Source: Thermodesulfobium sp. 4217-1
GTDB taxonomy: Bacteria > Thermodesulfobiota > Thermodesulfobiia > Thermodesulfobiales > Thermodesulfobiaceae
Direction of reading: 5' to 3'
Length of the DNA stretch: 64,000 nt
Assembly (NCBI RefSeq): GCF_039822205.1
Contig: NZ_JBAGBW010000006.1
Coordinates: forward strand, 20,998-84,997
The notes beneath the pieces were generated by a model. The model was not told where the DNA came from. It did not search any database and was given only the letters and a program-made list of their open reading frames with translations. Each line of letters opens with the position of its first letter. The first letter of the stretch is position 1. Made by a program: the position numbers and the translations under genes. This document shows, one piece after another, positions 1-64,000 of this stretch.

Positions 1-488
1 GCAAACTAAAATTAGATAATTTAGATGTGGAATTGATAAAGCTGATGCAAGAAGATATGCCTTTGGTAGAGAGACCATTTCTTGAGATATCAGAAAGATT
101 AAATATATCAGAAAAAGAGGTAATATCCTGGATAAATCGGTCTCTGAAGAGTGGCCTGATGAGAAGGTTTGGTGCAAGAATCAGCCACAGAAAGATAGGC
201 ATAAACGTAAATCCTATGATAGCGTGGAGAATTCCTGAATCAAACATAGAAGAGTGTGGGAATATACTTGCAAAAAGCCCAGAGGTCACTCACTGTTACG
301 AAAGGGCTACATCAGAAGAATGGCCATACAGCATTTACACGATGATTCATTGCAAGAGCAAGTCAGAAGCTGACAGAATAGCAAAGAATTTATCCGATCA
401 GATAAATATAACTGACTACATACTGCTGTACAGCATAAGAGAATTAAAAAAGACACATATGGCTTATTTTTCAGAAAAAAATAAATAA
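1..488 (+). CDS. ahbB: Siroheme decarboxylase subunit (AhbA/AhbB, Lrp-like), 5' end cut by window
   Basis: This protein belongs to the AhbA/AhbB/NirDLGH family, which decarboxylates siroheme to didecarboxysiroheme in the alternative heme/heme d1 route. An N-terminal winged-helix (Lrp/AsnC-like) part is followed by the family block with HCYER and EEWPYSIYTMIH near the middle of the protein. A GTG at 27 could serve as a start, but the frame stays open to base 3 and upstream codons (KLKLDNLD) fit the usual N-terminal helix, so I treat the gene as entering from the left. It is followed 11 bases later by hemL, which supports a tetrapyrrole role. AhbA and AhbB are hard to tell apart from this fragment; the symbol is a best guess. 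Confidence 0.82.
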   Translation, partial: KLKLDNLDVELIKLMQEDMPLVERPFLEISERLNISEKEVISWINRSLKSGLMRRFGARISHRKIGINVNPMIAWRIPESNIEECGNILAKSPEVTHCYERATSEEWPYSIYTMIHCKSKSEADRIAKNLSDQINITDYILLYSIRELKKTHMAYFSEKNK

Positions 489-499
489 GAGGTGAAAAT

Positions 500-1780
500 A
501 TGTTTCAAAAATCAAAAGAGCTTTACACTGAGGCAAAAAAGTATATACCTGGCGGCGTAAACTCACCAGTTCGAGCTTTTAAGGCTGTAGGCTGCGACCC
601 CGTATTTATAAAAAAGGCAAAGAAAGCATATTTATTTGATGAAGATTCAAATAAATACATTGATTATGTGTGCTCATGGGGTCCGCTTATTTTCGGCCAT
701 GCAAATAAAAAAGTCATAAAATCTGTTGAAGAGTCCATCCAAAGAGGTTTTACATACGGAGCCCCCACAAAGCTTGAGGTAGAATTAGCCCAGCTTATCA
801 CAAAGTGCGTTCCCAGCATAGAAAAAGTAAGGTTGGTATCATCAGGAACAGAGGCCACGATGAGCGCAATTAGATTGGCCAGGGCATATACAAAAAAAGA
901 AAAGATAATCAAATTTAAGGGTTGCTATCATGGACACTCTGACAGCTTTCTTGTCCAGATGGGATCGGGCGGCCTTACCTTCTCCGTGCCCACATCACCT
1001 GGCGTACTTGAAGACGTGGCAAAAAATACAATACTTGCCAACTTCAACAGCAAAGAAGACGTAACAAGTATCTTCAATAGCCTAAAAGGCCAGATTTGTG
1101 CTGTAATAGTCGAACCAGTAGCTGGAAATATGGGCATAATAGAGCCCAAGGATGATTTTCTAAAATTTTTGCGCGACATTACAAATATAAATAATTCTCT
1201 CTTGATATTCGATGAGGTAATCACCGGTTTCAGGCTGGGTCTTTCTGGAGCTCAAGGCATATATGATATAAAACCAGACATTACTACCTTAGGAAAGATA
1301 ATAGGAGGCGGTTTTCCGCTTGCAGCATTCGGAGGGAGCGCTCAAATAATGGACATGCTTTCTCCTGATGGACCTGTGTATCAGGCAGGCACCCTATCTG
1401 GGAATCCAATAGCGTGCACGGCAGGGATAGCCACTTTAGAAATGTTAATGGAAGATCCCCCATACGATAAGCTTGAAAAAAAGACAAAATACCTTACGCA
1501 AGAGATGAGAAACATATTCCAAAAATACTCAATAGAATCATATATATCTCAATGCGGCTCTATGTTTACTCCATTCTTCTGCAGTGAAACCGTCACAGAC
1601 CTTGATTCAGCTGCAAAATCAAATACACAGACCTATTCAAAATTCTTTCAAGGGCTCCTAAAGAATGGTATATATCCTCCTGCATCTCAATTTGAAGCGT
1701 GGTTTGTCTCAACTGCGCACTCAGAAGAAGACTTTGATACCACATTAGAAGTTGTTGAAGATGTTGCCAAAAATCTCTAA
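500..1780 (+). CDS. hemL: Glutamate-1-semialdehyde 2,1-aminomutase
   Basis: A PLP enzyme that converts glutamate-1-semialdehyde to 5-aminolevulinate in the C5 tetrapyrrole pathway, in the cytoplasm. The 426-residue length is typical. The start region YIPGGVNSPVRAF is diagnostic of HemL, the SSGTEA phosphate-binding motif is present, and the Schiff-base lysine is Lys266 in TLGKIIGGG. An AGAGGTG ribosome site sits just before the ATG. It follows the siroheme decarboxylase gene, so 5-aminolevulinate supply and siroheme-based heme synthesis appear co-transcribed. Nothing looks damaged. Confidence 0.97.
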   Translation: MFQKSKELYTEAKKYIPGGVNSPVRAFKAVGCDPVFIKKAKKAYLFDEDSNKYIDYVCSWGPLIFGHANKKVIKSVEESIQRGFTYGAPTKLEVELAQLITKCVPSIEKVRLVSSGTEATMSAIRLARAYTKKEKIIKFKGCYHGHSDSFLVQMGSGGLTFSVPTSPGVLEDVAKNTILANFNSKEDVTSIFNSLKGQICAVIVEPVAGNMGIIEPKDDFLKFLRDITNINNSLLIFDEVITGFRLGLSGAQGIYDIKPDITTLGKIIGGGFPLAAFGGSAQIMDMLSPDGPVYQAGTLSGNPIACTAGIATLEMLMEDPPYDKLEKKTKYLTQEMRNIFQKYSIESYISQCGSMFTPFFCSETVTDLDSAAKSNTQTYSKFFQGLLKNGIYPPASQFEAWFVSTAHSEEDFDTTLEVVEDVAKNL

Positions 1781-1910
1781 AAATAACTTCATTGCAGCTA
1801 TAGTTATACTATTTGCCATAAGTATAATTATCCCAATACTGTTAAAAATAGTGCTGATTTCAGTTGCCATAATTTTTGCATATCAATATTTTTTCAATAA
1901 GCAGCAATGA
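1761..1910 (+). CDS. Possible 49-residue single-span membrane protein
   Basis: A short frame begins at an ATG inside the last codons of hemL (+1 frame, 20-base overlap) and ends at TGA 1908-1910. It reads MLPKISKNN, then about 33 strongly hydrophobic residues rich in Ile, Leu, Val and Ala, then a short tail ending FFNKQQ. This is the profile of a small inner-membrane protein with one long or two short spans. No good Shine-Dalgarno site is visible, so it would depend on coupling to hemL. It fills most of the gap before the next gene. I do not recognise a family; it could also be chance in AT-rich DNA. Confidence 0.4.
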   Translation: MLPKISKNNFIAAIVILFAISIIIPILLKIVLISVAIIFAYQYFFNKQQ

Positions 1911-1959
1911 ATGCCTTGCTCTCAAAAAACTCTAAATCTTTAGAGGACAATCAAAATTA

Positions 1960-2670
1960 ATGAAAATTATCACCATTAGCGATATCCACACGCCACAATA
2001 TTTATGGATGCTAAAAAGAAAATTAGAACTTTGCGACAACGACATAGACCTCATAATCGGAGCAGGAGACCTGATATACAAGGGCGCAAGTTTAGCGATA
2101 AATAGCTTAAATCAGGCGTTAGTCCAAAAATTTAATAAATTTGTGCCCTTCTTTACCTGTTTTGGAAACGAAGAATACTTCAACACAGAACCAAAATTAA
2201 AAAAACTTCAATATCCCATTTATATAGATATGGATTTCATTAAAGTAGGAAGGCCCGAATGGACGTTCGTTTTTACAAGGGGGATTTTGAATCAGCCAAC
2301 CGCATGGCAAAGAAAGCACATGCCAGACGCAGAAAAAGTCTATGAAAAGAAACTGACTGAAATACGCTCCCTACTGGAAAGGCTAAAGGAGCAAACAGAC
2401 AATATAGTTTATGTAAGCCACTATGCGCCCACATACAAAACTTTAGAGGGCGAGAAGAGTGAGAGTTTAGAGCTCTTAGGGAGCGATAAGATTGAGAAGC
2501 TAATATTAGAACTTGATATACCACTTGCTATTCACGGTCACTCACATCACTCAATCAAACCCATTGTAAATATTGGAAGATCTACTATAATAAACGCTGC
2601 TATAATGGTTAACAAAAATATCCCAACTATAATTTTAGAAGAAGGTGTGCAGATTGAGCATATTGAATAA
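1960..2670 (+). CDS. Calcineurin-like metallophosphoesterase
   Basis: The protein (236 residues) carries the five blocks of the calcineurin-like metallophosphoesterase fold in order: SDIH at residues 7-10, GAGDL near 36-40, GNEE (a variant of GNHE) near 70, SHYAPT near 147, and HGHSHHS near 192. These residues bind two metal ions and cleave a phosphoester. The substrate cannot be told from sequence; the compact length resembles YfcE/MJ0936-like phosphodiesterases and archaeal Icc-type proteins. The downstream cysteine-synthase gene begins inside its 3' end, so the two are probably translated together. Confidence 0.85.
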   Translation: MKIITISDIHTPQYLWMLKRKLELCDNDIDLIIGAGDLIYKGASLAINSLNQALVQKFNKFVPFFTCFGNEEYFNTEPKLKKLQYPIYIDMDFIKVGRPEWTFVFTRGILNQPTAWQRKHMPDAEKVYEKKLTEIRSLLERLKEQTDNIVYVSHYAPTYKTLEGEKSESLELLGSDKIEKLILELDIPLAIHGHSHHSIKPIVNIGRSTIINAAIMVNKNIPTIILEEGVQIEHIE

Positions 2671-3541
2671 CGTAGGCAATACTCCTTTATTGAGGTTAAA
2701 TAGCTTTCAAGATAAAATTATATTTGGCAAATGGGAAGCAAAAAATCCCATGGGCTCTATAAAAGACAGAGCAGCTCTAAATATGATAGAAACAGCTCTA
2801 AGAGATGGGAAGATAAATCCAGACACCACCGTAGTAGAGGCCACATCTGGAAACACTGGAATAGGCCTTGCCTTTGTGTGCGCGGTCAAGGGCATAAACC
2901 TAAGAATTTATCTACCAGAACATATGAGCGAGGAAAGAAAAAAGATATTAAAAGCCTTTGGAACCCAGTTAGTTCTTACCCCGAAGAGCGGCGGAATATC
3001 CGCATCGGTAGCCGCTGCAAAAGATTTTGCAAAAGCAAACAATGCCTACTACATAGATCAATTTAACAACCCTGCCAACGCTATGGCGCACTACATTGGC
3101 ACTGCACCAGAGATATATAGAGATATGAAGGGCGAAATAGGAGCTATCGTGTGCACTATAGGAAGCTCTGGAACCATAACAGGCATTGGGAATTTCATAA
3201 AATCAATAGACAAAAACATAAAGATAATCGGCGTTGAGCCCAGCTCAAGCCCTACGATCAAGAGCAATATTAGTGCCCCTCACAAGATTCAAGGCATTGC
3301 GCCAGGATTCGTTCCAGGCATATACAATCCAAAAGTTGTAGACGATATTATATGCGTCTCAGATGAAGAAGCATACGATATGACCAGATATTTAGCGAAA
3401 AAGGAAGGACTTTTCGTAGGAATCTCATCTGGAGCATGCGTCGCTGCATCTCTTAAGCTCCCTATGGATAAACCAATAGTTGCCATACTCCCTGATACAG
3501 GAGAAAGATATCTCTCGGTGGAAAACCTCTTCAATGCATAG
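2645..3541 (+). CDS. Cysteine synthase family protein (O-acetylserine sulfhydrylase type)
   Basis: A fold-type II PLP enzyme of 298 residues. Lys40 in MGSIKDRA is the expected PLP lysine, SGNTG (68-72) is the substrate/phosphate loop, and a Gly-rich GSSGTITG loop lies near residue 167. The C-terminal half has GIAPGFVP and GISSGA, typical of CysK/CysM. The expected role is cysteine formation from O-acetylserine and sulfide. The annotated GTG start overlaps the phosphoesterase gene by 26 bases; a TTG four codons in is an alternative. The next gene, a PP-loop sulfur-transfer enzyme, overlaps its stop by 8 bases, suggesting a sulfur-metabolism mini-operon. CysK and CysM cannot be separated by eye. 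Confidence 0.88.
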   Translation: MCRLSILNNVGNTPLLRLNSFQDKIIFGKWEAKNPMGSIKDRAALNMIETALRDGKINPDTTVVEATSGNTGIGLAFVCAVKGINLRIYLPEHMSEERKKILKAFGTQLVLTPKSGGISASVAAAKDFAKANNAYYIDQFNNPANAMAHYIGTAPEIYRDMKGEIGAIVCTIGSSGTITGIGNFIKSIDKNIKIIGVEPSSSPTIKSNISAPHKIQGIAPGFVPGIYNPKVVDDIICVSDEEAYDMTRYLAKKEGLFVGISSGACVAASLKLPMDKPIVAILPDTGERYLSVENLFNA

Positions 3542-4508
3542 AGCGCTCCTTCTCTTCTCAGGAGGTCTGGATTCGCTGCTTGCAGGCAGGATAATTCAAA
3601 ATCAAAATATTGAGGTCATACCCATAAAGTTTGTAACCCCGTTTTTCGGACCTGATGAAAGCGCTAAGGTATATGCGAGAGAGGCAGGCCTGAAAGAGCC
3701 GATATTCGTTGACATTACTAAGCAATTTTTCAATATACTAAAAAATCCAAAATACGGATTCGGAAAAGCCGCCAACCCCTGCATAGACTGCCACAAGCTG
3801 ATGATTGAAGAGTGTGTGAGCCTGATGGGAGACTTCGATGCGTCCTTTGTGGTTACAGGAGAAGTCTTAGGAGAAAGACCCATGTCACAGAACAAAAATA
3901 GCCTAAAGGCAGTAGCAGAGCAATACGAAAACATTGTGCTAAGGCCTCTTTCTGCCAAGCTTTTGAGAGAGACAAGTTTAGAAAGATCTAAAGTTGTAGA
4001 TAGAGATCTTCTTGAGGGCATCTCAGGTAGATCGCGAAAGAGACAAAAGGAGCTCGCAAAACTCCTAAACATAAAAAAATTTCCAGCACCCGCTGGCGGA
4101 TGCGTCCTCACAGAAAAACAATTTGGAAATAAGATTAAGAAATTAATTGACTTGGATATGTTAACCTCAGATCTGTGCAAGCTGATAAAAAGATCCAGGA
4201 CTCTTTTCGTAGAAAAATACAACAACATTTTGATTACAGGAAGGTGTGAAAGCGAAAATCAAATGATCCAAGATTTTGCTGATGAGTTTGGGATCGCTTA
4301 TTTTATGCCAAAAAATGACAAAGGGAGCTATCTTTTACCTTTGAGAGAGGCAGCCAGTGAAGAAGAAAGCATTTTCTATGCTAAAATTACTGCATCTTTC
4401 AATGATGAAAAGGGAAAAGAAATTGAAATAGTTATTTCTGGAAAAGATCAGAGCTTCAATGTCCTTCAATTGGACAGAGAAGAAATAAACAAGTTTTTAT
4501 TTACATAA
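3534..4508 (+). CDS. PP-loop ATPase, tRNA thiolation-like (ThiI/MnmA-related)
   Basis: A PP-loop motif, SGGLDS, lies at residues 9-14 when ATG 3534 is used. I prefer this start to an ATG 18 codons upstream because it puts the motif at the N-terminus as in ThiI/MnmA relatives. Other family-like features are NPCIDCHKLM (a CxxC pair) and GEVLGERPMSQ. A second cysteine sits in APAGGCVLT, the region where the thiolating cysteine of tRNA 2-thiouridylases is found. The C-terminal about 100 residues form a separate, less conserved domain. The likely job is adenylation and sulfuration of a tRNA base; the exact position modified is unknown. Its overlap with the cysteine-synthase gene fits a link to sulfur supply. 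Confidence 0.78.
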   Translation: MHRALLLFSGGLDSLLAGRIIQNQNIEVIPIKFVTPFFGPDESAKVYAREAGLKEPIFVDITKQFFNILKNPKYGFGKAANPCIDCHKLMIEECVSLMGDFDASFVVTGEVLGERPMSQNKNSLKAVAEQYENIVLRPLSAKLLRETSLERSKVVDRDLLEGISGRSRKRQKELAKLLNIKKFPAPAGGCVLTEKQFGNKIKKLIDLDMLTSDLCKLIKRSRTLFVEKYNNILITGRCESENQMIQDFADEFGIAYFMPKNDKGSYLLPLREAASEEESIFYAKITASFNDEKGKEIEIVISGKDQSFNVLQLDREEINKFLFT

Positions 4509-4537
4509 CATTAATTTTAATAATTAGGGAGGTTGTC

Positions 4538-5518
4538 TTGAAAAAGAAATCAATCTGGGGAATAATCTTATTGGCCATACTTTTTTCTACAACCTTTTCA
4601 AGCTTAGCCCTTGCACAAAGCAACTACCTACAACAATTTAGTCCAAAAGTTATAATCTTAACAGCATTTTTGCCTGAATACAACGCATGGCAAGATGAAA
4701 ATTTTAACAAAACCATAGAAGTTTCTGGACTCATAAAGCCCCTAAGCTGCGATAACAGAGACGTGTGTATAGTTATGACTGGAGAAGGCGAAATGAACGC
4801 AGCTATATCGGTCACAAGCATAATAAAAGACAAAAGTCTAAACATAAGTAAGACTATTTTTATAAGAAGCGGGATATCTGGCGGAGTAGACGAGCCGTCC
4901 AGCTCTTACGGGAGCGTATACATAAATAGCTGGGTAATTTCCTGGTCATTTGGTCACCACTATTTAAATGACCAAAAGAAGCTTGATTGGATACAGCCTG
5001 GTTGTTCCAACTATGCCCTGCCAGGTCACTGCAACGAATACACACAAAACCTATATGAAAACCTGGCTTATAAAATTGACGATGGTCTTTTAAACATCGC
5101 TAAAGAGTCTACAAAAAATTTACAGCTTGAGAACTCATCCAAGGCTGTAAAATTGGACAGCGAATTTGGTCTACCCACGACGCCCACGATAAAGACAGGA
5201 GCAGTTGTTGCTGGCGACGACTATTGGATAGGGTTTGAAAACGAAGCTATAGCGAAAAAAATCACTGCTCTATACAGCAACAAAGCAGCAAATTACACAG
5301 ACACCGCAATGGAAGACATCGGAGATATTGCAGCGCTATCCAAATTTGGCTTAGAAAATCACTACCTTTCTATTAGAAGCGTATCAGACATAGACGTCCC
5401 TGAACCTGGCAAGACCGATGAGGAGGCGTGGAAGATTAGCAACCCTCATGAAATTCACCTGGCAATCAAAAACGTCGTCCTGGTTACCAAAAGAATAGTC
5501 GATGAATTGGTCAAATAG
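4538..5518 (+). CDS. Exported purine nucleoside permease (NUP) family protein
   Basis: The start is a TTG preceded by GGGAGG. Residues 1-26 look like a signal peptide (basic KKK, hydrophobic stretch, LALAQ cleavage region). The mature part has family-like blocks: KVIILTAFLPEYNAW, TGEGEMNAAISV, IRSGISGGV and, near the C-terminus, DIDVPEPG. This is the NUP family (Pfam purine nucleoside permease), described in yeast as a nucleoside permease but related in sequence to nucleoside phosphorylase folds. With no membrane segments beyond the signal peptide, a periplasmic nucleoside-binding or phosphorylase-like role is at least as likely as transport. It is the last gene of this plus-strand run. Confidence 0.75.
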   Translation: MKKKSIWGIILLAILFSTTFSSLALAQSNYLQQFSPKVIILTAFLPEYNAWQDENFNKTIEVSGLIKPLSCDNRDVCIVMTGEGEMNAAISVTSIIKDKSLNISKTIFIRSGISGGVDEPSSSYGSVYINSWVISWSFGHHYLNDQKKLDWIQPGCSNYALPGHCNEYTQNLYENLAYKIDDGLLNIAKESTKNLQLENSSKAVKLDSEFGLPTTPTIKTGAVVAGDDYWIGFENEAIAKKITALYSNKAANYTDTAMEDIGDIAALSKFGLENHYLSIRSVSDIDVPEPGKTDEEAWKISNPHEIHLAIKNVVLVTKRIVDELVK

Positions 5519-5529
5519 ATTTCTGTCGA

Positions 5530-5853
5530 TTATCCACCTGTTATCTTGGTGACATCTTTTTCAAAATAAGTCTTTGCGAAATCAGCGACCTTTTCTTTTG
5601 TTATGTCGCCTTCAATAGTCCCTATCTTTACTCCAGAAACGCTTAGATCCCAGTCTATCATCCAGGCTTTTCTGGCCTCTATCTTGACAAATGTGCCATC
5701 AGAAAACCAAACTCTATAAAGCTTGTAGAAAACAAACTGGTCGCTTTCTGCTCTGGCTGGGACATTGGTATTCAAAACAAAATCATAAGATGTAAACACA
5801 AAAGTAGACACAAAGAGCGCACACAAAAATATAAAAAGTCTCAGAAATTTCAT
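5530..5853 (-). CDS. Small exported or membrane-anchored protein of unknown function
   Basis: A 107-residue protein with a hydrophobic N-terminal segment (residues 4-24) that could be an uncleaved anchor or a signal peptide, followed by a soluble part. The soluble part contains YRVWFSDGTFVKIEARKAW, resembling a small beta-rich domain, and ends KITGG. A GGGAGG ribosome site precedes the ATG, so it is likely real. It converges with the NUP gene, with 11 bases between the stops. I do not recognise the family. Confidence 0.6.
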   Translation of the reverse strand: MKFLRLFIFLCALFVSTFVFTSYDFVLNTNVPARAESDQFVFYKLYRVWFSDGTFVKIEARKAWMIDWDLSVSGVKIGTIEGDITKEKVADFAKTYFEKDVTKITGG

Positions 5854-6023
5854 CTATCCTCCCGCAAATTTTATTTTATTAAATAAATTCTATCATACTA
5901 AAATTTCCATAACAAAAATATTAGAAAATAATTTGAAAAATATTATAAGTTTTTCAGGCATCTCCCGCACTGCATAAAAACTTCAGCTATACTATAAATT
6001 TAACACGATATATCTTCACAGTC

Positions 6024-7601
6024 CTAACTTTCAATCCTCTCGACATATACTCTCTCTGGATACACCATCAGTCCAGATGGCCCTGGTTTAGAAAGACCTT
6101 TTACCCAATTTCTATAAGCTACGATGCTCTTCGGATACCAAAGAAATATATATGGCTGATCGTGAACTATAATCTCATAAACCTTTCTGTAAATCTTCTT
6201 CCTTGCTTCTTGATCGATAGTTTGCCTGCCCAATATTATCAGCTTGTCCACTTCATGATTGTCATATCCAACTAAGTTAAATCCATTCGGATATTCTTTT
6301 GAATACCAGATTCCGTAAGGGTCAGGATCCATCCCCAAACCCCAGCCCATTATAGTAGTCTCAAAATCCTTTTTTTCTGAAGTTAACCTCTGCAAAAGAC
6401 TGCTCCACTCCAGGCTAATCAAGTCCATCTTTATTCCTCTTTGTTCAAGGTACTGCTGAATAATTACGCCAGCCATCTCTCTATCCTTGCTGCCCTGTCT
6501 TATTAGACAGGTAAACCTAAATGGCAGGTTATTTTTATGCCTTAGGCCATCAGATTCTCTTTTCCATCCAGCCATATCAAGAAGCTCATCAGCTCTTTCA
6601 GGATTGTATTCTGGATAAGGAAGTCCTTCAGGATAAGACCAATCAAGCGGACAAGTTGGGTAGTTTAGCGCCTCGCCATAGCCCATCAATACAGCCTTTA
6701 CAAGAGCGTTTTTGTCGATCGACACTGCGATTGCCTCACGAACACCTCTGTCTTCAAATAATTGGTTTTTCAAATTAAATCCCAGATAGGTATACGTTTT
6801 CGTAGGATATGAAACCAGTGTGCTTTTTGGATCCTCTTTTATCCATGCCACATCTTTTGGCCTAAGGTCCACCATATCTATCTCGCCAGCTTCGTACGCG
6901 AAAACCTGCGAATTGCTGTCAGGTATTATTTTTATGATCAAAGACTCTAAAAGTGGCTTTCCTTGATAGTATCTCTCATTTGGTCCCAGAAAAATTTTGT
7001 CAGCAACCTGCCACTTTTTCAGAATAAAGGGGCCTGTCCCTATTGGAAACCTGTTAAAGTCAGTCGTATTTATATCCTGATTTTGCAGTATATGCTTTGG
7101 CAATATACCTGTGCCAAGATTCGTCATAAATGGAGAAAATACCCCCGGGAGAAGGAAATCTACTGTAAAATCATCAATTTTTACAATTCTTATAGGCACA
7201 TTGTCGACTATTAGGTCAGATCTTCTTACTGTATTTGTCTTTGGATCGAGAATTTTCTCGTATGTAAAGACCACATCATCAGCAGTCAGTCTTACGCCAT
7301 CGTGAAAATATACGTCTTTCCTCAGATTCACTCTGTATACTAAGCCACTGTGTAAAATATCTATGCTCTCAGCCAGATCTGGTTGAATTTTTTGATTTTC
7401 ATCTAATCTTATAATCCCATTAAAAATAAAATCGATGACAGAAAATGATGCAGAATCAGAGGCAAGTATGGGGTTAAGGGTTACAGGGTCGCTGCCCAAA
7501 GAGATGACCAGACTATCCTTTGGCAGGTTTGGAATACCGCAGCCAGACAATAGCGCAGTGCCAGACAAAGCTAAAAATGCTAAAAAATTTCTTCTATTCA
7601 A
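6024..7601 (-). CDS. Peptide/nickel-type ABC transporter substrate-binding lipoprotein
   Basis: A 525-residue SBP_bac_5 family protein. The N-terminus is a lipoprotein signal peptide with lipobox LLSGC and lipidation site Cys21; an RR at residues 3-4 is compatible with Sec or Tat export. Family landmarks include the DPVTLNPILASDSAS block, RLTADDVVFTYEKI, and IPIGTGPF-like and GWGLGMDPDPYG motifs. It would capture oligopeptides, nickel chelates or similar ligands in the periplasm. No permease or ATPase genes are adjacent, so it is an orphan within this window and its partner transporter must be elsewhere. GGAG lies 9 bases before the ATG. Confidence 0.9.
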   Translation of the reverse strand: MNRRNFLAFLALSGTALLSGCGIPNLPKDSLVISLGSDPVTLNPILASDSASFSVIDFIFNGIIRLDENQKIQPDLAESIDILHSGLVYRVNLRKDVYFHDGVRLTADDVVFTYEKILDPKTNTVRRSDLIVDNVPIRIVKIDDFTVDFLLPGVFSPFMTNLGTGILPKHILQNQDINTTDFNRFPIGTGPFILKKWQVADKIFLGPNERYYQGKPLLESLIIKIIPDSNSQVFAYEAGEIDMVDLRPKDVAWIKEDPKSTLVSYPTKTYTYLGFNLKNQLFEDRGVREAIAVSIDKNALVKAVLMGYGEALNYPTCPLDWSYPEGLPYPEYNPERADELLDMAGWKRESDGLRHKNNLPFRFTCLIRQGSKDREMAGVIIQQYLEQRGIKMDLISLEWSSLLQRLTSEKKDFETTIMGWGLGMDPDPYGIWYSKEYPNGFNLVGYDNHEVDKLIILGRQTIDQEARKKIYRKVYEIIVHDQPYIFLWYPKSIVAYRNWVKGLSKPGPSGLMVYPERVYVERIES

Positions 7602-7622
7602 GCTATCTCCAATTTTTTAGTT

Positions 7623-7651
7623 TTGTCCAACAAAGACTATTATAATATAAT
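7623..7651 (+). promoter_or_regulatory. Sigma-70-type promoter for the Ldh_2 gene
   Basis: TTGTCC (7623-7628) and TATAAT (7646-7651) are separated by 17 bases, about 50 bases upstream of the TTG start at 7702. It lies in the 100-base divergent gap between the binding-lipoprotein gene and the dehydrogenase gene. Confidence 0.65.
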
Positions 7652-7701
7652 GTTGTGGCGTATACAAATTATCAATAACAAAAACAGGAGGAGGAAAAAT
7701 T

Positions 7702-8760
7702 TTGAAAATCAGATTCGATCAGGGAAAACTTGTAATGTGGGCTACAGATGTGCTGAAAAAGGCATCTATGCCAGAGGAAGACGCAAAAACCACAGCTACA
7801 ATTCTTGTAAAAGCCGATCTTAGGGGAATAGAGACACACGGCCTTGCCAGACTGCCAATTTATGTTGAAAGAATACAAAAAGGTGGCATCAATCCGAAAC
7901 CAGATTTCAAGATATTGAAAGAAACTCCAGCTACCACCCTCATTGACGCAGACAGTGCAATGGGTCAGGTCGCAGGCAAATTTGCTATGTCAAAAGCTAT
8001 TGAAAAGGCAAAGAGCACCTCAGTAGGCATTTCATCAGTCAGGAATGGAAATCACTTTGGGATAGTAGCACACTACCTTGAAATGGCAATAAACAATAAT
8101 ATGTTTGGTATAGCCACTACAAACACATCTCCCCTCCTTGCGCCCTTTGGCGGTAAGAAAGCTGTTCTCGGAACCAACCCCATAGCCTTTAGCTTTCCAG
8201 GAGGCGAATATCACCCAATAATTCTTGATATGGCCTCTTCAGTTACTTCAAGAGGAAGAATCAAAATAGCCCAACTAAACAACGAAAAAATACCTCTCAC
8301 CTGGGCTGTAGACGAAAGAGGAATTCCCACTGACGATCCAAACGAAGCCCTCAAAGGAGCTCTGTTGCCATTTGGAGCCCACAAGGGATATGGGCTGGCC
8401 GTCATTGGAGACATATTAAGCTCAGTATTGAGCGGAGCTGGCTTTCTGCTCCAGACAGGAGAGCTTTACAGTGAACCAGCAAAGCCGCAAAATCTCGGAT
8501 TTTTTATGATGGCTGTTAAATTGGAATCATTCATAGACAAGGACGAATTCAGCCAGAGAATAACTGAATTTATTAAAACAATCAAAGAATCCCCCAAGGC
8601 AGAGGGCACAAAAGAAATATTTATGCCAGGAGAAATAGAATATATCAGAGAAGTAGGTAATGAAAAAGAAGGTGCCCCATTAGGAGAAAATGTAGTGAAG
8701 GGATTAAAAGACCTGGGAAGTTCAATAGGTGTAGAATTTAATCTCGAACCAAAAAATTAA
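7702..8760 (+). CDS. Ldh_2 family NAD(P)-dependent malate/L-lactate-type dehydrogenase
   Basis: A 352-residue protein of the Ldh_2 family (malate, L-lactate, ureidoglycolate and sulfolactate dehydrogenases), structurally distinct from classical LDH. The N-terminal LVKADLRGIETHGLARLP contains the conserved His of the active site, and SVGISSVRNGNHFG and LLAPFGGKKAVLGTNPIAFS are the nucleotide-binding landmarks. GAHKGYGLA is present in the C-terminal half. The TTG start is chosen because AGGAGGAGG lies about 8 bases before it. The substrate is not determinable; malate or a 2-hydroxyacid is likely. A strong hairpin follows the stop. Confidence 0.88.
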   Translation: MKIRFDQGKLVMWATDVLKKASMPEEDAKTTATILVKADLRGIETHGLARLPIYVERIQKGGINPKPDFKILKETPATTLIDADSAMGQVAGKFAMSKAIEKAKSTSVGISSVRNGNHFGIVAHYLEMAINNNMFGIATTNTSPLLAPFGGKKAVLGTNPIAFSFPGGEYHPIILDMASSVTSRGRIKIAQLNNEKIPLTWAVDERGIPTDDPNEALKGALLPFGAHKGYGLAVIGDILSSVLSGAGFLLQTGELYSEPAKPQNLGFFMMAVKLESFIDKDEFSQRITEFIKTIKESPKAEGTKEIFMPGEIEYIREVGNEKEGAPLGENVVKGLKDLGSSIGVEFNLEPKN

Positions 8761-8770
8761 AAAATATTTG

Positions 8771-8820
8771 AAATAGGGCAGATTTTTGAAGACAAATTTC
8801 AAAAACTGCCCTATTTTTTA
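8771..8820. terminator. Bidirectional hairpin terminator between convergent genes
   Basis: AAATAGGGCAG (8771-8781) pairs with CTGCCCTATTT (8806-8816), and TTTTTGAA/TTCAAAAA extends the stem inward around a GACAAAT loop. It is followed by a T run on the plus strand and preceded by A-rich sequence, so it can end transcripts from both sides. It overlaps the last codons of the HEPN pseudogene. Confidence 0.8.
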
Positions 8821-9166
8821 GCCTGAGAAAGAACCCAATTCTTTATTTCATCTGCATCCTTTATACAATAATCAAATTCTCTTTCAGTTATGTGTTTGCC
8901 GTCATAGTCAGCTTTATTTCTTAAACGCCTCAAGCTGTCTAAAAGACTGCCAATCCATTTTTCATCTGGTTTCTCAGATGTTTTCAAGGCTTTTATTACA
9001 ACGAAGTGCACGTTATTTTTTTATTTTCTTCGCATTTAATTAAGTCTCTGATTGTGCAAAACAAACCATAATATTTTCTGCTGATTGATGTTCGAATGTA
9101 TTCTTCATTTTTATTATTCTCTAATTCTTTTGCAAGATCCAAAAATTTCATCCAATCAAAGCTCAT
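8811..9166 (-). pseudogene. HEPN-domain protein, broken by a one-base frameshift
   Basis: Two frames together encode one small HEPN protein. The N-terminal frame (ATG at 9166) reads MSFDWMKFLDLAKELENN and SISRKYYGLF, then ends after a poly-A run. The C-terminal frame (8811-9011) supplies VHFVVIKALK and the HEPN hallmark LRRLRNKADYD. Adding one A to the A7 run (plus-strand T7 at 9016-9022) joins them into about 118 residues, normal for a stand-alone HEPN toxin-like protein. So this is a frameshifted gene, a homopolymer sequencing error, or a slippage site. The ATG overlaps the end of the preceding gene by 11 bases, and the hairpin terminator covers the 3' end. Confidence 0.8.
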
Positions 9167-9584
9167 AGGGTTCCACGGTAAAATTTAATCTATTTCCTAC
9201 CTTATCTATAATTTTAACAAACCAATCATAAAAAAACTTTTCTTTAAGCTCTATAACCTTATTAGCATCAAAATTTGACTTTATCACTATAAAAAGCTCT
9301 TCAAATTCTTCTTCAGGATCATTGTCTATTTCAAGAAAAACCTGAGAATTTCCAAAGATATCCCTAATCTCTTCTATCGAAGACTCAAGAACAGTAATTA
9401 GATCCTTATTATTTAAGAGAAATTTACAAACATTTTCATAATCTTCAAAATTATAAAAAAAATCTAAATTTTTTATCTTTCTTATAGTTGAAAGAAAATA
9501 AGAGTTTTCTTCTGTTTTGTTTGGTTGAAGAGATAACGAGCTAATCTTGCCAGATAAATTGTGTAACACAACCGAGGCTTCCAT
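9156..9584 (-). CDS. Unknown protein, middle gene of the TIGR04255-HEPN operon
   Basis: An intact 142-residue reading frame if it begins at ATG 9584, which has AGGAGG (9596-9591) seven bases upstream and overlaps the preceding stop codon in a TAATG arrangement. The first half is helical and polar (VLHNLSGKISS). The second half has an acidic FLEIDNDPEEEFEELF followed by IVIKSNFDANKVIELKEKFF, then YDWFVKIIDK, which is the pattern of a small alpha/beta domain. I do not recognise a family. Its tight coupling on both sides to a TIGR04255-like gene and a HEPN gene suggests it is the partner or antidote component of that unit; that is inference only. Confidence 0.65.
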   Translation of the reverse strand: MEASVVLHNLSGKISSLSLQPNKTEENSYFLSTIRKIKNLDFFYNFEDYENVCKFLLNNKDLITVLESSIEEIRDIFGNSQVFLEIDNDPEEEFEELFIVIKSNFDANKVIELKEKFFYDWFVKIIDKVGNRLNFTVEPYEL

Positions 9585-10330
9585 TAACTTCCTCCTATCC
9601 AAAAGAGATTTCTCGATTTATCTGTTATAATCGACTCAAAAGTATTTTCAATCTTATTGTGAGACTCTGCCAACCATCCCTCCAAGTCATCGAATGGAAC
9701 AAATTCTTGAGATACCATAGAATAACCAATATCAAGGAGTAATGAACTGAAATTCGGTCTGTCTGAAATAGAAGAGTATAAAGCCACAGTTAAACTCTCT
9801 TTACCGTCTTTAAATGGAAATTCTACTTTTGATATGAAAGAATTATTATTTTTAGCTAATTCTTCTGGAATAAAAGGATAGTATCTAAGGTAATTTTTTA
9901 ATTTTATATTTTGTTTCTTACTAAATTCAAGAAGATTAATGTATCTCAAAGAAATTCTTTTAAAATCTTTTGGCTTTGCTATCTACCTATAAACACTAAA
10001 ATTATCCATTATCATTAACTTAAAGTTTTCCCAACCAATATATGGCTTTAATTGATTTAATATAAAAAGATTAGGAATAGTTTGAATTAGAGCAGTTCTA
10101 TCCCTATTGAAAAATTGATTTCTGACAATAGGTTCGACTCTTTGTACGACACCATTCTTTAATGGCTCAACGTTGAAACTTAATTCAATTTTCTGTTGTT
10201 TACCAGGAAAGTTTCCGTTTATTTTCTCATAAATTAATTCAGGCATGGCATCATCCCATATTTCACCAGGAACAAACTGAAATTCGCACACAACTTCTAC
10301 AATTGGTGGATTCTCATATCTCTTCTTCAT
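9584..10330 (-). pseudogene. TIGR04255-family protein, interrupted by an in-frame TAG
   Basis: The protein begins MKKRYENPPIVEVVCEF and continues to NHLKPY-like NQLKPYIGWENFK, then SVYR, then meets TAG at 9985-9983. The same frame then runs on without shift: IAKPKDFKR, the family motif LRYINLLEF, YYPFIPEEL, EFPFKDGKESL and a C-terminal ITDKSRNLFW. Together they give about 248-253 residues, the usual length for the sporadically distributed TIGR04255 family. A single C-to-T change turning CAG (Gln) into TAG would explain it. The ATG at 10330 is preferred over one five codons upstream because GGTAGGA lies just before it. It opens a three-gene operon with the unknown gene and the HEPN gene. Confidence 0.8.
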
Positions 10331-10400
10331 TGTTCCTACCTTCATAATTTATTTATATTTAACTCCATTTAGAAAAATTATAATACAACTTTTCTGAATT

Positions 10401-10430
10401 AAAAAACCCCGCAATTTTTACATTGCGGGG
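10401..10430 (-). terminator. Rho-independent terminator of the ACD operon
   Basis: CCCCGCAAT (10407-10415) and ATTGCGGGG (10422-10430) form a 9-bp stem with a 6-base loop. Read on the minus strand it is followed by TTTTTTAATT. It lies just past the stop of the BioD-like/DRTGG gene. Confidence 0.9.
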
Positions 10431-10447
10431 TAAAATGAAGATTTTAA

Positions 10448-11509
10448 TTATAAATCAAGGGCTTTGCTAATAGCCTTTAAGTCTACGAATTCCTCTACCA
10501 TAGTAGTTGCCCTTTGAATTTTCTTTTCTTCTCTAATGCGAGCCCTACCAAATACTCTCTCAACAAGCTCAACCACAGTAAGGGTGTCCTGCTTTACGAG
10601 AACGATAGGCACACCTGCATCTTCAGCCTTTGCAAGAACTACGTTGCTTGGATAAAAGTTTCCAGTTAATATTAGAACTTTAGTGGGGGTCTCCAGAGCT
10701 GCCATCTGGATATCTGATCTATCCCCACCCGTTATCACAGCTTTGTTTATTACTCTCCTAAAGTATCTGAGAGCATTGTCTACACTCATAGCGCCGACAA
10801 GGAACCTCTCAACCAGCTCATCGAGCTTGTCTTCTTGACAGAGTATCTCGCCATTTAATACTTCTACTAACTCACGAATACTAATGGACTTCAGGGTCTC
10901 ATCCTGAGGAATTGCCCCAAGGAAATTAATACCCTTACCTGTAAGATATGGTATCAGAAGCCTGTGATGATACTCCCTACAAGCCTGAGTTCCACCAGTT
11001 ACCACGAACCCTAAAAGTCTGTCTTTAAATACTTCCTTCGCTTCAAGAATGTGGTCTGCAAGAATGTCTGTTTCACATTTTGCGACTATTACCACATTAA
11101 GGTCGAGAAGTTCAACGACATCTTTTGGTGCAAGGCTGTACATTTTGCCCTCAGTAAAGTTACCCACTCCCTCTACGAGAATGATGTCATTCTTACTAGA
11201 GAGTTTTTCGAAGCTTTCTTTTACCTGTTTTGTAATGTCTGTCACCTGAGATTTTAGAAACAGGACAGCTAAATCAGGCGTCATAACAACAGGCACCATT
11301 TCGTCAAGCGGGTCACTCAAGCCCAACGCTTTACGTGCAGAAACAGCATCTTCATCTGTCAATAAACCCTCTTCTCTTGTTGGGAGATTGCCAAGAGGCT
11401 TAAAATATGAAACCTTCTTACCCTTTGCCTGGAGATTTCTTGCTATCCCCAAAAGCACCGTGCTCTTTCCAACAAACGACTCTGGTGATACAAAGTATAG
11501 CCCTTTCAT
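10448..11509 (-). CDS. BioD-like / DRTGG-domain protein (phosphotransacetylase N-terminal-like)
   Basis: A 353-residue protein with an N-terminal dethiobiotin-synthetase-like P-loop domain (SPESFVGKST, residues 8-17; DIILVEGVGNF near 110) and a C-terminal DRTGG domain (NKAVITGGDRSDIQMAALETP region, near 255-275). The same two domains form the N-terminal regulatory part of long phosphotransacetylases, but the catalytic PTA domain is absent. It overlaps the upstream ADP-forming acetate-CoA ligase gene by four bases (ATGA) and has its own GGAGG. Such proteins are commonly found beside that ligase, so a regulatory role in acetyl-CoA/acetate conversion is likely but unproven. Confidence 0.85.
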   Translation of the reverse strand: MKGLYFVSPESFVGKSTVLLGIARNLQAKGKKVSYFKPLGNLPTREEGLLTDEDAVSARKALGLSDPLDEMVPVVMTPDLAVLFLKSQVTDITKQVKESFEKLSSKNDIILVEGVGNFTEGKMYSLAPKDVVELLDLNVVIVAKCETDILADHILEAKEVFKDRLLGFVVTGGTQACREYHHRLLIPYLTGKGINFLGAIPQDETLKSISIRELVEVLNGEILCQEDKLDELVERFLVGAMSVDNALRYFRRVINKAVITGGDRSDIQMAALETPTKVLILTGNFYPSNVVLAKAEDAGVPIVLVKQDTLTVVELVERVFGRARIREEKKIQRATTMVEEFVDLKAISKALDL

Positions 11510-13614
11510 TCTGTCCCACCTCCAACGGTTAATCTCATATCAATTGCTACCGCACCCTCTTCAAACACCCTAAGTGGATTGATATCCAATTCCACAATTT
11601 CGGGGAAATCGGTAACCAAATTTGATACCCTTAGTATAGCATCAACAATCGCATTTTGATCAACGCCTTTTTCTCCCCTTGCGCCTGCCAACATTTTAAA
11701 AGATTTAATTTCTCTGATCATATTTCTTGCATCGATCTCAGAAATGGGAGCGATCCTAAAAGAAACATCCTTTAAGACCTCGACGTAAATGCCACCAAGA
11801 CCAAACATAATCATATGTCCAAATTGCGGATCTTTAACCGAGCCGATTATGACGTCTTTGCCAGCAGGAAGCATCTGCTGGACTGATACTCCCCAGATCT
11901 CAGCATCGGGAAAATACCTTCTGGCAGATATCATAATGTCGTCAAAAGCCCTGATTACTTCATCTTTATTTTTAAGCCCTACTTTTACACCGCCCACATC
12001 AGTTTTGTGCAAAATATCAGGAGATGCTATCTTCATAACGACAGGAAACCCTAATTCGGCAGAAAAATCACTTGCTTCCAGACTGGTAGTAGCAAGAAGA
12101 GTTTTGGGAAGATTAAACCCATACCCTTCGAAAACCTCTCTTACCTCCCAATCGCCCAAACTTGGCCTTTTATGCCTATCCTGAGACCTTAGAGATTTTG
12201 CAGCTACGTCAAAATTTGAATCAAATTTTTTGTAAACTGGTTCAGGCTTATTTAACCAAATTTTTCTTTCGTACATAGACTTGAAGACGAATCCCGCTCT
12301 TTCAGGAAATGAATAGTTTGGAACGCTCTTCCCCATCAAATATGATGCAGCAGGGGCAATAGTCTTGCCGCCCATAAATATAGAAAAGACTGGCTTGCTT
12401 GGATCCTTCACCTTTACAATGCTCTCAGCAGTCTCCATTGCCTGAGTGTAAACCTGAGGTGTGAGAATAACCATAACACCATCCACACCCTTATCCTTTA
12501 AAACATTGTCAAGCGCAAATTCATATCTATCAGCAAGCGCATCCCCCAAGACATCTACAGGATTGTAGACTGCAGCAGCAGAAGGCAGATTTGCCCTCAA
12601 TTTCTCTACAATATCACTTGAAATGGTTGCAATGTTTAGCCCAGAGTTTTCTATTGCATCAGAAGCCATGATACCAGGACCGCCTGCATTGGTAACAATA
12701 GCGATGTTACTTCCATTCAACAGCGGCTGATAGGCAAAACCAATAGCAAGATCAAATAGATCTTCTACGGTAGACGCCCTTATAACACCACACTGTTTAA
12801 AAGCAGAGGTGTATGCCTGATCGGAGCCAGCAAGCGAACCTGTATGGCTTGTTGCAGCCTTTGCGCCAGCGGCAGTTGTGCCAGACTTTAGGACTATGAC
12901 GGGTTTTACTTTGGAAGTTTTATATGCAATGTCCATAAAAAGACTGCCATTGTCAATGCTTTCAAGGTACATCAAGATAACATCGGTATCTTTATCATCT
13001 TTTAGCACGTCTAAAAGGTCGACTTCGTTTACATCAGCCTTGTTTCCAATGCTGATAAATTTCGAAAAGCCTATATCGTTAGCGGCAGCCCAATCCATAA
13101 TTGCAGTTGCAAAAGCTCCAGACTGAGATATAAAACCAATATTTCCCTTTTTGGGCATAAATGAAGCAAACGATGCGTTTATATTGTTGTGTGTGTCTAT
13201 TAGACCCAGAACATTTGGTCCCACAAGCCTAATATTATTTGATTTAATTATATCTTTTAGCTCCCTTTCGAGCTTTGCGCCCTCTACGCCAGTCTCTTTA
13301 AATCCTGCTGTGATAACTATTGCGCCCTTAACATTTTTCTGTGCGCACTCCTTCATAACAGGATTTACGAATTTCGAAGGTATCACAAATACAGCAAGCT
13401 CTATATCCTCAGGGATATCCAGAACGCTTTTGTAACACTTGTAACCCAATATAGAATCTGACTTTGGGTTAATAGGATAGATATTGCCATTATATCCTCC
13501 ATCTATTACGTTTTTTAACACCGCATAACCTAACTTCTTTTCTTCACTTGATGCGCCAATTATGGCAATAGACTTTGGTTTAAAAAACATATCCATTTTG
13601 TCCATTTTATACAC
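11506..13614 (-). CDS. Acetate-CoA ligase (ADP-forming), fused alpha-beta
   Basis: A 702-residue single-chain ADP-forming acyl-CoA synthetase, which converts acetyl-CoA, ADP and phosphate to acetate, CoA and ATP. The N-terminal CoA-binding Rossmann part starts FFKPKSIAIIGASS. The CoA-ligase domains carry the catalytic histidine, His257 in TSHTGSLAGSD, when numbered from the GTG at 13614. The C-terminal ATP-grasp domain contains GFPVVMKIASPDILHKTDVGG and GVDQNAIVDAI before LDINPLRV. Several Met codons near the start leave the exact N-terminus open; GGAGG is four bases before the GTG. Downstream of glcDFE, it suggests energy conservation from 2-hydroxyacid oxidation through acetyl-CoA. Confidence 0.93.
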   Translation of the reverse strand: MYKMDKMDMFFKPKSIAIIGASSEEKKLGYAVLKNVIDGGYNGNIYPINPKSDSILGYKCYKSVLDIPEDIELAVFVIPSKFVNPVMKECAQKNVKGAIVITAGFKETGVEGAKLERELKDIIKSNNIRLVGPNVLGLIDTHNNINASFASFMPKKGNIGFISQSGAFATAIMDWAAANDIGFSKFISIGNKADVNEVDLLDVLKDDKDTDVILMYLESIDNGSLFMDIAYKTSKVKPVIVLKSGTTAAGAKAATSHTGSLAGSDQAYTSAFKQCGVIRASTVEDLFDLAIGFAYQPLLNGSNIAIVTNAGGPGIMASDAIENSGLNIATISSDIVEKLRANLPSAAAVYNPVDVLGDALADRYEFALDNVLKDKGVDGVMVILTPQVYTQAMETAESIVKVKDPSKPVFSIFMGGKTIAPAASYLMGKSVPNYSFPERAGFVFKSMYERKIWLNKPEPVYKKFDSNFDVAAKSLRSQDRHKRPSLGDWEVREVFEGYGFNLPKTLLATTSLEASDFSAELGFPVVMKIASPDILHKTDVGGVKVGLKNKDEVIRAFDDIMISARRYFPDAEIWGVSVQQMLPAGKDVIIGSVKDPQFGHMIMFGLGGIYVEVLKDVSFRIAPISEIDARNMIREIKSFKMLAGARGEKGVDQNAIVDAILRVSNLVTDFPEIVELDINPLRVFEEGAVAIDMRLTVGGGTE

Positions 13615-13676
13615 ATCGCCTCCATAAATTTATAAAACTTTGAGCTATTTTCAATCCAAACACATTGCGATCTGGA

Positions 13677-14918
13677 TTAATAAACATACCTATCAGGAGC
13701 CAGAATGAAATTTGGATCTACTGACTTCTTTAAAGAGTTCATCAAATCCCTATAAACACTGCCAGCCTTTTCCAGAAACAATTTTCTCTTCATTTGAACG
13801 CCCAACTGCCTTTCTGCAACCAACGAACCATTTTGTTCCAGAACCATCTTGTAAATTTCATCATTTTCGTCTGGTAGATTGGTTCTAAAAACAAGTATTC
13901 CTCCATCCTGAGCATGAAATAAAAAGTCATAATTTTTCTCAACTATGAAATTCAAAAAATCAGGACAGGATCTGAGAGATAGCGTCACGTCATCTGCTAA
14001 TAACTTATTCTCTAAGGCCACATCTCCCATACTAAGTCTGCCCTTATATATAGTGTCAAAATCATTTCCTTCAAAGGTCTTTATCTTAGATGACTTCCCA
14101 AACTTCAATATCGTCTGTTTCAGCCTTTCCACCTCAAGCTCTCTGCCCTCGATCAGAATAAAGGCTGCATATTTTGAGCTGCACTCAGAAAGATAGCCAG
14201 CAACTTTGTTGCTCATCAGATCAAGTGCGCTCGCAAATATCTTCAAGGAATCAAATTCCTTTTTAAAGTTGAAAAAGTCATTAATTGAGTCAAATGGCAA
14301 AGTCATTGCCAATCTTTTTTCAGGGAGAGGCATCAGCTTATACATTAATCTGGTAAATATGCCCAAGGCTCCCTCGCTGCCAATCCATGCTATCTTTGCA
14401 TCATATCCAGAAACATTTTTAACCGTTTTGCCGCCTAAGGTTACAATGCCGTGTACAGGAGTAACGAATTCAATCTGCATTGTATTTAATCTAGTATCCC
14501 CATATTTTGCGAATCTCATACCCTGATAATTTTCACCTGCTGCCCCACCAGCAGTACCATTGTAAGACGAAAATGAGTCGATAGGAAAGTAAAGACCAGA
14601 GCCTTCAACCTCAGAATAAATATCCTTTAACTTTGCTCCAGGTTCCACAGTAAGCACAAGGTCATGAGTGTCCATCTCCACTATCTTGTTCATCTTAGAA
14701 AAATCAATAACCAATGAATCTTTTGCCGCAGTGCTTCCACCCGACAAACTGCTCATCGATCCACGCGGCACAACAGGAATCTTTTCCTTGTCTGCCCAAA
14801 GCAGGGCTTCCAGAACGTCTTTGTTGCTTTCGGGATAGATTATTGAATAGGGCGTTTCATCCTTGAAGGGAATATTCTTATCACACAAGTTTTTCTCTAT
14901 CTTTTCAGACTTAAGCAA
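13677..14918 (-). CDS. glcE: FAD-binding oxidase subunit, GlcE-like
   Basis: A 413-residue protein with an N-terminal FAD-binding-4 (PCMH) domain: ESNKDVLEALLWADKEKIPVV, then RGSMSSLSGGS, a form of the RGxGTxxxG flavin motif, and GGAAGENYQGMR further on. It is shorter and more divergent than the GlcD-type paralogue upstream, which matches the GlcE subunit of glycolate oxidase. The TTG start at 14918 is supported by GGAG nine bases before. Order on the strand is glcD, glcF, glcE, with 45 bases after glcF. Substrate (glycolate or D-lactate) cannot be decided. Confidence 0.82.
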   Translation of the reverse strand: MLKSEKIEKNLCDKNIPFKDETPYSIIYPESNKDVLEALLWADKEKIPVVPRGSMSSLSGGSTAAKDSLVIDFSKMNKIVEMDTHDLVLTVEPGAKLKDIYSEVEGSGLYFPIDSFSSYNGTAGGAAGENYQGMRFAKYGDTRLNTMQIEFVTPVHGIVTLGGKTVKNVSGYDAKIAWIGSEGALGIFTRLMYKLMPLPEKRLAMTLPFDSINDFFNFKKEFDSLKIFASALDLMSNKVAGYLSECSSKYAAFILIEGRELEVERLKQTILKFGKSSKIKTFEGNDFDTIYKGRLSMGDVALENKLLADDVTLSLRSCPDFLNFIVEKNYDFLFHAQDGGILVFRTNLPDENDEIYKMVLEQNGSLVAERQLGVQMKRKLFLEKAGSVYRDLMNSLKKSVDPNFILAPDRYVY

Positions 14919-14963
14919 GTATTTTCACTCCTCTCTCTTGTAAATCTTGTCAAAGTATTAAAA

Positions 14964-16271
14964 TTATTTGCCGTTTGACTTTTTAATCTCATCCCACAAA
15001 AGACAAACTGTATGCCTTGTGTCTATGTTTAGGCCATCTTGCTTAAGAGCGCCCGATATCTGTGCCCTGCATCCCGGACATCCAAGTGCCACTATCTTTG
15101 CACCAGTATTCTTTATGGTCTCTCTCTTCCTATTTGCTACGTTGGTAGATATCTCCTGATAATAAACGGTAAATCCACCTCCCTCTCCGCAGCACTTCGT
15201 AGAGTTTTCCATCTCAACAAATTCATAAGATGGCATTATGTTTAAGAGGTCTCTTGGTTGGCTTGCCACGCCCTGAAGCCTATTGAGGTGGCAGGCATCA
15301 TGATAGGTCACCTTAATCTTTTCCTTTGTGTTTTTCGGCATCATCTTTTTTAAGTCTTTTAGATGTTTTTGAGCCAAAAATTCAGATACGTCGTAAACCT
15401 TTGCGCCCAGTGTAGTAATATCATCTTGTTTTGTAATCTCAGGATAGACATCTTTTAAACCTGATCCGCCAGTGGCACAAGAAATTATGATTGCATCCAA
15501 TTTGTGTTTTTTAAAAACACTTGAATTTTGAGCTATTTTTTGCTTCAAGGTTTCAAAATCTCCTGCTCCATAATGCGGAAACCCACAGCAACCTTGGCCC
15601 TTTGGGATTATCACCCTATAGCCCAAAGAAAGGAGCACGTTCACCGAGGCCTCAGCAACATCCTGGAAAACGCTGTTTTGCGCACAGCCCACAAAATATC
15701 CCACCGTGCCTATTGGCTTCGCCTTGGGCTCAAGAACCTCAGGGAATCTGTCCATAAATGGCCTGGATGGAATATCTGGCAAGTCTATAAAAGAAAGCCT
15801 TTCCACGCTCTTGCCAAGCATCTTGGGGATAGATAAAGACCTTGCAAGACTAAAAAGCTTCAATCTGTTCGCAAGAGAAATAGCGCCAGTCAATGAAGAC
15901 AGCTTTCCCTGACCCAAAAGTTTTCTATATATCACAGACTTAATCCAGGGCATATCATATCTCTTTACCATTTCAGCGCGCGCCGCTGCAAAAACCTTGT
16001 CAGGAGAGAGCCCCACCGGACAGGCTTGGGCGCAAGCGTGACAAAGCAGACACTTGTTAAATATCATCTCAATTTTATGATTTGGTTCCAATTTGCCGTG
16101 CAACAGTGCCTCTGAAAGAGCGAGTTTACCCCTAGCGCAACCAGTTTCAAGTGAATCTTCATAATATACAGGACAAGTGCTCTGACACATTCCGCATTTC
16201 ATACATTGAATTATCTGTTCTTCATAATATCCTTCTATTAGTGGCAAAGTTTTATCATTAGATGTAGTCAA
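14964..16271 (-). CDS. glcF: Iron-sulfur subunit of glycolate/D-lactate oxidase, GlcF-like
   Basis: Two [4Fe-4S] motifs lie in the N-terminal third: CMKCGMCQSTCP (near residue 28) and CLLCHACAQACP (near 80). Two cysteine-rich CCG domains follow, with GCCGFPHYGAGD and CCGEGGG, as in GlcF and heterodisulfide-reductase-like subunits. The TTG at 16271 is chosen because AGGAGG lies six bases upstream; a GTG six codons earlier is in the same frame. The start overlaps glcD by 14 bases. It should pass electrons from the flavin subunits to the membrane pool or another carrier. Confidence 0.9.
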   Translation of the reverse strand: MTTSNDKTLPLIEGYYEEQIIQCMKCGMCQSTCPVYYEDSLETGCARGKLALSEALLHGKLEPNHKIEMIFNKCLLCHACAQACPVGLSPDKVFAAARAEMVKRYDMPWIKSVIYRKLLGQGKLSSLTGAISLANRLKLFSLARSLSIPKMLGKSVERLSFIDLPDIPSRPFMDRFPEVLEPKAKPIGTVGYFVGCAQNSVFQDVAEASVNVLLSLGYRVIIPKGQGCCGFPHYGAGDFETLKQKIAQNSSVFKKHKLDAIIISCATGGSGLKDVYPEITKQDDITTLGAKVYDVSEFLAQKHLKDLKKMMPKNTKEKIKVTYHDACHLNRLQGVASQPRDLLNIMPSYEFVEMENSTKCCGEGGGFTVYYQEISTNVANRKRETIKNTGAKIVALGCPGCRAQISGALKQDGLNIDTRHTVCLLWDEIKKSNGK

Positions 16272-17661
16272 GATGAACCTCCTTAGCACCTACAACCTTG
16301 TTTGGATTTAATTTGTTATCAGGATCGAGTGCTTTCTTTATGTCCCTGAAAAGGCTAAGTCCTTCTTTCTTAAATTCTTTTTCCATAAAAGGAGCCTTTA
16401 CAATGCCTATTCCGTGTTCACCAGTCAAAGTGCCGCCTAAATCGATACAGTAATCAAATATCTCCTTGATAGCCATATCTACCTTCTTCATCTCTTCTTT
16501 GTTTCTTCTGTCAACCAAAATAGTTGGATGAAGGTTGCCGTCTCCAGCGTGACCAAAGCTCCCTATCATCAGATCATATTTACCTTGAATATCGTGAATC
16601 TTCTCAAGCATTTCGGGGACCTTGCTCCTTGGCACGGTAGCATCCTCTAATATGGTAGTGGGTTTAAGTCTTGCCAAAACTGGCAGGGCGGATCTTCTTG
16701 CCTCCATAAGATCCAGCCTTTGGGCATCATCCTTAGCTACAGAAATAGATCTTGCCCCTACCTTCATACATACGTCCTCAAGAATTTTCGCTGAGGCTTC
16801 TACGTCTTCAGCCTCTCCATCTATCTCTATGAGAAGTAGCGCCTCAATATCCCTGGGGAGCCCGATTTTTTTAAAGTCTTCTACCGCATTTATAGTTATC
16901 TTATCTAAAAATTCCATTGTTGAAGGAATAATCTTGTTCTCTATTATTTTCGCAACTGCTGTTCCTGCCAAACCCACACTGTCATACATTATCAAAAAGG
17001 TTTTTCTTGCTTTAGCAGGATAAATAAGTCTAACAGCAATTTTGGTTATAATCCCAAGAGTTCCTTCTGAGCCCACAAAAAGATGGGTCAGATCAAACCC
17101 AGGAGATCCCCTGAGAGCAAGGCTCCCTGTCTGCAAAATATCGCCATTTGGCAATACTACCTCCAAGCCTATAATATAATCCTTTGTAGTGCCATATTTC
17201 AGCGCTCTAAGGCCTCCTGCACCCTCAGCTACACACCCTCCGATAGTTGCAACTGCGATGCTTCCTGGATCAGGCGGGTAAAAGAGTCCCTTTTTAGAAA
17301 CCTCAGCATCAAGAGTGGCAGCAACCACGCCTGGCTCTACAACAGCTATTCTATTCTGAACGTCTATATCTAAAATCTTGTTTAGCCTGTTCAATTCAAT
17401 TACAATGCCGCCATCTGCTGGGATAGAGCCTCCACTCAGATTTGTCCCCGATCCCCTCGGATATAGGTTTACATTATTTTTTCTTGTTAGCTTTACTATC
17501 TTAGATACCTCATCAGAATTGTGAACTACTACGACTAAGTCTGGAACTCTATAAAATTGGGTAGCATCATAAGAATAAAGCATCAGATCGCTCGGATCAG
17601 TCAACACATTTGATTTACCAACAATATTTTCGAGTTCAGTTATAATATTTTTATCAATCAT
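16258..17661 (-). CDS. glcD: FAD-linked 2-hydroxyacid oxidase subunit GlcD
   Basis: A 467-residue FAD-linked oxidase. The FAD-binding-4 domain contains YPRGSGTNLSGGS (near residue 90) and the long PPDPGS, ATIGGCVAEGAGG stretch. The C-terminal FAD-oxidase-C domain has SFGHAGDGNLHPTI with the active-site histidines and GGTLTGEHGIG near the end. Such proteins oxidise glycolate or D-lactate at a flavin. GGAGG lies just before the ATG. With glcF and glcE it forms a complete three-subunit enzyme, and the acetate-forming ligase downstream makes lactate oxidation a reasonable guess. Confidence 0.93.
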   Translation of the reverse strand: MIDKNIITELENIVGKSNVLTDPSDLMLYSYDATQFYRVPDLVVVVHNSDEVSKIVKLTRKNNVNLYPRGSGTNLSGGSIPADGGIVIELNRLNKILDIDVQNRIAVVEPGVVAATLDAEVSKKGLFYPPDPGSIAVATIGGCVAEGAGGLRALKYGTTKDYIIGLEVVLPNGDILQTGSLALRGSPGFDLTHLFVGSEGTLGIITKIAVRLIYPAKARKTFLIMYDSVGLAGTAVAKIIENKIIPSTMEFLDKITINAVEDFKKIGLPRDIEALLLIEIDGEAEDVEASAKILEDVCMKVGARSISVAKDDAQRLDLMEARRSALPVLARLKPTTILEDATVPRSKVPEMLEKIHDIQGKYDLMIGSFGHAGDGNLHPTILVDRRNKEEMKKVDMAIKEIFDYCIDLGGTLTGEHGIGIVKAPFMEKEFKKEGLSLFRDIKKALDPDNKLNPNKVVGAKEVHLDYI

Positions 17662-17778
17662 ATATAATCACCTCCTAATAGCATTTTACAACTATTTTTT
17701 TAATATATTGTATGTTATTAAATTCAGACAATTCGCAACATTTTCTGTGGTATTTCACGGTGCAATATACCAACGATA

Positions 17779-17816
17779 TAAAAAAATATAGAGACGCAAA
17801 ACATTGCGCCTCTATA
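17779..17816 (-). terminator. Rho-independent terminator after the fab-menG operon
   Basis: On the minus strand TATAGAGGCGCAA pairs with TTGCGTCTCTATA (one G-U pair, positions 17816-17804 and 17799-17787) around a 4-base loop, followed by TTTTTTTATA. It is 23 bases past the stop of the methyltransferase gene. Confidence 0.82.
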
Positions 17817-17839
17817 GATAAATGTCTACAAGTAAGACT

Positions 17840-18529
17840 CTACTTTACTGCGATATATATGGTGCTAACCCCCGCGCAAACCTTAGCTATATATACTTTT
17901 TTAAACCCTACACTCTTTAACAAAAGGGCAATCTTCTCAGGAGTCAAAAAAGCTCTAAGAGATTTCCCGAGATATTCATATTGTTCTTTGCAGCCTATTC
18001 TTTTCCCAAAAAATGGCAAAATTTTATCCATATAGAACCAAAATGGACCCTTAAGAATACTTGGTTCAGAAAGTTCAAGAAATCCAAAGACACCAGGTCC
18101 TTTTATTACTCTGTAGATCTCCTTAAAAGAGCTCTCTATATCCTCAAGATTTCTTACAGTATATGAAGATACGACTGCTCCAAAAGACTCGTTTTCAAAG
18201 GGCAGATCTTCAGCAAATGATTTTATAATTTCTATATTTTTTATATTATTTTTTATTATCTTGTGTTCCAGTTTTTTGAGCATATTATCGTTTATGTCAA
18301 GAGCTACTATTTTTTTCACTTCTGGATACTTCTTATTAATCAAAAAAACCAGATCGCCAGTACCGCTGCCTATATCAAGAACGTCTGAACCTTTACAAAA
18401 TTTAAACGTTTCTTTGATTAGCAAATTTTTCCAATCTCTATGCATGCCCAACGTCATAATATCGTTCATATGATCGTAGACATTTGATATTTTAGAAAAA
18501 GTTTCTAAAACCAATTCTTTTTTTGGCAA
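17840..18529 (-). CDS. menG: UbiE/MenG-type quinone methyltransferase
   Basis: A 229-residue SAM-dependent methyltransferase. MSKISNVYDHMN-like FSKISNVYDHMNDIMTLGMHRDWK and VLDIGSGTGDL (motif I, near residue 52) are diagnostic of the UbiE/MenG family, and the C-terminal part has the PEKIALLLKSVGFKKV helix. Its expected role is C-methylation of demethylmenaquinone. It is the last gene of the fatty-acid operon, one base past fabF, so membrane lipid and quinone synthesis appear co-expressed. UbiE and MenG are not distinguishable here; menaquinone is likely in an anaerobe. Confidence 0.85.
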   Translation of the reverse strand: MPKKELVLETFSKISNVYDHMNDIMTLGMHRDWKNLLIKETFKFCKGSDVLDIGSGTGDLVFLINKKYPEVKKIVALDINDNMLKKLEHKIIKNNIKNIEIIKSFAEDLPFENESFGAVVSSYTVRNLEDIESSFKEIYRVIKGPGVFGFLELSEPSILKGPFWFYMDKILPFFGKRIGCKEQYEYLGKSLRAFLTPEKIALLLKSVGFKKVYIAKVCAGVSTIYIAVK

Positions 18530-18530
18530 T

Positions 18531-19775
18531 TTAACCCCTAAACTTCTTAATTATCAAGCAAGCGTTGTGTCCGCCAAATCCAAAAGAATTGGATATAGCA
18601 TACTCGCACCTCTTCATCTCCTGGCTAAAGTTTGGCACAAGGTTTAAGCCTTCAGCTTCATCGCACGGATCATCAAGATTAATTGTAGGCGGGGCAATAT
18701 TTTCTCTCAGTGACATAACAGTAGCAACCATCTCAACTGCCCCCGCTGCGCCAAGCAAGTGACCTATCATAGATTTATTTGATGTAATAAACACATCCTT
18801 AGCATGCTCTTTGAAGACTCTCTTTATAGCCTTTAACTCGCCTTCATCACCAGCAGGAGTACTAGTCGCATGAGCGTTAACCAGATCTATCTCTTCATAT
18901 GAAATAGCTGCATCCTTCAAAGCCCTATTTATACATATATAAGCACCATCGCCCGAAGGATCTGGAGCTGCCATGTGATATGCGTCGCAGGAGGCACCAT
19001 AGCCCACAAGCTCAGCGTATATCTTAGCTCCTCTTTTCAAGGCGTGTTCCAACTCTTCTAATACGATTATGCCAGAACCCTCTCCCATCACAAAGCCATC
19101 TCTCGACTTATCAAAAGGTCTGCTTGCCAGCTCTGGCGTATCGTTTCTGCAGGTAGATAGCGCCCTCATTACACAAAAGCCGTTTATGGCCAAAGGAGTT
19201 ACGGCAGCCTCAGCTCCGCCACATAACATAATATCAGCATCTCCATAGGTAATGCTCCTAAAAGCCTCTCCTATTGCATGGTTACTCGATGCACAAGCAG
19301 ATACCGGCGAAAAATTTGGTCCTTTCAGTCCAAATTTAATGGCCACATAGCCAGACGCCATATTTACTATCATCATAGGAACCATAAATGGCGAACCCTT
19401 CATAGGACCTTTCTTATATAAAACTATAGCTTGCTCCTCCATAATGTCTATTCCGCCTATGCCAGACCCGATGCAAACTCCTACATTCAATTTATCATCA
19501 AAGTCTAAAAGGCCTGAATCCTCCATAGCTTTATGGGCAGCAGCAACTGCATATTGAACAAACTTCGATGTGCGACGAACATCTCTTCTATCCAGATAAT
19601 CTTCCGGGACAAAGTTTTTTACTCGTCCAGCAACCATAGATGGAAATTCCTGCTCAAAATCGTCGATCTTGACTATGCCGCTCTTGCTATTTCTTATCAT
19701 GTCCCAAAATATATCTACTTCGTTACCAAGCGGGGTTACGCACCCCATTCCAGTAATTACTACTCTTTTTTTCAT
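18531..19775 (-). CDS. fabF: Beta-ketoacyl-ACP synthase II
   Basis: A 414-residue condensing enzyme. The active-site cysteine is Cys161 in SACASSNHAIGE, and the two catalytic histidines lie in NAHATSTPAGD and KSMIGHLLGAAG. The N-terminus KKRVVITGMGCVTPLG and C-terminus NSFGFGGHNA are standard for FabF. It elongates acyl-ACP by condensation with malonyl-ACP in the cytoplasm. Its ATG overlaps the fabK stop (ATGA). Confidence 0.97.
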   Translation of the reverse strand: MKKRVVITGMGCVTPLGNEVDIFWDMIRNSKSGIVKIDDFEQEFPSMVAGRVKNFVPEDYLDRRDVRRTSKFVQYAVAAAHKAMEDSGLLDFDDKLNVGVCIGSGIGGIDIMEEQAIVLYKKGPMKGSPFMVPMMIVNMASGYVAIKFGLKGPNFSPVSACASSNHAIGEAFRSITYGDADIMLCGGAEAAVTPLAINGFCVMRALSTCRNDTPELASRPFDKSRDGFVMGEGSGIIVLEELEHALKRGAKIYAELVGYGASCDAYHMAAPDPSGDGAYICINRALKDAAISYEEIDLVNAHATSTPAGDEGELKAIKRVFKEHAKDVFITSNKSMIGHLLGAAGAVEMVATVMSLRENIAPPTINLDDPCDEAEGLNLVPNFSQEMKRCEYAISNSFGFGGHNACLIIKKFRG

Positions 19776-20737
19776 GATAGCTCCTCCTCGGCCTCATGCA
19801 CAAAATTTTCTATAATTGTCTTCACGGGAAGTATGTCAGAATATCTAAAAACATTTGATCCGCTGAAGAAAAGCCCATTTTCATAGTCGCCAAGTCTTGC
19901 CGATTCCAGAGCTAATCTTATACAAAATGTTCTAGTGCACTTCTTTATGCAACCCTCACAGACCTCAGGCTTGGGGGCTCTGCCTTCAATGATCTTCCTT
20001 GATAATGGAGTCAGAATAGCCCTTCCAGGGAATCCCACCGAACTCATTATCTTTACAATATCCTCAGCTTTTGCTTCCAGTAAAACTTTTTTGAACACGG
20101 GGCTAACGTCACACTCTTCTGAAAGTGCGAACCTGGTCGCCACCTGAACTCCCTTAGCTCCCATCTTTAATGCTCTGGCCATTTCTTTGCCAGAATATAT
20201 GCCGCCTGCTACTATCAAAGGAACAGATATGACTTCGAGAATCTCAGGCATGATATCCCAGGTAGATCTGTCGGTACCCAGATGGCCTCCTGCATCTGCG
20301 CCTTCAAGTATTATCGCGGTTGCGCCCAATTTCTCAGCAAGTCTTGCCAGCTTTGCAGAAGAAACAATTGGCAGAATTGGAGTATTAGAATCTTTAGCCC
20401 ATTTATAAATATCTCTTGAAAACCCAGCACCAGTAGCTACAAAATCTATTCCCTCAGCAATCGCCGTTTTTACTACCCTCTCAAATTCACTGTAGGCATA
20501 CATTACGTTTATGCCGATAGCGCCATTGCCTTCTGAAATCTTTCTTGCTAATTTTATTTGGCTTGTTAGTTCTTCATCTTCCATTCCAGTCGCAGCAATA
20601 ATGCCGCCTGCACCCTCTCTTGCGACAGCTCCTGCCAGAGGTGCAGTAGAAACCCTAATAGCCATTCCCCCCTGCAAAATCGGCAGGGGGATAGTTATTT
20701 TCCCTATATTTAATGGTTTAAGAATACTGCTCTCCAA
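19772..20737 (-). CDS. fabK: Enoyl-ACP reductase II (FabK) / nitronate monooxygenase-like
   Basis: A 321-residue FMN-dependent TIM-barrel protein with IPLPILQGGMAIRVS at the start, GADAGGHLG with the catalytic-region histidine, and GAKGVQVATRF. The family includes nitronate monooxygenases, but the position between acpP and fabF, with no fabI in the operon, argues for the final reduction step of fatty-acid elongation. The C-terminal part has an unusual cysteine group, CEGCIKKCTRTFC, which could bind metal. The TTG start is the first in-frame start after a stop and has GGGAG about 10 bases upstream. Confidence 0.85.
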   Translation of the reverse strand: MESSILKPLNIGKITIPLPILQGGMAIRVSTAPLAGAVAREGAGGIIAATGMEDEELTSQIKLARKISEGNGAIGINVMYAYSEFERVVKTAIAEGIDFVATGAGFSRDIYKWAKDSNTPILPIVSSAKLARLAEKLGATAIILEGADAGGHLGTDRSTWDIMPEILEVISVPLIVAGGIYSGKEMARALKMGAKGVQVATRFALSEECDVSPVFKKVLLEAKAEDIVKIMSSVGFPGRAILTPLSRKIIEGRAPKPEVCEGCIKKCTRTFCIRLALESARLGDYENGLFFSGSNVFRYSDILPVKTIIENFVHEAEEELS

Positions 20738-20951
20738 ATTTCACTTACTCCCAAAGTAGTATTTTTGACCTCCTCCTCTCGCAAAAGCAAGAGGATCCCA
20801 TGTGAAAACCATATAACGCTACTCGCTCCTCCAATCGGCATCGCTTTCGCATTGGTTACTGCTTCTGGGTATACGCATATATATTTCTCATCAGCGTACT
20901 TTCCCGCAAGCATGCGATAGTGTCTACTTCTTTACTGAATCCTAAGAAGTC
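20738..20951 (-). other. 214-base non-coding spacer with hairpin-rich sequence inside the fab operon
   Basis: Between acpP and fabK lies a segment that looks less AT-rich than its surroundings and has no convincing gene. On the minus strand it contains, in order, CGCA/TGCG, GTACGC/GCGTAT, CCAAT/ATTGG enclosing a GC-GAAA-GC mini-hairpin, and CCTCTTGC-TTTT-GCGAGAGG followed by AGGAGGAGG. The last hairpin is 8 bp with one G-U pair and could mask or present a ribosome site about 13-22 bases before the fabK TTG. Elsewhere in this operon gaps are 0-25 bases. A 67-codon frame on the minus strand here lacks codon character. It may be a regulatory RNA or a processing site. Confidence 0.4.
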
Positions 20952-21197
20952 TTATTCTCCTACCTTCTCATATAGGAATTTCACAGCATCTCCAACTGTC
21001 TTGATCTTCTCTACATCTTTATCTGGAATTTCAGCTCCAAATTCTTCCTCAAAAGCCATCACCATCTCAACTGTGTCTAAAGAGTCAGCTCCCAAATCAT
21101 CTACAAAGGAAGAGCCCATCTCTATAGTTCCCTCTTCTATTCCAAGCTGATTTGAAATAATTTTTTTTACTCTATCAAAGATTTCATTTTCACTCAT
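20952..21197 (-). CDS. acpP: Acyl carrier protein
   Basis: An 81-residue acidic helical protein when read from ATG 21197, which has AGGAGG eight bases before it; a GTG three codons upstream is less likely. Ser39 in GADSLD is the 4'-phosphopantetheine attachment site, followed by the usual recognition helix [13 protein letters not shown]. It carries the growing acyl chain for the Fab enzymes encoded around it. Confidence 0.97.
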
Positions 21198-21218
21198 TAA
21201 CTTCACCTCCTTTCAATT

Positions 21219-21956
21219 TCAAAACATACCGCCATTTACAGAAATAATCTGTCCAGTAACATAAGCTGCCGATCCAGCCAACCACAATGCAGCATCAGCC
21301 ACATCTTCAGGCAAGCCAAGTCTTCCCAATGCTATTGATGAGAGCAACTTATTTTTTATATCATCAGATAACCCGGAGGTCATATCTGTAACAATATAAC
21401 CAGGTGCAATAGAATTGACAAGTATCCCTCTTGAACCGAGCTCTTTTGCAAGTGACTTTGTCAAACCAAACAAGCCTGATTTTGATGCCGAATAGTTTGC
21501 CTGTCCTGGATTACCAATCTGACCAACGACCGATGAAATATTTATAATTCTTCCACTTTTTTGTTTTAACATTCTCTTTGCTGCTTCCTTTGAACACAAA
21601 AAGGCAGCTTTAAGATTTACATCCATCACATCATCCCACTGGGACTCTGTCATTCTCAATATCAAGGCATCTTTGGTTATGCCAGCATTGTTCACCAGTA
21701 TATCAATCCTGCCAGCAAAGCTATCTAGTTTTTCGAAAAGCGCTTTTACCTCGCTCTCCTTGTCCACTGCTGCCCTAAAAGTTTCCACGCTGCATCCCAT
21801 ACTGAGCAATTCATCTTTAAAATTGTTTGCAGCCTCATCGTTTGACGCATAGTTAATCAGGACTTTTGCGCCATTTACAGCAAAGGCCTTCGCAATTGCT
21901 CTGCCTATACCTCTGCTCGAACCAGTGACAAGAGCTACTTTACCATCTAATATCAT
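21219..21956 (-). CDS. fabG: 3-oxoacyl-ACP reductase
   Basis: A short-chain dehydrogenase of 245 residues read from ATG 21956, two bases after the fabD stop; a longer frame starting 14 codons upstream would overlap fabD and lies outside the family's usual N-terminus. TGSSRGIG (11-18) is the NADP-binding loop, NNAG follows, and the catalytic set is Ser in NISSVVG and YSASK. C-terminal GQIISVNGGMF is typical. It performs the first reduction in each elongation cycle. Confidence 0.97.
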   Translation of the reverse strand: MILDGKVALVTGSSRGIGRAIAKAFAVNGAKVLINYASNDEAANNFKDELLSMGCSVETFRAAVDKESEVKALFEKLDSFAGRIDILVNNAGITKDALILRMTESQWDDVMDVNLKAAFLCSKEAAKRMLKQKSGRIINISSVVGQIGNPGQANYSASKSGLFGLTKSLAKELGSRGILVNSIAPGYIVTDMTSGLSDDIKNKLLSSIALGRLGLPEDVADAALWLAGSAAYVTGQIISVNGGMF

Positions 21957-21958
21957 AT

Positions 21959-22849
21959 TCACTCTCCATCTAAAGCGCTGCATTCTAACTTTGTCCAACG
22001 CTTTAACATTGTTGATAGAACATTCTTTGGGCCAACCTCGACACAGCTCTCAAAACCATCGTTAACAATATTTTCAATAGTGGTTACCCATCTAACAGGG
22101 CTAATTATCTGCTTTGACAGTATATCGGGTATTGTTTTGGCATCAGTGTATGGACGGCCATCAACATTTTTATATACAGGCAAGCCAAAATCTCCAAATT
22201 CCAAACTGCCCAAAAAGTTTTTAAATTCTTTAGCAGCATCTTCCATAAGGGGTGAATGAAATGCGCCTTCCACCTTCAATCTTATAGCTTTCTTTATCTT
22301 AAAATTTTTATAATTTTCAAGAACCCAGTCAATAGCCTTGTTCTCGCCAGAAATTACTATTTGCTGATTAGAGTTTTCATTGGCAATCACACATATACCA
22401 AATCGCGAAGCCTCATTGCAAAGATCCTCAACCATCTCTTTATCGAATCCCAGAAGGGCTACCATACTTCCGCCCCGTCTTGCAGCACACTCTCCCATAA
22501 GACGGCCTCTAACAGCCACTATCCTCACTGCATCCTTAAAGGAAAGAACCCCTGCAACAACCAGAGCGCCATATTCTCCAAGACTGTGACCTGCAGAAGC
22601 GCCAAATTTAAGGTCTTTGTCTGCAATATCCTTCAAAAACCCCAGACTTGTAGAGATAATAGCTACCTGAGAAATATTGGTAGGCACAAGAGATTCTTCG
22701 GAGGTAGACATCAAGTCTATAACATAAGACAGATTTAACTCATCTAATATTTCTTTTATGAATTTCTGTGATTTTGCACTTAATTTTAAGTGCATATTCA
22801 TATATTGTGAACCCTGTCCTGGGAAAAGCAGCACTGTTTTACTGCTCAT
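21959..22849 (-). CDS. fabD: Malonyl-CoA:ACP transacylase
   Basis: A 296-residue acyltransferase. LFPGQGSQ at the N-terminus and GHSLGEY with nucleophile Ser89 are diagnostic; the catalytic histidine lies in GAFHSPLM. It loads malonyl groups on ACP. Its ATG overlaps the fabH stop by four bases. Confidence 0.96.
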   Translation of the reverse strand: MSSKTVLLFPGQGSQYMNMHLKLSAKSQKFIKEILDELNLSYVIDLMSTSEESLVPTNISQVAIISTSLGFLKDIADKDLKFGASAGHSLGEYGALVVAGVLSFKDAVRIVAVRGRLMGECAARRGGSMVALLGFDKEMVEDLCNEASRFGICVIANENSNQQIVISGENKAIDWVLENYKNFKIKKAIRLKVEGAFHSPLMEDAAKEFKNFLGSLEFGDFGLPVYKNVDGRPYTDAKTIPDILSKQIISPVRWVTTIENIVNDGFESCVEVGPKNVLSTMLKRWTKLECSALDGE

Positions 22850-23826
22850 AATGATATAAGTCCCGATCCGAAAGCAAACCCTGCTCCAAAGGCAGCAAGA
22901 ACTACTTTATCGCCTGTTTTAAGAACTCCTGATCTATATGCCTCATCAATGGCAATCGGTATAGACGCTGCAGATGTATTGCCAAAACGCTCTACATTTA
23001 CATAGAATTTGTCACCCTCCAATTTCAGGTGTTTTCTCACAGATTCTATTATTCTCTTATTTGCTTGATGAGGAACAATCTTCGATATGTCATCATAGCT
23101 TAGGTTTGACTCCTCAAGAACATTTTTTACAGATTGGACCATTGATCTTACTGCAAATTTGAAAACCTCTTGCCCATTCATCTCTATAATGGATAGCTTT
23201 TTTTGATTAGCGCTGCGTTGACCTGGATCTGTCGAGCCGCTGCCTGTTATCTTCAGGTGCTCTGCCCCGCTCCCATCGCTTCCCAAAAAAAACCACCATT
23301 CATTTCCTGGCATATTTTTTAAAATACACGCACCTGCTCCATCTCCAAACAATATTGCAGTTTTTCTATCCGACCAGTCGATAAAGCGTGTAAGAATGTC
23401 TGCTCCGATGACTGCCACACACTTGTAGGCTTTGCTCTGGATGAACTGTGCTCCTACACAAAGAGCATATACAAACCCAGAACAGGCTAAAGATAGGTCA
23501 AAAGCAGCAGCATTCTTTGCTCCAATTGCATCCTGCACTATACAGGAGGTAGCAGGAAAAAGCATATCGGGGGACGACGTGGCTACTATTATCAAATCAA
23601 TTTCATCAGGTTCAACCTTCGCCAATGACATTGCATTTTGCAAAGCTGAAATAGATAAATTAGATGTTTTTTCACCTCTGCATGCTACGTGCCTCTTAAT
23701 AATGCCAGTCCTATCCCTAATCCAGTCATCAGAGGTTGAGACCATACCCTCTAATTCAAGATTCGTAACGACGCCTTCAGGCACGCAGGAACCCCAGCCT
23801 GTTATTCCTACATCCTTAACTTTCAC
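22846..23826 (-). CDS. fabH: Beta-ketoacyl-ACP synthase III
   Basis: A 326-residue initiating condensing enzyme. Cys115 in LACSGFVYA, His in PHQANKRI and Asn in FGNTSAASIP form the catalytic triad. The DDWIRDRTGI block near residue 33 is standard. It starts chains by condensing an acyl-CoA primer with malonyl-ACP. It overlaps the plsX stop by 11 bases. Confidence 0.96.
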   Translation of the reverse strand: MKVKDVGITGWGSCVPEGVVTNLELEGMVSTSDDWIRDRTGIIKRHVACRGEKTSNLSISALQNAMSLAKVEPDEIDLIIVATSSPDMLFPATSCIVQDAIGAKNAAAFDLSLACSGFVYALCVGAQFIQSKAYKCVAVIGADILTRFIDWSDRKTAILFGDGAGACILKNMPGNEWWFFLGSDGSGAEHLKITGSGSTDPGQRSANQKKLSIIEMNGQEVFKFAVRSMVQSVKNVLEESNLSYDDISKIVPHQANKRIIESVRKHLKLEGDKFYVNVERFGNTSAASIPIAIDEAYRSGVLKTGDKVVLAAFGAGFAFGSGLISL

Positions 23827-24811
23827 CTATAATTTTTACCTTTTCTATTAGATTTGTAGAACAAAGTTTTACCGTCTGCAATATAGCATTCTTAGCAGCC
23901 ACACGCCCACTTCTTCCATGGCCAATTAAAAAAACCTTTTTAACGCCCAAAAGAGGGGCGGCTCCATAATTTGAGTAGTCAACTCGCTTTATAAGCCTGG
24001 CAAGAGCAGGATATAGGAGCATCCCACCTAACCTTGTCATAAAACTCTGCCTTATGGCATCTCTCATTTCGTATCTTACGTAATCAGAAACGCCCTCAGT
24101 AGTTTTCAAAAAGATGTTTCCGATAAAGCCATCACAAACAAGCACGCTGCATTTCCCAAAAAATGCGTCCTTGCCTTCCATATTTCCAGTAAAATTAAGA
24201 TCGCTTTTGGAGAGCAGTTCATAAGACTCCTGTCTGAGCCTGTCACCCTTGCCCTTCTCTTCACCTACATTGAAAAGGCCTACGCTCGGGTTCTCAAAAC
24301 CAAGAAATTTCATATACACGCTGCCCATTCTTGCAAAGTCCAGAATATTTTTTGGTTTGACATCTACATTCGCCCCGGCATCTATCAGAAGAAAGCCACC
24401 TTGTTTTGAGGGCAAAAGCACGCCTATGGCAGGTCTCTCTATGCCTTTTAACCTGCCTACGCCAAGAGTTCCGGCTACCAAACAGCCGCCAGTACTCCCA
24501 AGAGATATGCAACCGCAGGCAAGGTCATCGTTTACCAGATCTACCAGCTTATGTAAGCTCGATCCCTTTTTATTCATCCATGCCTTGACAGGCTCATCAT
24601 CCATTTCAAATGTGCTATCACAGCATACTTCTTCTACCCTGCCAGAGGTTATAAAAGGAGATAAGATTTTGTCATATTTGTCAAATACTTCTTTGGTAGC
24701 GACAGCATAAGTAACAAAATCCGACCTCGCTTCCATCGCCAAAACGAGACCACGCACCGTCTCTTCTGGTGCTTTATCTCCACCTAAAAGGTCAAAGGCT
24801 ATAGAAATCAA
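23816..24811 (-). CDS. plsX: Phosphate acyltransferase PlsX
   Basis: A 331-residue PlsX protein: N-terminal IAFDLLGGDKAPEETVRG, the GSTGGCLVAGTLGVGRLKGIERPA segment, LIDAGANVDVKP, and CDGFIGN in the C-terminal third are all signature blocks. It makes acyl-phosphate from acyl-ACP for phospholipid synthesis. Placement after rpmF and before fabH is the classic bacterial order. Confidence 0.97.
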   Translation of the reverse strand: MISIAFDLLGGDKAPEETVRGLVLAMEARSDFVTYAVATKEVFDKYDKILSPFITSGRVEEVCCDSTFEMDDEPVKAWMNKKGSSLHKLVDLVNDDLACGCISLGSTGGCLVAGTLGVGRLKGIERPAIGVLLPSKQGGFLLIDAGANVDVKPKNILDFARMGSVYMKFLGFENPSVGLFNVGEEKGKGDRLRQESYELLSKSDLNFTGNMEGKDAFFGKCSVLVCDGFIGNIFLKTTEGVSDYVRYEMRDAIRQSFMTRLGGMLLYPALARLIKRVDYSNYGAAPLLGVKKVFLIGHGRSGRVAAKNAILQTVKLCSTNLIEKVKIIGES

Positions 24812-24835
24812 GTTGTTATTATTCTTGTCCTATAA

Positions 24836-25033
24836 TTATTCTTCCGCCTTTTCAGCTTTGGTCGTAAGAACGACCCTTCCTCTGTAAGTTCCGCATTTGG
24901 AACATGCTCTGTGCGCAAGAGTTGGGGCTCCACAATGAGGACAAGCAAGCATATTTGGCAATTCGCCTTCTATGATGAATGGCCTTCTCGTATTTTGACG
25001 CATTTTAGAACGACGCTTTTTTGGTACTCCCAC
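24836..25033 (-). CDS. rpmF: Ribosomal protein L32
   Basis: A 65-residue basic protein starting GVPKKRRSKMRQNTRR, with a zinc ribbon formed by CPHC and CSKC. The GTG start, with AGGAGG nine bases before, lies inside the last codons of the preceding yceD gene, a 29-base overlap in another frame. The acidic C-terminus (KAEKAEE) is unremarkable. Confidence 0.96.
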   Translation of the reverse strand: MGVPKKRRSKMRQNTRRPFIIEGELPNMLACPHCGAPTLAHRACSKCGTYRGRVVLTTKAEKAEE

Positions 25034-25430
25034 TAATATTGACCTCCTTAATATCTTCTCTACAAAGAAAGCAAACTGGCTTCATTGGAAGCCACAACAA
25101 AAATTCCTGTCTTATTAGCTCCGAAAGATCGATCTCTTTGCCTTGAATTGCAAACTGGTCCTCGTTTGGCTTACCCTTTACAAATTCATCATTTAGATCA
25201 AACTCAATCTTTTGCTTAAACTTATTAAGACATATAGCACACTCCATCAAAAGCGTTCCCCTAACTTTGCCCTGTACCAATATTGCCTTTCCTACATTTG
25301 TAAGAGTTAAGTCAAAATCGATTGGCGAGCAAAATTCAAGAGAAGGCTCCTCGAACTGAGCAACTTCCTGAGTCTTAATTCTAACACTACTTCCGACGTC
25401 ATCAAGGATATGCGAGACATCTACTCTCAT
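25005..25430 (-). CDS. yceD: YceD/DUF177 family protein
   Basis: A 141-residue DUF177 protein, the family that nearly always precedes rpmF and is linked to 23S rRNA accumulation. ECAICLNKF and a C-terminal pair in FLCRED carry the conserved cysteines, and LSELIRQEFLLWLPMKPVC is the characteristic helix. It is the first gene of the fatty-acid operon and sits just behind a consensus promoter. Confidence 0.9.
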   Translation of the reverse strand: MRVDVSHILDDVGSSVRIKTQEVAQFEEPSLEFCSPIDFDLTLTNVGKAILVQGKVRGTLLMECAICLNKFKQKIEFDLNDEFVKGKPNEDQFAIQGKEIDLSELIRQEFLLWLPMKPVCFLCREDIKEVNISGSTKKASF

Positions 25431-25457
25431 CTAAAACCCTACCTTTCAAACGAAGCT

Positions 25458-25486
25458 ATTATAAAAATCCTTTTGAAAATTGTCAA
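25458..25486 (-). promoter_or_regulatory. Consensus sigma-70 promoter of the yceD-rpmF-plsX-fab operon
   Basis: On the minus strand TTGACA (25486-25481) and TATAAT (25463-25458) are separated by exactly 17 bases, matching the sigma-70 consensus at all twelve positions. The start of yceD is about 28 bases downstream of the -10 box. No recognisable FapR- or FabT-type operator was seen. Confidence 0.88.
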
Positions 25487-25489
25487 ACA

Positions 25490-25939
25490 TCAAAAATCGA
25501 AATCTACAATATCTCCTATACAAACCTTGCCACTTTTGAGAACCTTGCAAAACACGCCCTCTTTTAACATCTGATTATGAGGTCTATTAAACTGCAAATA
25601 AGAAGATTTTTCAAGGTGATCCTTTGGACCCTTTCCAATCTCTACAATTTGCAATACAGCCTCTTTGCCAATCTTAAATTTTGTACCAACGCTCATATTA
25701 TAAACTTCAATTCCATCAATAGTAATATTATCAGCATAATCGCCAGGTTTCAAGTTTAGCTCTTTAGCGATACCCTTTGAATAAGTCGAAAGGCTCGATA
25801 CGCTAACCTGTCTCTGAGAAACGCCAGCATGCGCATCTCCCATAACGCCATAATTTTCAACAAGCTCTATGCACTCCACACTGTTTTTTGGAATGCCCCT
25901 ATCGTCCGACAGAGCACAGTTTACAATTTTGCCTTTCAA
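25490..25939 (-). CDS. MOSC-domain protein
   Basis: A 149-residue stand-alone MOSC domain (molybdenum cofactor sulfurase C-terminal type). Landmarks are GVMGDAHAGVSQRQVSV, LKPGDYADNITIDG and the C-terminal GVFCKVLKSGKVCIGD. Such proteins are thought to move sulfur or handle molybdenum/pterin cofactors. GGAGG precedes the ATG. It is separate from the fab operon, whose promoter lies just past its stop. Confidence 0.88.
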   Translation of the reverse strand: MKGKIVNCALSDDRGIPKNSVECIELVENYGVMGDAHAGVSQRQVSVSSLSTYSKGIAKELNLKPGDYADNITIDGIEVYNMSVGTKFKIGKEAVLQIVEIGKGPKDHLEKSSYLQFNRPHNQMLKEGVFCKVLKSGKVCIGDIVDFDF

Positions 25940-26163
25940 GGGTTCCTCCTAAAAATAACTATTATAGCCATTCTAAGTTCTAAAATTAAAAATGCCCTTC
26001 TTAGCTCTTTCTTGCTTACAATTATTTATTTTTTATTCTACTACAAATTATTTATTTTTTCGAAAACTAAAATAATACAGAAATTATAAAATTTTAAGAC
26101 ACTGCGTGTTTATAATGTTAGTATAATTAATACGTTCGCAATATAATTTTAAAGGAGGTCACT

Positions 26164-27411
26164 TTGCAGCAGGCTGGCTATACGTTTATTTTCTTGGTAA
26201 TTATTGTAAATCTTTTCGGTATCTTTCTTGATTTTCTAAACCTCAGAAACATCGATATAAACAGTCTTGAAAAAGTTAAGGATATCTATCCTATAGAAAA
26301 ACCAATTTCGACTATAAAATATCAAAAGTTTAAGATGGCTATGCAAATAATTAAAGGAGTTATTGAAATTCTTGTATTCTTTTATCTGTTTTCAATAAAT
26401 ATCATCCAAACAATATCTTTAGATATTTACCAAATTCAAACATTTGAATTTCTAAAAGCCTTCTTGTTGTTTGTATCATTTTATGCAATTTTTAAGGTCA
26501 TAGAGATTCCCTTTGCAATATTTGATACCTTTTACGTAGAAAAGATTTTTGAGTTTAACAAAACCACAAAAACGCTATTTATAAAGGATATGCTATTACA
26601 AATAGTTATTGGACTGGCTATACTCTTTGTAATCCTATTTGCGACAGTAAGTTTCATAAATATAGCTGGTTTTTTTTGGTGGGTTTGGGCATCTTGCTTT
26701 ATTATATTGCTAAATCTATTCATCCTTTATATTTATCCTATATTTATTGCACCTCTTTTTAACAAGTTCACACCTCTGTCTGACCCCGAATTAGAGTCGA
26801 AAATAAAAGAAACCCTGGAGAAAACGGGCTTTTCCCTTGAAAACGTCTTTGTAATGGATGCGTCAAAGAGGTCCACTCACTCAAATGCCTATTTTACTGG
26901 CTTTGGGAAGAAAAAGAGACTGGTTCTGTTTGACACCTTCTTGAAGAACCATACACAGAGCGAGATAATATCAGTTTTATCCCATGAACTTGGACATTTC
27001 AAACACAATCACCTATTTAAGATGTTTTTCCTAAATGACTTAATTATAATTTTGGCTATGTTTATCACCAGTCAATTGCTTCAATTAAACGCTATCTACA
27101 ATATGTTTGGATTTGAGAATTCTTTATACAATGGCATATTTATAATATTTACAATATTTTTGCCGCTTGGCAGCCTTATTTTAAACTTAATATTTATGCC
27201 GATTTCAAGAATGAATGAATACCAGGCAGATGAGTTTGCGTTGCAGTTAACCCAAGATCCCGAAACCTTTAAAAATACCCTTATCAAACTGCACAAGGAC
27301 AATCTGTCAAACCCAGTGCCTCATCCGCTCTATGTTTTCTTCAACTACTCTCACCCCCCATTAATCGAGAGGGTAAAACATATCGTAAACTATTCTGCTA
27401 AGAGCGATTAG
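26164..27411 (+). CDS. M48 family CAAX-protease-like membrane endopeptidase
   Basis: A 415-residue membrane protease of the Ste24/CAAX protease 1 type, not the shorter HtpX type. The zinc site is HELGH (274-278) with the third ligand in NEYQADEFA near residue 350. About six to seven hydrophobic segments occur, several before residue 200. The CAAX_prenyl_protease N-terminal domain is represented by KRDFYVEKIFEFNKTT-like residues near 120-140. The TTG start follows AAAGGAGGTC. Two TATAAT boxes lie in the AT-rich 224-base gap upstream (26111, 26122). Bacteria lack prenylated CAAX substrates in general, so its likely role is quality control of membrane proteins. Confidence 0.85.
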   Translation: MQQAGYTFIFLVIIVNLFGIFLDFLNLRNIDINSLEKVKDIYPIEKPISTIKYQKFKMAMQIIKGVIEILVFFYLFSINIIQTISLDIYQIQTFEFLKAFLLFVSFYAIFKVIEIPFAIFDTFYVEKIFEFNKTTKTLFIKDMLLQIVIGLAILFVILFATVSFINIAGFFWWVWASCFIILLNLFILYIYPIFIAPLFNKFTPLSDPELESKIKETLEKTGFSLENVFVMDASKRSTHSNAYFTGFGKKKRLVLFDTFLKNHTQSEIISVLSHELGHFKHNHLFKMFFLNDLIIILAMFITSQLLQLNAIYNMFGFENSLYNGIFIIFTIFLPLGSLILNLIFMPISRMNEYQADEFALQLTQDPETFKNTLIKLHKDNLSNPVPHPLYVFFNYSHPPLIERVKHIVNYSAKSD

Positions 27412-27427
27412 CAAAAGGCTTACAAGA

Positions 27428-27449
27428 GGAGCTAAGTTAACTTAGCTCC
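27428..27449. terminator. Perfect 22-base palindrome after the protease gene
   Basis: GGAGCTAAG-TTAA-CTTAGCTCC forms a 9-bp stem 17 bases past the stop. The downstream tract is AAAATTTAATTTA rather than a clean T run, so termination is likely but may be weak; it could also be a protein site. Confidence 0.5.
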
Positions 27450-27552
27450 CAAAATTTAATTTAAGTCAGCCTTGCCCTTAGATATTGAAGAGGCCACTCT
27501 ATGTTTTGTTTTAATGCTATAGCAGTCCTCCTAAGAGCAAATTAATTAATAT

Positions 27553-30291
27553 CTATTTTACTCCTATTTGCCACCAATTTACTCGATTATTTTTTTGCTG
27601 CTTTATCTGATACATTGCAGCATCAGCTTTTCTAATCAGTTCATCTGGTTCAGTCGAATCAATAGGATAAATTGCCGCCCCCAATGACATCCCAATTCTG
27701 ACAACTTTCCCGGGAACTAATTCATATCCCTCATCAACTGCCAGATGCATCCTATTAAAAGCGCCTTTTAACTGTTCTAAATAGTCGCCCTCTCTAATAT
27801 CTTCAATTATAACTATAAATTCATCTCCGCCAATCCTTGCTACCAGATCGCTAGATCTTAGGTTTAGCTTTATCCTATTTGCAAAATCTATCAAGAGCTT
27901 GTCGCCCATACCGTGTCCAAAGGTATCGTTGACAATTTTAAAATCATCAAGGTCTATCATACAAACTGAAAACATCTTTTTATTTCTTTTTGCCCTTGCT
28001 ATTATGTAAGGCATCTCCTCTTTCAGAGCCCTTCTATTTGGTAGCTTTGTCAGAGAGTCGTTCTTAGCTTGGAATTGCAGTTTCATCTCTAAGTTAAACC
28101 TCTGGGTAACATCGGTAAGAGTCCAGATAGCGAGCTCCTCATTCATTATGCTCACCAGGCGAAGCCCAAGATCACAGTAAATCTCAGACTTGTCTTTTCT
28201 TATCATCTTTATATTGTTTATAAAAGCCTTTTTGTCTTCACTTGCATTAGAGTAAACTCTCTTTACCTTTTCATATTCATCTGCTGAATCATATAATATA
28301 CTTGTAGGCTTTCCTATAAGATCCACAGGCGATTGATAGCCGAAAATACTTATCATCCTTGAGTTTACGTTGATAATGCTATTTTCCCTGGTCATTATAA
28401 CCCCTGCCAGGGTATTCTCCAGGAGGGCATCCTGAATAATCATAAGATTTCGCTCAGTTTGCAGAAGCTCAATTCTCTCCAATCCATTTGAGATGTCAGT
28501 TGCTAAATCTTCTAAAACATCTTTTAGCTCAGAATCAAAATAATTTAGCTCATCGCTTGCTACGACAAAAACAGCGTATATCTTTTCATGAAAGTATATT
28601 GGCAGACCAGCCACAGACTTAACTCCCACAGCTAAAAGCCTTTCCTTCATATGGTTTGACACATCAGACTCCTCATAGGACTGAAGAAAAATTGGTTTTT
28701 TCCCGTTCCAGACAAAAGACATAACGTTTCTGCCATTTTCTTCATTTAGGTTTGCGCTGAAATCTGTATTCTGCAAAAAGTCTGTATTTCCTGCCTTTGC
28801 AAGAAATTTTATTTTGCCCATTGAATCAGCATATAAAATATATGAAAAAAGCATCTTTGCGTGTTCAAGAGTTAGATCGCATATCGACTGAAAAAGATTT
28901 TCTTCAGACTCTGTGCTCAAAATTATTTTATTTACGCTCGCTCTCAAGGTATTAATTCTTGATAGTTTCTTCAAATGGTTCACATACTCGTGCTCTCTTT
29001 CTCTTTGCATATTGTATCTCTCAGTAACGTCAAAAAATGTCCACACGGTTACAGCATTCAATAAATCTCCTGTTCTCTCTATGGGTCCTCCTGACAGATC
29101 ACAAATTATATGTCCTCCATCAGATCTCAATAGTTTTATATCTCTTAACTGAGCAGTATTTTTAGTCGCCAGATCCTCATAAAGGTCTTCTGTTCTCTCA
29201 AACTGCCCTTCATCAAAGTATAAAATCTTTGAACTTTTCCCAACAAGGTCGCTCATGATTTCGTAACCAAGCATATCTAAAAATCTTTTGTTAATTGACA
29301 GTATTACCCTGTTTTTTACTACCACTATGCCTGCAAGCGTGTGCTCTACCATTGCATTGTTAAAAGCCTGACCCTTTTCTATTTGATTTTTCAGCACAGA
29401 AAATAGCAATACAGCGAAGCTCATTGCAGAAGAAAATACTACAGCGTCAAAGATAGGGCTGCTTCTCATAAGAAAGTAATATGGTCCATATCCAAGAGCG
29501 GTAGCATAAAACATTAGTAAAAATACCAAAGAGGTAAGAAAATATGTGACCAGGGAATCAAGATTAAATACAGACCAAACAGTTGGCAAAATTACTACAA
29601 ATAACAATCCTATTCTTAAACCGTTATCTAAACGTGCAGGTATAAAGCAAAGATACCAAAGAGTGATAGTTAGAAGAGTAAGAATACAAAACTCTATAGC
29701 ATCCCTTCTTGACTTCAATATATTGTTTAGATTTTTCCGCCTTATCCAAAGCAAATAAAGAAATGGAGTAATAGAGACGATAGTAGAAAATCCAGATATA
29801 AACCAATTTTCCATAAAGCTTAAGAGATCTGAATATGAAAGCTTCTCGTACGTCAGAAAAATAACAGATGCAAACGTAGATGATATCAAAGGCTTTATAA
29901 AGCACAAGAAGATCGCAAAGATCAAGAAGTTTCTGACATCCTTAAACACATCGCTAAAGTCAAACTTTAGCCTTTTCATAGCAAGAAAACTAATCAAGAG
30001 AGAAAACGTGTCTGCAAAAGCGATAGAAAAAGAGGAATTCGCCCCCCATCCAAAAAATACTACGTTAGCAGTATACAGTGCCAAAAATATGCCAAAAAGA
30101 GGATATTCTCCCCATACAAGGACTGCAAAAACAGCCAGGGCATCAGAAAGCCAGATAGGAGAAATAGTAGTAAATAATAAAGAAGGTATCCAGGCAAGAA
30201 ATAGATAGCCTGAAAATATAAAAATATTTATTAAAATAAAATTTTTAATTTTTTTCATAATTTTTAATTTTAAAAAAATAATATAGCACAT
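27553..30291 (-). CDS. Membrane diguanylate cyclase: MASE1-PAS-GAF-PAS-GGDEF
   Basis: A 912-residue signalling protein. Residues about 15-310 form a MASE1-like integral-membrane sensor with many hydrophobic spans; a PAS domain follows (GIVVVKNRVILSINKRFLDMLG), then a GAF-like domain (LPIYFHEKIYAVFVVA), a second PAS (IINVNSRMISIFGYQSP) and a C-terminal GGDEF domain. The active-site motif GGDEF (821-825) is intact, and RSSD five residues before it is a canonical inhibitory I-site, so it should make cyclic di-GMP with product feedback. No EAL domain is present. The start may instead be the ATG 11 codons in. Co-located genes give no clue to the stimulus. Confidence 0.92.
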   Translation of the reverse strand: MCYIIFLKLKIMKKIKNFILINIFIFSGYLFLAWIPSLLFTTISPIWLSDALAVFAVLVWGEYPLFGIFLALYTANVVFFGWGANSSFSIAFADTFSLLISFLAMKRLKFDFSDVFKDVRNFLIFAIFLCFIKPLISSTFASVIFLTYEKLSYSDLLSFMENWFISGFSTIVSITPFLYLLWIRRKNLNNILKSRRDAIEFCILTLLTITLWYLCFIPARLDNGLRIGLLFVVILPTVWSVFNLDSLVTYFLTSLVFLLMFYATALGYGPYYFLMRSSPIFDAVVFSSAMSFAVLLFSVLKNQIEKGQAFNNAMVEHTLAGIVVVKNRVILSINKRFLDMLGYEIMSDLVGKSSKILYFDEGQFERTEDLYEDLATKNTAQLRDIKLLRSDGGHIICDLSGGPIERTGDLLNAVTVWTFFDVTERYNMQREREHEYVNHLKKLSRINTLRASVNKIILSTESEENLFQSICDLTLEHAKMLFSYILYADSMGKIKFLAKAGNTDFLQNTDFSANLNEENGRNVMSFVWNGKKPIFLQSYEESDVSNHMKERLLAVGVKSVAGLPIYFHEKIYAVFVVASDELNYFDSELKDVLEDLATDISNGLERIELLQTERNLMIIQDALLENTLAGVIMTRENSIINVNSRMISIFGYQSPVDLIGKPTSILYDSADEYEKVKRVYSNASEDKKAFINNIKMIRKDKSEIYCDLGLRLVSIMNEELAIWTLTDVTQRFNLEMKLQFQAKNDSLTKLPNRRALKEEMPYIIARAKRNKKMFSVCMIDLDDFKIVNDTFGHGMGDKLLIDFANRIKLNLRSSDLVARIGGDEFIVIIEDIREGDYLEQLKGAFNRMHLAVDEGYELVPGKVVRIGMSLGAAIYPIDSTEPDELIRKADAAMYQIKQQKNNRVNWWQIGVK

Positions 30292-30337
30292 ATTTAATAA
30301 TATATCTTAAAAAATTTAATTATGTGCAAATGCGCAG

Positions 30338-32617
30338 TTATTTCGCCAGCTCTTTTCCCACAGATATCTGGCCAAGAGCAATAGATCCATCGTTCAAAGG
30401 AGTTTTGTGAGGTAAATAAACGTCAAAGCCACGAGAATTTAAAGCCTTCCAGATCTTATTTAACAAAATTCTATTCACGAACGCACCCCCACAAAGCACA
30501 ACCTTTTTAACTTTGTGCTTCTCATAAATGGCCTGTACACAATTTAGACTAATTTCTGATATAGCGTTGTGAAAAGATAGAGCAATATCTTCAATAGGCA
30601 GATTTTTATCTTTCATATCAACTACATTTCTGACTATCTGGCTGACAGGAATCTCAATTTCGCCAGACATATCGAAATTTATATCAAATGGATATATTGT
30701 TTTACCGGTAAGAGCCAATTCTTCAAGCTTCTGTGCAGCCTCAGCCTCAGTGCTCACCACTCCTGCAATCCCTAAAATTGAAGCGACACCATCAAAAATT
30801 CTTCCAATACTACAGCTTAGCGGACAATTTATATTTTTCCTCAGCATGTTTGAAATAATCTCTAAATTGTTCATATTTCTAAAGTTTATATATTTCGCTG
30901 CCTCTTGCGAGCTTAGCCCAAAATCAGCAAGCAAGGAAAGCCCAATTCTATAGACTTCCTTAATTGCCTTTTCGGCTCCTGGCAATCTAAAGTACGAAAA
31001 ATGAGCAGCCCTTTTAAATTCTTTCCTATTGGAAAGCAAAAATTCGCTGCCCCATATCTTGTCATCTGTACCATAACCTGTTCCATCAAATGCAAGACCT
31101 ATAACTTCATCTTCTATACCGTGCTCTTCCATCACGGCTGCAATGTGTGCGTGGTGATGTTGGACAAATATTCTCTCAGAGTCAAGAGATATTTCATCTG
31201 TAAGCCTTGTCGTAAAATAATTCGGGTGCATATCAGAAATAAAGACCTCAGGCTTTATATCGAAAACCTTCTCAAAATGCCTAAGGGTATTTTTATAAAC
31301 GTTGTAAGTATCTACAGATGCGAGATCGCCAAGGTATTGGCTCAAAAATATTACGTTATCCTTAGAAAGAGCAAAACTGCTCTTCAAATCAGCCCCAGCA
31401 GCAAAGATATGCCTGTTAAATTTTTTCGTAAAAAAGGGCACAGGGACGAATCCCCGCGAACGCCTGATAAAAAACTCACTGTCATTTAACACAAACATTA
31501 CGCTGTCATCGCTTTGGATTGCAATTTCCCTATTATAGGTAACGAAGTAATCGGCAATATCTGAAAGTTTTTCGAAGGCAGCATCGTCTTTATAGACAAT
31601 TGGCTCATCTGATAAATTAGCGCTTGTCATAACCAAAATCATTGATTCATCTACAGCAAATAAAAGGTGTTGAAATGGTGTATACGGGAGCATTATACCA
31701 ATACTGGTCAAATTCGGAGCTATGTATTTACTAATCTTTTCTGATGCCACCTCTTTTTGCCTTAACAAAACTATAGGTCTTGCCCTTGAAGTAAGGAGAT
31801 CAAATTCTTTTTTCGTGGTGCATAAAAAGTCTGTAACTGTATTAATATTTGCCATAAGGGCGAAGGGCTTGAAGGGTCTTTTTTTCCTCTCCCTTAGTCT
31901 TGAAACAGCCTCGTCGTTTTTAGCATCTACAGCAAGATGAAATCCTCCAATACCCTTGATCGCTATTACCTTGCCAGCCATCAACAGCTTGTAGGTTTCG
32001 TCTATTACATCTTCAACGCTATCCTTTATCAAATTTCTATCTTTATCGTATAGATATACCTTAGGCCCGCATACGGGGCAGGCAGTAGGCTGAGTGTGAA
32101 ATCGCCTGTCATGCGGATCAGAATATTCTTTGCTGCACTCTGGACAAAGTTCGAATGGGCTCATAGTGGTGTTTTTTCTGTCATAAGGTATATCGTAAAT
32201 AATGCTAAATCTGGGCCCACAGTTAGTGCAGGTTATAAATGGATAGAGAAATCTTCTATCTTCTTTGTCAAACAACTCTCTAAGGCAGTCATCGCAAATA
32301 TTCGTGTCAGGAGAGATAAAGGTTGTCTTCTTATCAGTTTGTTTGCTCTTCTCAATTACAAAGTTGTTATAGCCCAACAGATCACTTTCTTCTGAAGAAA
32401 CACTATTTATCAGGGCAAGCGGCGGAAAATTCTCTCTTATAGCAATCAAAAATCTGCTAAGTTTTTCCTCCTCCCCCTCGACTTCTATAGTTACGCCTTC
32501 TGTATCGTTCAAGCAGTATCCATTTAAAGACAGCTCATCAGCGAGCCTGTATATAAAGGGCCTAAACCCTACTCCCTGAACTATCCCTTCTACTCTTATA
32601 AAAATGTGTTTTAGCAT
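30338..32617 (-). CDS. hypF: Carbamoyltransferase HypF
   Basis: A 759-residue [NiFe]-hydrogenase maturation protein that makes thiocarbamate on HypE for cyanide-ligand synthesis. Domains in order: acylphosphatase (GIVQGVGFRPFIYRLA), two zinc fingers (CDDCLRELF, CTNCGP, CPEC, CPVCGP), YrdC-like (VIAIKGIGGFHLAVDA), and the Kae1-like carbamoyltransferase part with QHHHAHIAAVMEEH and LCGGAFVNRILL. No hypABCDE or hydrogenase genes are in the window, so it is isolated here. No clear ribosome site precedes the ATG. Confidence 0.95.
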   Translation of the reverse strand: MLKHIFIRVEGIVQGVGFRPFIYRLADELSLNGYCLNDTEGVTIEVEGEEEKLSRFLIAIRENFPPLALINSVSSEESDLLGYNNFVIEKSKQTDKKTTFISPDTNICDDCLRELFDKEDRRFLYPFITCTNCGPRFSIIYDIPYDRKNTTMSPFELCPECSKEYSDPHDRRFHTQPTACPVCGPKVYLYDKDRNLIKDSVEDVIDETYKLLMAGKVIAIKGIGGFHLAVDAKNDEAVSRLRERKKRPFKPFALMANINTVTDFLCTTKKEFDLLTSRARPIVLLRQKEVASEKISKYIAPNLTSIGIMLPYTPFQHLLFAVDESMILVMTSANLSDEPIVYKDDAAFEKLSDIADYFVTYNREIAIQSDDSVMFVLNDSEFFIRRSRGFVPVPFFTKKFNRHIFAAGADLKSSFALSKDNVIFLSQYLGDLASVDTYNVYKNTLRHFEKVFDIKPEVFISDMHPNYFTTRLTDEISLDSERIFVQHHHAHIAAVMEEHGIEDEVIGLAFDGTGYGTDDKIWGSEFLLSNRKEFKRAAHFSYFRLPGAEKAIKEVYRIGLSLLADFGLSSQEAAKYINFRNMNNLEIISNMLRKNINCPLSCSIGRIFDGVASILGIAGVVSTEAEAAQKLEELALTGKTIYPFDINFDMSGEIEIPVSQIVRNVVDMKDKNLPIEDIALSFHNAISEISLNCVQAIYEKHKVKKVVLCGGAFVNRILLNKIWKALNSRGFDVYLPHKTPLNDGSIALGQISVGKELAK

Positions 32618-32665
32618 ATATGAATGATATCAATTAGCTAAAAAAATAGCAATTCTTAGAAAGTT

Positions 32666-32917
32666 TCACTGGTTAATTTTAAAGTTATACCTTGCCCCTA
32701 TAATTTGACCTACGATAGATCCGATTAGCAAAAGAGGAATAAAATAAACGCTTACACCTAAAAAAATTCTGGGCAGAGCGATAAATGGTATCGGTAGATG
32801 AATATATAAGAACCACTTTTTAGAAAACTTGCCAACCTTTGATCTTAGATTTCCAAAAGGAATATTTAATAACACAGAAAGCACAGTTACAAAAAGCACC
32901 TTATACACTGTTTCCAT
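32666..32917 (-). CDS. Small two- or three-span membrane protein
   Basis: An 83-residue hydrophobic protein with spans near residues 4-20, 36-52 and 54-74 and a basic segment (RSKVGKFSKKW) between the first two. GAGGGTG lies just before the ATG, so it is probably translated. It sits between the permease terminator and hypF. I do not recognise a family. Confidence 0.6.
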   Translation of the reverse strand: METVYKVLFVTVLSVLLNIPFGNLRSKVGKFSKKWFLYIHLPIPFIALPRIFLGVSVYFIPLLLIGSIVGQIIGARYNFKINQ

Positions 32918-32937
32918 CTATTCACCCTCTAAAATGC

Positions 32938-32963
32938 AGAGGGCGCTTTTTTAGCCGCCCTCT
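32938..32963 (-). terminator. Hairpin terminator after the APC permease gene
   Basis: AGAGGGCG (32938-32945) pairs with CGCCCTCT (32956-32963) around a 10-base loop; on the minus strand it is followed by GCATTTTAGAGGG, the last part being the ribosome site of the next small gene. It may therefore leak. Confidence 0.6.
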
Positions 32964-32989
32964 ACGAAAATAATTTTAATTATTATAAA

Positions 32990-34588
32990 CTATTTTGAAG
33001 CTCTTTGCGCTACTTCGTCTCCTCTTTCGTCCACTATTTCCTTAATATCGTCGGTATAGTGAGCGCTGTTTACTGCCCAGAAGAAGAAAGCTATAGAAAC
33101 AACGATCAGAATATATTGATCATAAGGATATTTTATCATGCCAATTCCTTCAAAATGTTTGCTCCCAATGTAACTCATCAGAGCCACGAAAAGCAAGTAA
33201 CATATAAGCCAATATCCAGACTTGATATTCTTACCAAGATCTTTCTTTAGCTCATCTCTGGTAAACACAAAGTAGAAATAAAGCAAGAACGCTACTAGAT
33301 CTACCGCGATTAACACAGAAACGTTTGACCATCCGCTCCAGTCTATAAGAAGCGTACATACGATAAACGCTATTATAGAAATAAACATTATAGGTTCAGC
33401 CTTAAATGGCCTATAAAGATTTGGTGCAAACTTTCTAAGACTCACTACGCTTACCGGTCCGATCATATAGGTAAGCACTATAGCGTTCGACACGATGCCT
33501 ACCAACTTGTTCCAGGACGGAAAAGGTGCAGTCCACAAAAATGCCAAAATTAGAGTCAGCCACATCGCATATCTGGGTATCCCAGTTTTCTCATCAACCT
33601 TCATAAATACTTTCCAGAAAATACCGTTTAAAGCTTGGGCGTTTATGATCCTTGAGGTTGAAGTCACATAAATTAGACCTGTGCCAGAAGGAGACAACAC
33701 TGCATCAGCAAATACTATAGTAGCAAGCCATTGAATGTTCATCAAAAGCAATATGTCAGCAAAAGGTGACCTGAAATTCAGGTGTCCCCAACCCTTTGCA
33801 ATCTCTTGAGCAGGCAGCGAACCCACAAACACCAGCTGTAGGGAAGCATACAGTACTATTCCTATCACTACAGCCAGGCCTACAGCCAAAGGAACGTCTT
33901 TTGTTGGGTTTTTTGCTTCACCAGCCATATTTACAGCCTGTCTAAACCCTAAGTAAGCAAAGATAATACCGCCGCTTGACACTGCAGCCAAAATCGCAGG
34001 GAAACCAAATGGTGCAAATCCTCCGTGTTGAGTAAGATTTGCAGGGTTAAAACTCGCGATCAAAAACAAAACAGTTAGAACAGGTGTAATAAATTTTAAT
34101 ATCGTTATTACTGTATTCGTCTTACCAGCAATCCTTATGCTCCAATAGTTCAGTAAGAAATAAATCACTATCAAACCCATAGTAGAAAGCCAGCCGATTA
34201 AAGTTACCTGATGGTTATTATACATGAAAGGTAAATATGTACTCGAGAACTGAACTGTAGCTAAGGCTTCAATGGCTATAACTGAAGAGTCGCCTATGAT
34301 CAGGGCAATAGCCAAAGCATAACTGACAAAGTTACCGTGAGTGTATTGAGGATATCGAATCAAAGAACCTGACTCTGGAAGCATCCCTGCAAGCTCAGCA
34401 TAAACCAAAGCGATAAAAAATACGCATAATCCACCAATGATCCAAGAAATTACTGCGGCAGGTCCAGCAAGGTTAGCTGCTTTCTGAGAAGCAAAAAGCC
34501 AACCAGAACCGATTATTCCGCCAAGGCCTAACATCGTCAGGTCTAGTAGGTTTAGCTCCTTTTTTAGTTTCGTCTTCAAAATCTTCAT
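32990..34588 (-). CDS. APC-family amino acid permease
   Basis: A 532-residue transporter with about 12-13 hydrophobic spans. GLGGIIGSGWLFA in the first span is the APC-family substrate-binding glycine motif; EAKNPTKDVPLAV follows span 6, as in many APC members, and VYAELAGMLPESGS follows span 2. It should import an amino acid with protons or sodium. Specificity is not readable; it is not linked to the hut genes 6-18 kb away. A 14/13-base inverted repeat lies just upstream. Confidence 0.9.
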   Translation of the reverse strand: MKILKTKLKKELNLLDLTMLGLGGIIGSGWLFASQKAANLAGPAAVISWIIGGLCVFFIALVYAELAGMLPESGSLIRYPQYTHGNFVSYALAIALIIGDSSVIAIEALATVQFSSTYLPFMYNNHQVTLIGWLSTMGLIVIYFLLNYWSIRIAGKTNTVITILKFITPVLTVLFLIASFNPANLTQHGGFAPFGFPAILAAVSSGGIIFAYLGFRQAVNMAGEAKNPTKDVPLAVGLAVVIGIVLYASLQLVFVGSLPAQEIAKGWGHLNFRSPFADILLLMNIQWLATIVFADAVLSPSGTGLIYVTSTSRIINAQALNGIFWKVFMKVDEKTGIPRYAMWLTLILAFLWTAPFPSWNKLVGIVSNAIVLTYMIGPVSVVSLRKFAPNLYRPFKAEPIMFISIIAFIVCTLLIDWSGWSNVSVLIAVDLVAFLLYFYFVFTRDELKKDLGKNIKSGYWLICYLLFVALMSYIGSKHFEGIGMIKYPYDQYILIVVSIAFFFWAVNSAHYTDDIKEIVDERGDEVAQRASK

Positions 34589-34620
34589 CTCCTTTTTACT
34601 AAAATTTAAGTCACAATATA

Positions 34621-34663
34621 ACTTAATCTTTAAGAAAAGCTTTCCTTTTCCTTAAGATTAAGT
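34621..34663 (-). promoter_or_regulatory. Long inverted repeat in the permease leader
   Basis: ACTTAATCTTTAAG (34621-34634) is matched by CTTAAGATTAAGT (34651-34663), a perfect 13-base inverted repeat except for one bulged T, with a 16-base spacer. It lies 32 bases upstream of the permease start and could be an operator or a leader hairpin. Confidence 0.5.
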
Positions 34664-34757
34664 CTCTAAAACCAACCCTTACCTCCTTTCTCGGAGAACT
34701 CTTCCTTAAAATAATCTTATGTTAGTTAAGAAACAAAGTCCGTTATTTATAATCCAA

Positions 34758-34787
34758 GGGCTGGGAATCTTTAAAAAACCCCAACCC
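34758..34787 (-). terminator. Possible terminator after the MFS gene
   Basis: On the minus strand GGGTTGGG (34787-34780) pairs with CCCAGCCC (34765-34758) with one G-U pair; the loop contains a T6 run, but the bases after the stem are TTGGATTATA. It fits better on the minus strand, 17 bases past the MFS stop, though the weak T tract leaves doubt. Confidence 0.45.
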
Positions 34788-34804
34788 GTGAATTTCATAA
34801 TTTT

Positions 34805-36097
34805 CTAAGCCTGGAACTTCTCACCATCTGGATGATGGAACAAGATTACTCCAACCACCGATGTGAGGTTGAGAAATAACATAAATATAAAAGCAGCAGT
34901 AAATGAACCGGTAATCTGAACAATGAAGCCTGTCAAGGTAGATGCTATAAGCCCTGCAATTGCAAAGAAGAAGTCCATTACACCAAGTGACGTTCCAGAG
35001 CGCTGTCTGATAACATCAACGTTGGTAGCATAAAAACTCGAATTTGCGGCCATATTCAATCCAACAGCCAAAGAGATTGATATCATTGCTGTATTTAAGT
35101 CGTGATAGAGTATTACAGGAAGAAGACTAAATCCACCTAAGAGTTGGCTAATCCAGATTGGATGCGAACGAGCCTTTCTTAGACTTTTTGTGCTTGCCAA
35201 AATTTTGTCAGACAATCTGCCAACAAAAAACAGCAAAATCGAAGCAAGAGCCCATGGCAAAATTGTAAAAACGCCAATTTTCATTAGATTCATATGATAT
35301 GTGGAATTCAAAAAAGTCGGCAACCATCCCAAAAAGAAGAACAAATTATACCCAAATACGAAAAAGGCCCAGTCATTGGATAAAAGCGTGGGATTGGTGA
35401 GCAAAAATTTCCAGAGGCCCTTTTGCACTTTATTGTGCTCACGTCTAATCTCGTGATCTGATCTTGCTCTATCTACATTGGACTTCTCTCTAATATGAGC
35501 AAGCTCTTCATCGTTTACAAATTTTGATTTTTCTGGATAGTCCTTGTACATAAAAAGCCATATGGGAGCCCAGATAACGCCTGCCAAACCAAGTATCATG
35601 AACATTCCCTGCCACTCAAATCTTGTTGCAAGAAATGCCACAATTGGCCCGCCAATCATAAGTGCGAGAGGAACAGCCACAAGAGCGTCTGCCAGAGCAG
35701 TAGCCCTTTCTCTAATTGGCAGCCAATCTCCTACCACCCTATTCAATGCAGGGAAGTTCGGGCCTTCAGCTAAGCCCAGCACTAGTCTTACAATAAAAAG
35801 ATAAGTAAAGCCCATTGCAAAGGCTGTTGAAAATATGCTCACTGACCAAACCAGCGCAGCCAAAAACCATATTTTTCTTGAGCCCCAATTGTCAACAAGC
35901 AACCCGCCTACAAAAACCATTAAGGCGTATCCAATATTAAAAGCGCCCAGAGTTAAGCCGATATCCTCTGCATTTAAATGAAATAACTTACTTAAAATTG
36001 GCATTGCAAAAGCAATTGCACTCCTATCAACATAGTTGATAATGGTAATGAGAAAAGCTAACCCTATTATGACCCACCTAAAATTCGTCTTGCTCAT
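34805..36097 (-). CDS. MFS transporter, anion:cation symporter type
   Basis: A 430-residue major facilitator protein with 12 predicted spans. The first span ends IINYVDRSAIAFA and LVDNWGSRKIW lies in the loop between spans 2 and 3. LVLGLAEGPNFPALNRVVGDWLP-like sequence in span 4 and its loop is typical of the ACS subfamily (hexuronate, phthalate, tartrate and similar organic anions). GGGGG lies upstream of the ATG. The carried anion cannot be told. Confidence 0.88.
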   Translation of the reverse strand: MSKTNFRWVIIGLAFLITIINYVDRSAIAFAMPILSKLFHLNAEDIGLTLGAFNIGYALMVFVGGLLVDNWGSRKIWFLAALVWSVSIFSTAFAMGFTYLFIVRLVLGLAEGPNFPALNRVVGDWLPIRERATALADALVAVPLALMIGGPIVAFLATRFEWQGMFMILGLAGVIWAPIWLFMYKDYPEKSKFVNDEELAHIREKSNVDRARSDHEIRREHNKVQKGLWKFLLTNPTLLSNDWAFFVFGYNLFFFLGWLPTFLNSTYHMNLMKIGVFTILPWALASILLFFVGRLSDKILASTKSLRKARSHPIWISQLLGGFSLLPVILYHDLNTAMISISLAVGLNMAANSSFYATNVDVIRQRSGTSLGVMDFFFAIAGLIASTLTGFIVQITGSFTAAFIFMLFLNLTSVVGVILFHHPDGEKFQA

Positions 36098-36519
36098 TCA
36101 CTAGCCCCCTTTAAATTAAAATAAGACAATAGAATATATAAGAACAGTAAACCCTAAGTCCTATCCTCCCTTCTATCAGAATTGTCAGCTAATTTACAAA
36201 GTAATAAAAACTACCTACTTGTATGTCAGCTTTTAAGATTATAACATTCAAAAGTAAAATCCATATATATACAATTTTTATCAATTATTTAAAAATTACT
36301 AATTGATTTTAGAGATTTTTAAGTCAAATTTTATATAATATAAAGCCATTTCTAATAATATAAACTCTAAATATTAGTTAAAATAATATTTTTTTTACTA
36401 TTTTTTTATTAATTAACAAAATTATTAATTTAATTTTTTATTATCATAATCCAATAATATTCTTAGTTTCTCCTTCAAAAAATTTATTATATTTTTCACA
36501 ATAAATTTAGTAATATATC
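36098..36519. other. 422-base AT-rich intergenic region
   Basis: No gene was found between the MFS gene and nhaC. The MFS-proximal 100 bases are of ordinary composition and likely hold its promoter; 36241-36480 is extremely AT-rich with many TTAATTAA-type words. A terminator-like repeat lies at the nhaC end. Confidence 0.6.
36481..36507 (-). terminator. AT-rich hairpin after nhaC
   Basis: AATTTATT (36481-36488) and AATAAATT (36500-36507) form an 8-bp stem, followed on the minus strand by TTTT. It sits 12 bases past the nhaC stop. The stem has no G or C, so confidence is modest. Confidence 0.4.
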
Positions 36520-37860
36520 TTATGTCTTTAGCCTTATCAATTTTCTCTTTGCACCATCCTTAAATAGAATTTGTAATAAATTTGAAATTGGAAAAATATA
36601 CAGATAAAATGCATAAGGGATAAAGCCATACATACTTACGCTCAAAGTTGCCGTACAAATCATTGCAGCAATATTCCAGGGTATCAAAGCTGATGTGAGT
36701 ATACAGGAATTTTCAATATCCAACGCAAATTTATACTTTCCATCTTTATGATAGCAACCCTTCATTATTTCATCTGTCATTACTACAGCAATAGACTGTG
36801 TACATCCAAAAGCAGCAGTCATAGTGCTAATAACAGTTGTCAATAGATACAGTAAAAGTCCACTCAGCTTTAATCTCATCAAATAGTTCTTTATACCCTC
36901 AAAAGCGTTTATCCCCTCAAGTATGCCTGCCAAACAACATGCAGTAAAAATAGCCATGCAAGCTTTAGACATTGACTCAATCCCACCGCCTTCCAAAATA
37001 TTCCTAAGTGGATCGAATTGTCCAAGCTTTAAACCAAACAGGATGTCCTCCAAAACCTTTACCGGATGAAGACCCTGCACAACAACAGCCACGATAGATG
37101 CCGAAATCATGCTGAGCAGCATCGCATACTTTATGTTCACTCTCAATAAAGATAAAATTAATATTATTAAGATAGGTATAAATACCACCATGCCAACGTT
37201 AAAGGACTTGTAAATCTCGCCTGTCAGGTTGTTATTGGCCAAGTCCAAAGGACTTAACTTTGAAAATTCATAATAAAAGGCAATAGACAAAAGAAATGGT
37301 AGGAGTGAAGAGTAAAGCATATTTTTTATATTTTTGAACAAGTTAGTGCCAGTCAAATTGGATACCAGGATGGCACTTGAAGACATAGGAGAACACCTGT
37401 CTCCGAAATAAACGCCCGCAATAATAGCGCCCGCAGCTAAGTTTAAGTTCACATCTCCAGATTTTGCCAGTATTATAAGCGGCAACCCCACGATACTAAC
37501 AGTACCAGTTGCAGAACCCAACAAAAAGGATGCCCCGCAGCAAATTAGGAAAGATAATAGTATGAAATCATCAGGTTTAATAAATCTAAGACTGTAATAT
37601 ACTATTCCAGGTATCGTTCCAGAAGCCATCCATGCACCAGACACTGCTCCTATAAGAAAAAGTATCTGGACGACCAATATAGATTTTTTACCGCCCTTAT
37701 ATGACATCCTATATAAATCCCTTATGGAGTAGCCTTTTTTTATGCCTATGAATACAAATATAAGCCAGCATATCAGTAGCAAGTATCCAATAAAGACGTT
37801 CATTAGGACTCCAAGGACGATAGTCAAAATTGATGCAAAAAATCCAATATAAATTTCCAT
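36520..37860 (-). CDS. nhaC: NhaC-family Na+/H+ antiporter
   Basis: About 446 residues read from ATG 37860, where AAGGA lies eight bases upstream; an in-frame ATG three codons earlier overlaps that site. The diagnostic NhaC block is AGVYFGDRCSPMSSSAILVSNLTGTN, preceded by FLLGSATGTVSIVGLP. About 11-12 hydrophobic spans. It exchanges sodium for protons across the inner membrane; some family members instead carry organic acids or arginine-like substrates. A LysR gene is divergently oriented with a repeat between them. Confidence 0.85.
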   Translation of the reverse strand: MEIYIGFFASILTIVLGVLMNVFIGYLLLICWLIFVFIGIKKGYSIRDLYRMSYKGGKKSILVVQILFLIGAVSGAWMASGTIPGIVYYSLRFIKPDDFILLSFLICCGASFLLGSATGTVSIVGLPLIILAKSGDVNLNLAAGAIIAGVYFGDRCSPMSSSAILVSNLTGTNLFKNIKNMLYSSLLPFLLSIAFYYEFSKLSPLDLANNNLTGEIYKSFNVGMVVFIPILIILILSLLRVNIKYAMLLSMISASIVAVVVQGLHPVKVLEDILFGLKLGQFDPLRNILEGGGIESMSKACMAIFTACCLAGILEGINAFEGIKNYLMRLKLSGLLLYLLTTVISTMTAAFGCTQSIAVVMTDEIMKGCYHKDGKYKFALDIENSCILTSALIPWNIAAMICTATLSVSMYGFIPYAFYLYIFPISNLLQILFKDGAKRKLIRLKT

Positions 37861-37944
37861 GAGCACCATCCTTAAAATTTATTTAGCATAAAAATTACTT
37901 ATTATTTTCAAAATAATTATAATGAGTTATTATATATATGAAAA

Positions 37945-37981
37945 ATATCTAATTAATATAATATTTATATTGATTAGATAT
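37945..37981. promoter_or_regulatory. Candidate LysR operator in the nhaC-lysR gap
   Basis: ATATCTAAT (37945-37953) and ATTAGATAT (37973-37981) are perfect 9-base inverted repeats 19 bases apart, with an inner TAATATA-ATATT repeat. They lie 20 bases before the lysR ATG in the shared 140-base divergent gap, the usual place for a LysR-type regulatory site. Confidence 0.55.
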
Positions 37982-38000
37982 ATATCGCAGGAGGTTAAGA

Positions 38001-38864
38001 ATGGATTTAAGACAGCTTTCTTATTTTTTAGCAATTGCAGAAGAGGGCAATATTACTAAGGCAGCTGAAAAGCTCCATATAGCTCAACCACCGCTAAGCC
38101 AGCAGCTTAAACTTCTGGAGAAAGAGCTTGGAGTAGTTCTAATAGAGAGAAGCACGCGAAAGATACAGATAACAAACGCAGGCAAACTTCTTCAGAATCG
38201 AGCAAAACAAATTCTAGAACTTGCAAAAAAAACGTCAAAAGAGCTTAGCGATCTGAAAGAAGGTCTTCAGGGCACTCTTTCGATCGGCACCATATCATCA
38301 GCAGGTGAGACTATATTGCCTTTGAAAATCAGAAGTTATCACGAAAATTATCCTGGAATAGATTTTCACATAAGAGAGGGGAGCTCATTTGAGATAATAG
38401 AGATGTTAAAAAGCGGAGTCGTTGAAATTGGCATTATACGTACGCCTATAGATCAGGATATTTTTGAATATATAAGTCTCCCAGAAGAACCTATGGTAGC
38501 AGGCGCAATTGAAAAGAAATTCTGGAACGATGAAAAAGAACAAATAGATCTTGTTGAGTTAAAGAATAAGCCTTTATTGATGCACAACAGATTCCAAAAT
38601 AATATTGAAGACGCCTGTAAAAAGGCAGGATTTGAACCCAAAATCATTTGCAGAGCTGACGATACAAGATCTATGCTCATCTGGGCTAACACAGGTATGG
38701 GCATTGCGATAATTCCAAAAGACATGACAGGTTTGTTAATGAATTCAAACATCGTATATAAAGAAATAAGAGAGAGATCTCTCTTTACAAGAGCGGTATT
38801 GTTATGGATAAAAAACCAATATCTTTCATTGCCTGCCAGGTATTTCTTGAAAATGTTTAAATAG
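38001..38864 (+). CDS. LysR-family transcriptional regulator
   Basis: A 287-residue LTTR. The winged helix-turn-helix covers residues 1-60 (FLAIAEEGNITKAAEKLHIAQPPLSQ...), followed by a linker helix and a periplasmic-binding-like effector domain starting LSIGTISSAG near residue 93. GCAGGAGG precedes the ATG. It probably controls the divergent nhaC gene and itself; the effector is unknown. Confidence 0.92.
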   Translation: MDLRQLSYFLAIAEEGNITKAAEKLHIAQPPLSQQLKLLEKELGVVLIERSTRKIQITNAGKLLQNRAKQILELAKKTSKELSDLKEGLQGTLSIGTISSAGETILPLKIRSYHENYPGIDFHIREGSSFEIIEMLKSGVVEIGIIRTPIDQDIFEYISLPEEPMVAGAIEKKFWNDEKEQIDLVELKNKPLLMHNRFQNNIEDACKKAGFEPKIICRADDTRSMLIWANTGMGIAIIPKDMTGLLMNSNIVYKEIRERSLFTRAVLLWIKNQYLSLPARYFLKMFK

Positions 38865-38939
38865 GGCCAAGGCTAAAAAGCAGGATAACAGAAAAATATT
38901 TAAACAATTTTTTGTAAAAGTTCAAAAGTCATTAAAAAA

Positions 38940-38982
38940 GGGGGGGGCTAAAAAATAAAGCCCCCTGATTTCTCAGGGGGCT
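38940..38982. terminator. Convergent terminator with two competing stems
   Basis: AGCCCCCTGA (38959-38968) and TCAGGGGGCT (38973-38982) make a 10-bp stem, followed on the minus strand by TTTATTTTTT, ending the porin gene. On the plus strand a G8 tract (38940-38947) plus CT can instead pair its GGGGGCT with AGCCCCC, giving an alternative stem for the lysR transcript. Confidence 0.85.
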
Positions 38983-38994
38983 AAAGTGTGGTTT

Positions 38995-40698
38995 TTAGAA
39001 CTTTACGTCCATCTGAATATAGTATCTTTGATCCTTGTCGATCTGATCTGGGTTAAAGGTATAGTAGGTATAATAATTGTACCCATAAATGCTCACAGCA
39101 TTAGTTTGATAGGGCTTCTTACCTTTCCAATAGTCGTAGTTAAGAGTCAGGGTTGCATTCTTTGCTACAGGGAGTGTGTAATAGACGTTGTAATAGTCTT
39201 TGTAATCAGTTGAGCCCATAGTGTTTATTATCAATGGGTTGTACCACTTGTTGTTGCCAAACCAGAAGTCACCTGTGAGGGCTCCTACTGGAAGGGGAAT
39301 GGTAGCACCAATTCTGAATGCTCCACCGCTAACAGAGCCAATGCTTGTGTAGGTGTATGGAGAAGGAGAACCTAGGAAGTTAGGTCCATAAACTCCATTT
39401 GGCATATCTGTGGATGTACCGTTGTATCCTGCCCACATATTTATGTTATAGATGTTCCAGTTTGCTATGACTGCCCATGAACTATATTTACCGTAGTTAT
39501 ATATATCATTGAGTGAGTCTGTAAACATACTAAACTTTGAAATAGAGCCATAGTCTGCCTCAAGTCCTATTGTATCAAAGAGTTTCGTCTTTAGGTTGAG
39601 GATATAGAGATCTTTGTCTTTCAAACCTTGACTCTCAGCAGTAGAGGTAACCGAGCCTGCATCAAAGAGCTTGACCCATGCAGCAGAAACTGAGGTTGAT
39701 GGAAGCATATTGCTAAGGTCAAATATCGCCATAGCTCCTTCTGTTCCTGTGTCTGCAAACAGGTTGCTGTAATATGCTCCTGAGTCCATAGTAGGAAGTC
39801 TGCCAAGTACGAAGGTTACAGGATATGGGTTCAGAGTCCATGTGATATACGATCTCTCTACATAAAGGGTGTTGCTATCGTCGTTGTAACCTGTAAGTGA
39901 TGCATAAATTGGATTACTATTAGAAGATCCATTGCTGTTTACTCCGGCATTCTTCTCCATAGTAAGCCTTGCATTGAAGGCTATGTTGTCTGCAACTGGT
40001 GCTGCAACATTTAGCCTTACCCTATAACGCATAAAAGTATTGTTCTTTGCATCGCTTTTTGCTACAGGAACACCATTTATAGCAAGATTCCCATTAGGAT
40101 CATAAAGAGTGCCATGAGGGAAGGTTCCAGACCAGTAATATCCTGCAGGATCGGTAAGTGTCCCCACGATGTATCCATTGGCAGAAGGCCCAGTAGTACT
40201 GAGCGAAACGACATTTGCATATGGAGCAGTAGGAGTATAGGAATATGGATTCAGCCCATAATATGTCGCCTTTTCGCTGCCAAATCTAAATCTTGCATCT
40301 CCTGTGAAGTTCACAGTGTCAAGAGCTGCTCGCTTCTCAAGCGCTGAAACTCTGACGTTTAGAGAAGCTAATTCTGACTTAAACTCTTCTGCTAACTTCA
40401 TAAGTGTTGCGATGTCGTTAGCATTTAACTGGATCTTTTGATCTTGTGCGTTTTGACCTTTTTCATAGGTGTCGAGCATTCTTGCAACTACCATTGCCAT
40501 CTCATAACGAGTGGCAAGTCTGTCACCTCTAAAAGTTCCGTCTCCATAACCAATGACCAATCCTTTTGCTGCTAAATCTTGCACTGCTTTGTATGCCCAA
40601 GAATTAGCTGGTACATCTGAGAATGGTCCTGCCATAGCTGGAACTGCAAGGGAGGCGATTAGTGATGCTACTACGAAAACAAAAGCTAATTTTCTCAT
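38995..40698 (-). CDS. SLH-domain outer-membrane porin (OmpM-like), copy 1
   Basis: A 567-residue envelope protein: signal peptide (1-23, VPAMA cleavage region), one S-layer-homology domain (GPFSDVPANSWAYKAVQDLAAKG... near 24-75, ending TRYEMAMVVARML), a coiled-coil spacer (about 88-130), then a C-terminal beta-barrel ending YYIQMDVKF with the terminal Phe of outer-membrane proteins. The SLH domain should grip the cell-wall polymer while the barrel sits in the outer membrane, as in OmpM of Negativicutes and Slp proteins of Thermus. It differs from copy 2 at few sites, most in aromatic, Asn/Gly-rich loop-like patches. Confidence 0.92.
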   Translation of the reverse strand: MRKLAFVFVVASLIASLAVPAMAGPFSDVPANSWAYKAVQDLAAKGLVIGYGDGTFRGDRLATRYEMAMVVARMLDTYEKGQNAQDQKIQLNANDIATLMKLAEEFKSELASLNVRVSALEKRAALDTVNFTGDARFRFGSEKATYYGLNPYSYTPTAPYANVVSLSTTGPSANGYIVGTLTDPAGYYWSGTFPHGTLYDPNGNLAINGVPVAKSDAKNNTFMRYRVRLNVAAPVADNIAFNARLTMEKNAGVNSNGSSNSNPIYASLTGYNDDSNTLYVERSYITWTLNPYPVTFVLGRLPTMDSGAYYSNLFADTGTEGAMAIFDLSNMLPSTSVSAAWVKLFDAGSVTSTAESQGLKDKDLYILNLKTKLFDTIGLEADYGSISKFSMFTDSLNDIYNYGKYSSWAVIANWNIYNINMWAGYNGTSTDMPNGVYGPNFLGSPSPYTYTSIGSVSGGAFRIGATIPLPVGALTGDFWFGNNKWYNPLIINTMGSTDYKDYYNVYYTLPVAKNATLTLNYDYWKGKKPYQTNAVSIYGYNYYTYYTFNPDQIDKDQRYYIQMDVKF

Positions 40699-40863
40699 CT
40701 TCTGATTTACCCCTTTAGGAAAATTTGTTTACTATATAAAAGCCTTCTACATGTCCTAAGCTTAATACGTAAAGCCTCCCTCCTCTTTACGAAAAATACT
40801 TAAGATAAATACAAAGATGCTTTTGTTTAAATAAAGATTAATATCTAAAAAAATATTTGTCAA
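40699..40863 (-). promoter_or_regulatory. Promoter and 5' leader of porin copy 1
   Basis: On the minus strand TTGACA (40863-40858) and TAATCT (40840-40835) are 17 bases apart, giving a leader of about 130 bases. The leader contains GTAAAG/CTTTAC (40790-40769) enclosing an AGGAGGGAGG loop, then an ATG immediately followed by TAG (40752-40747), both well upstream of the real start. The promoter block recurs before copy 2. Confidence 0.75.
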
Positions 40864-40931
40864 GAGATAATTATAAATAGAAAATATCTATTAAGAGTTT
40901 CTAAAAATCTAAAAAATTCTAAAACTTTTAC

Positions 40932-41441
40932 TTAGCTCTTTAGAATAGCAACTATTTCTCCAATATACAAGTCATGATAATCTTTATCCTTATACCACTG
41001 ATCGTCAATTTTCTTAGATGTGAAATTCTCTGGGCTAATAGGCTGACAGCACGCCTTTTTGCAAATCAAGACTTTAGAGGCCTCATCGTAATATGGGATG
41101 CCTTCGTAATGGCCAATGGTTAATCCAGATTTAGATATTTTATCCTCATTCCTCCCTGATACGCTGCCCATATAACTAAGTGATTTTTTGTATTTTTCAT
41201 GATCGAAAAATGAAAGTGAGAAACTGTCCGATCCATCGATAAACTCTTTTGTATATCTGGTCTTTCTTACAAATATGAATGCGCTGTTCTTGCCCCAGAT
41301 TACGCCCAGTCCGCCCCATGAAGCTGTCATGCTGTTTATCTTGCCTTCTTTTTCGGCTGTAATAAGCATCCAATCTTTGCCTATTATACGAAATGGGCTA
41401 AAATCAAATAAGTCAGGATCTACTAATTGAAATTTGTTCAT
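40932..41441 (-). CDS. Flavin reductase-like FMN-binding protein
   Basis: A 169-residue protein of the flavin-reductase-like split-barrel family. WMLITAEKEGKINSMTASWGG is the usual flavin-binding opening and FIFVRKTRYTKEFI follows. A cysteine cluster, CKKACC, near residue 128 is unusual and might bind metal or react with thiols. It lies beyond hutI, but 66 bases separate them, so co-transcription with hut is possible. Substrate unknown. Confidence 0.82.
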   Translation of the reverse strand: MNKFQLVDPDLFDFSPFRIIGKDWMLITAEKEGKINSMTASWGGLGVIWGKNSAFIFVRKTRYTKEFIDGSDSFSLSFFDHEKYKKSLSYMGSVSGRNEDKISKSGLTIGHYEGIPYYDEASKVLICKKACCQPISPENFTSKKIDDQWYKDKDYHDLYIGEIVAILKS

Positions 41442-41506
41442 ATATTTTTCCTCGTTTCGAAAGATAGATTTGTGTCTCTCAACTATTATATCAGTCTAAG
41501 AATAGG

Positions 41507-42769
41507 CTAACACATGCCTACCTCGCTGTCATAAACCCTCTTTCCTCTCTTATAGGTACACCACACGGGATTTACTCCGTAATGATAAGGAATAAAGATA
41601 TGGCTATTTTCTTTCAAGATTACAAAGTCTGCCTGCTTTGATATTTCGATTGACCCAATTTGCTCTTGCTTTTGGACTGCAAAAGCTGCATTGACAGTAG
41701 CTGCCGATATAGCTTCGTTCACGCTCATGCCCATATTTATTACTGCAAGAGTTATTATCATTGGCATAGATTCTGTGTAAGAGCTTCCAGGGTTGCAGTC
41801 TGTTGCAATGGCAACAGGTATGCCGTAGTCAATTATCTCTCTTGCAGGGGCATACCTCTCCCTAAGGCTAAATGCCGTACCAGGGAGCAATGTAGCAATG
41901 CTTTCGCCCATTTTTAGTGCACGAAGCCCACTTCCATTGATCTTTAACAGGTGGTCACAAGAGACCAGCCTTAATTTCTCTGCCAGTTCACTGCAGCCAA
42001 TAGCCTTTATTTCGTCAGAATGAATCTTTGCCTTAAGCCCAAGTTCGATGCCTGATAGCAAAATCTTCTCCGTTTCAGCAGGACTGAAGACGCCCTCTTC
42101 ACAGAAGACGTCTATAAAATCAGCAAGTTTGTTTTCAGCAATATAGGGCAGCATATCGTTTATCAAAAGTTCTACATATTTCTTGCTGTTGCCCTTATAC
42201 TCTTTTGGCAGAGCATGAGCCCCAAGAAAGGTGGGAATAATTTGGGCATCCCCTACATCATTTACCATCTTAATAGCCTTTAGCATCTTTATCTCGTTTT
42301 CAAAATCTAAACCATATCCGCTCTTAGCTTCAAAGGTAGTCGTCCCATATTGGAAGAAGGTCTTCACCCTTTTAGCGAGATCTGTAGCAATCTCTTCTAC
42401 CGATGCCTTTCTAATGTTTTCAACAGTGCTAAGAATCCCCCCGCCAGCCTGAAGTATTTCAATATAGGTCTTCCCCTCAAGCCTTATCCTGAACTCTTGT
42501 TCTCTTGTGCCCAGAAAAACTGAGTGCGTGTGCGGATCTACGAACCCAGGCAGCAGAGCCCTTCCCCCTACATCTACAATATCTCTTGTCACGCCTTTAT
42601 ATTTTTCTAACAAAACCTCAGTTTTGCCAATATCCTTTATTACCCCACTGTCAATTGCAATGGCTGAGTTTTCAGAAATTGATAGCTCATTCATCTCATC
42701 CTTTATTTTTGGTTTCTTAGAGCTATTTGACAGAGTATATATGTTTGCATTAATGAGCAAAAGATCCAT
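41507..42769 (-). CDS. hutI: Imidazolonepropionase
   Basis: A 420-residue amidohydrolase performing the third step of histidine breakdown, imidazolonepropionate to formiminoglutamate. FVDPHTHSVFLGTREQEF carries the metal histidines, LEGKTYIEILQAGGGILSTV is the HutI signature, and IATDCNPGSSYTESM holds the late aspartate. It begins directly after the hutU stop. Confidence 0.97.
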   Translation of the reverse strand: MDLLLINANIYTLSNSSKKPKIKDEMNELSISENSAIAIDSGVIKDIGKTEVLLEKYKGVTRDIVDVGGRALLPGFVDPHTHSVFLGTREQEFRIRLEGKTYIEILQAGGGILSTVENIRKASVEEIATDLAKRVKTFFQYGTTTFEAKSGYGLDFENEIKMLKAIKMVNDVGDAQIIPTFLGAHALPKEYKGNSKKYVELLINDMLPYIAENKLADFIDVFCEEGVFSPAETEKILLSGIELGLKAKIHSDEIKAIGCSELAEKLRLVSCDHLLKINGSGLRALKMGESIATLLPGTAFSLRERYAPAREIIDYGIPVAIATDCNPGSSYTESMPMIITLAVINMGMSVNEAISAATVNAAFAVQKQEQIGSIEISKQADFVILKENSHIFIPYHYGVNPVWCTYKRGKRVYDSEVGMC

Positions 42770-44776
42770 TTATTTCTCACCAAGCTTTTCTTTTACCGCT
42801 CTGTCAATAAGGCTGTCATCAGCTATCTGAGGAATTGTTATTGTTCCATTTTGGTCTGTGTTGTATTGCTCTGATACATCAATTGCATTTTTGTTCCTTG
42901 CCCAAGCCCTTCTTGACACACCTATCATCGCATCCCAATCCAGAGCCCTTTTTATTATCTTATCAACCCTCTCCGAGCCATCCAGCACAAGCCCAAATCC
43001 TCCGTTTATAGCCTTTCCTATTCCCACTCCTCCACCATTAGACAATACAGCCATACTCATACCGCGCGCTGCGTTACCTGCAAAGCAGTGTACTGCCATA
43101 TCAGCCATCATATTGCTGCCATCTTTGATATTCGCCGTCTCACGAAATGGCGAGTCGGTACCTCCGGTATCGTGATGATCTCTGCCCAACATTACTGGAC
43201 CTATTTCATTTTTTCTTATCATATCGTTGAACTTTAAGGCTATATCCACTCTTGTTTGGGCATCTGCATAAAGTATTCTTGCCTCTGTGCCGACTACCAG
43301 CTTATTTTCTTCCGCTGATACTATCCAGTGATAATTGTCCCTATCCTGCATCCTCCTATTTGGATCTATGATGCTTGCTGCAGCCCTGTCAGTTTTTTGT
43401 AAGTCTTTATGATCCCTCGACAAACATACCCACCTAAATGGCCCATAGCCATAATCAAAGTACATTGGTCCCATAATATCTTCCACATAAGATGGCAGAA
43501 CAAATCCCTCATCGGTGTTAACTTTGTTTAATGCCACCTCCTTAACCCCAGCGTCAAAGACTGCCTTTAGGAAGCTATTTCCATAGTCCCAAAAATAGCC
43601 GCCTCTTTGCTTGAGAATCTGAATTACATCGAAGTGTTTTTTTAGAGACTTGTTCACATACTCTTTAAACTTGGGGTGATCACTTTGTATCATCTTAATG
43701 GATTCCTCGTATGTCAAACCCTGTGGTATATATCCGCCATCATAAGGCACATGACAGGATGTTTGATCGCTGATAAGCTCAGGTTTTATATTTTTCTCAA
43801 CCATATATTCAAGTAAATCAACTATATTGCCATGATATGCTATAGATATGCTCTTCTTTGAATCAAGATACTTTTTTGCGATATCAAAAATCTCATCAAG
43901 GTCGGTGCTAATCTTGCTTACCCACCCTTGTTCATATCTGGTCTGTATTCTTGATCTCTCAACTTCAGCTATAATCCCAACTCCATTTGCTATCTCTACA
44001 GCTTTCGGTTGAGCCCCGCTCATTCCGCCCAAACCCGAGCTTACGAATAAGTGCCCAGAAAGATCCTTGTCCCAGGGAACGTCCAGAAACATCTTTGCAG
44101 CGTTCAATATTGTTATATATGTTCCGTGAACGATGCCCTGAGGACCTATATACATCCAGCCTCCAGCAGTCATCTGACCATAATTTGCCACGCCCAATTG
44201 AGCTGCTATATGCCAATCATCTGGGTTGTCGAACATGCCGACCATCATAGAGTTTGTATTTATAACTCTTGGAGCCTCTTTATGCGAAGGGAATAGACCC
44301 AGTGGGTGGCCTGACATCACTACTAAGGTCTCTTCATCTGTCATTACTTTTAGATACTCTTTCACCAATCTGTACTGCATCCAGTTTTGAAATACCTGAC
44401 CAGTTTCCCCATAAGTTACAAGCTCATAGGGGTACAAAGCTATGTCAAAGTCCAAATTGTTGTCTATCATAACCTGAAAGGCCCTGCCCTCAATTGTCTG
44501 GCCCTCATAATCGCTTATTGGCCTGCCATATATTCTGCCTTCAGGCCTGTATCTGTATCCATATATCCTGCCCCTTGTGGTCAACTCTTCCATAAATTCG
44601 GGCGCAAGCTTTTCATGCAGATGCTTTGGCACATATCTAAGCGCATTCTTAAGCGCCAATTTTGTTTGATTTAAGTTCAGATTAAAATATCTTGCCGGAG
44701 CCCGTCTGATACCATCCAGAAACTTTGGCTCCTCAGGCAAATCGTCTGGCAGACTTATCTTTCTTAAATTTGTCAT
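42770..44776 (-). CDS. hutU: Urocanate hydratase, long form
   Basis: A 668-residue NAD-dependent urocanase, longer than the roughly 555-residue enterobacterial type; this long form occurs in various anaerobes. QNWMQYRLVKEYLK, MTAGGWMYIGPQGIVHGTY, SGLGGMSGAQPKA and the C-terminal LGRDHHDTGGTDSPFRET are characteristic blocks. It hydrates urocanate to imidazolonepropionate. A 115-base gap separates it from hutH, with a possible GTCCT/AGGAC stem but no copy of the hut operator. Confidence 0.95.
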   Translation of the reverse strand: MTNLRKISLPDDLPEEPKFLDGIRRAPARYFNLNLNQTKLALKNALRYVPKHLHEKLAPEFMEELTTRGRIYGYRYRPEGRIYGRPISDYEGQTIEGRAFQVMIDNNLDFDIALYPYELVTYGETGQVFQNWMQYRLVKEYLKVMTDEETLVVMSGHPLGLFPSHKEAPRVINTNSMMVGMFDNPDDWHIAAQLGVANYGQMTAGGWMYIGPQGIVHGTYITILNAAKMFLDVPWDKDLSGHLFVSSGLGGMSGAQPKAVEIANGVGIIAEVERSRIQTRYEQGWVSKISTDLDEIFDIAKKYLDSKKSISIAYHGNIVDLLEYMVEKNIKPELISDQTSCHVPYDGGYIPQGLTYEESIKMIQSDHPKFKEYVNKSLKKHFDVIQILKQRGGYFWDYGNSFLKAVFDAGVKEVALNKVNTDEGFVLPSYVEDIMGPMYFDYGYGPFRWVCLSRDHKDLQKTDRAAASIIDPNRRMQDRDNYHWIVSAEENKLVVGTEARILYADAQTRVDIALKFNDMIRKNEIGPVMLGRDHHDTGGTDSPFRETANIKDGSNMMADMAVHCFAGNAARGMSMAVLSNGGGVGIGKAINGGFGLVLDGSERVDKIIKRALDWDAMIGVSRRAWARNKNAIDVSEQYNTDQNGTITIPQIADDSLIDRAVKEKLGEK

Positions 44777-44891
44777 TTTACTTCCTCCTAAAAATTTTTT
44801 AAGCTAAGATGTCTTATAACTTGAAAAAGTCCTTAACCTAAAAAAGCTATTTTTTAAATGTAGGACACTCTTAAGCCAACTTTTCCGTTCT

Positions 44892-46448
44892 TTAATACAG
44901 TCCGAACATAGCAGCATATTCTTCTTCTATCTTGCACTGACTGTTTACAATATCAATTAACTTGCCATCTGAGACAATCTTTCTGCCTTTTTCTATATCC
45001 TCTGAAAAAACCCTGTCTTCCTGAGTTATCTGAATATAGTCCCTAATAAAGTCATGACACCCTTCGATTACAGGACTTGATTTAAGAGGTCTTCTAAGAT
45101 CTAATCCCTGTGTCGCAAGGATCATCTCAATTGCAAGTATGTTCTCAAGATTATCAAGGATAGCGTTAAATTTTCTCATAGAAATAGAGCCCATACTTAC
45201 GTGGTCTTCTTGCCCAAGACAGGTCGGAATACTATCTGCGCTTGCAGGGAAACAAAGGCTTTTGTTCTCGCTTGCAAGAGCAGCAGATGTATATTGAAAT
45301 ATCATAAAGCCTGAATTGAGTCCTGAATTTTTTATAAGCATCTTTGGCAGGTCTTCATCGTCGCCTCCAAGCAGCAAGTAAGATCTCCTATCTGATATAT
45401 TGCCTATTTCACTTGCTGCTAATGCAGCATAATCGGCAGGAAGGGCTATGGGTTCACCGTGGAAATTGCCACCAGCTATTACGTTGTCCCTATCGATTAT
45501 CACCGGGTTATCCGTTACAGAGTTCAATTCTATGTTCAATATCTCCTTGAAATGGAGAAAACTATTTCTTGAAGCACCGTGAACCTGAGGCACACATCTG
45601 GTAGAATATGGATCCTGTACCTTTTTACAATGAACATGAGATTGTAATATTTCAGATCCCCTTAAGAATGAGCTAATTCTCTTTGCAACATAGATATTTC
45701 CTTTATAAGGCCTTAATTTGTGCAATGCCTCTTCAAATGGTTTCACTGAACCTTTAATTGTCTCGATTGACATTGCAGCAATAATGTCAGCATTTTCTAA
45801 ACAAGTATGAAATCTCTCTATGCCGTAAACTCCAAGAGCGCTCATAAATTGCGTGCCGTTTATCAGCGCAAGGCCTTCCTTTGGATGTAAATGCAATGGC
45901 TTTTTGTTAAATTTGCTAAGAATTTCAGCCCCTTTATATACCTTGCCCTCATAGAAAACACTGCCCAAACCTATAAGAGGCAAAAACAAATGAGCCAAAG
46001 GCACGAGGTCACCGCTCGCCCCCACAGATCCTTTGCTGGGGACTACAGGAATAAGATCGTTGTCTATGTGCCACATTATTCTTTCAAGGGTATCTAAAGA
46101 TACGCCAGAATACCCAAGAGCAAGCGAATTTACCTTAACTATCATCATAAGCTTTGCAATTATTGGATCAATTGGCTCTCCAACCCCGCATGAATGACTT
46201 TTCAGTATATTGTACTGCAGCTTAGCAGTCTCTTCCTTTGAAATAGTAGTGCTGCACAAAATTCCAAAACCCGTATTTATGCCGTATACAGGATCTCCCT
46301 TTTCAACGATATAGTAGATATCGTTGAAAGTTTTCTCAATATGCTGTCTTGCTGACTCGCCTATTATTCCTTTTGTTTTTCCCCTTGCAATATCTAAGGC
46401 TATCCCAATAGTCAAACTATCCTCTCCGTACTTAAAAACATTCTTCAT
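44892..46448 (-). CDS. hutH: Histidine ammonia-lyase
   Basis: A 518-residue MIO enzyme. Ala144-Ser145-Gly146 in GSVGASGDLVPLAHL form the MIO prosthetic group by self-cyclisation. YGINTGFG near residue 60, HLHPKEGLALINGTQFM and FQYTSAALASENK are the other signatures. It releases ammonia from histidine to give urocanate. Its ATG overlaps the stop of the MarR-GNAT gene by four bases, so the regulator and enzyme are translationally linked. Confidence 0.96.
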   Translation of the reverse strand: MKNVFKYGEDSLTIGIALDIARGKTKGIIGESARQHIEKTFNDIYYIVEKGDPVYGINTGFGILCSTTISKEETAKLQYNILKSHSCGVGEPIDPIIAKLMMIVKVNSLALGYSGVSLDTLERIMWHIDNDLIPVVPSKGSVGASGDLVPLAHLFLPLIGLGSVFYEGKVYKGAEILSKFNKKPLHLHPKEGLALINGTQFMSALGVYGIERFHTCLENADIIAAMSIETIKGSVKPFEEALHKLRPYKGNIYVAKRISSFLRGSEILQSHVHCKKVQDPYSTRCVPQVHGASRNSFLHFKEILNIELNSVTDNPVIIDRDNVIAGGNFHGEPIALPADYAALAASEIGNISDRRSYLLLGGDDEDLPKMLIKNSGLNSGFMIFQYTSAALASENKSLCFPASADSIPTCLGQEDHVSMGSISMRKFNAILDNLENILAIEMILATQGLDLRRPLKSSPVIEGCHDFIRDYIQITQEDRVFSEDIEKGRKIVSDGKLIDIVNSQCKIEEEYAAMFGLY

Positions 46449-47365
46449 TTCGATATTGCCTCCTTTATATATATAGCTAACATTTTTGTGCTGTCAGGAA
46501 AACTTTTCTCTCTTTCAAATTTAAACCCTCTTTCTTCAATAAATTCTCTTAACGCACTTTTGCCAGAGTCTAATTCTATAGAAGAAATTTTTTGAAGGTT
46601 GTGTTCAATATATCTTTGAGATATCAAAGTCAATATGCTGTCATCTACATCACTTCTGTCAAATAGATATAGGTTTAAAGAATCATTTTCCATTATGCCG
46701 ATAGCTGCAGCCGCAACCTCTCTATCTTTTAAGGCAAAAAGTATGTGTTCAGCATTTTTCTCTAAAGTATTTTTTAGATCGCTTACGAAATGAGGTATAT
46801 AGAAGTCATATATCCAGTGGAAGATTAGCTTTTTCAGATTGCTATAGTATTTCGGTGAAAATTTTTGAGTCGTAAACTTCGAGCTGTGAATGTGCAGGAG
46901 CACCCTTTCTGAAAGGCTAAGCTTTTCAAAAGATCTTTCAACCTCTGACAGGGCATCAAGCAAGTTTTTGCTGTGTCCCCCCTCAAGCAATATTTCGTTC
47001 ATTTTCAAACTTATCGACTTCCAAATAGGCTTTACTCTTCTTAGAAGGTCTTCACCCTTTGCTGTAAGAGAGATAACCTTCTTTCTCTTGTCGTTTTTTA
47101 TAGTATTTGCAACTATTAAATTTTTCTTTGACAGGATAAGTATAATCTGGCTAATGCCAGACAAGGTAATATCCATATTCTCAGCTATTTCGCTTAGAGT
47201 AAGGCTTTTGTGCCTGTCAAGCAAGAAAAAGATGCCAAACCAGGATGGCTCAAATTCAATCCCGCATTTTTTATAGATTTTAGAGACGTCACCCAGATAC
47301 CTATCGCTTAGCTGTTTCAATCTCGTTCCCAGTATAAGTTCCCTTGCAGAATCAAAAATTCTCAT
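46445..47365 (-). CDS. MarR-GNAT fusion regulator, candidate hut repressor
   Basis: About 306 residues read from ATG 47365, five bases after AAGGAG. Residues 1-145 form a MarR-type winged helix (LTLSEIAENMDITLSGISQIILILSKKN recognition region, KVISLTAKGEDLL wing and after). Residues about 150-306 match a GNAT acyltransferase fold, with FALKDREVAAAAIGIM and LREFIEERGFKFERE. Such fusions often control the operon they open. Here it heads hutH-hutU-hutI and has a putative operator at its own promoter, so a histidine- or urocanate-responsive repressor is a fair guess. What the acetyltransferase half binds is unknown. Confidence 0.85.
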   Translation of the reverse strand: MRIFDSARELILGTRLKQLSDRYLGDVSKIYKKCGIEFEPSWFGIFFLLDRHKSLTLSEIAENMDITLSGISQIILILSKKNLIVANTIKNDKRKKVISLTAKGEDLLRRVKPIWKSISLKMNEILLEGGHSKNLLDALSEVERSFEKLSLSERVLLHIHSSKFTTQKFSPKYYSNLKKLIFHWIYDFYIPHFVSDLKNTLEKNAEHILFALKDREVAAAAIGIMENDSLNLYLFDRSDVDDSILTLISQRYIEHNLQKISSIELDSGKSALREFIEERGFKFEREKSFPDSTKMLAIYIKEAISK

Positions 47366-47374
47366 CAAAACTCC

Positions 47375-47430
47375 TTTAGAACTTAATTAATTACTTAACT
47401 ATTTTAGAATTAATTTTTAAACTGTCAAGT
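47375..47430 (-). promoter_or_regulatory. hut promoter/operator A
   Basis: On the minus strand TTGACA (47428-47423) and TAAAAT (47406-47401) are 16 bases apart, directly followed by an AT-rich candidate operator, AGTTAAGTAATTAATTAAGT (47400-47381). The whole 56-base block is 51/56 identical to promoter B at 51103-51158. A regulator bound here would cover the -10 box and transcription start. Confidence 0.75.
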
Positions 47431-47465
47431 ACCTTATTTTTGGAAAAATATGTATAAAAAGTTAT

Positions 47466-48074
47466 CTATCCCCATATTAGCGCCCTAATAACGACAAGTT
47501 TACAGATTGACCTGTTAGCAAGCCTTATCATTTTCTCTCCAGTAGACAGTCCTGTTACGTACAGCAGATCTTTTTCCTCAATGTTGAATTTCTTTTTATT
47601 AACATCGATTTCCACACTTCCATTAAGCACATAAAAAACGTTTGTAACATTTTTACCACTACTCTCATTGATTGCTATATCAAAAACTTGTTCTTCTTCA
47701 ATAAAATAGGCTTCTAAGTCCCCTGCAAAATTGTTAGTTAGCATCAAATTAAAATCTGTTGCTTTGCCATAACTTTTTGTTTCCCAAACTCCCATAAAGC
47801 TGTCTTTATCAAATGGCCCTAATACCTTTTTGTATCTATCTTGATGTTCAAGGATAATTTTGCCATCAATAACCATAATATGTCTTGTTATGCCAGGTAG
47901 TTGGGTAAACAAAGACTTTGACGCTTCAATCTTTGCAGAACTAATTCTCCATTTAAAATTTCTTTCACTATATTTGCTGCCGTCTGGATATATCAACAAC
48001 TCTGAAGTTGTACCTCCAGACCATTTGCTGGTAATATACTTCGTACTCTTAATTAGTTCAACTTTTGTTTCCAT
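47466..48074 (-). CDS. hutD: HutD family protein
   Basis: A 202-residue bicupin HutD protein: KWSGGTTSELLIYPDGSKYSER-type opening, FKWRISSAKIE, and LPGITRHIMVIDG are family marks. In Pseudomonas HutD limits hut expression, perhaps by binding a pathway intermediate. It is the last gene of the ftcD-fchA-hutG-hutD operon, 14 bases past hutG. Confidence 0.9.
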   Translation of the reverse strand: METKVELIKSTKYITSKWSGGTTSELLIYPDGSKYSERNFKWRISSAKIEASKSLFTQLPGITRHIMVIDGKIILEHQDRYKKVLGPFDKDSFMGVWETKSYGKATDFNLMLTNNFAGDLEAYFIEEEQVFDIAINESSGKNVTNVFYVLNGSVEIDVNKKKFNIEEKDLLYVTGLSTGEKMIRLANRSICKLVVIRALIWG

Positions 48075-48088
48075 TTAGGGCTTCTCTC

Positions 48089-49108
48089 TTAGCTTTCAAT
48101 ATAGAACCCATTTATAAAGGATATAGTATTTACTAATGCAAAAATTAATACCGATGCCAAACTCGCAGTAATGTTATCCTGATCAAACCTTGGAGAAACC
48201 TCTGCCACGTCAAAGCTTATTACTTTTCCTGACTTTATAATGTGTTTTATAAACTTTATAACTTTCTCAGGATCTAATCCAAGAGGTTGTGCTGCGCTTA
48301 CTCCAGGTGCGAATGCGCTAGAAAACACATCAGCACAAATAGTTATATAGATATGATCTTGAAACTTTATAAAATCATCTAATTTCTCAAGCACACTGCA
48401 ATCGTCATTGCCAACTATATCTTTTGCTAAAATATAGTCAACTCCCAGTTTTCTGGCTGTTTTAAATAAATCGATTGTATTGCTGTGTCTTTGAACACCA
48501 ATGCAGAAATATGAGTACCCTAAACCCTTTTGGATATTTAAATCTGATATTTGCCTAAATGAGGTTCCTGAACTGCCGCCATTTGAATAAGGCCTGATAT
48601 CAAAATGAGCATCAAAATTTATTATGCCAATTTTAGGCACCTCAACACGCTGCAGCAAATGATCTAAAATGCCATTATAATGACCAAAAGCAATTTCATG
48701 GCCGCCACCCAGCACTATTGGAAAAAGATTCATATCTAATATTTTAGAAACTGCTACAGAAAGCATTTTTTGACTTTCTTCTAAGGTAGAGTTCTCACAA
48801 TATATATTCCCTGCATCGAAAAGCCCAACTTCCTCAGTAAAGCTGCAAGGTAAGTTGGCCAGTTCTTTTCTGATATAGTCAGGACCTTTACTGGCTCCTG
48901 TTCTGCCATTGTTTCTACTAATACCCTCATCGCAACAATATCCAACAAAACAAAAGCCAAATTTGCAATTACTCTTAACAGCTTCATCGTCTTGCAAATC
49001 GATATTTTTAATCCATTGATGCCATCTAAATGCGTCAAAATTATCAAGACTATCGATTCTGCCCTTCCAAACTTCTTTATCAGTTGGGCTATAATTTGCT
49101 TTAAACAT
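48089..49108 (-). CDS. hutG: Formimidoylglutamase-like arginase-family protein
   Basis: A 339-residue ureohydrolase. GGGHE and NFDAHFDIRP supply the usual metal ligands, and GTSFRQI and SAAQPLG are family blocks. In the third metal motif, usually SxDxD, the sequence is TICADVF, so the first Asp is Cys; some HutG relatives appear to share this, but it bears on manganese binding. Expected reaction: formiminoglutamate to glutamate and formamide. With FtcD/FchA also present, two routes for the same intermediate coexist in this operon. Confidence 0.88.
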   Translation of the reverse strand: MFKANYSPTDKEVWKGRIDSLDNFDAFRWHQWIKNIDLQDDEAVKSNCKFGFCFVGYCCDEGISRNNGRTGASKGPDYIRKELANLPCSFTEEVGLFDAGNIYCENSTLEESQKMLSVAVSKILDMNLFPIVLGGGHEIAFGHYNGILDHLLQRVEVPKIGIINFDAHFDIRPYSNGGSSGTSFRQISDLNIQKGLGYSYFCIGVQRHSNTIDLFKTARKLGVDYILAKDIVGNDDCSVLEKLDDFIKFQDHIYITICADVFSSAFAPGVSAAQPLGLDPEKVIKFIKHIIKSGKVISFDVAEVSPRFDQDNITASLASVLIFALVNTISFINGFYIES

Positions 49109-49238
49109 TTTTATCTCCTAATGCTCCTTCTTCTTGCCTAAATGTATTACAATTGCGTAAATTAAGTTAGACATAATATTTTTCCAGAGAAGCTATTCCT
49201 GTGCGCTCACAGTTATATTATTGGCAAACAATATTTAT

Positions 49239-49856
49239 CTATAAAGTGATTTTTGATAATATTTCTTCCTCTTTCAGCTTAACATCTCTTTCAAGCTTAC
49301 TAACTTCCTGAGCAACATTATCTACGAACTGGGTATCTTTTATCGTTGACAGGTTTATCTTTACGTTATATAGCGCCGCAAGTACCGCAGTTCTTGCCAA
49401 CATTGTTGCCACTGCAGCGTCTGTAATTGCATTTTTGTTACCCTTTTCCACCACAACTTTAATAATGTCCATCATTTTGTAAGCTTCTCTTGCCACATCC
49501 AGAGGAACTAAAGCTGCTTTTTTTGTAGCCTCTTGTATAATATTTTTTCTGTATTCTATTTTTTCATCAGAATCTTTTGGAAGTTTAAAGGCGTTCATAA
49601 CCTCATTAAAAGAATCAGCATCTTTGTCAATATATTCCACAAAAATACCCTTCAATTTATTCGCCTTTTCGGCAACAGGCTTAACTTCTTCTTGGACTTG
49701 CTCATAACCTTTTTTATCTATAGTTAAATTGCTCACCATCTGAGTTAAGGCTGCAGAAAAAGCTGCGCTTAATGCTGCAATACTTCCGCCACCTGGCACA
49801 GGCGAATTTGAAGCAGTCTCATCCAAAAAACCTACCACTGACATATTTGCTAACAT
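49239..49856 (-). CDS. fchA: Formimidoyltetrahydrofolate cyclodeaminase
   Basis: A 205-residue helical protein. TASNSPVPGGGSIAALSAAFSA-type sequence near residue 17-35 is the FTCD_C hallmark, and KNAITDAAVATMLARTAV is also conserved. It converts 5-formimino-THF to methenyl-THF and ammonia. GGAGG precedes the ATG. Following ftcD, the two give the bacterial split form of the mammalian FTCD enzyme. Confidence 0.93.
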   Translation of the reverse strand: MLANMSVVGFLDETASNSPVPGGGSIAALSAAFSAALTQMVSNLTIDKKGYEQVQEEVKPVAEKANKLKGIFVEYIDKDADSFNEVMNAFKLPKDSDEKIEYRKNIIQEATKKAALVPLDVAREAYKMMDIIKVVVEKGNKNAITDAAVATMLARTAVLAALYNVKINLSTIKDTQFVDNVAQEVSKLERDVKLKEEEILSKITL

Positions 49857-49938
49857 AATATTCCTCCTTATTTGCTTTTAAATACTTAAACAACTCTTTT
49901 TTAGTAAATTTATAACTTTCAATTTGTTTATAATAAAA

Positions 49939-50844
49939 TTATTCCATAATTCTGGTTTCGAGAATCTGATCCATAGAAAAGTCTTCAACCCCAAGATAAT
50001 AAACTGCAGTGTCAATCATTGCCTCCATTGGCAAAAGTCCAATTATTTCAGTTCCCACCACATTAACTCCATATCTTCTAGCTTCCATTTTAACTAGCTC
50101 ATAAGATCGATAAAGAGCGGTCTTTGTAAAGTCAGTCATATTCATAGATACCTGAACTATGCCTCTCTCTTTTAACTCCACGCCAAGAGCCTTGCAGTAT
50201 CTCAATCCACCGCCTGTAAACCTAACGTTCTTAGCAATTTTGTTTGCAATTTCTAAGTTATTTGTATCTAAATTCACATTAAAGGCTATTAATGGCATCC
50301 TCACACCTACAGCAGTAACCCCAGCAGTTGGATGCACTTTAGCATCACCATAATCAGGGATCCATTCAGGCTGGGTCATCTTTTGATTCATTCCTTCGAA
50401 TTCGCCTTTTCTAATATTTGAAAGGTTCTCTCTTTGGGGGTTTGTGGCTGCTTTTTCATATAGAAATATTGGAAGACTATATCTTTCCCATGCCTCTTTA
50501 GCTGTCTCTTTTGCAAGTTCTATAGCTTCTTCTACGCTAACATTTTTTATTGGAATATAAGGCACTACATCACAAGCACCCATCCTTGGGTGCTGCCCTT
50601 TGTGAGCCCTTAAATCTATAACGTCAATAGCTACTCCAATTGCTTCTAAAACTGCACTCTTAACGATCTCTGGTTCTCCCACTACGGTTACTACCAGCCT
50701 ATTGTGATCCTTATCTCCCTTGTAATCTAAAAGATTTAAACCATCTTTGCCTCTGAAAGGACTGACAATTTGTTCTATTTTGTCAAGATCCCTGCCTTCG
50801 CTAAAGTTAGGTACACACTCAATTAATTTCTTTACACTTTTCAT
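49939..50844 (-). CDS. ftcD: Glutamate formimidoyltransferase
   Basis: A 301-residue FTCD N-terminal-type protein starting MKSVKKLIECVPNFSEGRD. I use ATG 50844 because GGTGGAG lies five bases before it and the family begins there; the frame stays open another 44 codons upstream but that stretch is non-homologous and overlaps a better small ORF. LRAHKGQHPRMGACDVVPYIP and HPTAGVTAVGVRMPLIAFN are hallmarks. It transfers the formimino group from formiminoglutamate to THF. Confidence 0.94.
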   Translation of the reverse strand: MKSVKKLIECVPNFSEGRDLDKIEQIVSPFRGKDGLNLLDYKGDKDHNRLVVTVVGEPEIVKSAVLEAIGVAIDVIDLRAHKGQHPRMGACDVVPYIPIKNVSVEEAIELAKETAKEAWERYSLPIFLYEKAATNPQRENLSNIRKGEFEGMNQKMTQPEWIPDYGDAKVHPTAGVTAVGVRMPLIAFNVNLDTNNLEIANKIAKNVRFTGGGLRYCKALGVELKERGIVQVSMNMTDFTKTALYRSYELVKMEARRYGVNVVGTEIIGLLPMEAMIDTAVYYLGVEDFSMDQILETRIME

Positions 50845-50897
50845 GTCAACTCCACCCATCCATTCTGTATAATACTTGAAACAAATATCTATTTTTA

Positions 50898-51053
50898 TTA
50901 ATATCTCGACAATATTGCATCTAAGCAAAACCCACCAATAATCAGAGTTGTGATATCCATGCTGCAAGCAATGCAAACAGCAAAGAGACCGCTTGATTTA
51001 CCATGTCCCCAATCTTTAGATGCCAAATCAATGCTTCTTACTTCAATCTTCAT
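50898..51053 (-). CDS. Hidden 51-residue ORF heading the ftcD operon
   Basis: ATG 51053 lies eight bases after GGAGA and opens 51 codons ending at TAA 50900-50898. The product starts MKIEVRSIDLASKDWGHG, then SSGLFAVCIACSMDITTL, then IIGGFCLDAILSRY; three cysteines and a hydrophobic second half suggest a membrane or metal-binding micro-protein. It is the first frame after hut promoter B and 53 bases before ftcD. A longer frame in another phase covers it and would mask it in routine annotation. Unrecognised; a leader peptide is also possible. Confidence 0.55.
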   Translation of the reverse strand: MKIEVRSIDLASKDWGHGKSSGLFAVCIACSMDITTLIIGGFCLDAILSRY

Positions 51054-51072
51054 TTTAGATATCTCCATTAAT

Positions 51073-51158
51073 AAGTAAGTTAAGTATTTGAATTACTTAT
51101 TTTTTAGAACTTAATTAATCACTTAACTATTTTAGATCTAATTTTTTAACAGTCAAGT
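51073..51158 (-). promoter_or_regulatory. hut promoter/operator B
   Basis: TTGACT (51156-51151) and TAAAAT (51134-51129) on the minus strand are 16 bases apart, followed by AGTTAAGTGATTAATTAAGT (51128-51109), matching promoter A. A second related dyad, AAGTA-7-TACTT, lies further downstream near 51080-51099 and is absent from promoter A. It sits directly upstream of the 51-codon ORF and ftcD. Confidence 0.75.
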
Positions 51159-51231
51159 GTTTTTATTTTTACAAGGGAGTTTAGTAAAGAAGGAATTTTT
51201 TCACTTACAGATTAAAGCCTTTCTAACTAAA

Positions 51232-51255
51232 AGCCCCCTGATTTCTCAGGGGGCT
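51232..51255 (-). terminator. Terminator of porin copy 2
   Basis: AGCCCCCTGA (51232-51241) and TCAGGGGGCT (51246-51255) form the same 10-bp stem as at copy 1, followed on the minus strand by TTTTAGTTAG. The T tract is shorter than at copy 1. Confidence 0.8.
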
Positions 51256-51267
51256 GAAGTGAAGTTT

Positions 51268-52995
51268 TTAGAACTTTACGTCCATCTGAATATAGTATCT
51301 TTGATCCTTATCAACTTGATCTGGGTTAAAGGTATAGTAGGTATAATAATTGTACCCATAAATGCTGCCAGCATTAGTTTGATAAGGCTTCTTACCTTTC
51401 CAGTAGTCGTAGTTAAGAGTCAGGGTTGCATTCTTTGCTACAGGGAGAGTGTAATAGACGTTGTAGTAGTCTTTGTAATCAGTTGAGCCCATAGTATTTA
51501 TTATCAATGGATTATACCACTTGTTGTTGCCAAACCAGAAGTCGCCTGTGAGGGCTCCTACTGGAAGGGGAATGGTAGCACCAATTCTGAATGCTCCACC
51601 GCTAACAGAGCCAATGCTTGTGTAGGTGTATGGAGAAGGGGAAACAAATCCAGACATATTTAAAGGTCCAGAAACTCCATTTGGCATATCTGTAAATGTA
51701 CCGTTGTATCCTGCCCACATATTTATGTTATAGATGTTCCAGTTTGCTATGATTGCCCATGAACTATATTTACCATAGTTATAGTTATATATATCGTTAT
51801 CAGTATCTGAATATGGGAACATACTAAACTTTGAAATAGAGCCGTAGTCTGCCTCAAGTCCTATTGTGTCAAAGAGTTTCGTCTTTAGGTTGAGGATATA
51901 GAGATCTTTGTCTTTCAAACCTTGACTCTCAGCAGTAGAGGTAACCGAGCCTGAATCAAAGAGCTTTACCCATGCAGCTGAAACTGAGGTAGACGGAAGC
52001 ATATTGCTAAGATCAAATATAATCATTCCACCCTCTGTACCTGTGTCCATAAACAGGTTGCTGTAATATGCACCTGAATCCATGGTAGGAAGTCTACCAA
52101 GGACGAAGGTTACGGGATATGGGTTAAGAGTCCATGTGATGTAAGATCTCTCTACATAAAGGGTGTTGCTATCGTCGTTGTAACCTGTAAGTGATGCATA
52201 AATTGGATTACTATTAGAAGATCCATTGCTGTTTACTCCGGCATTCTTCTCCATAGTAAGCCTTGCATTGAAGGCTATGTTGTCTGCAACTGGTGCTGCA
52301 ACATTTAGCCTTACCCTATAACGCATAAAAGTATTGTTCTTTGCATCGCTTTTTGCTACAGGAACACCATTTATAGCAAGATTCCCATTAGGATCATAAA
52401 GAGTGGTGCCATGAGGGAAGGTTCCAGACCAGTAATATCCTGCAGGATCGGTAAGTGTCCCCACGATGTATCCATTGGCAGAAGGCCCAGTAGTACTGAG
52501 CGAAACGACATTTGCATTTGGAGCAGTAGGAGTATGGGAATATGGATTCAGCCCATAATATGTCGCCTTTTCGCTGCCAAATCTAAATCTTGCATCTCCT
52601 GTGAAGTTCACAGTGTCAAGAGCTGCTCGCTTCTCAAGCGCTGAAACTCTGACGTTTAGAGAAGCTAATTCTGACTTAAACTCTTCTGCTAACTTCATAA
52701 GTGTTGCGATGTCGTTAGCATTTAACTGGATCTTTTGATCTTGTGCGTTTTGACCTTTTTCATAGGTGTCGAGCATTCTTGCAACTACCATTGCCATCTC
52801 ATAACGAGTGGCAAGTCTGTCACCTCTAAAAGTTCCGTCTCCATAACCAATGACCAATCCTTTTGCTGCTAAATCTTGCACTGCTTTGTATGCCCAAGAA
52901 TTAGCTGGTACATCTGAGAATGGTCCTGCCATAGCTGGAACTGCAAGGGAGGCGATTAGTGATGCTACTACGAAAACAAAAGCTAATTTTCTCAT
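51268..52995 (-). CDS. SLH-domain outer-membrane porin (OmpM-like), copy 2
   Basis: A 575-residue near-twin of the protein at 38995-40698, with the same signal peptide, SLH domain, coiled coil and terminal DVKF. Differences cluster: TGTEGGMIIFD for TGTEGAMAIFD, an extended MFPYSDTDNDIYNYNYG loop, GVSGPLNMSGFVSPSP for GVYGPNFLGSPSP, and a few single changes. The first about 140 residues are the same. This is the pattern of a recent duplicate kept uniform in its anchor while its loops drift. Confidence 0.92.
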   Translation of the reverse strand: MRKLAFVFVVASLIASLAVPAMAGPFSDVPANSWAYKAVQDLAAKGLVIGYGDGTFRGDRLATRYEMAMVVARMLDTYEKGQNAQDQKIQLNANDIATLMKLAEEFKSELASLNVRVSALEKRAALDTVNFTGDARFRFGSEKATYYGLNPYSHTPTAPNANVVSLSTTGPSANGYIVGTLTDPAGYYWSGTFPHGTTLYDPNGNLAINGVPVAKSDAKNNTFMRYRVRLNVAAPVADNIAFNARLTMEKNAGVNSNGSSNSNPIYASLTGYNDDSNTLYVERSYITWTLNPYPVTFVLGRLPTMDSGAYYSNLFMDTGTEGGMIIFDLSNMLPSTSVSAAWVKLFDSGSVTSTAESQGLKDKDLYILNLKTKLFDTIGLEADYGSISKFSMFPYSDTDNDIYNYNYGKYSSWAIIANWNIYNINMWAGYNGTFTDMPNGVSGPLNMSGFVSPSPYTYTSIGSVSGGAFRIGATIPLPVGALTGDFWFGNNKWYNPLIINTMGSTDYKDYYNVYYTLPVAKNATLTLNYDYWKGKKPYQTNAGSIYGYNYYTYYTFNPDQVDKDQRYYIQMDVKF

Positions 52996-53161
52996 CTTCT
53001 GAATTACCCCCTTTAGGAAATTTTGTTTACCATATAAAAGCCTTCTACATATCTTAAGCTTAATACGTAAAGCCTCCCTCCTCTTTCTAAAGAATGCTTA
53101 AGATAAATACAAAGATGCTTTTATTGAAATAAAGATTAATATCTAAAAAAATATTTGTCAA
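52996..53161 (-). promoter_or_regulatory. Promoter and 5' leader of porin copy 2
   Basis: TTGACA (53161-53156) and TAATCT (53138-53133), spacing 17, mirror copy 1. The leader is similar but diverged: the AGGAGGGAGG tract and the ATG-TAG start-stop pair are kept, while the left arm of the GTAAAG hairpin has changed and only a 4-bp AAAG/CTTT pairing remains. Confidence 0.72.
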
Positions 53162-53231
53162 GTGCCATTGATGTAATTGTAAAAAGACAATTCTAAGCAG
53201 ACTATTTATGATAGGGTATCATTGAAGAGAC

Positions 53232-54278
53232 CTAAATTTTTAGATCAACTTCCATCACAGAACCAGCGCTAAAATCATTCGATACATAGAAACCCGTTCT
53301 TTTCAGAGCAGCCTGACTGACATTATTTGAGTCTTTAAAATTATAAATTGTTGCTGTGTTCTGAAGGCTTATCGCCCCAATATTCATATCCTTTAGGGAA
53401 TGCATTTGATCGCTGCCAGAGAAATCTTTGGTTAATATAGTAAGCTTGTTATATACAGGATCCCCTTCATCTATAAAGCCATTGTGATCAGAGTCATAAG
53501 CGCTTAGCTCGTTAAAACCATTGCCTGTATTCGGCCCAAAGAGCTCGCTGCCGTTGTTGATGACGCCATTGTTATTTTTATCCAATGCAAGAAAGCCGCT
53601 GCCATTCGTAGGGAAGCTTATCTGTACGGGCTTGCCGTTTGAATTTAGATCAAATGAATAAGTCTTGTCTGAAAAGGCAATAGTATTGTTTTGGAAATTT
53701 ATCACCAGTGGATCCACATTTTTTGCATCTCCAGCGCTGATAGAGGTAGAATTTTCTTGAAAGAACTCCCTGCCCAGATTTAGATTTAGATTAATTGGAA
53801 TTTCTTGACCAGCAGCAGTCGTCAGTGTTCCAGACGCGCTGAAGTTAAGGGATTCAACCTCGTGCAGCGATTCATTTTTTGTGAAAATCATCCCCCAATT
53901 GTTGCCGCTACTTTGAGCTGCATTTGGTTGGTTTGCAGCTTGCTGGATAGACGTATTGTTATCGCTGGAAGTATCAATTGGCACTATCTTTACGTCCTTG
54001 CCCGTAAGAGACTTTATAAAAGCCTTTAACAGTAATATCTTCAGCATCTCTTTAGAGTCTGTAAAACTTAGAGTATTATTGTCGCTTGAAGAGCTTTCAT
54101 TTGCGCTGCTGTTAGAAAGGTCGCCAAAGGCTTTCTTTAAACCATCGTTCAAAATATCTGCAGTGCTTAATTTTCCATTTGAATTATTGTTAAAAACTTG
54201 TAATTTCTCATTTTTTACAACGCTCTTTTCATAAGAAGAGACAGATTGCAAATTTACATTTGATTTTGAAATTATCAT
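53232..54278 (-). CDS. Large Asn/Ser-rich protein with EF-hand-like calcium sites
   Basis: A 348-residue protein without a signal peptide. The first half is low-complexity and polar (NSSANESSSSDNNT). The second half holds LDKNNNGVINNGSELFG and YDSDHNGFIDEGDPVYN, two DxDxNG loops like those in RTX/flagellar-associated calcium-binding proteins. GGAGAG precedes the ATG. Function unknown; secretion through a type I or flagellar system is possible but nothing nearby supports it. Confidence 0.65.
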   Translation of the reverse strand: MIISKSNVNLQSVSSYEKSVVKNEKLQVFNNNSNGKLSTADILNDGLKKAFGDLSNSSANESSSSDNNTLSFTDSKEMLKILLLKAFIKSLTGKDVKIVPIDTSSDNNTSIQQAANQPNAAQSSGNNWGMIFTKNESLHEVESLNFSASGTLTTAAGQEIPINLNLNLGREFFQENSTSISAGDAKNVDPLVINFQNNTIAFSDKTYSFDLNSNGKPVQISFPTNGSGFLALDKNNNGVINNGSELFGPNTGNGFNELSAYDSDHNGFIDEGDPVYNKLTILTKDFSGSDQMHSLKDMNIGAISLQNTATIYNFKDSNNVSQAALKRTGFYVSNDFSAGSVMEVDLKI

Positions 54279-54437
54279 TTCTCTCTCCTTAGATCCTTTT
54301 CTCAGTTTATCGACATTTGCTCTTTATATTTTTAATTTAAATTAGCTTTATACCAAAATATAATTTAAAAAAATGTGAAAAATCGTTATTATACAAAGAT
54401 TTAATTAGAAGAGTGCAGAAATTTTTTTGTGCGTTGA

Positions 54438-55697
54438 TTAGGTTTGCAAGAGCAAAAGTGCATTTAAATATATGACGATTATTGCGATTATCCAAAGAAT
54501 AGCGTTTAAAAGCCTGGAATTCTTGTATATACCCATAACGCTTGTCCGCGACGTAAGATATAACTGCAAGATAATCGTGATAGGAAGCTGAAAGCTAAGG
54601 AGCACCTGGGACAATAAAAGCCCCTGAAACGGGTCCGATGTGAAAAGCATTAAAATCAGAGCAAAAAATACTGTTATGAATATCCCGCCCTTAGTATGGA
54701 TATCCTTTACGTCATACGGTTCAGAAAATATCCCCGCAAATATAGTCCCCCCAGCCATAGACGCAGTGATAGAGGATGAAAAGCCCGCAAACAGTAAGGC
54801 CAGAGCAAATACAAGAGATGACGTATCGCCAATCAGTGGCACAAGGATCTTTTGTGCCTTTTGGAGCTCGTCCACGTGAAGTCCATGTGCAAAAAAGGTT
54901 GCCGCAGCCAGGATGATCATCGCACTATTTATAGCCCAACCTATCCCCATTGAAAATATTGTATCAAGATATGACATCCTAACCTGTTTTTTGAATTTTT
55001 TTTCATCGCTTACGTCAAATTTTCTGCTTTGTACTATCTCAGAGTGCAAAAACAAGTTGTGAGGCATTACTACCGCACCCAATACGCTCAATATAACAAA
55101 AATTGATCCATGAGGCACACTGGGCACCACCCAACCAACAGAAGCAGCTCTCCAGTCGACGTTTATGATTGAGAGCTCGTATATAAAAGAAAAACCTATC
55201 AGTGAAACAAACGCTATAATATATTTTTCAATGTGTGCATACGACTGTGAATATAACATAAAAACTACCACTAGACTCGTGAGAACCGCACCTATTATCA
55301 AGGGTATCTTAAATAACATGTTAAGTGCAATCGCCGCCCCCAAAACCTCTGCAAAATAGGTAAAAACACAGGCAATCACTGCAGTCCCCAGAATCAAGTA
55401 GCCGTATATCGGCTTTAAAAACTTCATAGTTGCCTCAGACATACAAAGTCCCGTAACCATACCTATCTTTGATGCATTTTGCTGCAACAAAATTAGCATT
55501 ATTGTAGAAAGAGTAACCATCCAAAGCAAACTATAAGAATAGTCAGAGCCAGCAGCAATGTTCGATGCCCAGTTGCCAGGGTCTATAAATCCCACAGTGA
55601 TCAGAATGCCAGGACCAAGATATCTTGACCAATTTAAGACAGTTAGGTTTGCCTTGTGCTTGGTCTTAAAATCTTTAAGCAGAGAAATCATATTCAA
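54438..55697 (-). CDS. mntH: Nramp-family divalent metal transporter
   Basis: A 419-residue transporter with about 11 hydrophobic spans. DPGNWASNIAAG in the first span and MPHNLFLHS in the sixth are the metal-binding motifs of the Nramp family. It should import Mn2+ or Fe2+ with protons. The start overlaps the tsaD stop (TTGA); an ATG two codons on is the alternative. It ends the paaK2-to-mntH gene run. The symbol is by family, not by proven specificity. Confidence 0.88.
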   Translation of the reverse strand: MNMISLLKDFKTKHKANLTVLNWSRYLGPGILITVGFIDPGNWASNIAAGSDYSYSLLWMVTLSTIMLILLQQNASKIGMVTGLCMSEATMKFLKPIYGYLILGTAVIACVFTYFAEVLGAAIALNMLFKIPLIIGAVLTSLVVVFMLYSQSYAHIEKYIIAFVSLIGFSFIYELSIINVDWRAASVGWVVPSVPHGSIFVILSVLGAVVMPHNLFLHSEIVQSRKFDVSDEKKFKKQVRMSYLDTIFSMGIGWAINSAMIILAAATFFAHGLHVDELQKAQKILVPLIGDTSSLVFALALLFAGFSSSITASMAGGTIFAGIFSEPYDVKDIHTKGGIFITVFFALILMLFTSDPFQGLLLSQVLLSFQLPITIILQLYLTSRTSVMGIYKNSRLLNAILWIIAIIVIYLNALLLLQT

Positions 55698-56671
55698 ATT
55701 TTAATCTTCCAATCTGATCTATAATCCAGGCTCAAGTCATCTGAAATGCCTCTAAGAATCATGTCATATCCACAAATTGCTACCATAGCAGCGTTGTCAG
55801 CGCAAAATTTTGGAGAGGGTACCATCAAACTCAAGCTGTGTTCGCTGCAAACCTCGCCCACCTTATCCCTCAGAATCTTATTTGCCGCCACTCCGCCACC
55901 CAGCACGATTTCTTTTATCTGATGGTCTTCTATCACCCTTTCAATCTTTGAAGAAAGAGAGCCAAACAGTGAGTTTTGAAGCCCCAGGGCAAATGCAGAA
56001 TAATCCTCTTTTGAAGCAATTTTTCTAAAAACTCTTAAAGCAGCCGTCTTTATCCCACTAAAACTCATCATATAGCCTTCCATCTTCAGCTTTGATATCT
56101 TGATTTCGCCTTTAGCCCCCTGAGATAATCTCTCTATCTCGCTCCCAGCAGGGTATGATATGCCCATCTCTCTGCCTATCTTATCGATTACCTCCCCTAT
56201 CGCATCGTCTACTGTCCAGCCAATTCTTTTGTAAACGCCCCACCCGCTCCACAAAATCATCTCGGTATGACCACCCGAAACTATCACGCCCAAACAAGGA
56301 AATTTTGGATAACGATTCTCCAGCAAGCAAGCCAGCAAGTGCGCTTCAAGATGATTTACCCCAACTATTTTAACCCCTTCATAAAGAGCTATAGTCTTTG
56401 CAAAACAAAGTCCCAATGAAAGAGAGCCGGGAAGTCCAGGGCCTACAGTCACGGCTACCGCATCAATGTGCTCGCTAAATTTTTCTTTTATAATGTCATA
56501 AAGCGGCAAAAGAGTCTTAAAATGCTCTCGCGAAGCCACTTCTGGCACTACACCGCCAAACTTCTTGTGAACCTCTTCTTGCGTAGACCTTACCTCATAA
56601 ATCAAGATGCCGTCCTTTACCAGTGCTATGCCTGTATCGTCACAGGACGTTTCTATCCCAAGAACTATCAT
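55694..56671 (-). CDS. tsaD: tRNA N6-adenosine threonylcarbamoyltransferase
   Basis: A 325-residue Kae1/TsaD protein. GIETSCDDTGIAL opens it, HLEAHLLA carries the metal histidines, and VSGGHTEMILW, DAIGEVIDKIGR and LGGGVAANKILRD are signatures. It adds threonylcarbamoyl to A37 of ANN-decoding tRNAs. It lies 15 bases after paaK1 in a run of metabolic genes, which is a common kind of mixed operon. Confidence 0.96.
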   Translation of the reverse strand: MIVLGIETSCDDTGIALVKDGILIYEVRSTQEEVHKKFGGVVPEVASREHFKTLLPLYDIIKEKFSEHIDAVAVTVGPGLPGSLSLGLCFAKTIALYEGVKIVGVNHLEAHLLACLLENRYPKFPCLGVIVSGGHTEMILWSGWGVYKRIGWTVDDAIGEVIDKIGREMGISYPAGSEIERLSQGAKGEIKISKLKMEGYMMSFSGIKTAALRVFRKIASKEDYSAFALGLQNSLFGSLSSKIERVIEDHQIKEIVLGGGVAANKILRDKVGEVCSEHSLSLMVPSPKFCADNAAMVAICGYDMILRGISDDLSLDYRSDWKIKI

Positions 56672-56686
56672 TTATTTAAAACTCCT

Positions 56687-57991
56687 TTAAGCTTTTAGTT
56701 TTCTCTTGTCTATCACCCTCTTTGCCTTGCCGCTCGATCTCTCTATGCTCTTTGGCTCGACCAACCTAAGCTTGACGTCAATTCCAAGTACTGATTTTAG
56801 CTTATGAGTCAGGGTTCTGTCCATCTCGACAAGAGATCTCATCTTGTCCTGGAATATGTCATCTGAAATCTCAACAAAGACTTCTATGGTATCCAGGTGA
56901 TTTCTCCTATCAAGAACTATCTGATAGTGAGGCAATACACCCTGAGTGCTTATTAGCACCTCTTCTATCTGTGAAGGAAATACGTTTACACCTCTGATAA
57001 TAAGCATATCATCCGTTCGACCCTTAATCTTGCCTATTCTTGCCATAGTTCTGCCGCATCCGCAGGGCTCTTCGATAAGATACGTGATGTCTCTTGTCCT
57101 ATATCTGATGATGGGTAGCGCCTCTTTCGTAAGAGAGGTAATTACGAGCTCTCCAACTTCGCCAGGCTCTACAGGCTCTAAGGTCTCTGGGTCTATGATC
57201 TCCACCAGGAAATGATCCTCCCAGATGTGCATCCCAACCTTTAGCTGACACTCCCCAGCTACTCCTGGACCTATCAGCTCAGATAAGCCATAGTTATCGG
57301 TGGCAATGACCCCAAGCGTCCCCTCCAACTCCTTCCTTATCTCCTCTGTCCACGGCTCAGCCCCAAAAAATCCCACTCTTAATTTCAGATCCTCTTTGCC
57401 AATACCCATTTCCTTCATAACTTCTGCCAGATGAAGACTGTAGGAAGGGGTGCCAATGATAGCCGTAGTGCCAAAATCTTTCATAAGATTTATCTGCCTT
57501 TCACTGTTACCCACAGAGGTAGGGATAACCGTAGCCCCTATTTTCTCAGCCCCATAGTGCATGCCAAGGCCACCTGTAAAAAGACCATATCCCAAAAAAT
57601 TTTGAACCTTGTCGTCGTGTCTTAACCCACCTGCATACAGCACCCTTGCAGAAAGCTCAGCCCAGGTCTGTAAGTCCCTTGCTGTATAGCCTACTACAGT
57701 GGGCTTTCCAGTAGTCCCGCTTGATGCGTGAAGCCTCACCACATCGCGCTCGGGCACGGCAAAGAGTCCAAAAGGATAGGTGTCTCTCAGATCCTGCTTA
57801 ACTGTGAATGGAAATTTTGCAAAATCTTCAAGAGTCCTTAGATCTTTTAAAGAAAGTCCCTTTTCTTCAATCTTTTCTCTATAAAATTTTACATTCTCCC
57901 AAACCCTTGAAAGAACTCCTCTCAATCTTGAAAGCTGTAAATCCTTGATCCTCTTCCTTGGCATACATTCATAATCAGGGTTAAATATCAT
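56687..57991 (-). CDS. paaK: Phenylacetate-CoA ligase-like protein 1
   Basis: A 434-residue AMP-forming ligase of the PaaK type. [16 protein letters not shown] (near 80) is the phosphate loop, [17 protein letters not shown] the adenylation motif, and [14 protein letters not shown] and [10 protein letters not shown] mark the PaaK C-terminus. It forms aryl-acetyl-CoA from aryl acetate, ATP and CoA. A second paralogue opens the operon, and IorAB, which makes the same thioesters from aryl pyruvates, lies between. Confidence 0.93.
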
Positions 57992-58026
57992 ACATAACTC
58001 CTTAAGATATAGTAAGTTAGACGCTC

Positions 58027-58455
58027 TTAATTACAAATTTTTCTCGATACGATATCAGAATGGGATAGTATTCCAATATTTTTGTCCTGCAGAACCTTTA
58101 TCCCCTTTTCAGTATCAGAAAGATCAAACACTACAAATCCGCCAACCCCAGAATAAAGATACTCTACATTTATGTCCTCGTCGGCAAGAATCTTCAAAGT
58201 GTTATACAGCCCGCCAGGAGTATCAGGAACGTCCACACACACCACATCGGTCTCTTTTACAGTGAATCCTTCATTTTTCAGCATCTCTTTAGCCTTTACT
58301 GGATCGTCTACAAGAACCCTAAATATGCCATACTCTGCAGTATCGGCCACAGAAAACCCCCTGATGTCGAGCTTTCCTTTAGCCAAAACCTCTGTCAATT
58401 CAGCAAGCCTTCCTGCTCTGTTCTCCATAAATATTGCCAATTGTCTTACCTTCAT
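58027..58455 (-). CDS. Tandem ACT-domain protein
   Basis: A 142-residue protein with two ACT repeats: [21 protein letters not shown] near residues 8-28 and [20 protein letters not shown] near 73-92. ACT domains bind amino acids. Such proteins are common next to paaK and ior genes, so it is likely an amino-acid sensor for this pathway. Confidence 0.88.
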
Positions 58456-58485
58456 ATTCTCCTCCTCCTAAAGGCATTTTTAGAT

Positions 58486-59064
58486 CTAACTAACTTTTCT
58501 CCCCAACATAAAGGCCTTTATATTTATTTCGTGCAATTTCTCTGGCAAAAATTCTTTTATACACTCTATCCAAACGTCCTCTGAAATATCTAAATATTTT
58601 GAGAGCAAGCCCATCATAATAATATTTATTGTCTTGGGATTTCCCAGATCCTTTGCTAATTTTGAGGCATTGATCAGCTCAAAATCGAAGCCAATATCCC
58701 TAATCTTGTCCATTATATCAGCAGGATATTCAGCCTTTCCCGATATTACAGGCAAGGGCGATAGCATCTCATCTGAGACCAATAGCTTGCCTTCTGGCTT
58801 TAGATATTCCAGATATCTTGCAGCCTCCAGACACTCAAACGACACAAGGAAGTCCACCTCACCCTTTGACAGAAGAGGCGAATGAACTTTTTTGCCTAGT
58901 CTAACAGCACTCTCTACGCTCCCACCCCTTTGGGCCATACCGTGAACCTCAGTTAGCTTTACATCATATCCGCTCTTAAATCCCACATGGGATATCAATC
59001 TGGATGCCGTTAAGACCCCCTGTCCGCCTACTCCTACAAATAAGAAATCAATTTTATCCATCAA
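58486..59064 (-). CDS. iorB: Indolepyruvate ferredoxin oxidoreductase subunit beta
   Basis: A 192-residue gamma-type 2-oxoacid oxidoreductase domain: DFLFVGVGGQGVLTASRLI at the start and KLTEVHGMAQRGGSVESAVR next, both typical of IorB. Together with IorA it oxidises aryl pyruvates to aryl-acetyl-CoA with ferredoxin. GGAGG lies before a TTG and, better spaced, the ATG at 59061. Confidence 0.93.
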   Translation of the reverse strand: MMDKIDFLFVGVGGQGVLTASRLISHVGFKSGYDVKLTEVHGMAQRGGSVESAVRLGKKVHSPLLSKGEVDFLVSFECLEAARYLEYLKPEGKLLVSDEMLSPLPVISGKAEYPADIMDKIRDIGFDFELINASKLAKDLGNPKTINIIMMGLLSKYLDISEDVWIECIKEFLPEKLHEINIKAFMLGRKVS

Positions 59065-59091
59065 TTTTTCCTCCCAAATTCAAAGTAACTC

Positions 59092-60834
59092 TTAAAGTTG
59101 GCTTATTGCGCTATGCAAACATGCATCCACACACAAACCGCAACCGTAACACAGATCTGCTCTTATCTTCACCTTTTTTACATCTTTATCAAAGCTCATT
59201 GCAGGGCATGCGACGTTTAGACAGGCCTTGCAACCCTTACACTTTTCTTCATCCACAAAGTATTTAACGTTTTGGGCTCTTTCTACCAGAACGCATGGCT
59301 TTTTGGAAATAATCACGCAGGGCTCGTTTAGCTTCAGCATCTTTTCAATGGTCTTTTGAAGTTTTTTAAAGTCTATAGGGTCCACTACTTTTATGTGTTT
59401 TATCCCCAATCCCTTCAGAACTTTCTTTATCTTTACGGGCTCTACCTCATCGCCCCTTGCTCTTATGCCAGACATGGGATTTCCCTGGTGCCCCGTCATA
59501 GCAGTGGTTCTGTTATCAAGAATTATCGCAAGCACAGGCGCCTTATTGTAAGCCAATTCAGCAATTCCTGGCAGGCCTGAGTGGGTAAAGGTAGAATCTC
59601 CCAATGTAGCCACCACTTTGATGCCGTCATCTGATTTAAGATTTTGAGCAAGTCCTGCTGCCATTCCCAGGCTAGCGCCCATGCAAACAGTCGTATCGGT
59701 TGCGCCCAACGGCTTCAAAGCGCCAAGCGAATAGCAGCCAATGTCAGAAGTTATATATAGATCTTTCTTCTTCAATCTTATTTGATTTAGCGCATAATAA
59801 ACTCCTCTGTGAGGACATCCTGCGCACAGAAGCGGAGGTCTGGGCAAAACTGGCAAATCATATTTTGGAGCCTCCACGTTGAAGAGCGTCTTTCTAATTA
59901 GATCTGGAGATATCTCAAGAGAGGGTTCGAATACATCTTTCCCAATAACCTCGACTCCCAAATTCATTGCCCTTATTTCATCTGCGATAAATGGATCTGA
60001 CTCCTCAATTACATATACCCTGTCAAACCGTACGACAAACTCAGATATCAGCGATTTTGGCAGTGGATATGTAGTGGAGAGCTTCAAAAATGTAGCATAT
60101 TTAAAGGCCTCTCTTGCGTGCTCATAAGCGACACCGCAGGCGATAACTCCAGTAGCGCCGTCCCCTTCTATCTTGTTAAAGCTCGTGCTCTCAAATAGAG
60201 ACAGAGCCTTTTTAACTTTATTGTCAAGATTGACTCTGAGCTTTCTTGCGTTTGCGGGCAGAACAATATACTTTTCTGGATTCTTTTCCAGACTCTTTTT
60301 CGGAGCCTCGACTCTATCCTGAAGCTCTACTATAGAAGAAGAGTGAGAGAGCCTTGTGGTAGATCTGATTATTACAGGTAGATCGGTCTCCTCTGAAACC
60401 TCAAATGCCCACTTTGTTAGATCTTTGGCATCTTGTGAGTCTGATGGCTCAAGAACTATCGCCCTTGACATCTTTGCAAAATATCTTGTGTCCTGCTCAT
60501 TTTGTGAGCTGTGCATGCCCGGGTCATCTGCCACCACAATAACCAGCCCAGCGTTTACGCCCGTATAGGTCAAGGTCTGAAGAACATCTGCTGCCACATT
60601 CAGCCCCACGTGCTTCATAGAACATATACTTCTATTTCCAGAAAGAGATGCCCCCAGACAGGCTTCCAGAGAAACCTTTTCATTTGGAGCCCACTCCACA
60701 TACAATTCCTTATATTTCTTCAGATTCTCCATCACTTCAGTACTAGGAGTTCCAGGATATGCAGATGCAAAATTCACACCAGCCTCCCACGCCCCACGTG
60801 CGATTGCTTCATTGCCTAACATTATCTTTTTCAA
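59092..60834 (-). CDS. iorA: Indolepyruvate ferredoxin oxidoreductase subunit alpha
   Basis: A 580-residue subunit. GNEAIARGAWEAGVNFASAYPGTPSTE opens the pyrimidine-binding part, LCAGCPHRGVYYAL and TLGDSTFTHSGLPG mark the thiamine-diphosphate domain, and the C-terminus has two [4Fe-4S] motifs, CKGCKACLNVACP and CYGCGLCVDAC. The TTG start follows GGGAG by eight bases. It serves in amino-acid fermentation, or in reverse for aromatic amino-acid synthesis. Confidence 0.95.
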   Translation of the reverse strand: MKKIMLGNEAIARGAWEAGVNFASAYPGTPSTEVMENLKKYKELYVEWAPNEKVSLEACLGASLSGNRSICSMKHVGLNVAADVLQTLTYTGVNAGLVIVVADDPGMHSSQNEQDTRYFAKMSRAIVLEPSDSQDAKDLTKWAFEVSEETDLPVIIRSTTRLSHSSSIVELQDRVEAPKKSLEKNPEKYIVLPANARKLRVNLDNKVKKALSLFESTSFNKIEGDGATGVIACGVAYEHAREAFKYATFLKLSTTYPLPKSLISEFVVRFDRVYVIEESDPFIADEIRAMNLGVEVIGKDVFEPSLEISPDLIRKTLFNVEAPKYDLPVLPRPPLLCAGCPHRGVYYALNQIRLKKKDLYITSDIGCYSLGALKPLGATDTTVCMGASLGMAAGLAQNLKSDDGIKVVATLGDSTFTHSGLPGIAELAYNKAPVLAIILDNRTTAMTGHQGNPMSGIRARGDEVEPVKIKKVLKGLGIKHIKVVDPIDFKKLQKTIEKMLKLNEPCVIISKKPCVLVERAQNVKYFVDEEKCKGCKACLNVACPAMSFDKDVKKVKIRADLCYGCGLCVDACLHSAISQL

Positions 60835-60858
60835 AATTCACACTCCCTTTAGAAGCTA

Positions 60859-62169
60859 TTATTTATTAAGTTTTCTCTTGTCTATCACCCTTTTAGCCTT
60901 GCCCTCTGACCTCTCTATGCTCTTTGGTTCGACAAGCTTTACCTTTACGGATATGCCACAAATGTTGTAAATAGAATCCGACACCTTCTTTTGAAGTCTC
61001 TCAAGGGATCTCACTTCTGATGTAAATAGCTCTGGCAAAACCTCAACCCACACCTCGATAGTATCCAAATCCTTATCTCTATCTACTATTATCAAGTAGT
61101 GAGGCGAGGTTCCTTCCACCTGAGCCAAAGCAGACTCGATCTGAGAAGGAAATACGTTTACTCCTCTGATAATAAGCATATCATCAGACCTACCAAGGAT
61201 TCTGGAGATCCTTGCATGAGTCCTGCCGCATACACAGGGCTCAACGTTTAGCCTTGTCAGGTCCCTCGTCCTGTATCTGATGAGAGGTATTCCTTCTTTC
61301 AAAAGGGTGGTTATTACTAACTCTCCAACCTCGCCAGGCGGCAGGGGTTCTAAGGTAACAGGATCGACAACCTCTGCTATAAAGGCATCCTCTGCCACGT
61401 GAAGCCCATCCTTTTCAAGGCATTCACAGGCTACTCCTGGACCCATTATCTCAGAAAGTCCATATATATCTACAGCCGTAAAGTCTAATCTATCCTCTAT
61501 TCTCTTTCTCATCTCTTCAGACCACGGTTCAGCGCCCAGCACTCCAACCCTTAACTTTGAGTCTTTCAAGCTCAAGCCCATGTCTTCTGCCACATCAGCA
61601 AGGTGTAAGAGGTAAGATGGTGTGCATGCGATAGCTGTAGCCTCAAAGTCCATTATGAGCTGAATCTGTCTTTTCGTCTGACCTCCAGAAGATGGCACTA
61701 CCGTGCCGCCAAGCCTCTCAACGCCATAATGAAGCCCTAAGCCGCCCGTAAAAAGACCATATCCGTATGCAATGTGTACAGTGTCATACTTGCTGACTCC
61801 AGCCCCCACAAGGGCTCTTGCTACCAGCTCAGACCAAATATTTAGATCGTTTTGAGTATACCCAACCACTGTAGGCTTTCCCGTCGTGCCACTCGATGCG
61901 TGAAGCCTGACTATCTCTCCTCTATTTACCGCAAACATGCCAAACGGATAATTATCTCTTAGATCGCTCTTTAACGTAAAAGGGAGTCTTCTGATATCGT
62001 CAATATCTCGAATATCAGTAGGACTGACTCCTAACTCGTTGAACCTCTTTCTGTAAAACGGCACAAACTCATATACGTAACGCGCCAATCTTCTAAGTCT
62101 TGATTCCTGTAGGCTAACTATCTCTTTCCTGGGCAACAGTTCCACTTCGGGTTTAAAGTACTTCATCAT
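60859..62169 (-). CDS. paaK: Phenylacetate-CoA ligase-like protein 2
   Basis: A 436-residue paralogue of the protein at 56687-57991, with [47 protein letters not shown] and [10 protein letters not shown]. The two are clearly related along their whole length but diverged in the middle, so they are not a recent duplicate. It heads the iorA-iorB-ACT-paaK1 run, and a structured leader precedes it. The ATG pair at 62169/62166 lies close after AGGAG. Confidence 0.92.
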
Positions 62170-62183
62170 CTCCTACTCTTTGG

Positions 62184-62252
62184 CTGAGTCCATAGATCTC
62201 AGGTTGGGATATTTTTAGTCCGCCACCACAAACCCTACTCCCAACAGGCGGA
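62184..62252 (-). promoter_or_regulatory. Structured leader with crossing stems before paaK2
   Basis: Reading the plus coordinates, GTTGGGA (62203-62209) pairs with TCCCAAC (62239-62245), while TCCGCC (62219-62224) pairs with GGCGGA (62247-62252). The two helices interleave, the arrangement of an H-type pseudoknot. CTGAG/CTCAG (62184-62188, 62198-62202) adds a third stem next to the ribosome site of paaK2. This may be a riboswitch-like leader of the paaK-ior operon; I cannot assign it to a known class. Confidence 0.5.
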
Positions 62253-62308
62253 ACTTAGGGAACACTGCATTAGATGTATTTTACTATATAGAAAATAAAT
62301 TTAAATAG

Positions 62309-62677
62309 TCATAACCTATCAACTAAATTTATAGCACCATTTTTGCAGCCCTTTGCACAAGCTCCACAGCCCACACATTTAGTCTCATCCACAAATGCCC
62401 TGCCATCTACCATTGATATTGCTCCCTTTTTGCAAAACCTTAGACATACCTCACAACCCTTGCACAAGATAGGATCTACTCTTGCAACCTTTAATTTTTT
62501 TGGACTTTTCAGAGCAGCACTCCCAGTAGCTTCAGTCAGGCTTGGCTGAGGGCTTTCTGCCCCGGAGTCAAGAAGACCCACACCAGCAGCGCTCCCAAAG
62601 CTCTTTCTTGAAAAACGTCCTAAAGACCTTCCTTTATGGTGTCCGCCGTTTTTATGTCCGCACATTCGACCTCTCAT
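62309..62677 (-). CDS. Dicluster ferredoxin-like protein with basic His/Gly-rich N-terminus
   Basis: A 122-residue protein. Residues 1-60 are basic and Gly/His/Ser-rich (GHKNGGHHKGRSLGRFSRK) with no obvious fold; residues 65-122 form a two-[4Fe-4S] ferredoxin domain with CKGCEVCLRFCKKGA and CVGCGACAKGCKNGA. GAGGTG precedes the ATG. It lies 139 bases upstream of paaK2 and could carry electrons from IorAB, but it may also be a separate unit. Confidence 0.8.
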   Translation of the reverse strand: MRGRMCGHKNGGHHKGRSLGRFSRKSFGSAAGVGLLDSGAESPQPSLTEATGSAALKSPKKLKVARVDPILCKGCEVCLRFCKKGAISMVDGRAFVDETKCVGCGACAKGCKNGAINLVDRL

Positions 62678-62764
62678 TTATTATCACCTCTGTATTTAAT
62701 TTTAACAAAATTAATATAAAATACTCCCTATGGGTTTTAGCTATTTATTTAATCTGGAGGAGAA

Positions 62765-63646
62765 ATGAGAATTCAAACTCTTGACCTAAATTTTTTAAAC
62801 TTAAAACAAATCTTGAGTAGCTATCTTGTAGAGTCAGACCCACCATTTCTAATAGAAACGGGTCCTGATTCTACCTTTGAAAATCTTAAAGCCGCCTTGC
62901 ACAAAGCAGGCTATGAAATAAAGGACATAAAACACATCTTTATCACACACATACACCTGGATCACTCTGGCGCTGCATTCAGATTCGCAAATGAAGGCGC
63001 AAAGATATACGTCCACCCAAATGGCAAGAGACATCTTGTAAACCCTGCCAAGCTGATAAAATCAGCCACAATGGTCTACAAAGAGAGAACCTATGAGCTC
63101 TGGGGTGATACCCTCCCTATTGACGAAGAAAGGGTAATTGAGACCTCAGATGGGCAAATTATAACCTTAGGCGATACCCAGGTTAGAGTATTAGATTCCC
63201 CAGGACACGCAAAGCATCACAACGCTTATTTGGTTGATGGACACCTGTTCACAGGTGATACTGGAGGAGTAAAGATAGGCCATGGTCCAATTATGCCAGC
63301 AGTACCGCCTCCAGATATAGACATACCCCTCTGGCTAAAGACCATAGAGAAGATGAAGAGCTGCAACCCCACTTATATATGCCCTGCCCACTTTGGATGC
63401 TTTAGCGATGCAGCCAATTATCTTGAAACGTTGAAAGAAAACTTGATAAAATACGATGAATTTATAAAAAAGCAAATAAAATTTTCAGATGACTACGACA
63501 CGCTATTTCCAATATTCAAAGAATACGTAGACTCATTTTTCACAGACAAAAAAGTTAGAAACTTTTATCAGCTTGCGAATCCCGATGAGATGAACCTTGC
63601 AGGGCTAATTAGGTATGCGAAGGTAAATAAGTTTGATGTGGAATGA
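62765..63646 (+). CDS. Metallo-beta-lactamase-fold hydrolase
   Basis: A 293-residue protein with ITHIHLDHSGAAF (HxHxDH, near residue 60), DSPGHAKHHNAYL and FTGDTGG, then CPAHFGC for the last histidine: a full di-metal MBL site of the glyoxalase-II-like group. CTGGAGGAG precedes the ATG. The substrate is unknown; thioesters and quorum lactones are hydrolysed by relatives. Confidence 0.87.
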   Translation: MRIQTLDLNFLNLKQILSSYLVESDPPFLIETGPDSTFENLKAALHKAGYEIKDIKHIFITHIHLDHSGAAFRFANEGAKIYVHPNGKRHLVNPAKLIKSATMVYKERTYELWGDTLPIDEERVIETSDGQIITLGDTQVRVLDSPGHAKHHNAYLVDGHLFTGDTGGVKIGHGPIMPAVPPPDIDIPLWLKTIEKMKSCNPTYICPAHFGCFSDAANYLETLKENLIKYDEFIKKQIKFSDDYDTLFPIFKEYVDSFFTDKKVRNFYQLANPDEMNLAGLIRYAKVNKFDVE

Positions 63647-63783
63647 TAAACAATCTTAATTAGGTACCTTTATTTTAAATATTCATTACAATATAATAAT
63701 AAGAGAGCGAGGCTATTAACAGTTACAATAAATCTATTTAATCATTAAACTATCAATTTTTCTCTTGGCTTTTTAGTATTTTG

Positions 63784-63800
63784 TATTATGATATAACCGT
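63784..63800 (+). promoter_or_regulatory. Extended -10 region before the edge gene, possible leaderless start
   Basis: TATGAT (63787-63792) lies nine bases before the ATG at 63801, with TTGGCT about 16 bases upstream of it and no Shine-Dalgarno site between. A transcript starting about seven bases after the -10 box would begin at or next to the ATG. Confidence 0.4.
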
Positions 63801-64000
63801 ATGTTTAACATTACTGAGTTTTCAAAACCTATAGGCTCTGCAGTCCAGACGCAGGGCAAAACTGAACGCATTAATGTAGAATATATAAGAGTAAGTTTAG
63901 AATATCATAAAGACTACTTAACAAGGCAGGTTAAATTGTTTAAATTATTTTTGGTAAAGCAGGACAAGAAATTTAAAATAATATCTTATGTATCCCAGAA
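63801..64000 (+). CDS. Unknown protein, 3' end cut by window
   Basis: An open frame of 66 codons from ATG 63801 to the window end without a stop, preceded in frame by TGA. It begins MFNITEFSKPIGSAVQTQGK and becomes basic and hydrophobic near the end (KLFKLFLVKQDKKFK). No family is recognisable from this part. The 154 bases before it contain AT-rich sequence only. Confidence 0.45.
   Translation, partial: MFNITEFSKPIGSAVQTQGKTERINVEYIRVSLEYHKDYLTRQVKLFKLFLVKQDKKFKIISYVSQ

What the first reader, a model, noticed from the sequence alone, without database searches (positions are those of the whole stretch)
8811..10330. Three-gene TIGR04255/unknown/HEPN operon, possible unrecognised defence or toxin-antitoxin unit
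The three frames overlap or touch (TAATG, 11-base overlap), are isolated between convergent and divergent housekeeping genes with terminators on both sides, and carry a HEPN domain, a fold common in RNase toxins and abortive-infection systems. The middle protein is unlike families I know. The TIGR04255 family is described as sporadically distributed, which suits an accessory module.
Basis: partly seen in the sequence, partly recalled or inferred. Interest (0 to 1): 0.72.

Follow-up and report, generated by a model that had tools for sequence, protein, structure and literature searches.

The report
Decayed copy of swappable toxin-type operon
This stretch is a small inserted three-gene cassette, broken in this genome, whose intact relatives across many bacteria and archaea look like toxin-antitoxin or antiviral units in which one shared protein is repeatedly re-paired with different RNA-cutting partners.

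Summary
The TIGR04255 frame has an in-frame TAG and the HEPN frame a -1 shift at an A7 run, so this copy is probably dead. The module itself is genuine. Anchoring on TIGR04255 alone, 24 of 36 loci with downstream sequence carry the 142-aa protein's family ('MID') and then HEPN, in that order, across many phyla. Three same-genus genomes have an empty site here, so it is a 1.63-kb insertion between housekeeping genes. TIGR04255 behaves as a hub: close relatives of the HEPN type carry PIN nucleases instead, and effector type changes at least 18 times on the TIGR04255 tree. MID-HEPN also occurs alone, including on plasmids. In several phyla the triad lies inside type III restriction-modification operons, between mod and res. 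Most likely function: toxin-antitoxin/abortive-infection module with HEPN as RNase toxin, MID as neutraliser, TIGR04255 as shared regulator or sensor. Roles are inferred; nothing was tested at the bench. The HEPN lacks R-x4-6-H but has the alternative residues of AF0298-like HEPN-T proteins. No paper in the open PMC library names TIGR04255.

The parts
8766..10396 (-). Inserted cassette (about 1.63 kb) absent from the same site in three same-genus genomes; carries the three genes, their upstream region and a bidirectional terminator
   Evidence: in G002 (flanks 96-97% identical), G001 and G003 the two flanking genes are only 59-100 bp apart; empty site CCAAAAAATTAAAAAATTAAAAAACCCCGC
9584..10345 (-). 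TIGR04255 family gene, interrupted by TAG at 9985-9983 (start ATG at 10330 or 10345)
   Evidence: NCBIfam 114.8 bits, cut-off 30, with TAG read as X
9983..9985 (-). in-frame TAG stop in TIGR04255; relatives have E, N or D at this position
9156..9584 (-). MID protein, 142 aa, open frame, no known family; AlphaFold2 pLDDT 88
8811..9166 (-). HEPN-T gene (PF05168), -1 frameshift; N-half ends at 8998, C-half with RNKADYD in the other frame
9016..9022 (-). A7 run where the HEPN frame shifts by -1
8771..8817 (.). Bidirectional hairpin terminator between the cassette and the MDH-like gene
   Evidence: both strands, z -6.5 and -7.3
10406..10431 (-). Terminator of the upstream flanking gene; present at the empty site of G002 too

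Best explanation
The feature is a decayed copy of a horizontally inserted, conserved three-gene cassette: TIGR04255, then MID, then HEPN. In intact relatives I propose it is a toxin-antitoxin/abortive-infection-type unit. The HEPN-T protein would be the RNA-targeting toxin, acting through the alternative residue set (R...DY plus an upstream His) seen in AF0298-like HEPN-T proteins. MID, encoded just 5' of it and found with it even without TIGR04255, would be its dedicated neutraliser. TIGR04255 would be a shared regulator or sensor hub that is re-paired in evolution with other pairs (middle protein + PIN nuclease, and others), and the triad is sometimes wired into type III restriction operons so that it fires when infection or failed restriction is sensed. 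Shown: gene order and overlaps, insertion/empty site, breakage, partner exchange, restriction-operon and plasmid contexts. Inferred: toxicity, neutralisation, sensing and loss of function here.
For: Co-occurrence: anchored only on TIGR04255, 24 of 36 GTDB loci with downstream DNA carry MID then HEPN on the same strand, mostly with overlapping or touching frames, two of them in methanogenic archaea (L131, L137); 10 triads in the 366-genome sample. MID-HEPN pairs without TIGR04255: L011, L102, L103, L105 and a 4-nt-overlapping pair on Gloeothece plasmids. Accessory insertion: empty site in G001-G003. Partner exchange: L109, L110 and L112, whose TIGR04255 is about 50% identical to the HEPN type and nested inside it on the tree, carry a different middle protein and a PIN domain; effector labels need 18 changes on the tree (shuffled mean 41.5; minimum 4); 9 of 75 other downstream genes are PIN, one is SocA/Panacea. 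Defence context: mod-TIGR04255-MID-HEPN-res in L107, L116, L129; res only in L111 and mod only in L127 where contigs end; mod/res around MID-HEPN with MNT-HEPN and a TIR-like gene in L102; Thermus brockianus plasmid pTB1 triad beside VapC and about 5 kb from an argonaute gene. HEPN residues: R...DY in 22 of 22, near-invariant upstream His, as described for AF0298-like HEPN-T (PMC3710099).
Against: Many triads, this one included, sit among housekeeping genes, not defence islands. PADLOC has no model for TIGR04255 or MID. No classic R-x4-6-H motif. No toxicity or phage data exist. The TIGR04255 and MID folds give no functional relative. This copy has two broken genes.
Confidence: 0.6

Rival explanations
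1. A restriction-guard: the triad is an accessory of type III restriction-modification that kills or arrests the cell when the restriction enzyme is blocked (PrrC-like logic); stand-alone copies are relics or act with other sensors.
For: mod-triad-res operons in several phyla, mostly with frames overlapping or 2-6 nt apart; the HEPN survey PMC3710099 reports HEPN-T clustering with R-M operons and proposes PrrC-like release.
Against: Only about 5-6 of some 35-40 HEPN-type loci; most, including the window, have no mod or res nearby; the same TIGR04255 family works with other partners elsewhere.
Confidence: 0.2
2. A degenerate HEPN-MNT toxin-antitoxin pair: MID is a catalytically dead minimal nucleotidyltransferase acting as a binding antitoxin.
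For: Same gene order (partner 5' of HEPN); VIA-align puts putative nucleotidyltransferase 1ylq third (Z 6.8, 73 residues, 3.0 A).
Against: Z is within the background of unrelated rows (PrgH 7.0, KH domains 6.7); no GSx..DxD motif in 24 MID sequences; profile comparison with MNTs finds nothing (probability 0.2%).
Confidence: 0.12
3. A non-conflict regulatory or RNA-handling operon that happens to be patchily distributed.
For: Frequent housekeeping surroundings; HEPN without the classic catalytic motif.
Against: Empty sites between near-identical genomes, partner exchange with PIN nucleases, plasmid and restriction-operon copies, overlap-coupled frames.
Confidence: 0.12
4. The stop and frameshift are sequencing or assembly errors and the operon here is intact.
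For: The shift is at an A7 run; a draft genome of 69 contigs; MID is fully open.
Against: 37 window genes match G001 in one frame and only one other has internal stops; the flank aligns to G002 over 1304 bp without gaps; a TAG substitution is not a typical homopolymer error.
Confidence: 0.15

Closest known systems
HEPN-MNT (MntA-HepT) toxin-antitoxin; PADLOC PDC-M05
   Same: HEPN gene placed 3' of a small partner in an overlapping operon; HEPN weakly matches PDC-M05B (E 3.7e-8 for the window) and HEPN_IX in 15 of 23 relatives; residues around RNxxDY
   Different: Partner is MID, with no nucleotidyltransferase motif, plus a third gene TIGR04255; R-x4-6-H absent
Panacea (PanA) hyperpromiscuous antitoxin network (PMC10440598)
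   Same: One conserved protein re-paired with many unrelated toxin-like domains; one TIGR04255 operon itself contains a SocA/Panacea gene
   Different: TIGR04255 is an unrelated protein and usually comes with a second, effector-specific small protein; direct neutralisation is untested
AF0298-like HEPN-T (PF05168, PDB 2hsb) as in PMC3710099
   Same: Retained R, D in place of H, second conserved H between helices 2 and 3; reported clustering with R-M operons
   Different: The TIGR04255 and MID partners were not met in the passages read of that survey
VapBC-type PIN toxin-antitoxin
   Same: PIN domain in the third position of many TIGR04255 operons
   Different: Three genes with TIGR04255 first; the HEPN version replaces PIN
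PrrC/PrrI-type nuclease embedded in a restriction operon
   Same: Predicted RNase unit inside a restriction-modification operon
   Different: Type III not type I, three separate small genes, no ABC ATPase

Membership tests
NCBIfam TIGR04255 | Score above curated cut-off (30 bits) over the full profile | tested here: met
   114.8 bits, profile 1-251 of 252, with the TAG read as X; 1 stop inside
HEPN-T (PF05168), AF0298-like | Score above Pfam cut-off | tested here: met
   26.2 bits vs 22, after reading across the frameshift
HEPN-T (PF05168), AF0298-like | R kept, D in place of the motif H, second conserved H further N-terminal | tested here: met
   R...DY in 22 of 22 relatives, upstream H near-invariant; window RNKADYD and NVHF
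Classical HEPN RNase | R-x4-6-H motif | tested here: not met
   Motif position reads R-x3-D-Y in the window and all 22 relatives
HEPN-MNT toxin-antitoxin / PDC-M05 | Partner is a nucleotidyltransferase with GSx..DxD | tested here: not met
   No such motif in 24 MID sequences; hhalign probability 0.2%; no Pfam hit over cut-off
HEPN-MNT toxin-antitoxin / PDC-M05 | Partner has the nucleotidyltransferase fold | tested here: inconclusive
   1ylq Z 6.8 among unrelated rows of the same Z
Type II-like toxin-antitoxin module | Small overlapping operon, partner gene 5' of toxin gene, patchy accessory distribution | tested here: met
Type II-like toxin-antitoxin module | Toxicity of one product and neutralisation by the other | not testable with these tools
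   needs expression assays
Promiscuous hub (Panacea-like) | Same protein paired with unrelated effectors, with exchange on the tree | tested here: met
   HEPN, PIN and at least two other unnamed families; 18 changes, shuffled mean 41.5
Type III restriction-modification accessory | mod and res directly flank the triad | tested here: not met
   Not in the window (flanks are an MDH-like and a phosphotransacetylase-like/DRTGG-type gene); met in L107, L116, L129

The most novel reading that the evidence does not exclude
TIGR04255 is an undescribed hub of a combinatorial conflict network. One fold serves as shared sensor or antitoxin for several effector pairs (MID-HEPN, small protein-PIN, and families of unknown activity), the HEPN version is repeatedly built into type III restriction operons, and at least one large phage carries a lone TIGR04255 that could act as trigger or counter-defence.
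Probability: 0.4. Interest if true: 0.8.

Novelty: new variant of a known kind. Interest (0 to 1): 0.6.

Why it matters
If right, a protein family that NCBI names only as 'sporadically distributed' becomes a hub of toxin-antitoxin/antiviral modules, comparable to Panacea, and several families of unknown function next to it become testable effectors. The mod-triad-res operons would give a concrete case of a predicted RNase unit wired into type III restriction. The empty site in a 97%-identical genome shows such a cassette moving without a recognisable mobile element and then decaying.

Tried and rejected
Single-protein scan of genome contigs with MID found no relatives; the TIGR04255 alignment A2 was used instead. 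A nine-row alignment was too diverse for the pattern scan. Sequence search for solved structures gave nothing for TIGR04255 and only chance-level rows for MID. MID fold search: best Z 7.0, PrgH, KH domains and one nucleotidyltransferase all tied, so no fold claim. TIGR04255 fold search: guanidino kinases Z up to 9.3 (174 residues, 3.5 A) and TBP or SAM decarboxylase by Foldseek (TM below 0.45); recorded as a possible shared arrangement, no function taken from it. MID versus the PIN-type middle protein: no relation. Programmed frameshifting at A7 rejected because the HEPN relatives read are single continuous frames without such a site. The phage collection has no match to the L009 TIGR04255 protein. 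PMC searches for TIGR04255 gave 0 papers; subscription papers and preprints were not searched.

Full report
What is there. On the minus strand, three frames run from 10345 to 8811. The first is a TIGR04255 family protein (NCBIfam 114.8 bits), the second a 142-aa protein without any family (here 'MID'), the third a HEPN domain (Pfam 26.2 bits). However, the TIGR04255 frame contains an in-frame TAG at 9985-9983, where relatives have E, N or D, and the HEPN frame shifts by -1 at an A7 run (9022-9016), so its conserved C-half with RNKADYD is in another frame. Compared with the complete same-genus genome G001, 37 other window genes are whole and one is interrupted. The simplest reading is that this copy is decaying.

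It is an insertion. In three same-genus genomes the MDH-like gene and the neighbouring gene on the other side are 59-100 bp apart and nothing lies between. The closest, G002, is 96-97% identical on both flanks, and the alignment places the insert at about 8766-10396 in an A/T-rich spot, with its own bidirectional terminator. The genome has no second TIGR04255 or PF05168 HEPN match, though it has two ordinary MNT-HEPN pairs on the same contig.

The module is conserved. Of 366 sampled genomes, 45 have TIGR04255 and 13 have MID; ten loci of that sample, the window included, carry the triad in order. An independent scan of GTDB contigs with TIGR04255 alone gave 41 loci, 36 of them with downstream DNA; 24 of these have MID then HEPN on the same strand. 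They come from Caldisericota, WOR-3, Nitrospirota, Chloroflexota, Acidobacteriota, Bacteroidota, methanogenic archaea and others. MID-HEPN also exists without TIGR04255 in L011, L102, L103, L105 and as a pair overlapping by 4 nt on two Gloeothece plasmids. So MID-HEPN is the core pair and TIGR04255 the added or exchangeable partner.

TIGR04255 is shared by other operons. Elsewhere it is followed by different pairs. Nine of 75 non-MID/HEPN downstream genes are PIN domains, one is SocA/Panacea, two are DUF7689, and two recurrent families have no name (conserved QGD..SCDL, and HANI..GWP). L109, L110 and L112 are the clearest swap: their TIGR04255 proteins are about 50% identical to the HEPN type and sit inside it on the tree, yet they carry a 118-119 aa protein plus PIN. 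On a maximum-likelihood tree of 78 TIGR04255 proteins the effector label needs at least 18 changes (minimum 4, shuffled mean 41.5): labels are clustered but repeatedly exchanged. Some deep branches are weak and the label 'other' is a mixture.

Context. In L107, L116 and L129 the triad lies between a type III mod gene and a res gene, mostly with frames overlapping or a few bases apart (in L116 res starts about 290 nt after HEPN). L111 shows res right after HEPN and L127 mod overlapping TIGR04255, each at a contig end. L102 has MNT, HEPN, a TIR-like gene, MID and HEPN between mod and res. The Thermus brockianus plasmid pTB1 triad stands next to VapC and about 5 kb from an argonaute gene. But many other loci, like the window, are among ordinary genes, so the defence link is recurrent, not general.

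How it may work. The HEPN protein is of the AF0298-like HEPN-T kind: R kept, D where the classical His would be, and a second conserved His upstream, in the relatives checked (described in PMC3710099, which also notes clustering with R-M operons). That survey suggests such proteins may still be RNases and cites toxicity even without the motif. Gene order (partner first) and MID's strict linkage suggest MID neutralises HEPN. TIGR04255 could help both or sense the trigger. AlphaFold2 models of MID (pLDDT 88) and TIGR04255 (pLDDT 93) are confident, but neither has a match that tells function. MID is not a nucleotidyltransferase by motif or profile.

Limits. No activity was measured. E-values for HMMs built here come from small seed sets. 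Neighbour statistics rest on simple ORF calls. The PMC library has no paper naming TIGR04255, which is not proof that nobody has described it.

Noticed in passing
L166:6001-6738 (IMG/VR contig IMGVR_UViG_3300005573_000054, 159 kb): A lone TIGR04255 homologue (36% identical to L009's) about 2.2 kb from a tail/baseplate-type gene and next to an ATPase gene on a large viral contig, with no MID, HEPN or PIN beside it; a candidate phage-borne trigger or counter-defence.
   Followed up: partly
window 25143-25571: An ORF orthologous to an intact 143-aa ORF of G001 has two internal stops here.
   Followed up: no
same contig as the window, C6:1760 and C6:4145 (L150, L151): Two MNT-HEPN pairs with R-x4-H-x-Y-like motifs (RNIAIHDY, RNELAHEY) about 17-19 kb before the window start.
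   Followed up: partly
L102:1256-7947: A mod ... res operon holding MNT, HEPN, a TIR-like gene, MID and a second HEPN between mod and res.
   Followed up: partly
L060, L063, L065, L069, L084, L087, L091, L092, L082: A recurrent unnamed family downstream of TIGR04255 with conserved QGD and SCDL-like motifs and RLRLLPPYREHLSQAFARFFMRVGLPVDIP at its C-terminus in some; no Pfam match for the members scanned.
   Followed up: partly
L062, L064, L076, L094, L095, L100, L121: A second recurrent unnamed family downstream of TIGR04255 (pattern HANI..GWP); only one weak DUF7886 match.
   Followed up: partly
PDB 9xbd and 9xbc: Solved HEPN proteins matching this HEPN family; the two sequences differ at the Tyr of RNRSDYD (Y versus F), suggesting that this residue is under study.
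   Followed up: no

Follow-up and report, generated by a model that had tools for sequence, protein, structure and literature searches.

The locus described here raises the question of what two near-identical porin units, A and B, mean for the block of histidine utilization (hut) genes that they enclose in Thermodesulfobium sp. 4217-1. The porin-hut-porin arrangement is far beyond chance, and the initial annotation read it as the duplication of exactly one transcription unit, through which the hut genes could be excised or amplified so that histidine use becomes a mobile or dosage-variable trait. The window, i.e. the whole stretch of 64 kb that was analysed, comes from a 2.0-Mb draft genome of 69 contigs (G000). 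It was compared with three genus mates, one genome per species: G001 and G003, both closed and of one contig each, and G002, a draft metagenome bin (BP4.bin65). Flank similarity pairs G000 with G002 and G001 with G003, the short right flank alone being weaker on the G001/G003 pairing. The features referred to below, in positions of the window, are the following.

36520-37869, minus strand: NhaC-like antiporter (none in G001, a relic in G003)
38001-38864, plus strand: LysR-type regulator (missing at the equivalent site of G001 and G003)
38957-40863 (about), minus strand: porin unit A, spanning terminator through -35 box (repeat search, alignment, hairpin)
38959-38982, minus strand: porin A terminator hairpin
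38995-40698, minus strand: SLH-porin A, 567 aa, with signal peptide, SLH domain, coiled coil and DUF3373/predicted beta-barrel
40932-41441, minus strand: flavin-reductase-like protein
41507-42769, minus strand: hutI, imidazolonepropionase (TIGR01224 above cutoff)
42770-44776, minus strand: hutU, urocanate hydratase (TIGR01228 above cutoff)
44892-46448, minus strand: hutH, histidine ammonia-lyase (TIGR01225 above cutoff)
46445-47368, minus strand: MarR-type regulator extended at its C-terminus (the extension reads as GNAT-like), gene 1 of the hutHUI operon
47375-47441, minus strand: 67-nt promoter block 5' of marR-hutHUI
47466-48074, minus strand: hutD (PF05962)
48089-49108, minus strand: hutG, formimidoylglutamase (TIGR01227 above cutoff)
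49239-49856, minus strand: fchA-like formiminotransferase-cyclodeaminase (FTCD_C)
49939-50976, minus strand: ftcD, glutamate formimidoyltransferase
51103-51169, minus strand: 67-nt promoter block (85% identical to 47375-47441) 5' of the ftcD-fchA-hutG-hutD operon
51230-53161 (about), minus strand: porin unit B, spanning terminator through -35 box (repeat search, alignment, hairpin)
51232-51255, minus strand: porin B terminator hairpin, its stem-loop identical to that of porin A
51268-52995, minus strand: SLH-porin B, 575 aa, mostly of A-type sequence
52012-52050, minus strand: porin B codons 316-328, with old B-locus bases kept (matching G002 contig C138 and G001)
52996-53161, minus strand: porin B leader and promoter, nearer to the single porin of G001 than to porin A

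Units A and B are direct repeats, both on the minus strand and about 12.3 kb apart (spacing 12,273-12,298); they align over 1,904 bases with 96.1% identity (74 mismatches, 33 gap columns) and have a longest exact run of 466 nt. Identity is unevenly distributed along the units (permutation p = 0.0002) and forms a mosaic, codons 1-283 being near-identical and the differences clustering in later codons. A matching strong terminator hairpin closes the 3' end of each unit, and the homology ends just upstream of the TTGACA hexamer (-35 box). The initial annotation was thus right in placing near-identical direct units around the island, with all hut genes between the copies, and in drawing the repeat from the terminator to the -35 box. 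Leader and terminator are, moreover, common to both units and the single porin of G001, and another porin, on contig C3 of G002, has this leader too, beginning with the -35 box, so that the unit boundaries correspond to the limits of homology within the family and not to one copying event. The further claim, that exactly one transcription unit was duplicated, fails, because the promoter-proximal region of B and several of its internal sites keep B-locus ancestry, as found in G001 and G002.

Both proteins show an SLH domain (PF00395) at residues 25-68 (E 8e-12) and, by eye, a signal peptide; a DUF3373 match covers residues 218-306, and the SomB porin model scores below its cutoff. The nearest solved structures obtained with phmmer are the OmpM-type chains 8bys and 8bym and SlpA (7zgx), which match only over residues 3-154, and the AlphaFold prediction for porin B, from an eight-sequence input, has a mean pLDDT of 38, too low for a fold search. 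The term porin is a well-founded family assignment, and the function is a predicted one. A and B are members of an OmpM-like family of SLH porins that has about eight loci in each genome of the genus. OmpM has been described as outer-membrane tether and general porin, and has several paralogues in Veillonella (PMC10628300), a multiplicity per genome that is found here as well; also shared, with Veillonella OmpM1-4 and Deinococcus SlpA, is the layout in which an N-terminal SLH domain is followed by a coiled-coil-like segment and, by prediction, a C-terminal barrel. Unlike OmpM and SlpA, the present family has a predicted barrel of DUF3373-like type, is larger (about eight loci) and displays conversion between loci. 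Individual porin units appear and disappear within the genus, since the porin on G002 C3 (L054 2216-4367), located between TetR-like and TtcA-like genes, is missing from the empty site on G000 contig C17 (5878-5958, L081). A precise mobile porin cassette, considered from this same comparison, was rejected, as the boundaries are not sharp and the unit has its own terminator. It should also be noted that another porin of the window genome (L060, G000 C2, 7376-9103) carries an internal TAG stop.

Neighbouring genes establish the porin loci, about eight per genome, as orthologous across the four genomes, and the paralogues A and B within G000 are closer to each other than are same-position orthologues across genomes. 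Third-position identity between A and B is 100% in codons 1-130, 94% in codons 131-320 and 86% in codons 321-575; between the A-position and B-position porins of G002, the latter assigned from one contig (C138), it is 67% in codons 131-320 and 57% in codons 321-575. Porin B is 59-79% identical at third positions to the G002 porin of its own position, and 76-84% to the G002 porin of the A position. The sequences show the likeness of A and B to have arisen after the split from G002, the nearest sequenced relative. Twelve informative coding differences between A and B fit a pattern in which A equals the G002 A-position porin and B equals both the G002 B-position porin and G001, and the reverse pattern is found 0 times (p = 0.0005); eight of the 12 fall in codons 316-328 and the others are scattered later. 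The leader of B matches G001 at 164 of 174 sites and that of A at 154 of 173, and upstream of the -35 box B is the same as G001 and A differs. Trees built on segments disagree with each other, consistent with a mosaic B. Judged from sequence, locus B is old, with its promoter and position in common with G001.

The presence of A-type sequence over most of B, together with residual B-locus bases, argues for gene conversion and not for a fresh duplication. RecA-type gene conversion would have copied A-type sequence into B, an old locus that would have been mostly overwritten, with the leader, the stretch of codons 316-328 and a scatter of sites further along the gene being spared; the direction, from A to B, rests on a few dozen sites. 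The best account, to which we assign a probability of roughly 80%, is that A and B are old loci in concerted evolution, with A-type conversion into B, and that the hut genes were inherited vertically in the lineage of G000 and G002, with no sign that the porins move or dose them. Conversion seems to be a habit of this porin family, since near-identical pairs also occur at unlinked loci of G001 (534/630; L071 and L070) and G003 (585/1434; L053 and L057), with third-position identities of 94-100%. Gene conversion has been described as a cause of concerted evolution among prokaryotic paralogues (PMC6053082), and the outer-membrane genes homA and homB of Helicobacter are a gene-conversion case (PMC2795765); these resemble the A/B pair in that paralogues within a genome are closer than positional orthologues and in their mosaic tracts. 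The difference lies in the SLH porin family and the deep-branching genus in which conversion is seen here, and in the literature searched we found no description of gene conversion in SLH porins of the A/B kind. The pair clearly exemplifies gene conversion among the OmpM-type porins of a deep-branching bacterial genus, and loop exchange between loci could alter porin properties while the peptidoglycan-binding end stays uniform.

Concerning the site in the relatives, that of G001 consists of an MFS transporter, a single porin and then the genes that in the window come after porin B, with no hut genes, NhaC antiporter or LysR gene; HutU and HutH are found nowhere in the complete genomes of G001 and G003. 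The G003 site (L064, genome positions about 1405800-1406720) contains what is left of the antiporter, namely its 3' end, together with part of the 5' end of a porin and, directly before the right flank, a porin 3' end and its terminator; a stretch between the relics reads like a transposase end. This relic order is expected from two porins in direct orientation and a subsequent deletion of most of the region, a rearranged single porin being a possible alternative. Two contigs of G002 are collinear with the window, one carrying porin-LysR-NhaC-MFS and the other porin-ftcD-fchA-hutG-hutD-marR-hutH-hutU; they break inside porins, and we infer the linkage of the A-position and B-position contigs. 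Neither the G001 site nor the G003 site is a simple product of crossover between A and B, and no clean presence or absence with one leftover repeat is seen at them, both sites differing outside the repeats too. As to why the block is absent from the G001/G003 lineage, either the site was remodelled by larger deletions or it was never filled.

The block between the porins comprises hutI, hutU, hutH, the MarR-type regulator gene, hutD, hutG, the fchA-like gene and ftcD, plus the flavin-reductase-like gene, and it qualifies as a hut pathway by matches above curated cutoffs to TIGR01225, TIGR01228, TIGR01224, TIGR01227 and TIGR02024. It resembles known hut operons in having hutH, hutU, hutI, hutG, hutD and ftcD/fchA, and is unlike them in its MarR-type regulator with a C-terminal extension and in harboring the HutG route as well as the formiminotransferase route, alternative final steps of histidine degradation that lie together at 48089-50976. 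The sites most like promoters in the two hut operons lie in the two 67-nt blocks, which are kept in G002 and could serve the MarR-type regulator as an operator. HutU has 81% amino acid identity to its counterpart in G099, a genome from another lineage, which suggests past hut transfer between distant bacteria; the G099 cluster (L088 4499-12359) comprises a MarR-type gene, related to the regulator gene of the window and next to hutH, as well as hutG, hutU and hutI, with no SLH-type porin beside it. Genes that read like a branched-chain amino-acid transporter stand with this cluster. The GC content of the hut block (0.35-0.41) falls within the values of the surrounding DNA; composition thus gives no sign of recent import. 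Most likely the hut enzymes reached the genus from elsewhere in the more distant past: either they came to lie between two porins already in place in the G000/G002 lineage, or they are older and were lost in G001 and G003. No paper covering this case of hut transfer was found in the literature searched.

Whether the block moves through its flanking repeats has to be judged against the same data. Had one porin unit been duplicated recently around hut, so as to form a switch that by recombination excises or amplifies the block and renders it mobile or dosage-variable, the direct repeats, with their long exact run, would be good RecA substrates, and G001 would literally be the one-porin, hut-free relative that the initial annotation predicted. 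G001, however, is also without the antiporter and the LysR gene, which lie outside the repeats, the G003 relic order is unlike the outcome of an A x B crossover, and B retains its residual ancestry. Furthermore, the third-position identity of the hut genes to G002 (81.5-87.3%) lies within that of the flanking genes (73-91%), which indicates stable joint inheritance since the G000/G002 split, and the coverage of the G002 hut contig is about 1.05x the median for the six further G002 porin contigs that have a coverage value in their names. We therefore regard this reading as improbable. The repeat geometry does suit RecA-type exchange, and excision or amplification through the repeats is mechanistically possible, but neither was seen in the genomes compared, and the divergence and coverage values give no sign of mobility or dosage change. 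That the converted pair serves as a reversible switch, in which rare A x B crossovers remove or multiply hut and make histidine use phase- or dosage-variable, appears more improbable still. An island based on a tRNA or an integrase was also considered and rejected: no integrase or transposase occurs among the ORFs between the porins, and no tRNA in the window.

An incoming circle or fragment with a porin and hut genes could instead have recombined with a resident porin by a single crossover of the Campbell type, an event compatible with later gene conversion, and the single porin of G001 where G000 has porin-hut-porin, as well as the similarity of HutU to that of another lineage, would agree with it. 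The differences from G001 extend, though, to NhaC and LysR outside the repeats; besides an antiporter relic G003 keeps two pieces of porin, and a two-porin site may therefore be older than hut; and the hut genes of G099 adjoin no such porin. We consider this origin rather unlikely. It is hardly credible that the arrangement is an assembly artefact joining two porin loci falsely through their near-identical 5' halves. The draft state of G000, the several G000 and G002 contigs that end inside porins and the 466-nt run, which could hide a misjoin, speak for it; against it, both outer flanks adjoin in the closed G001 and G003, and G002 independently has LysR beside one porin 3' end and ftcD beside another. 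On the preferred reading of old, converted porin loci around vertically inherited hut genes, the A/B pair illustrates that repeats of near identity on either side of a gene block are no proof that a duplication is recent or that an island is mobile.

A final point of notice is that the window holds a further paralogous pair, at 56687-57991 and 60859-62169, resembling phenylacetate-CoA ligases and about 70-80% identical in parts.
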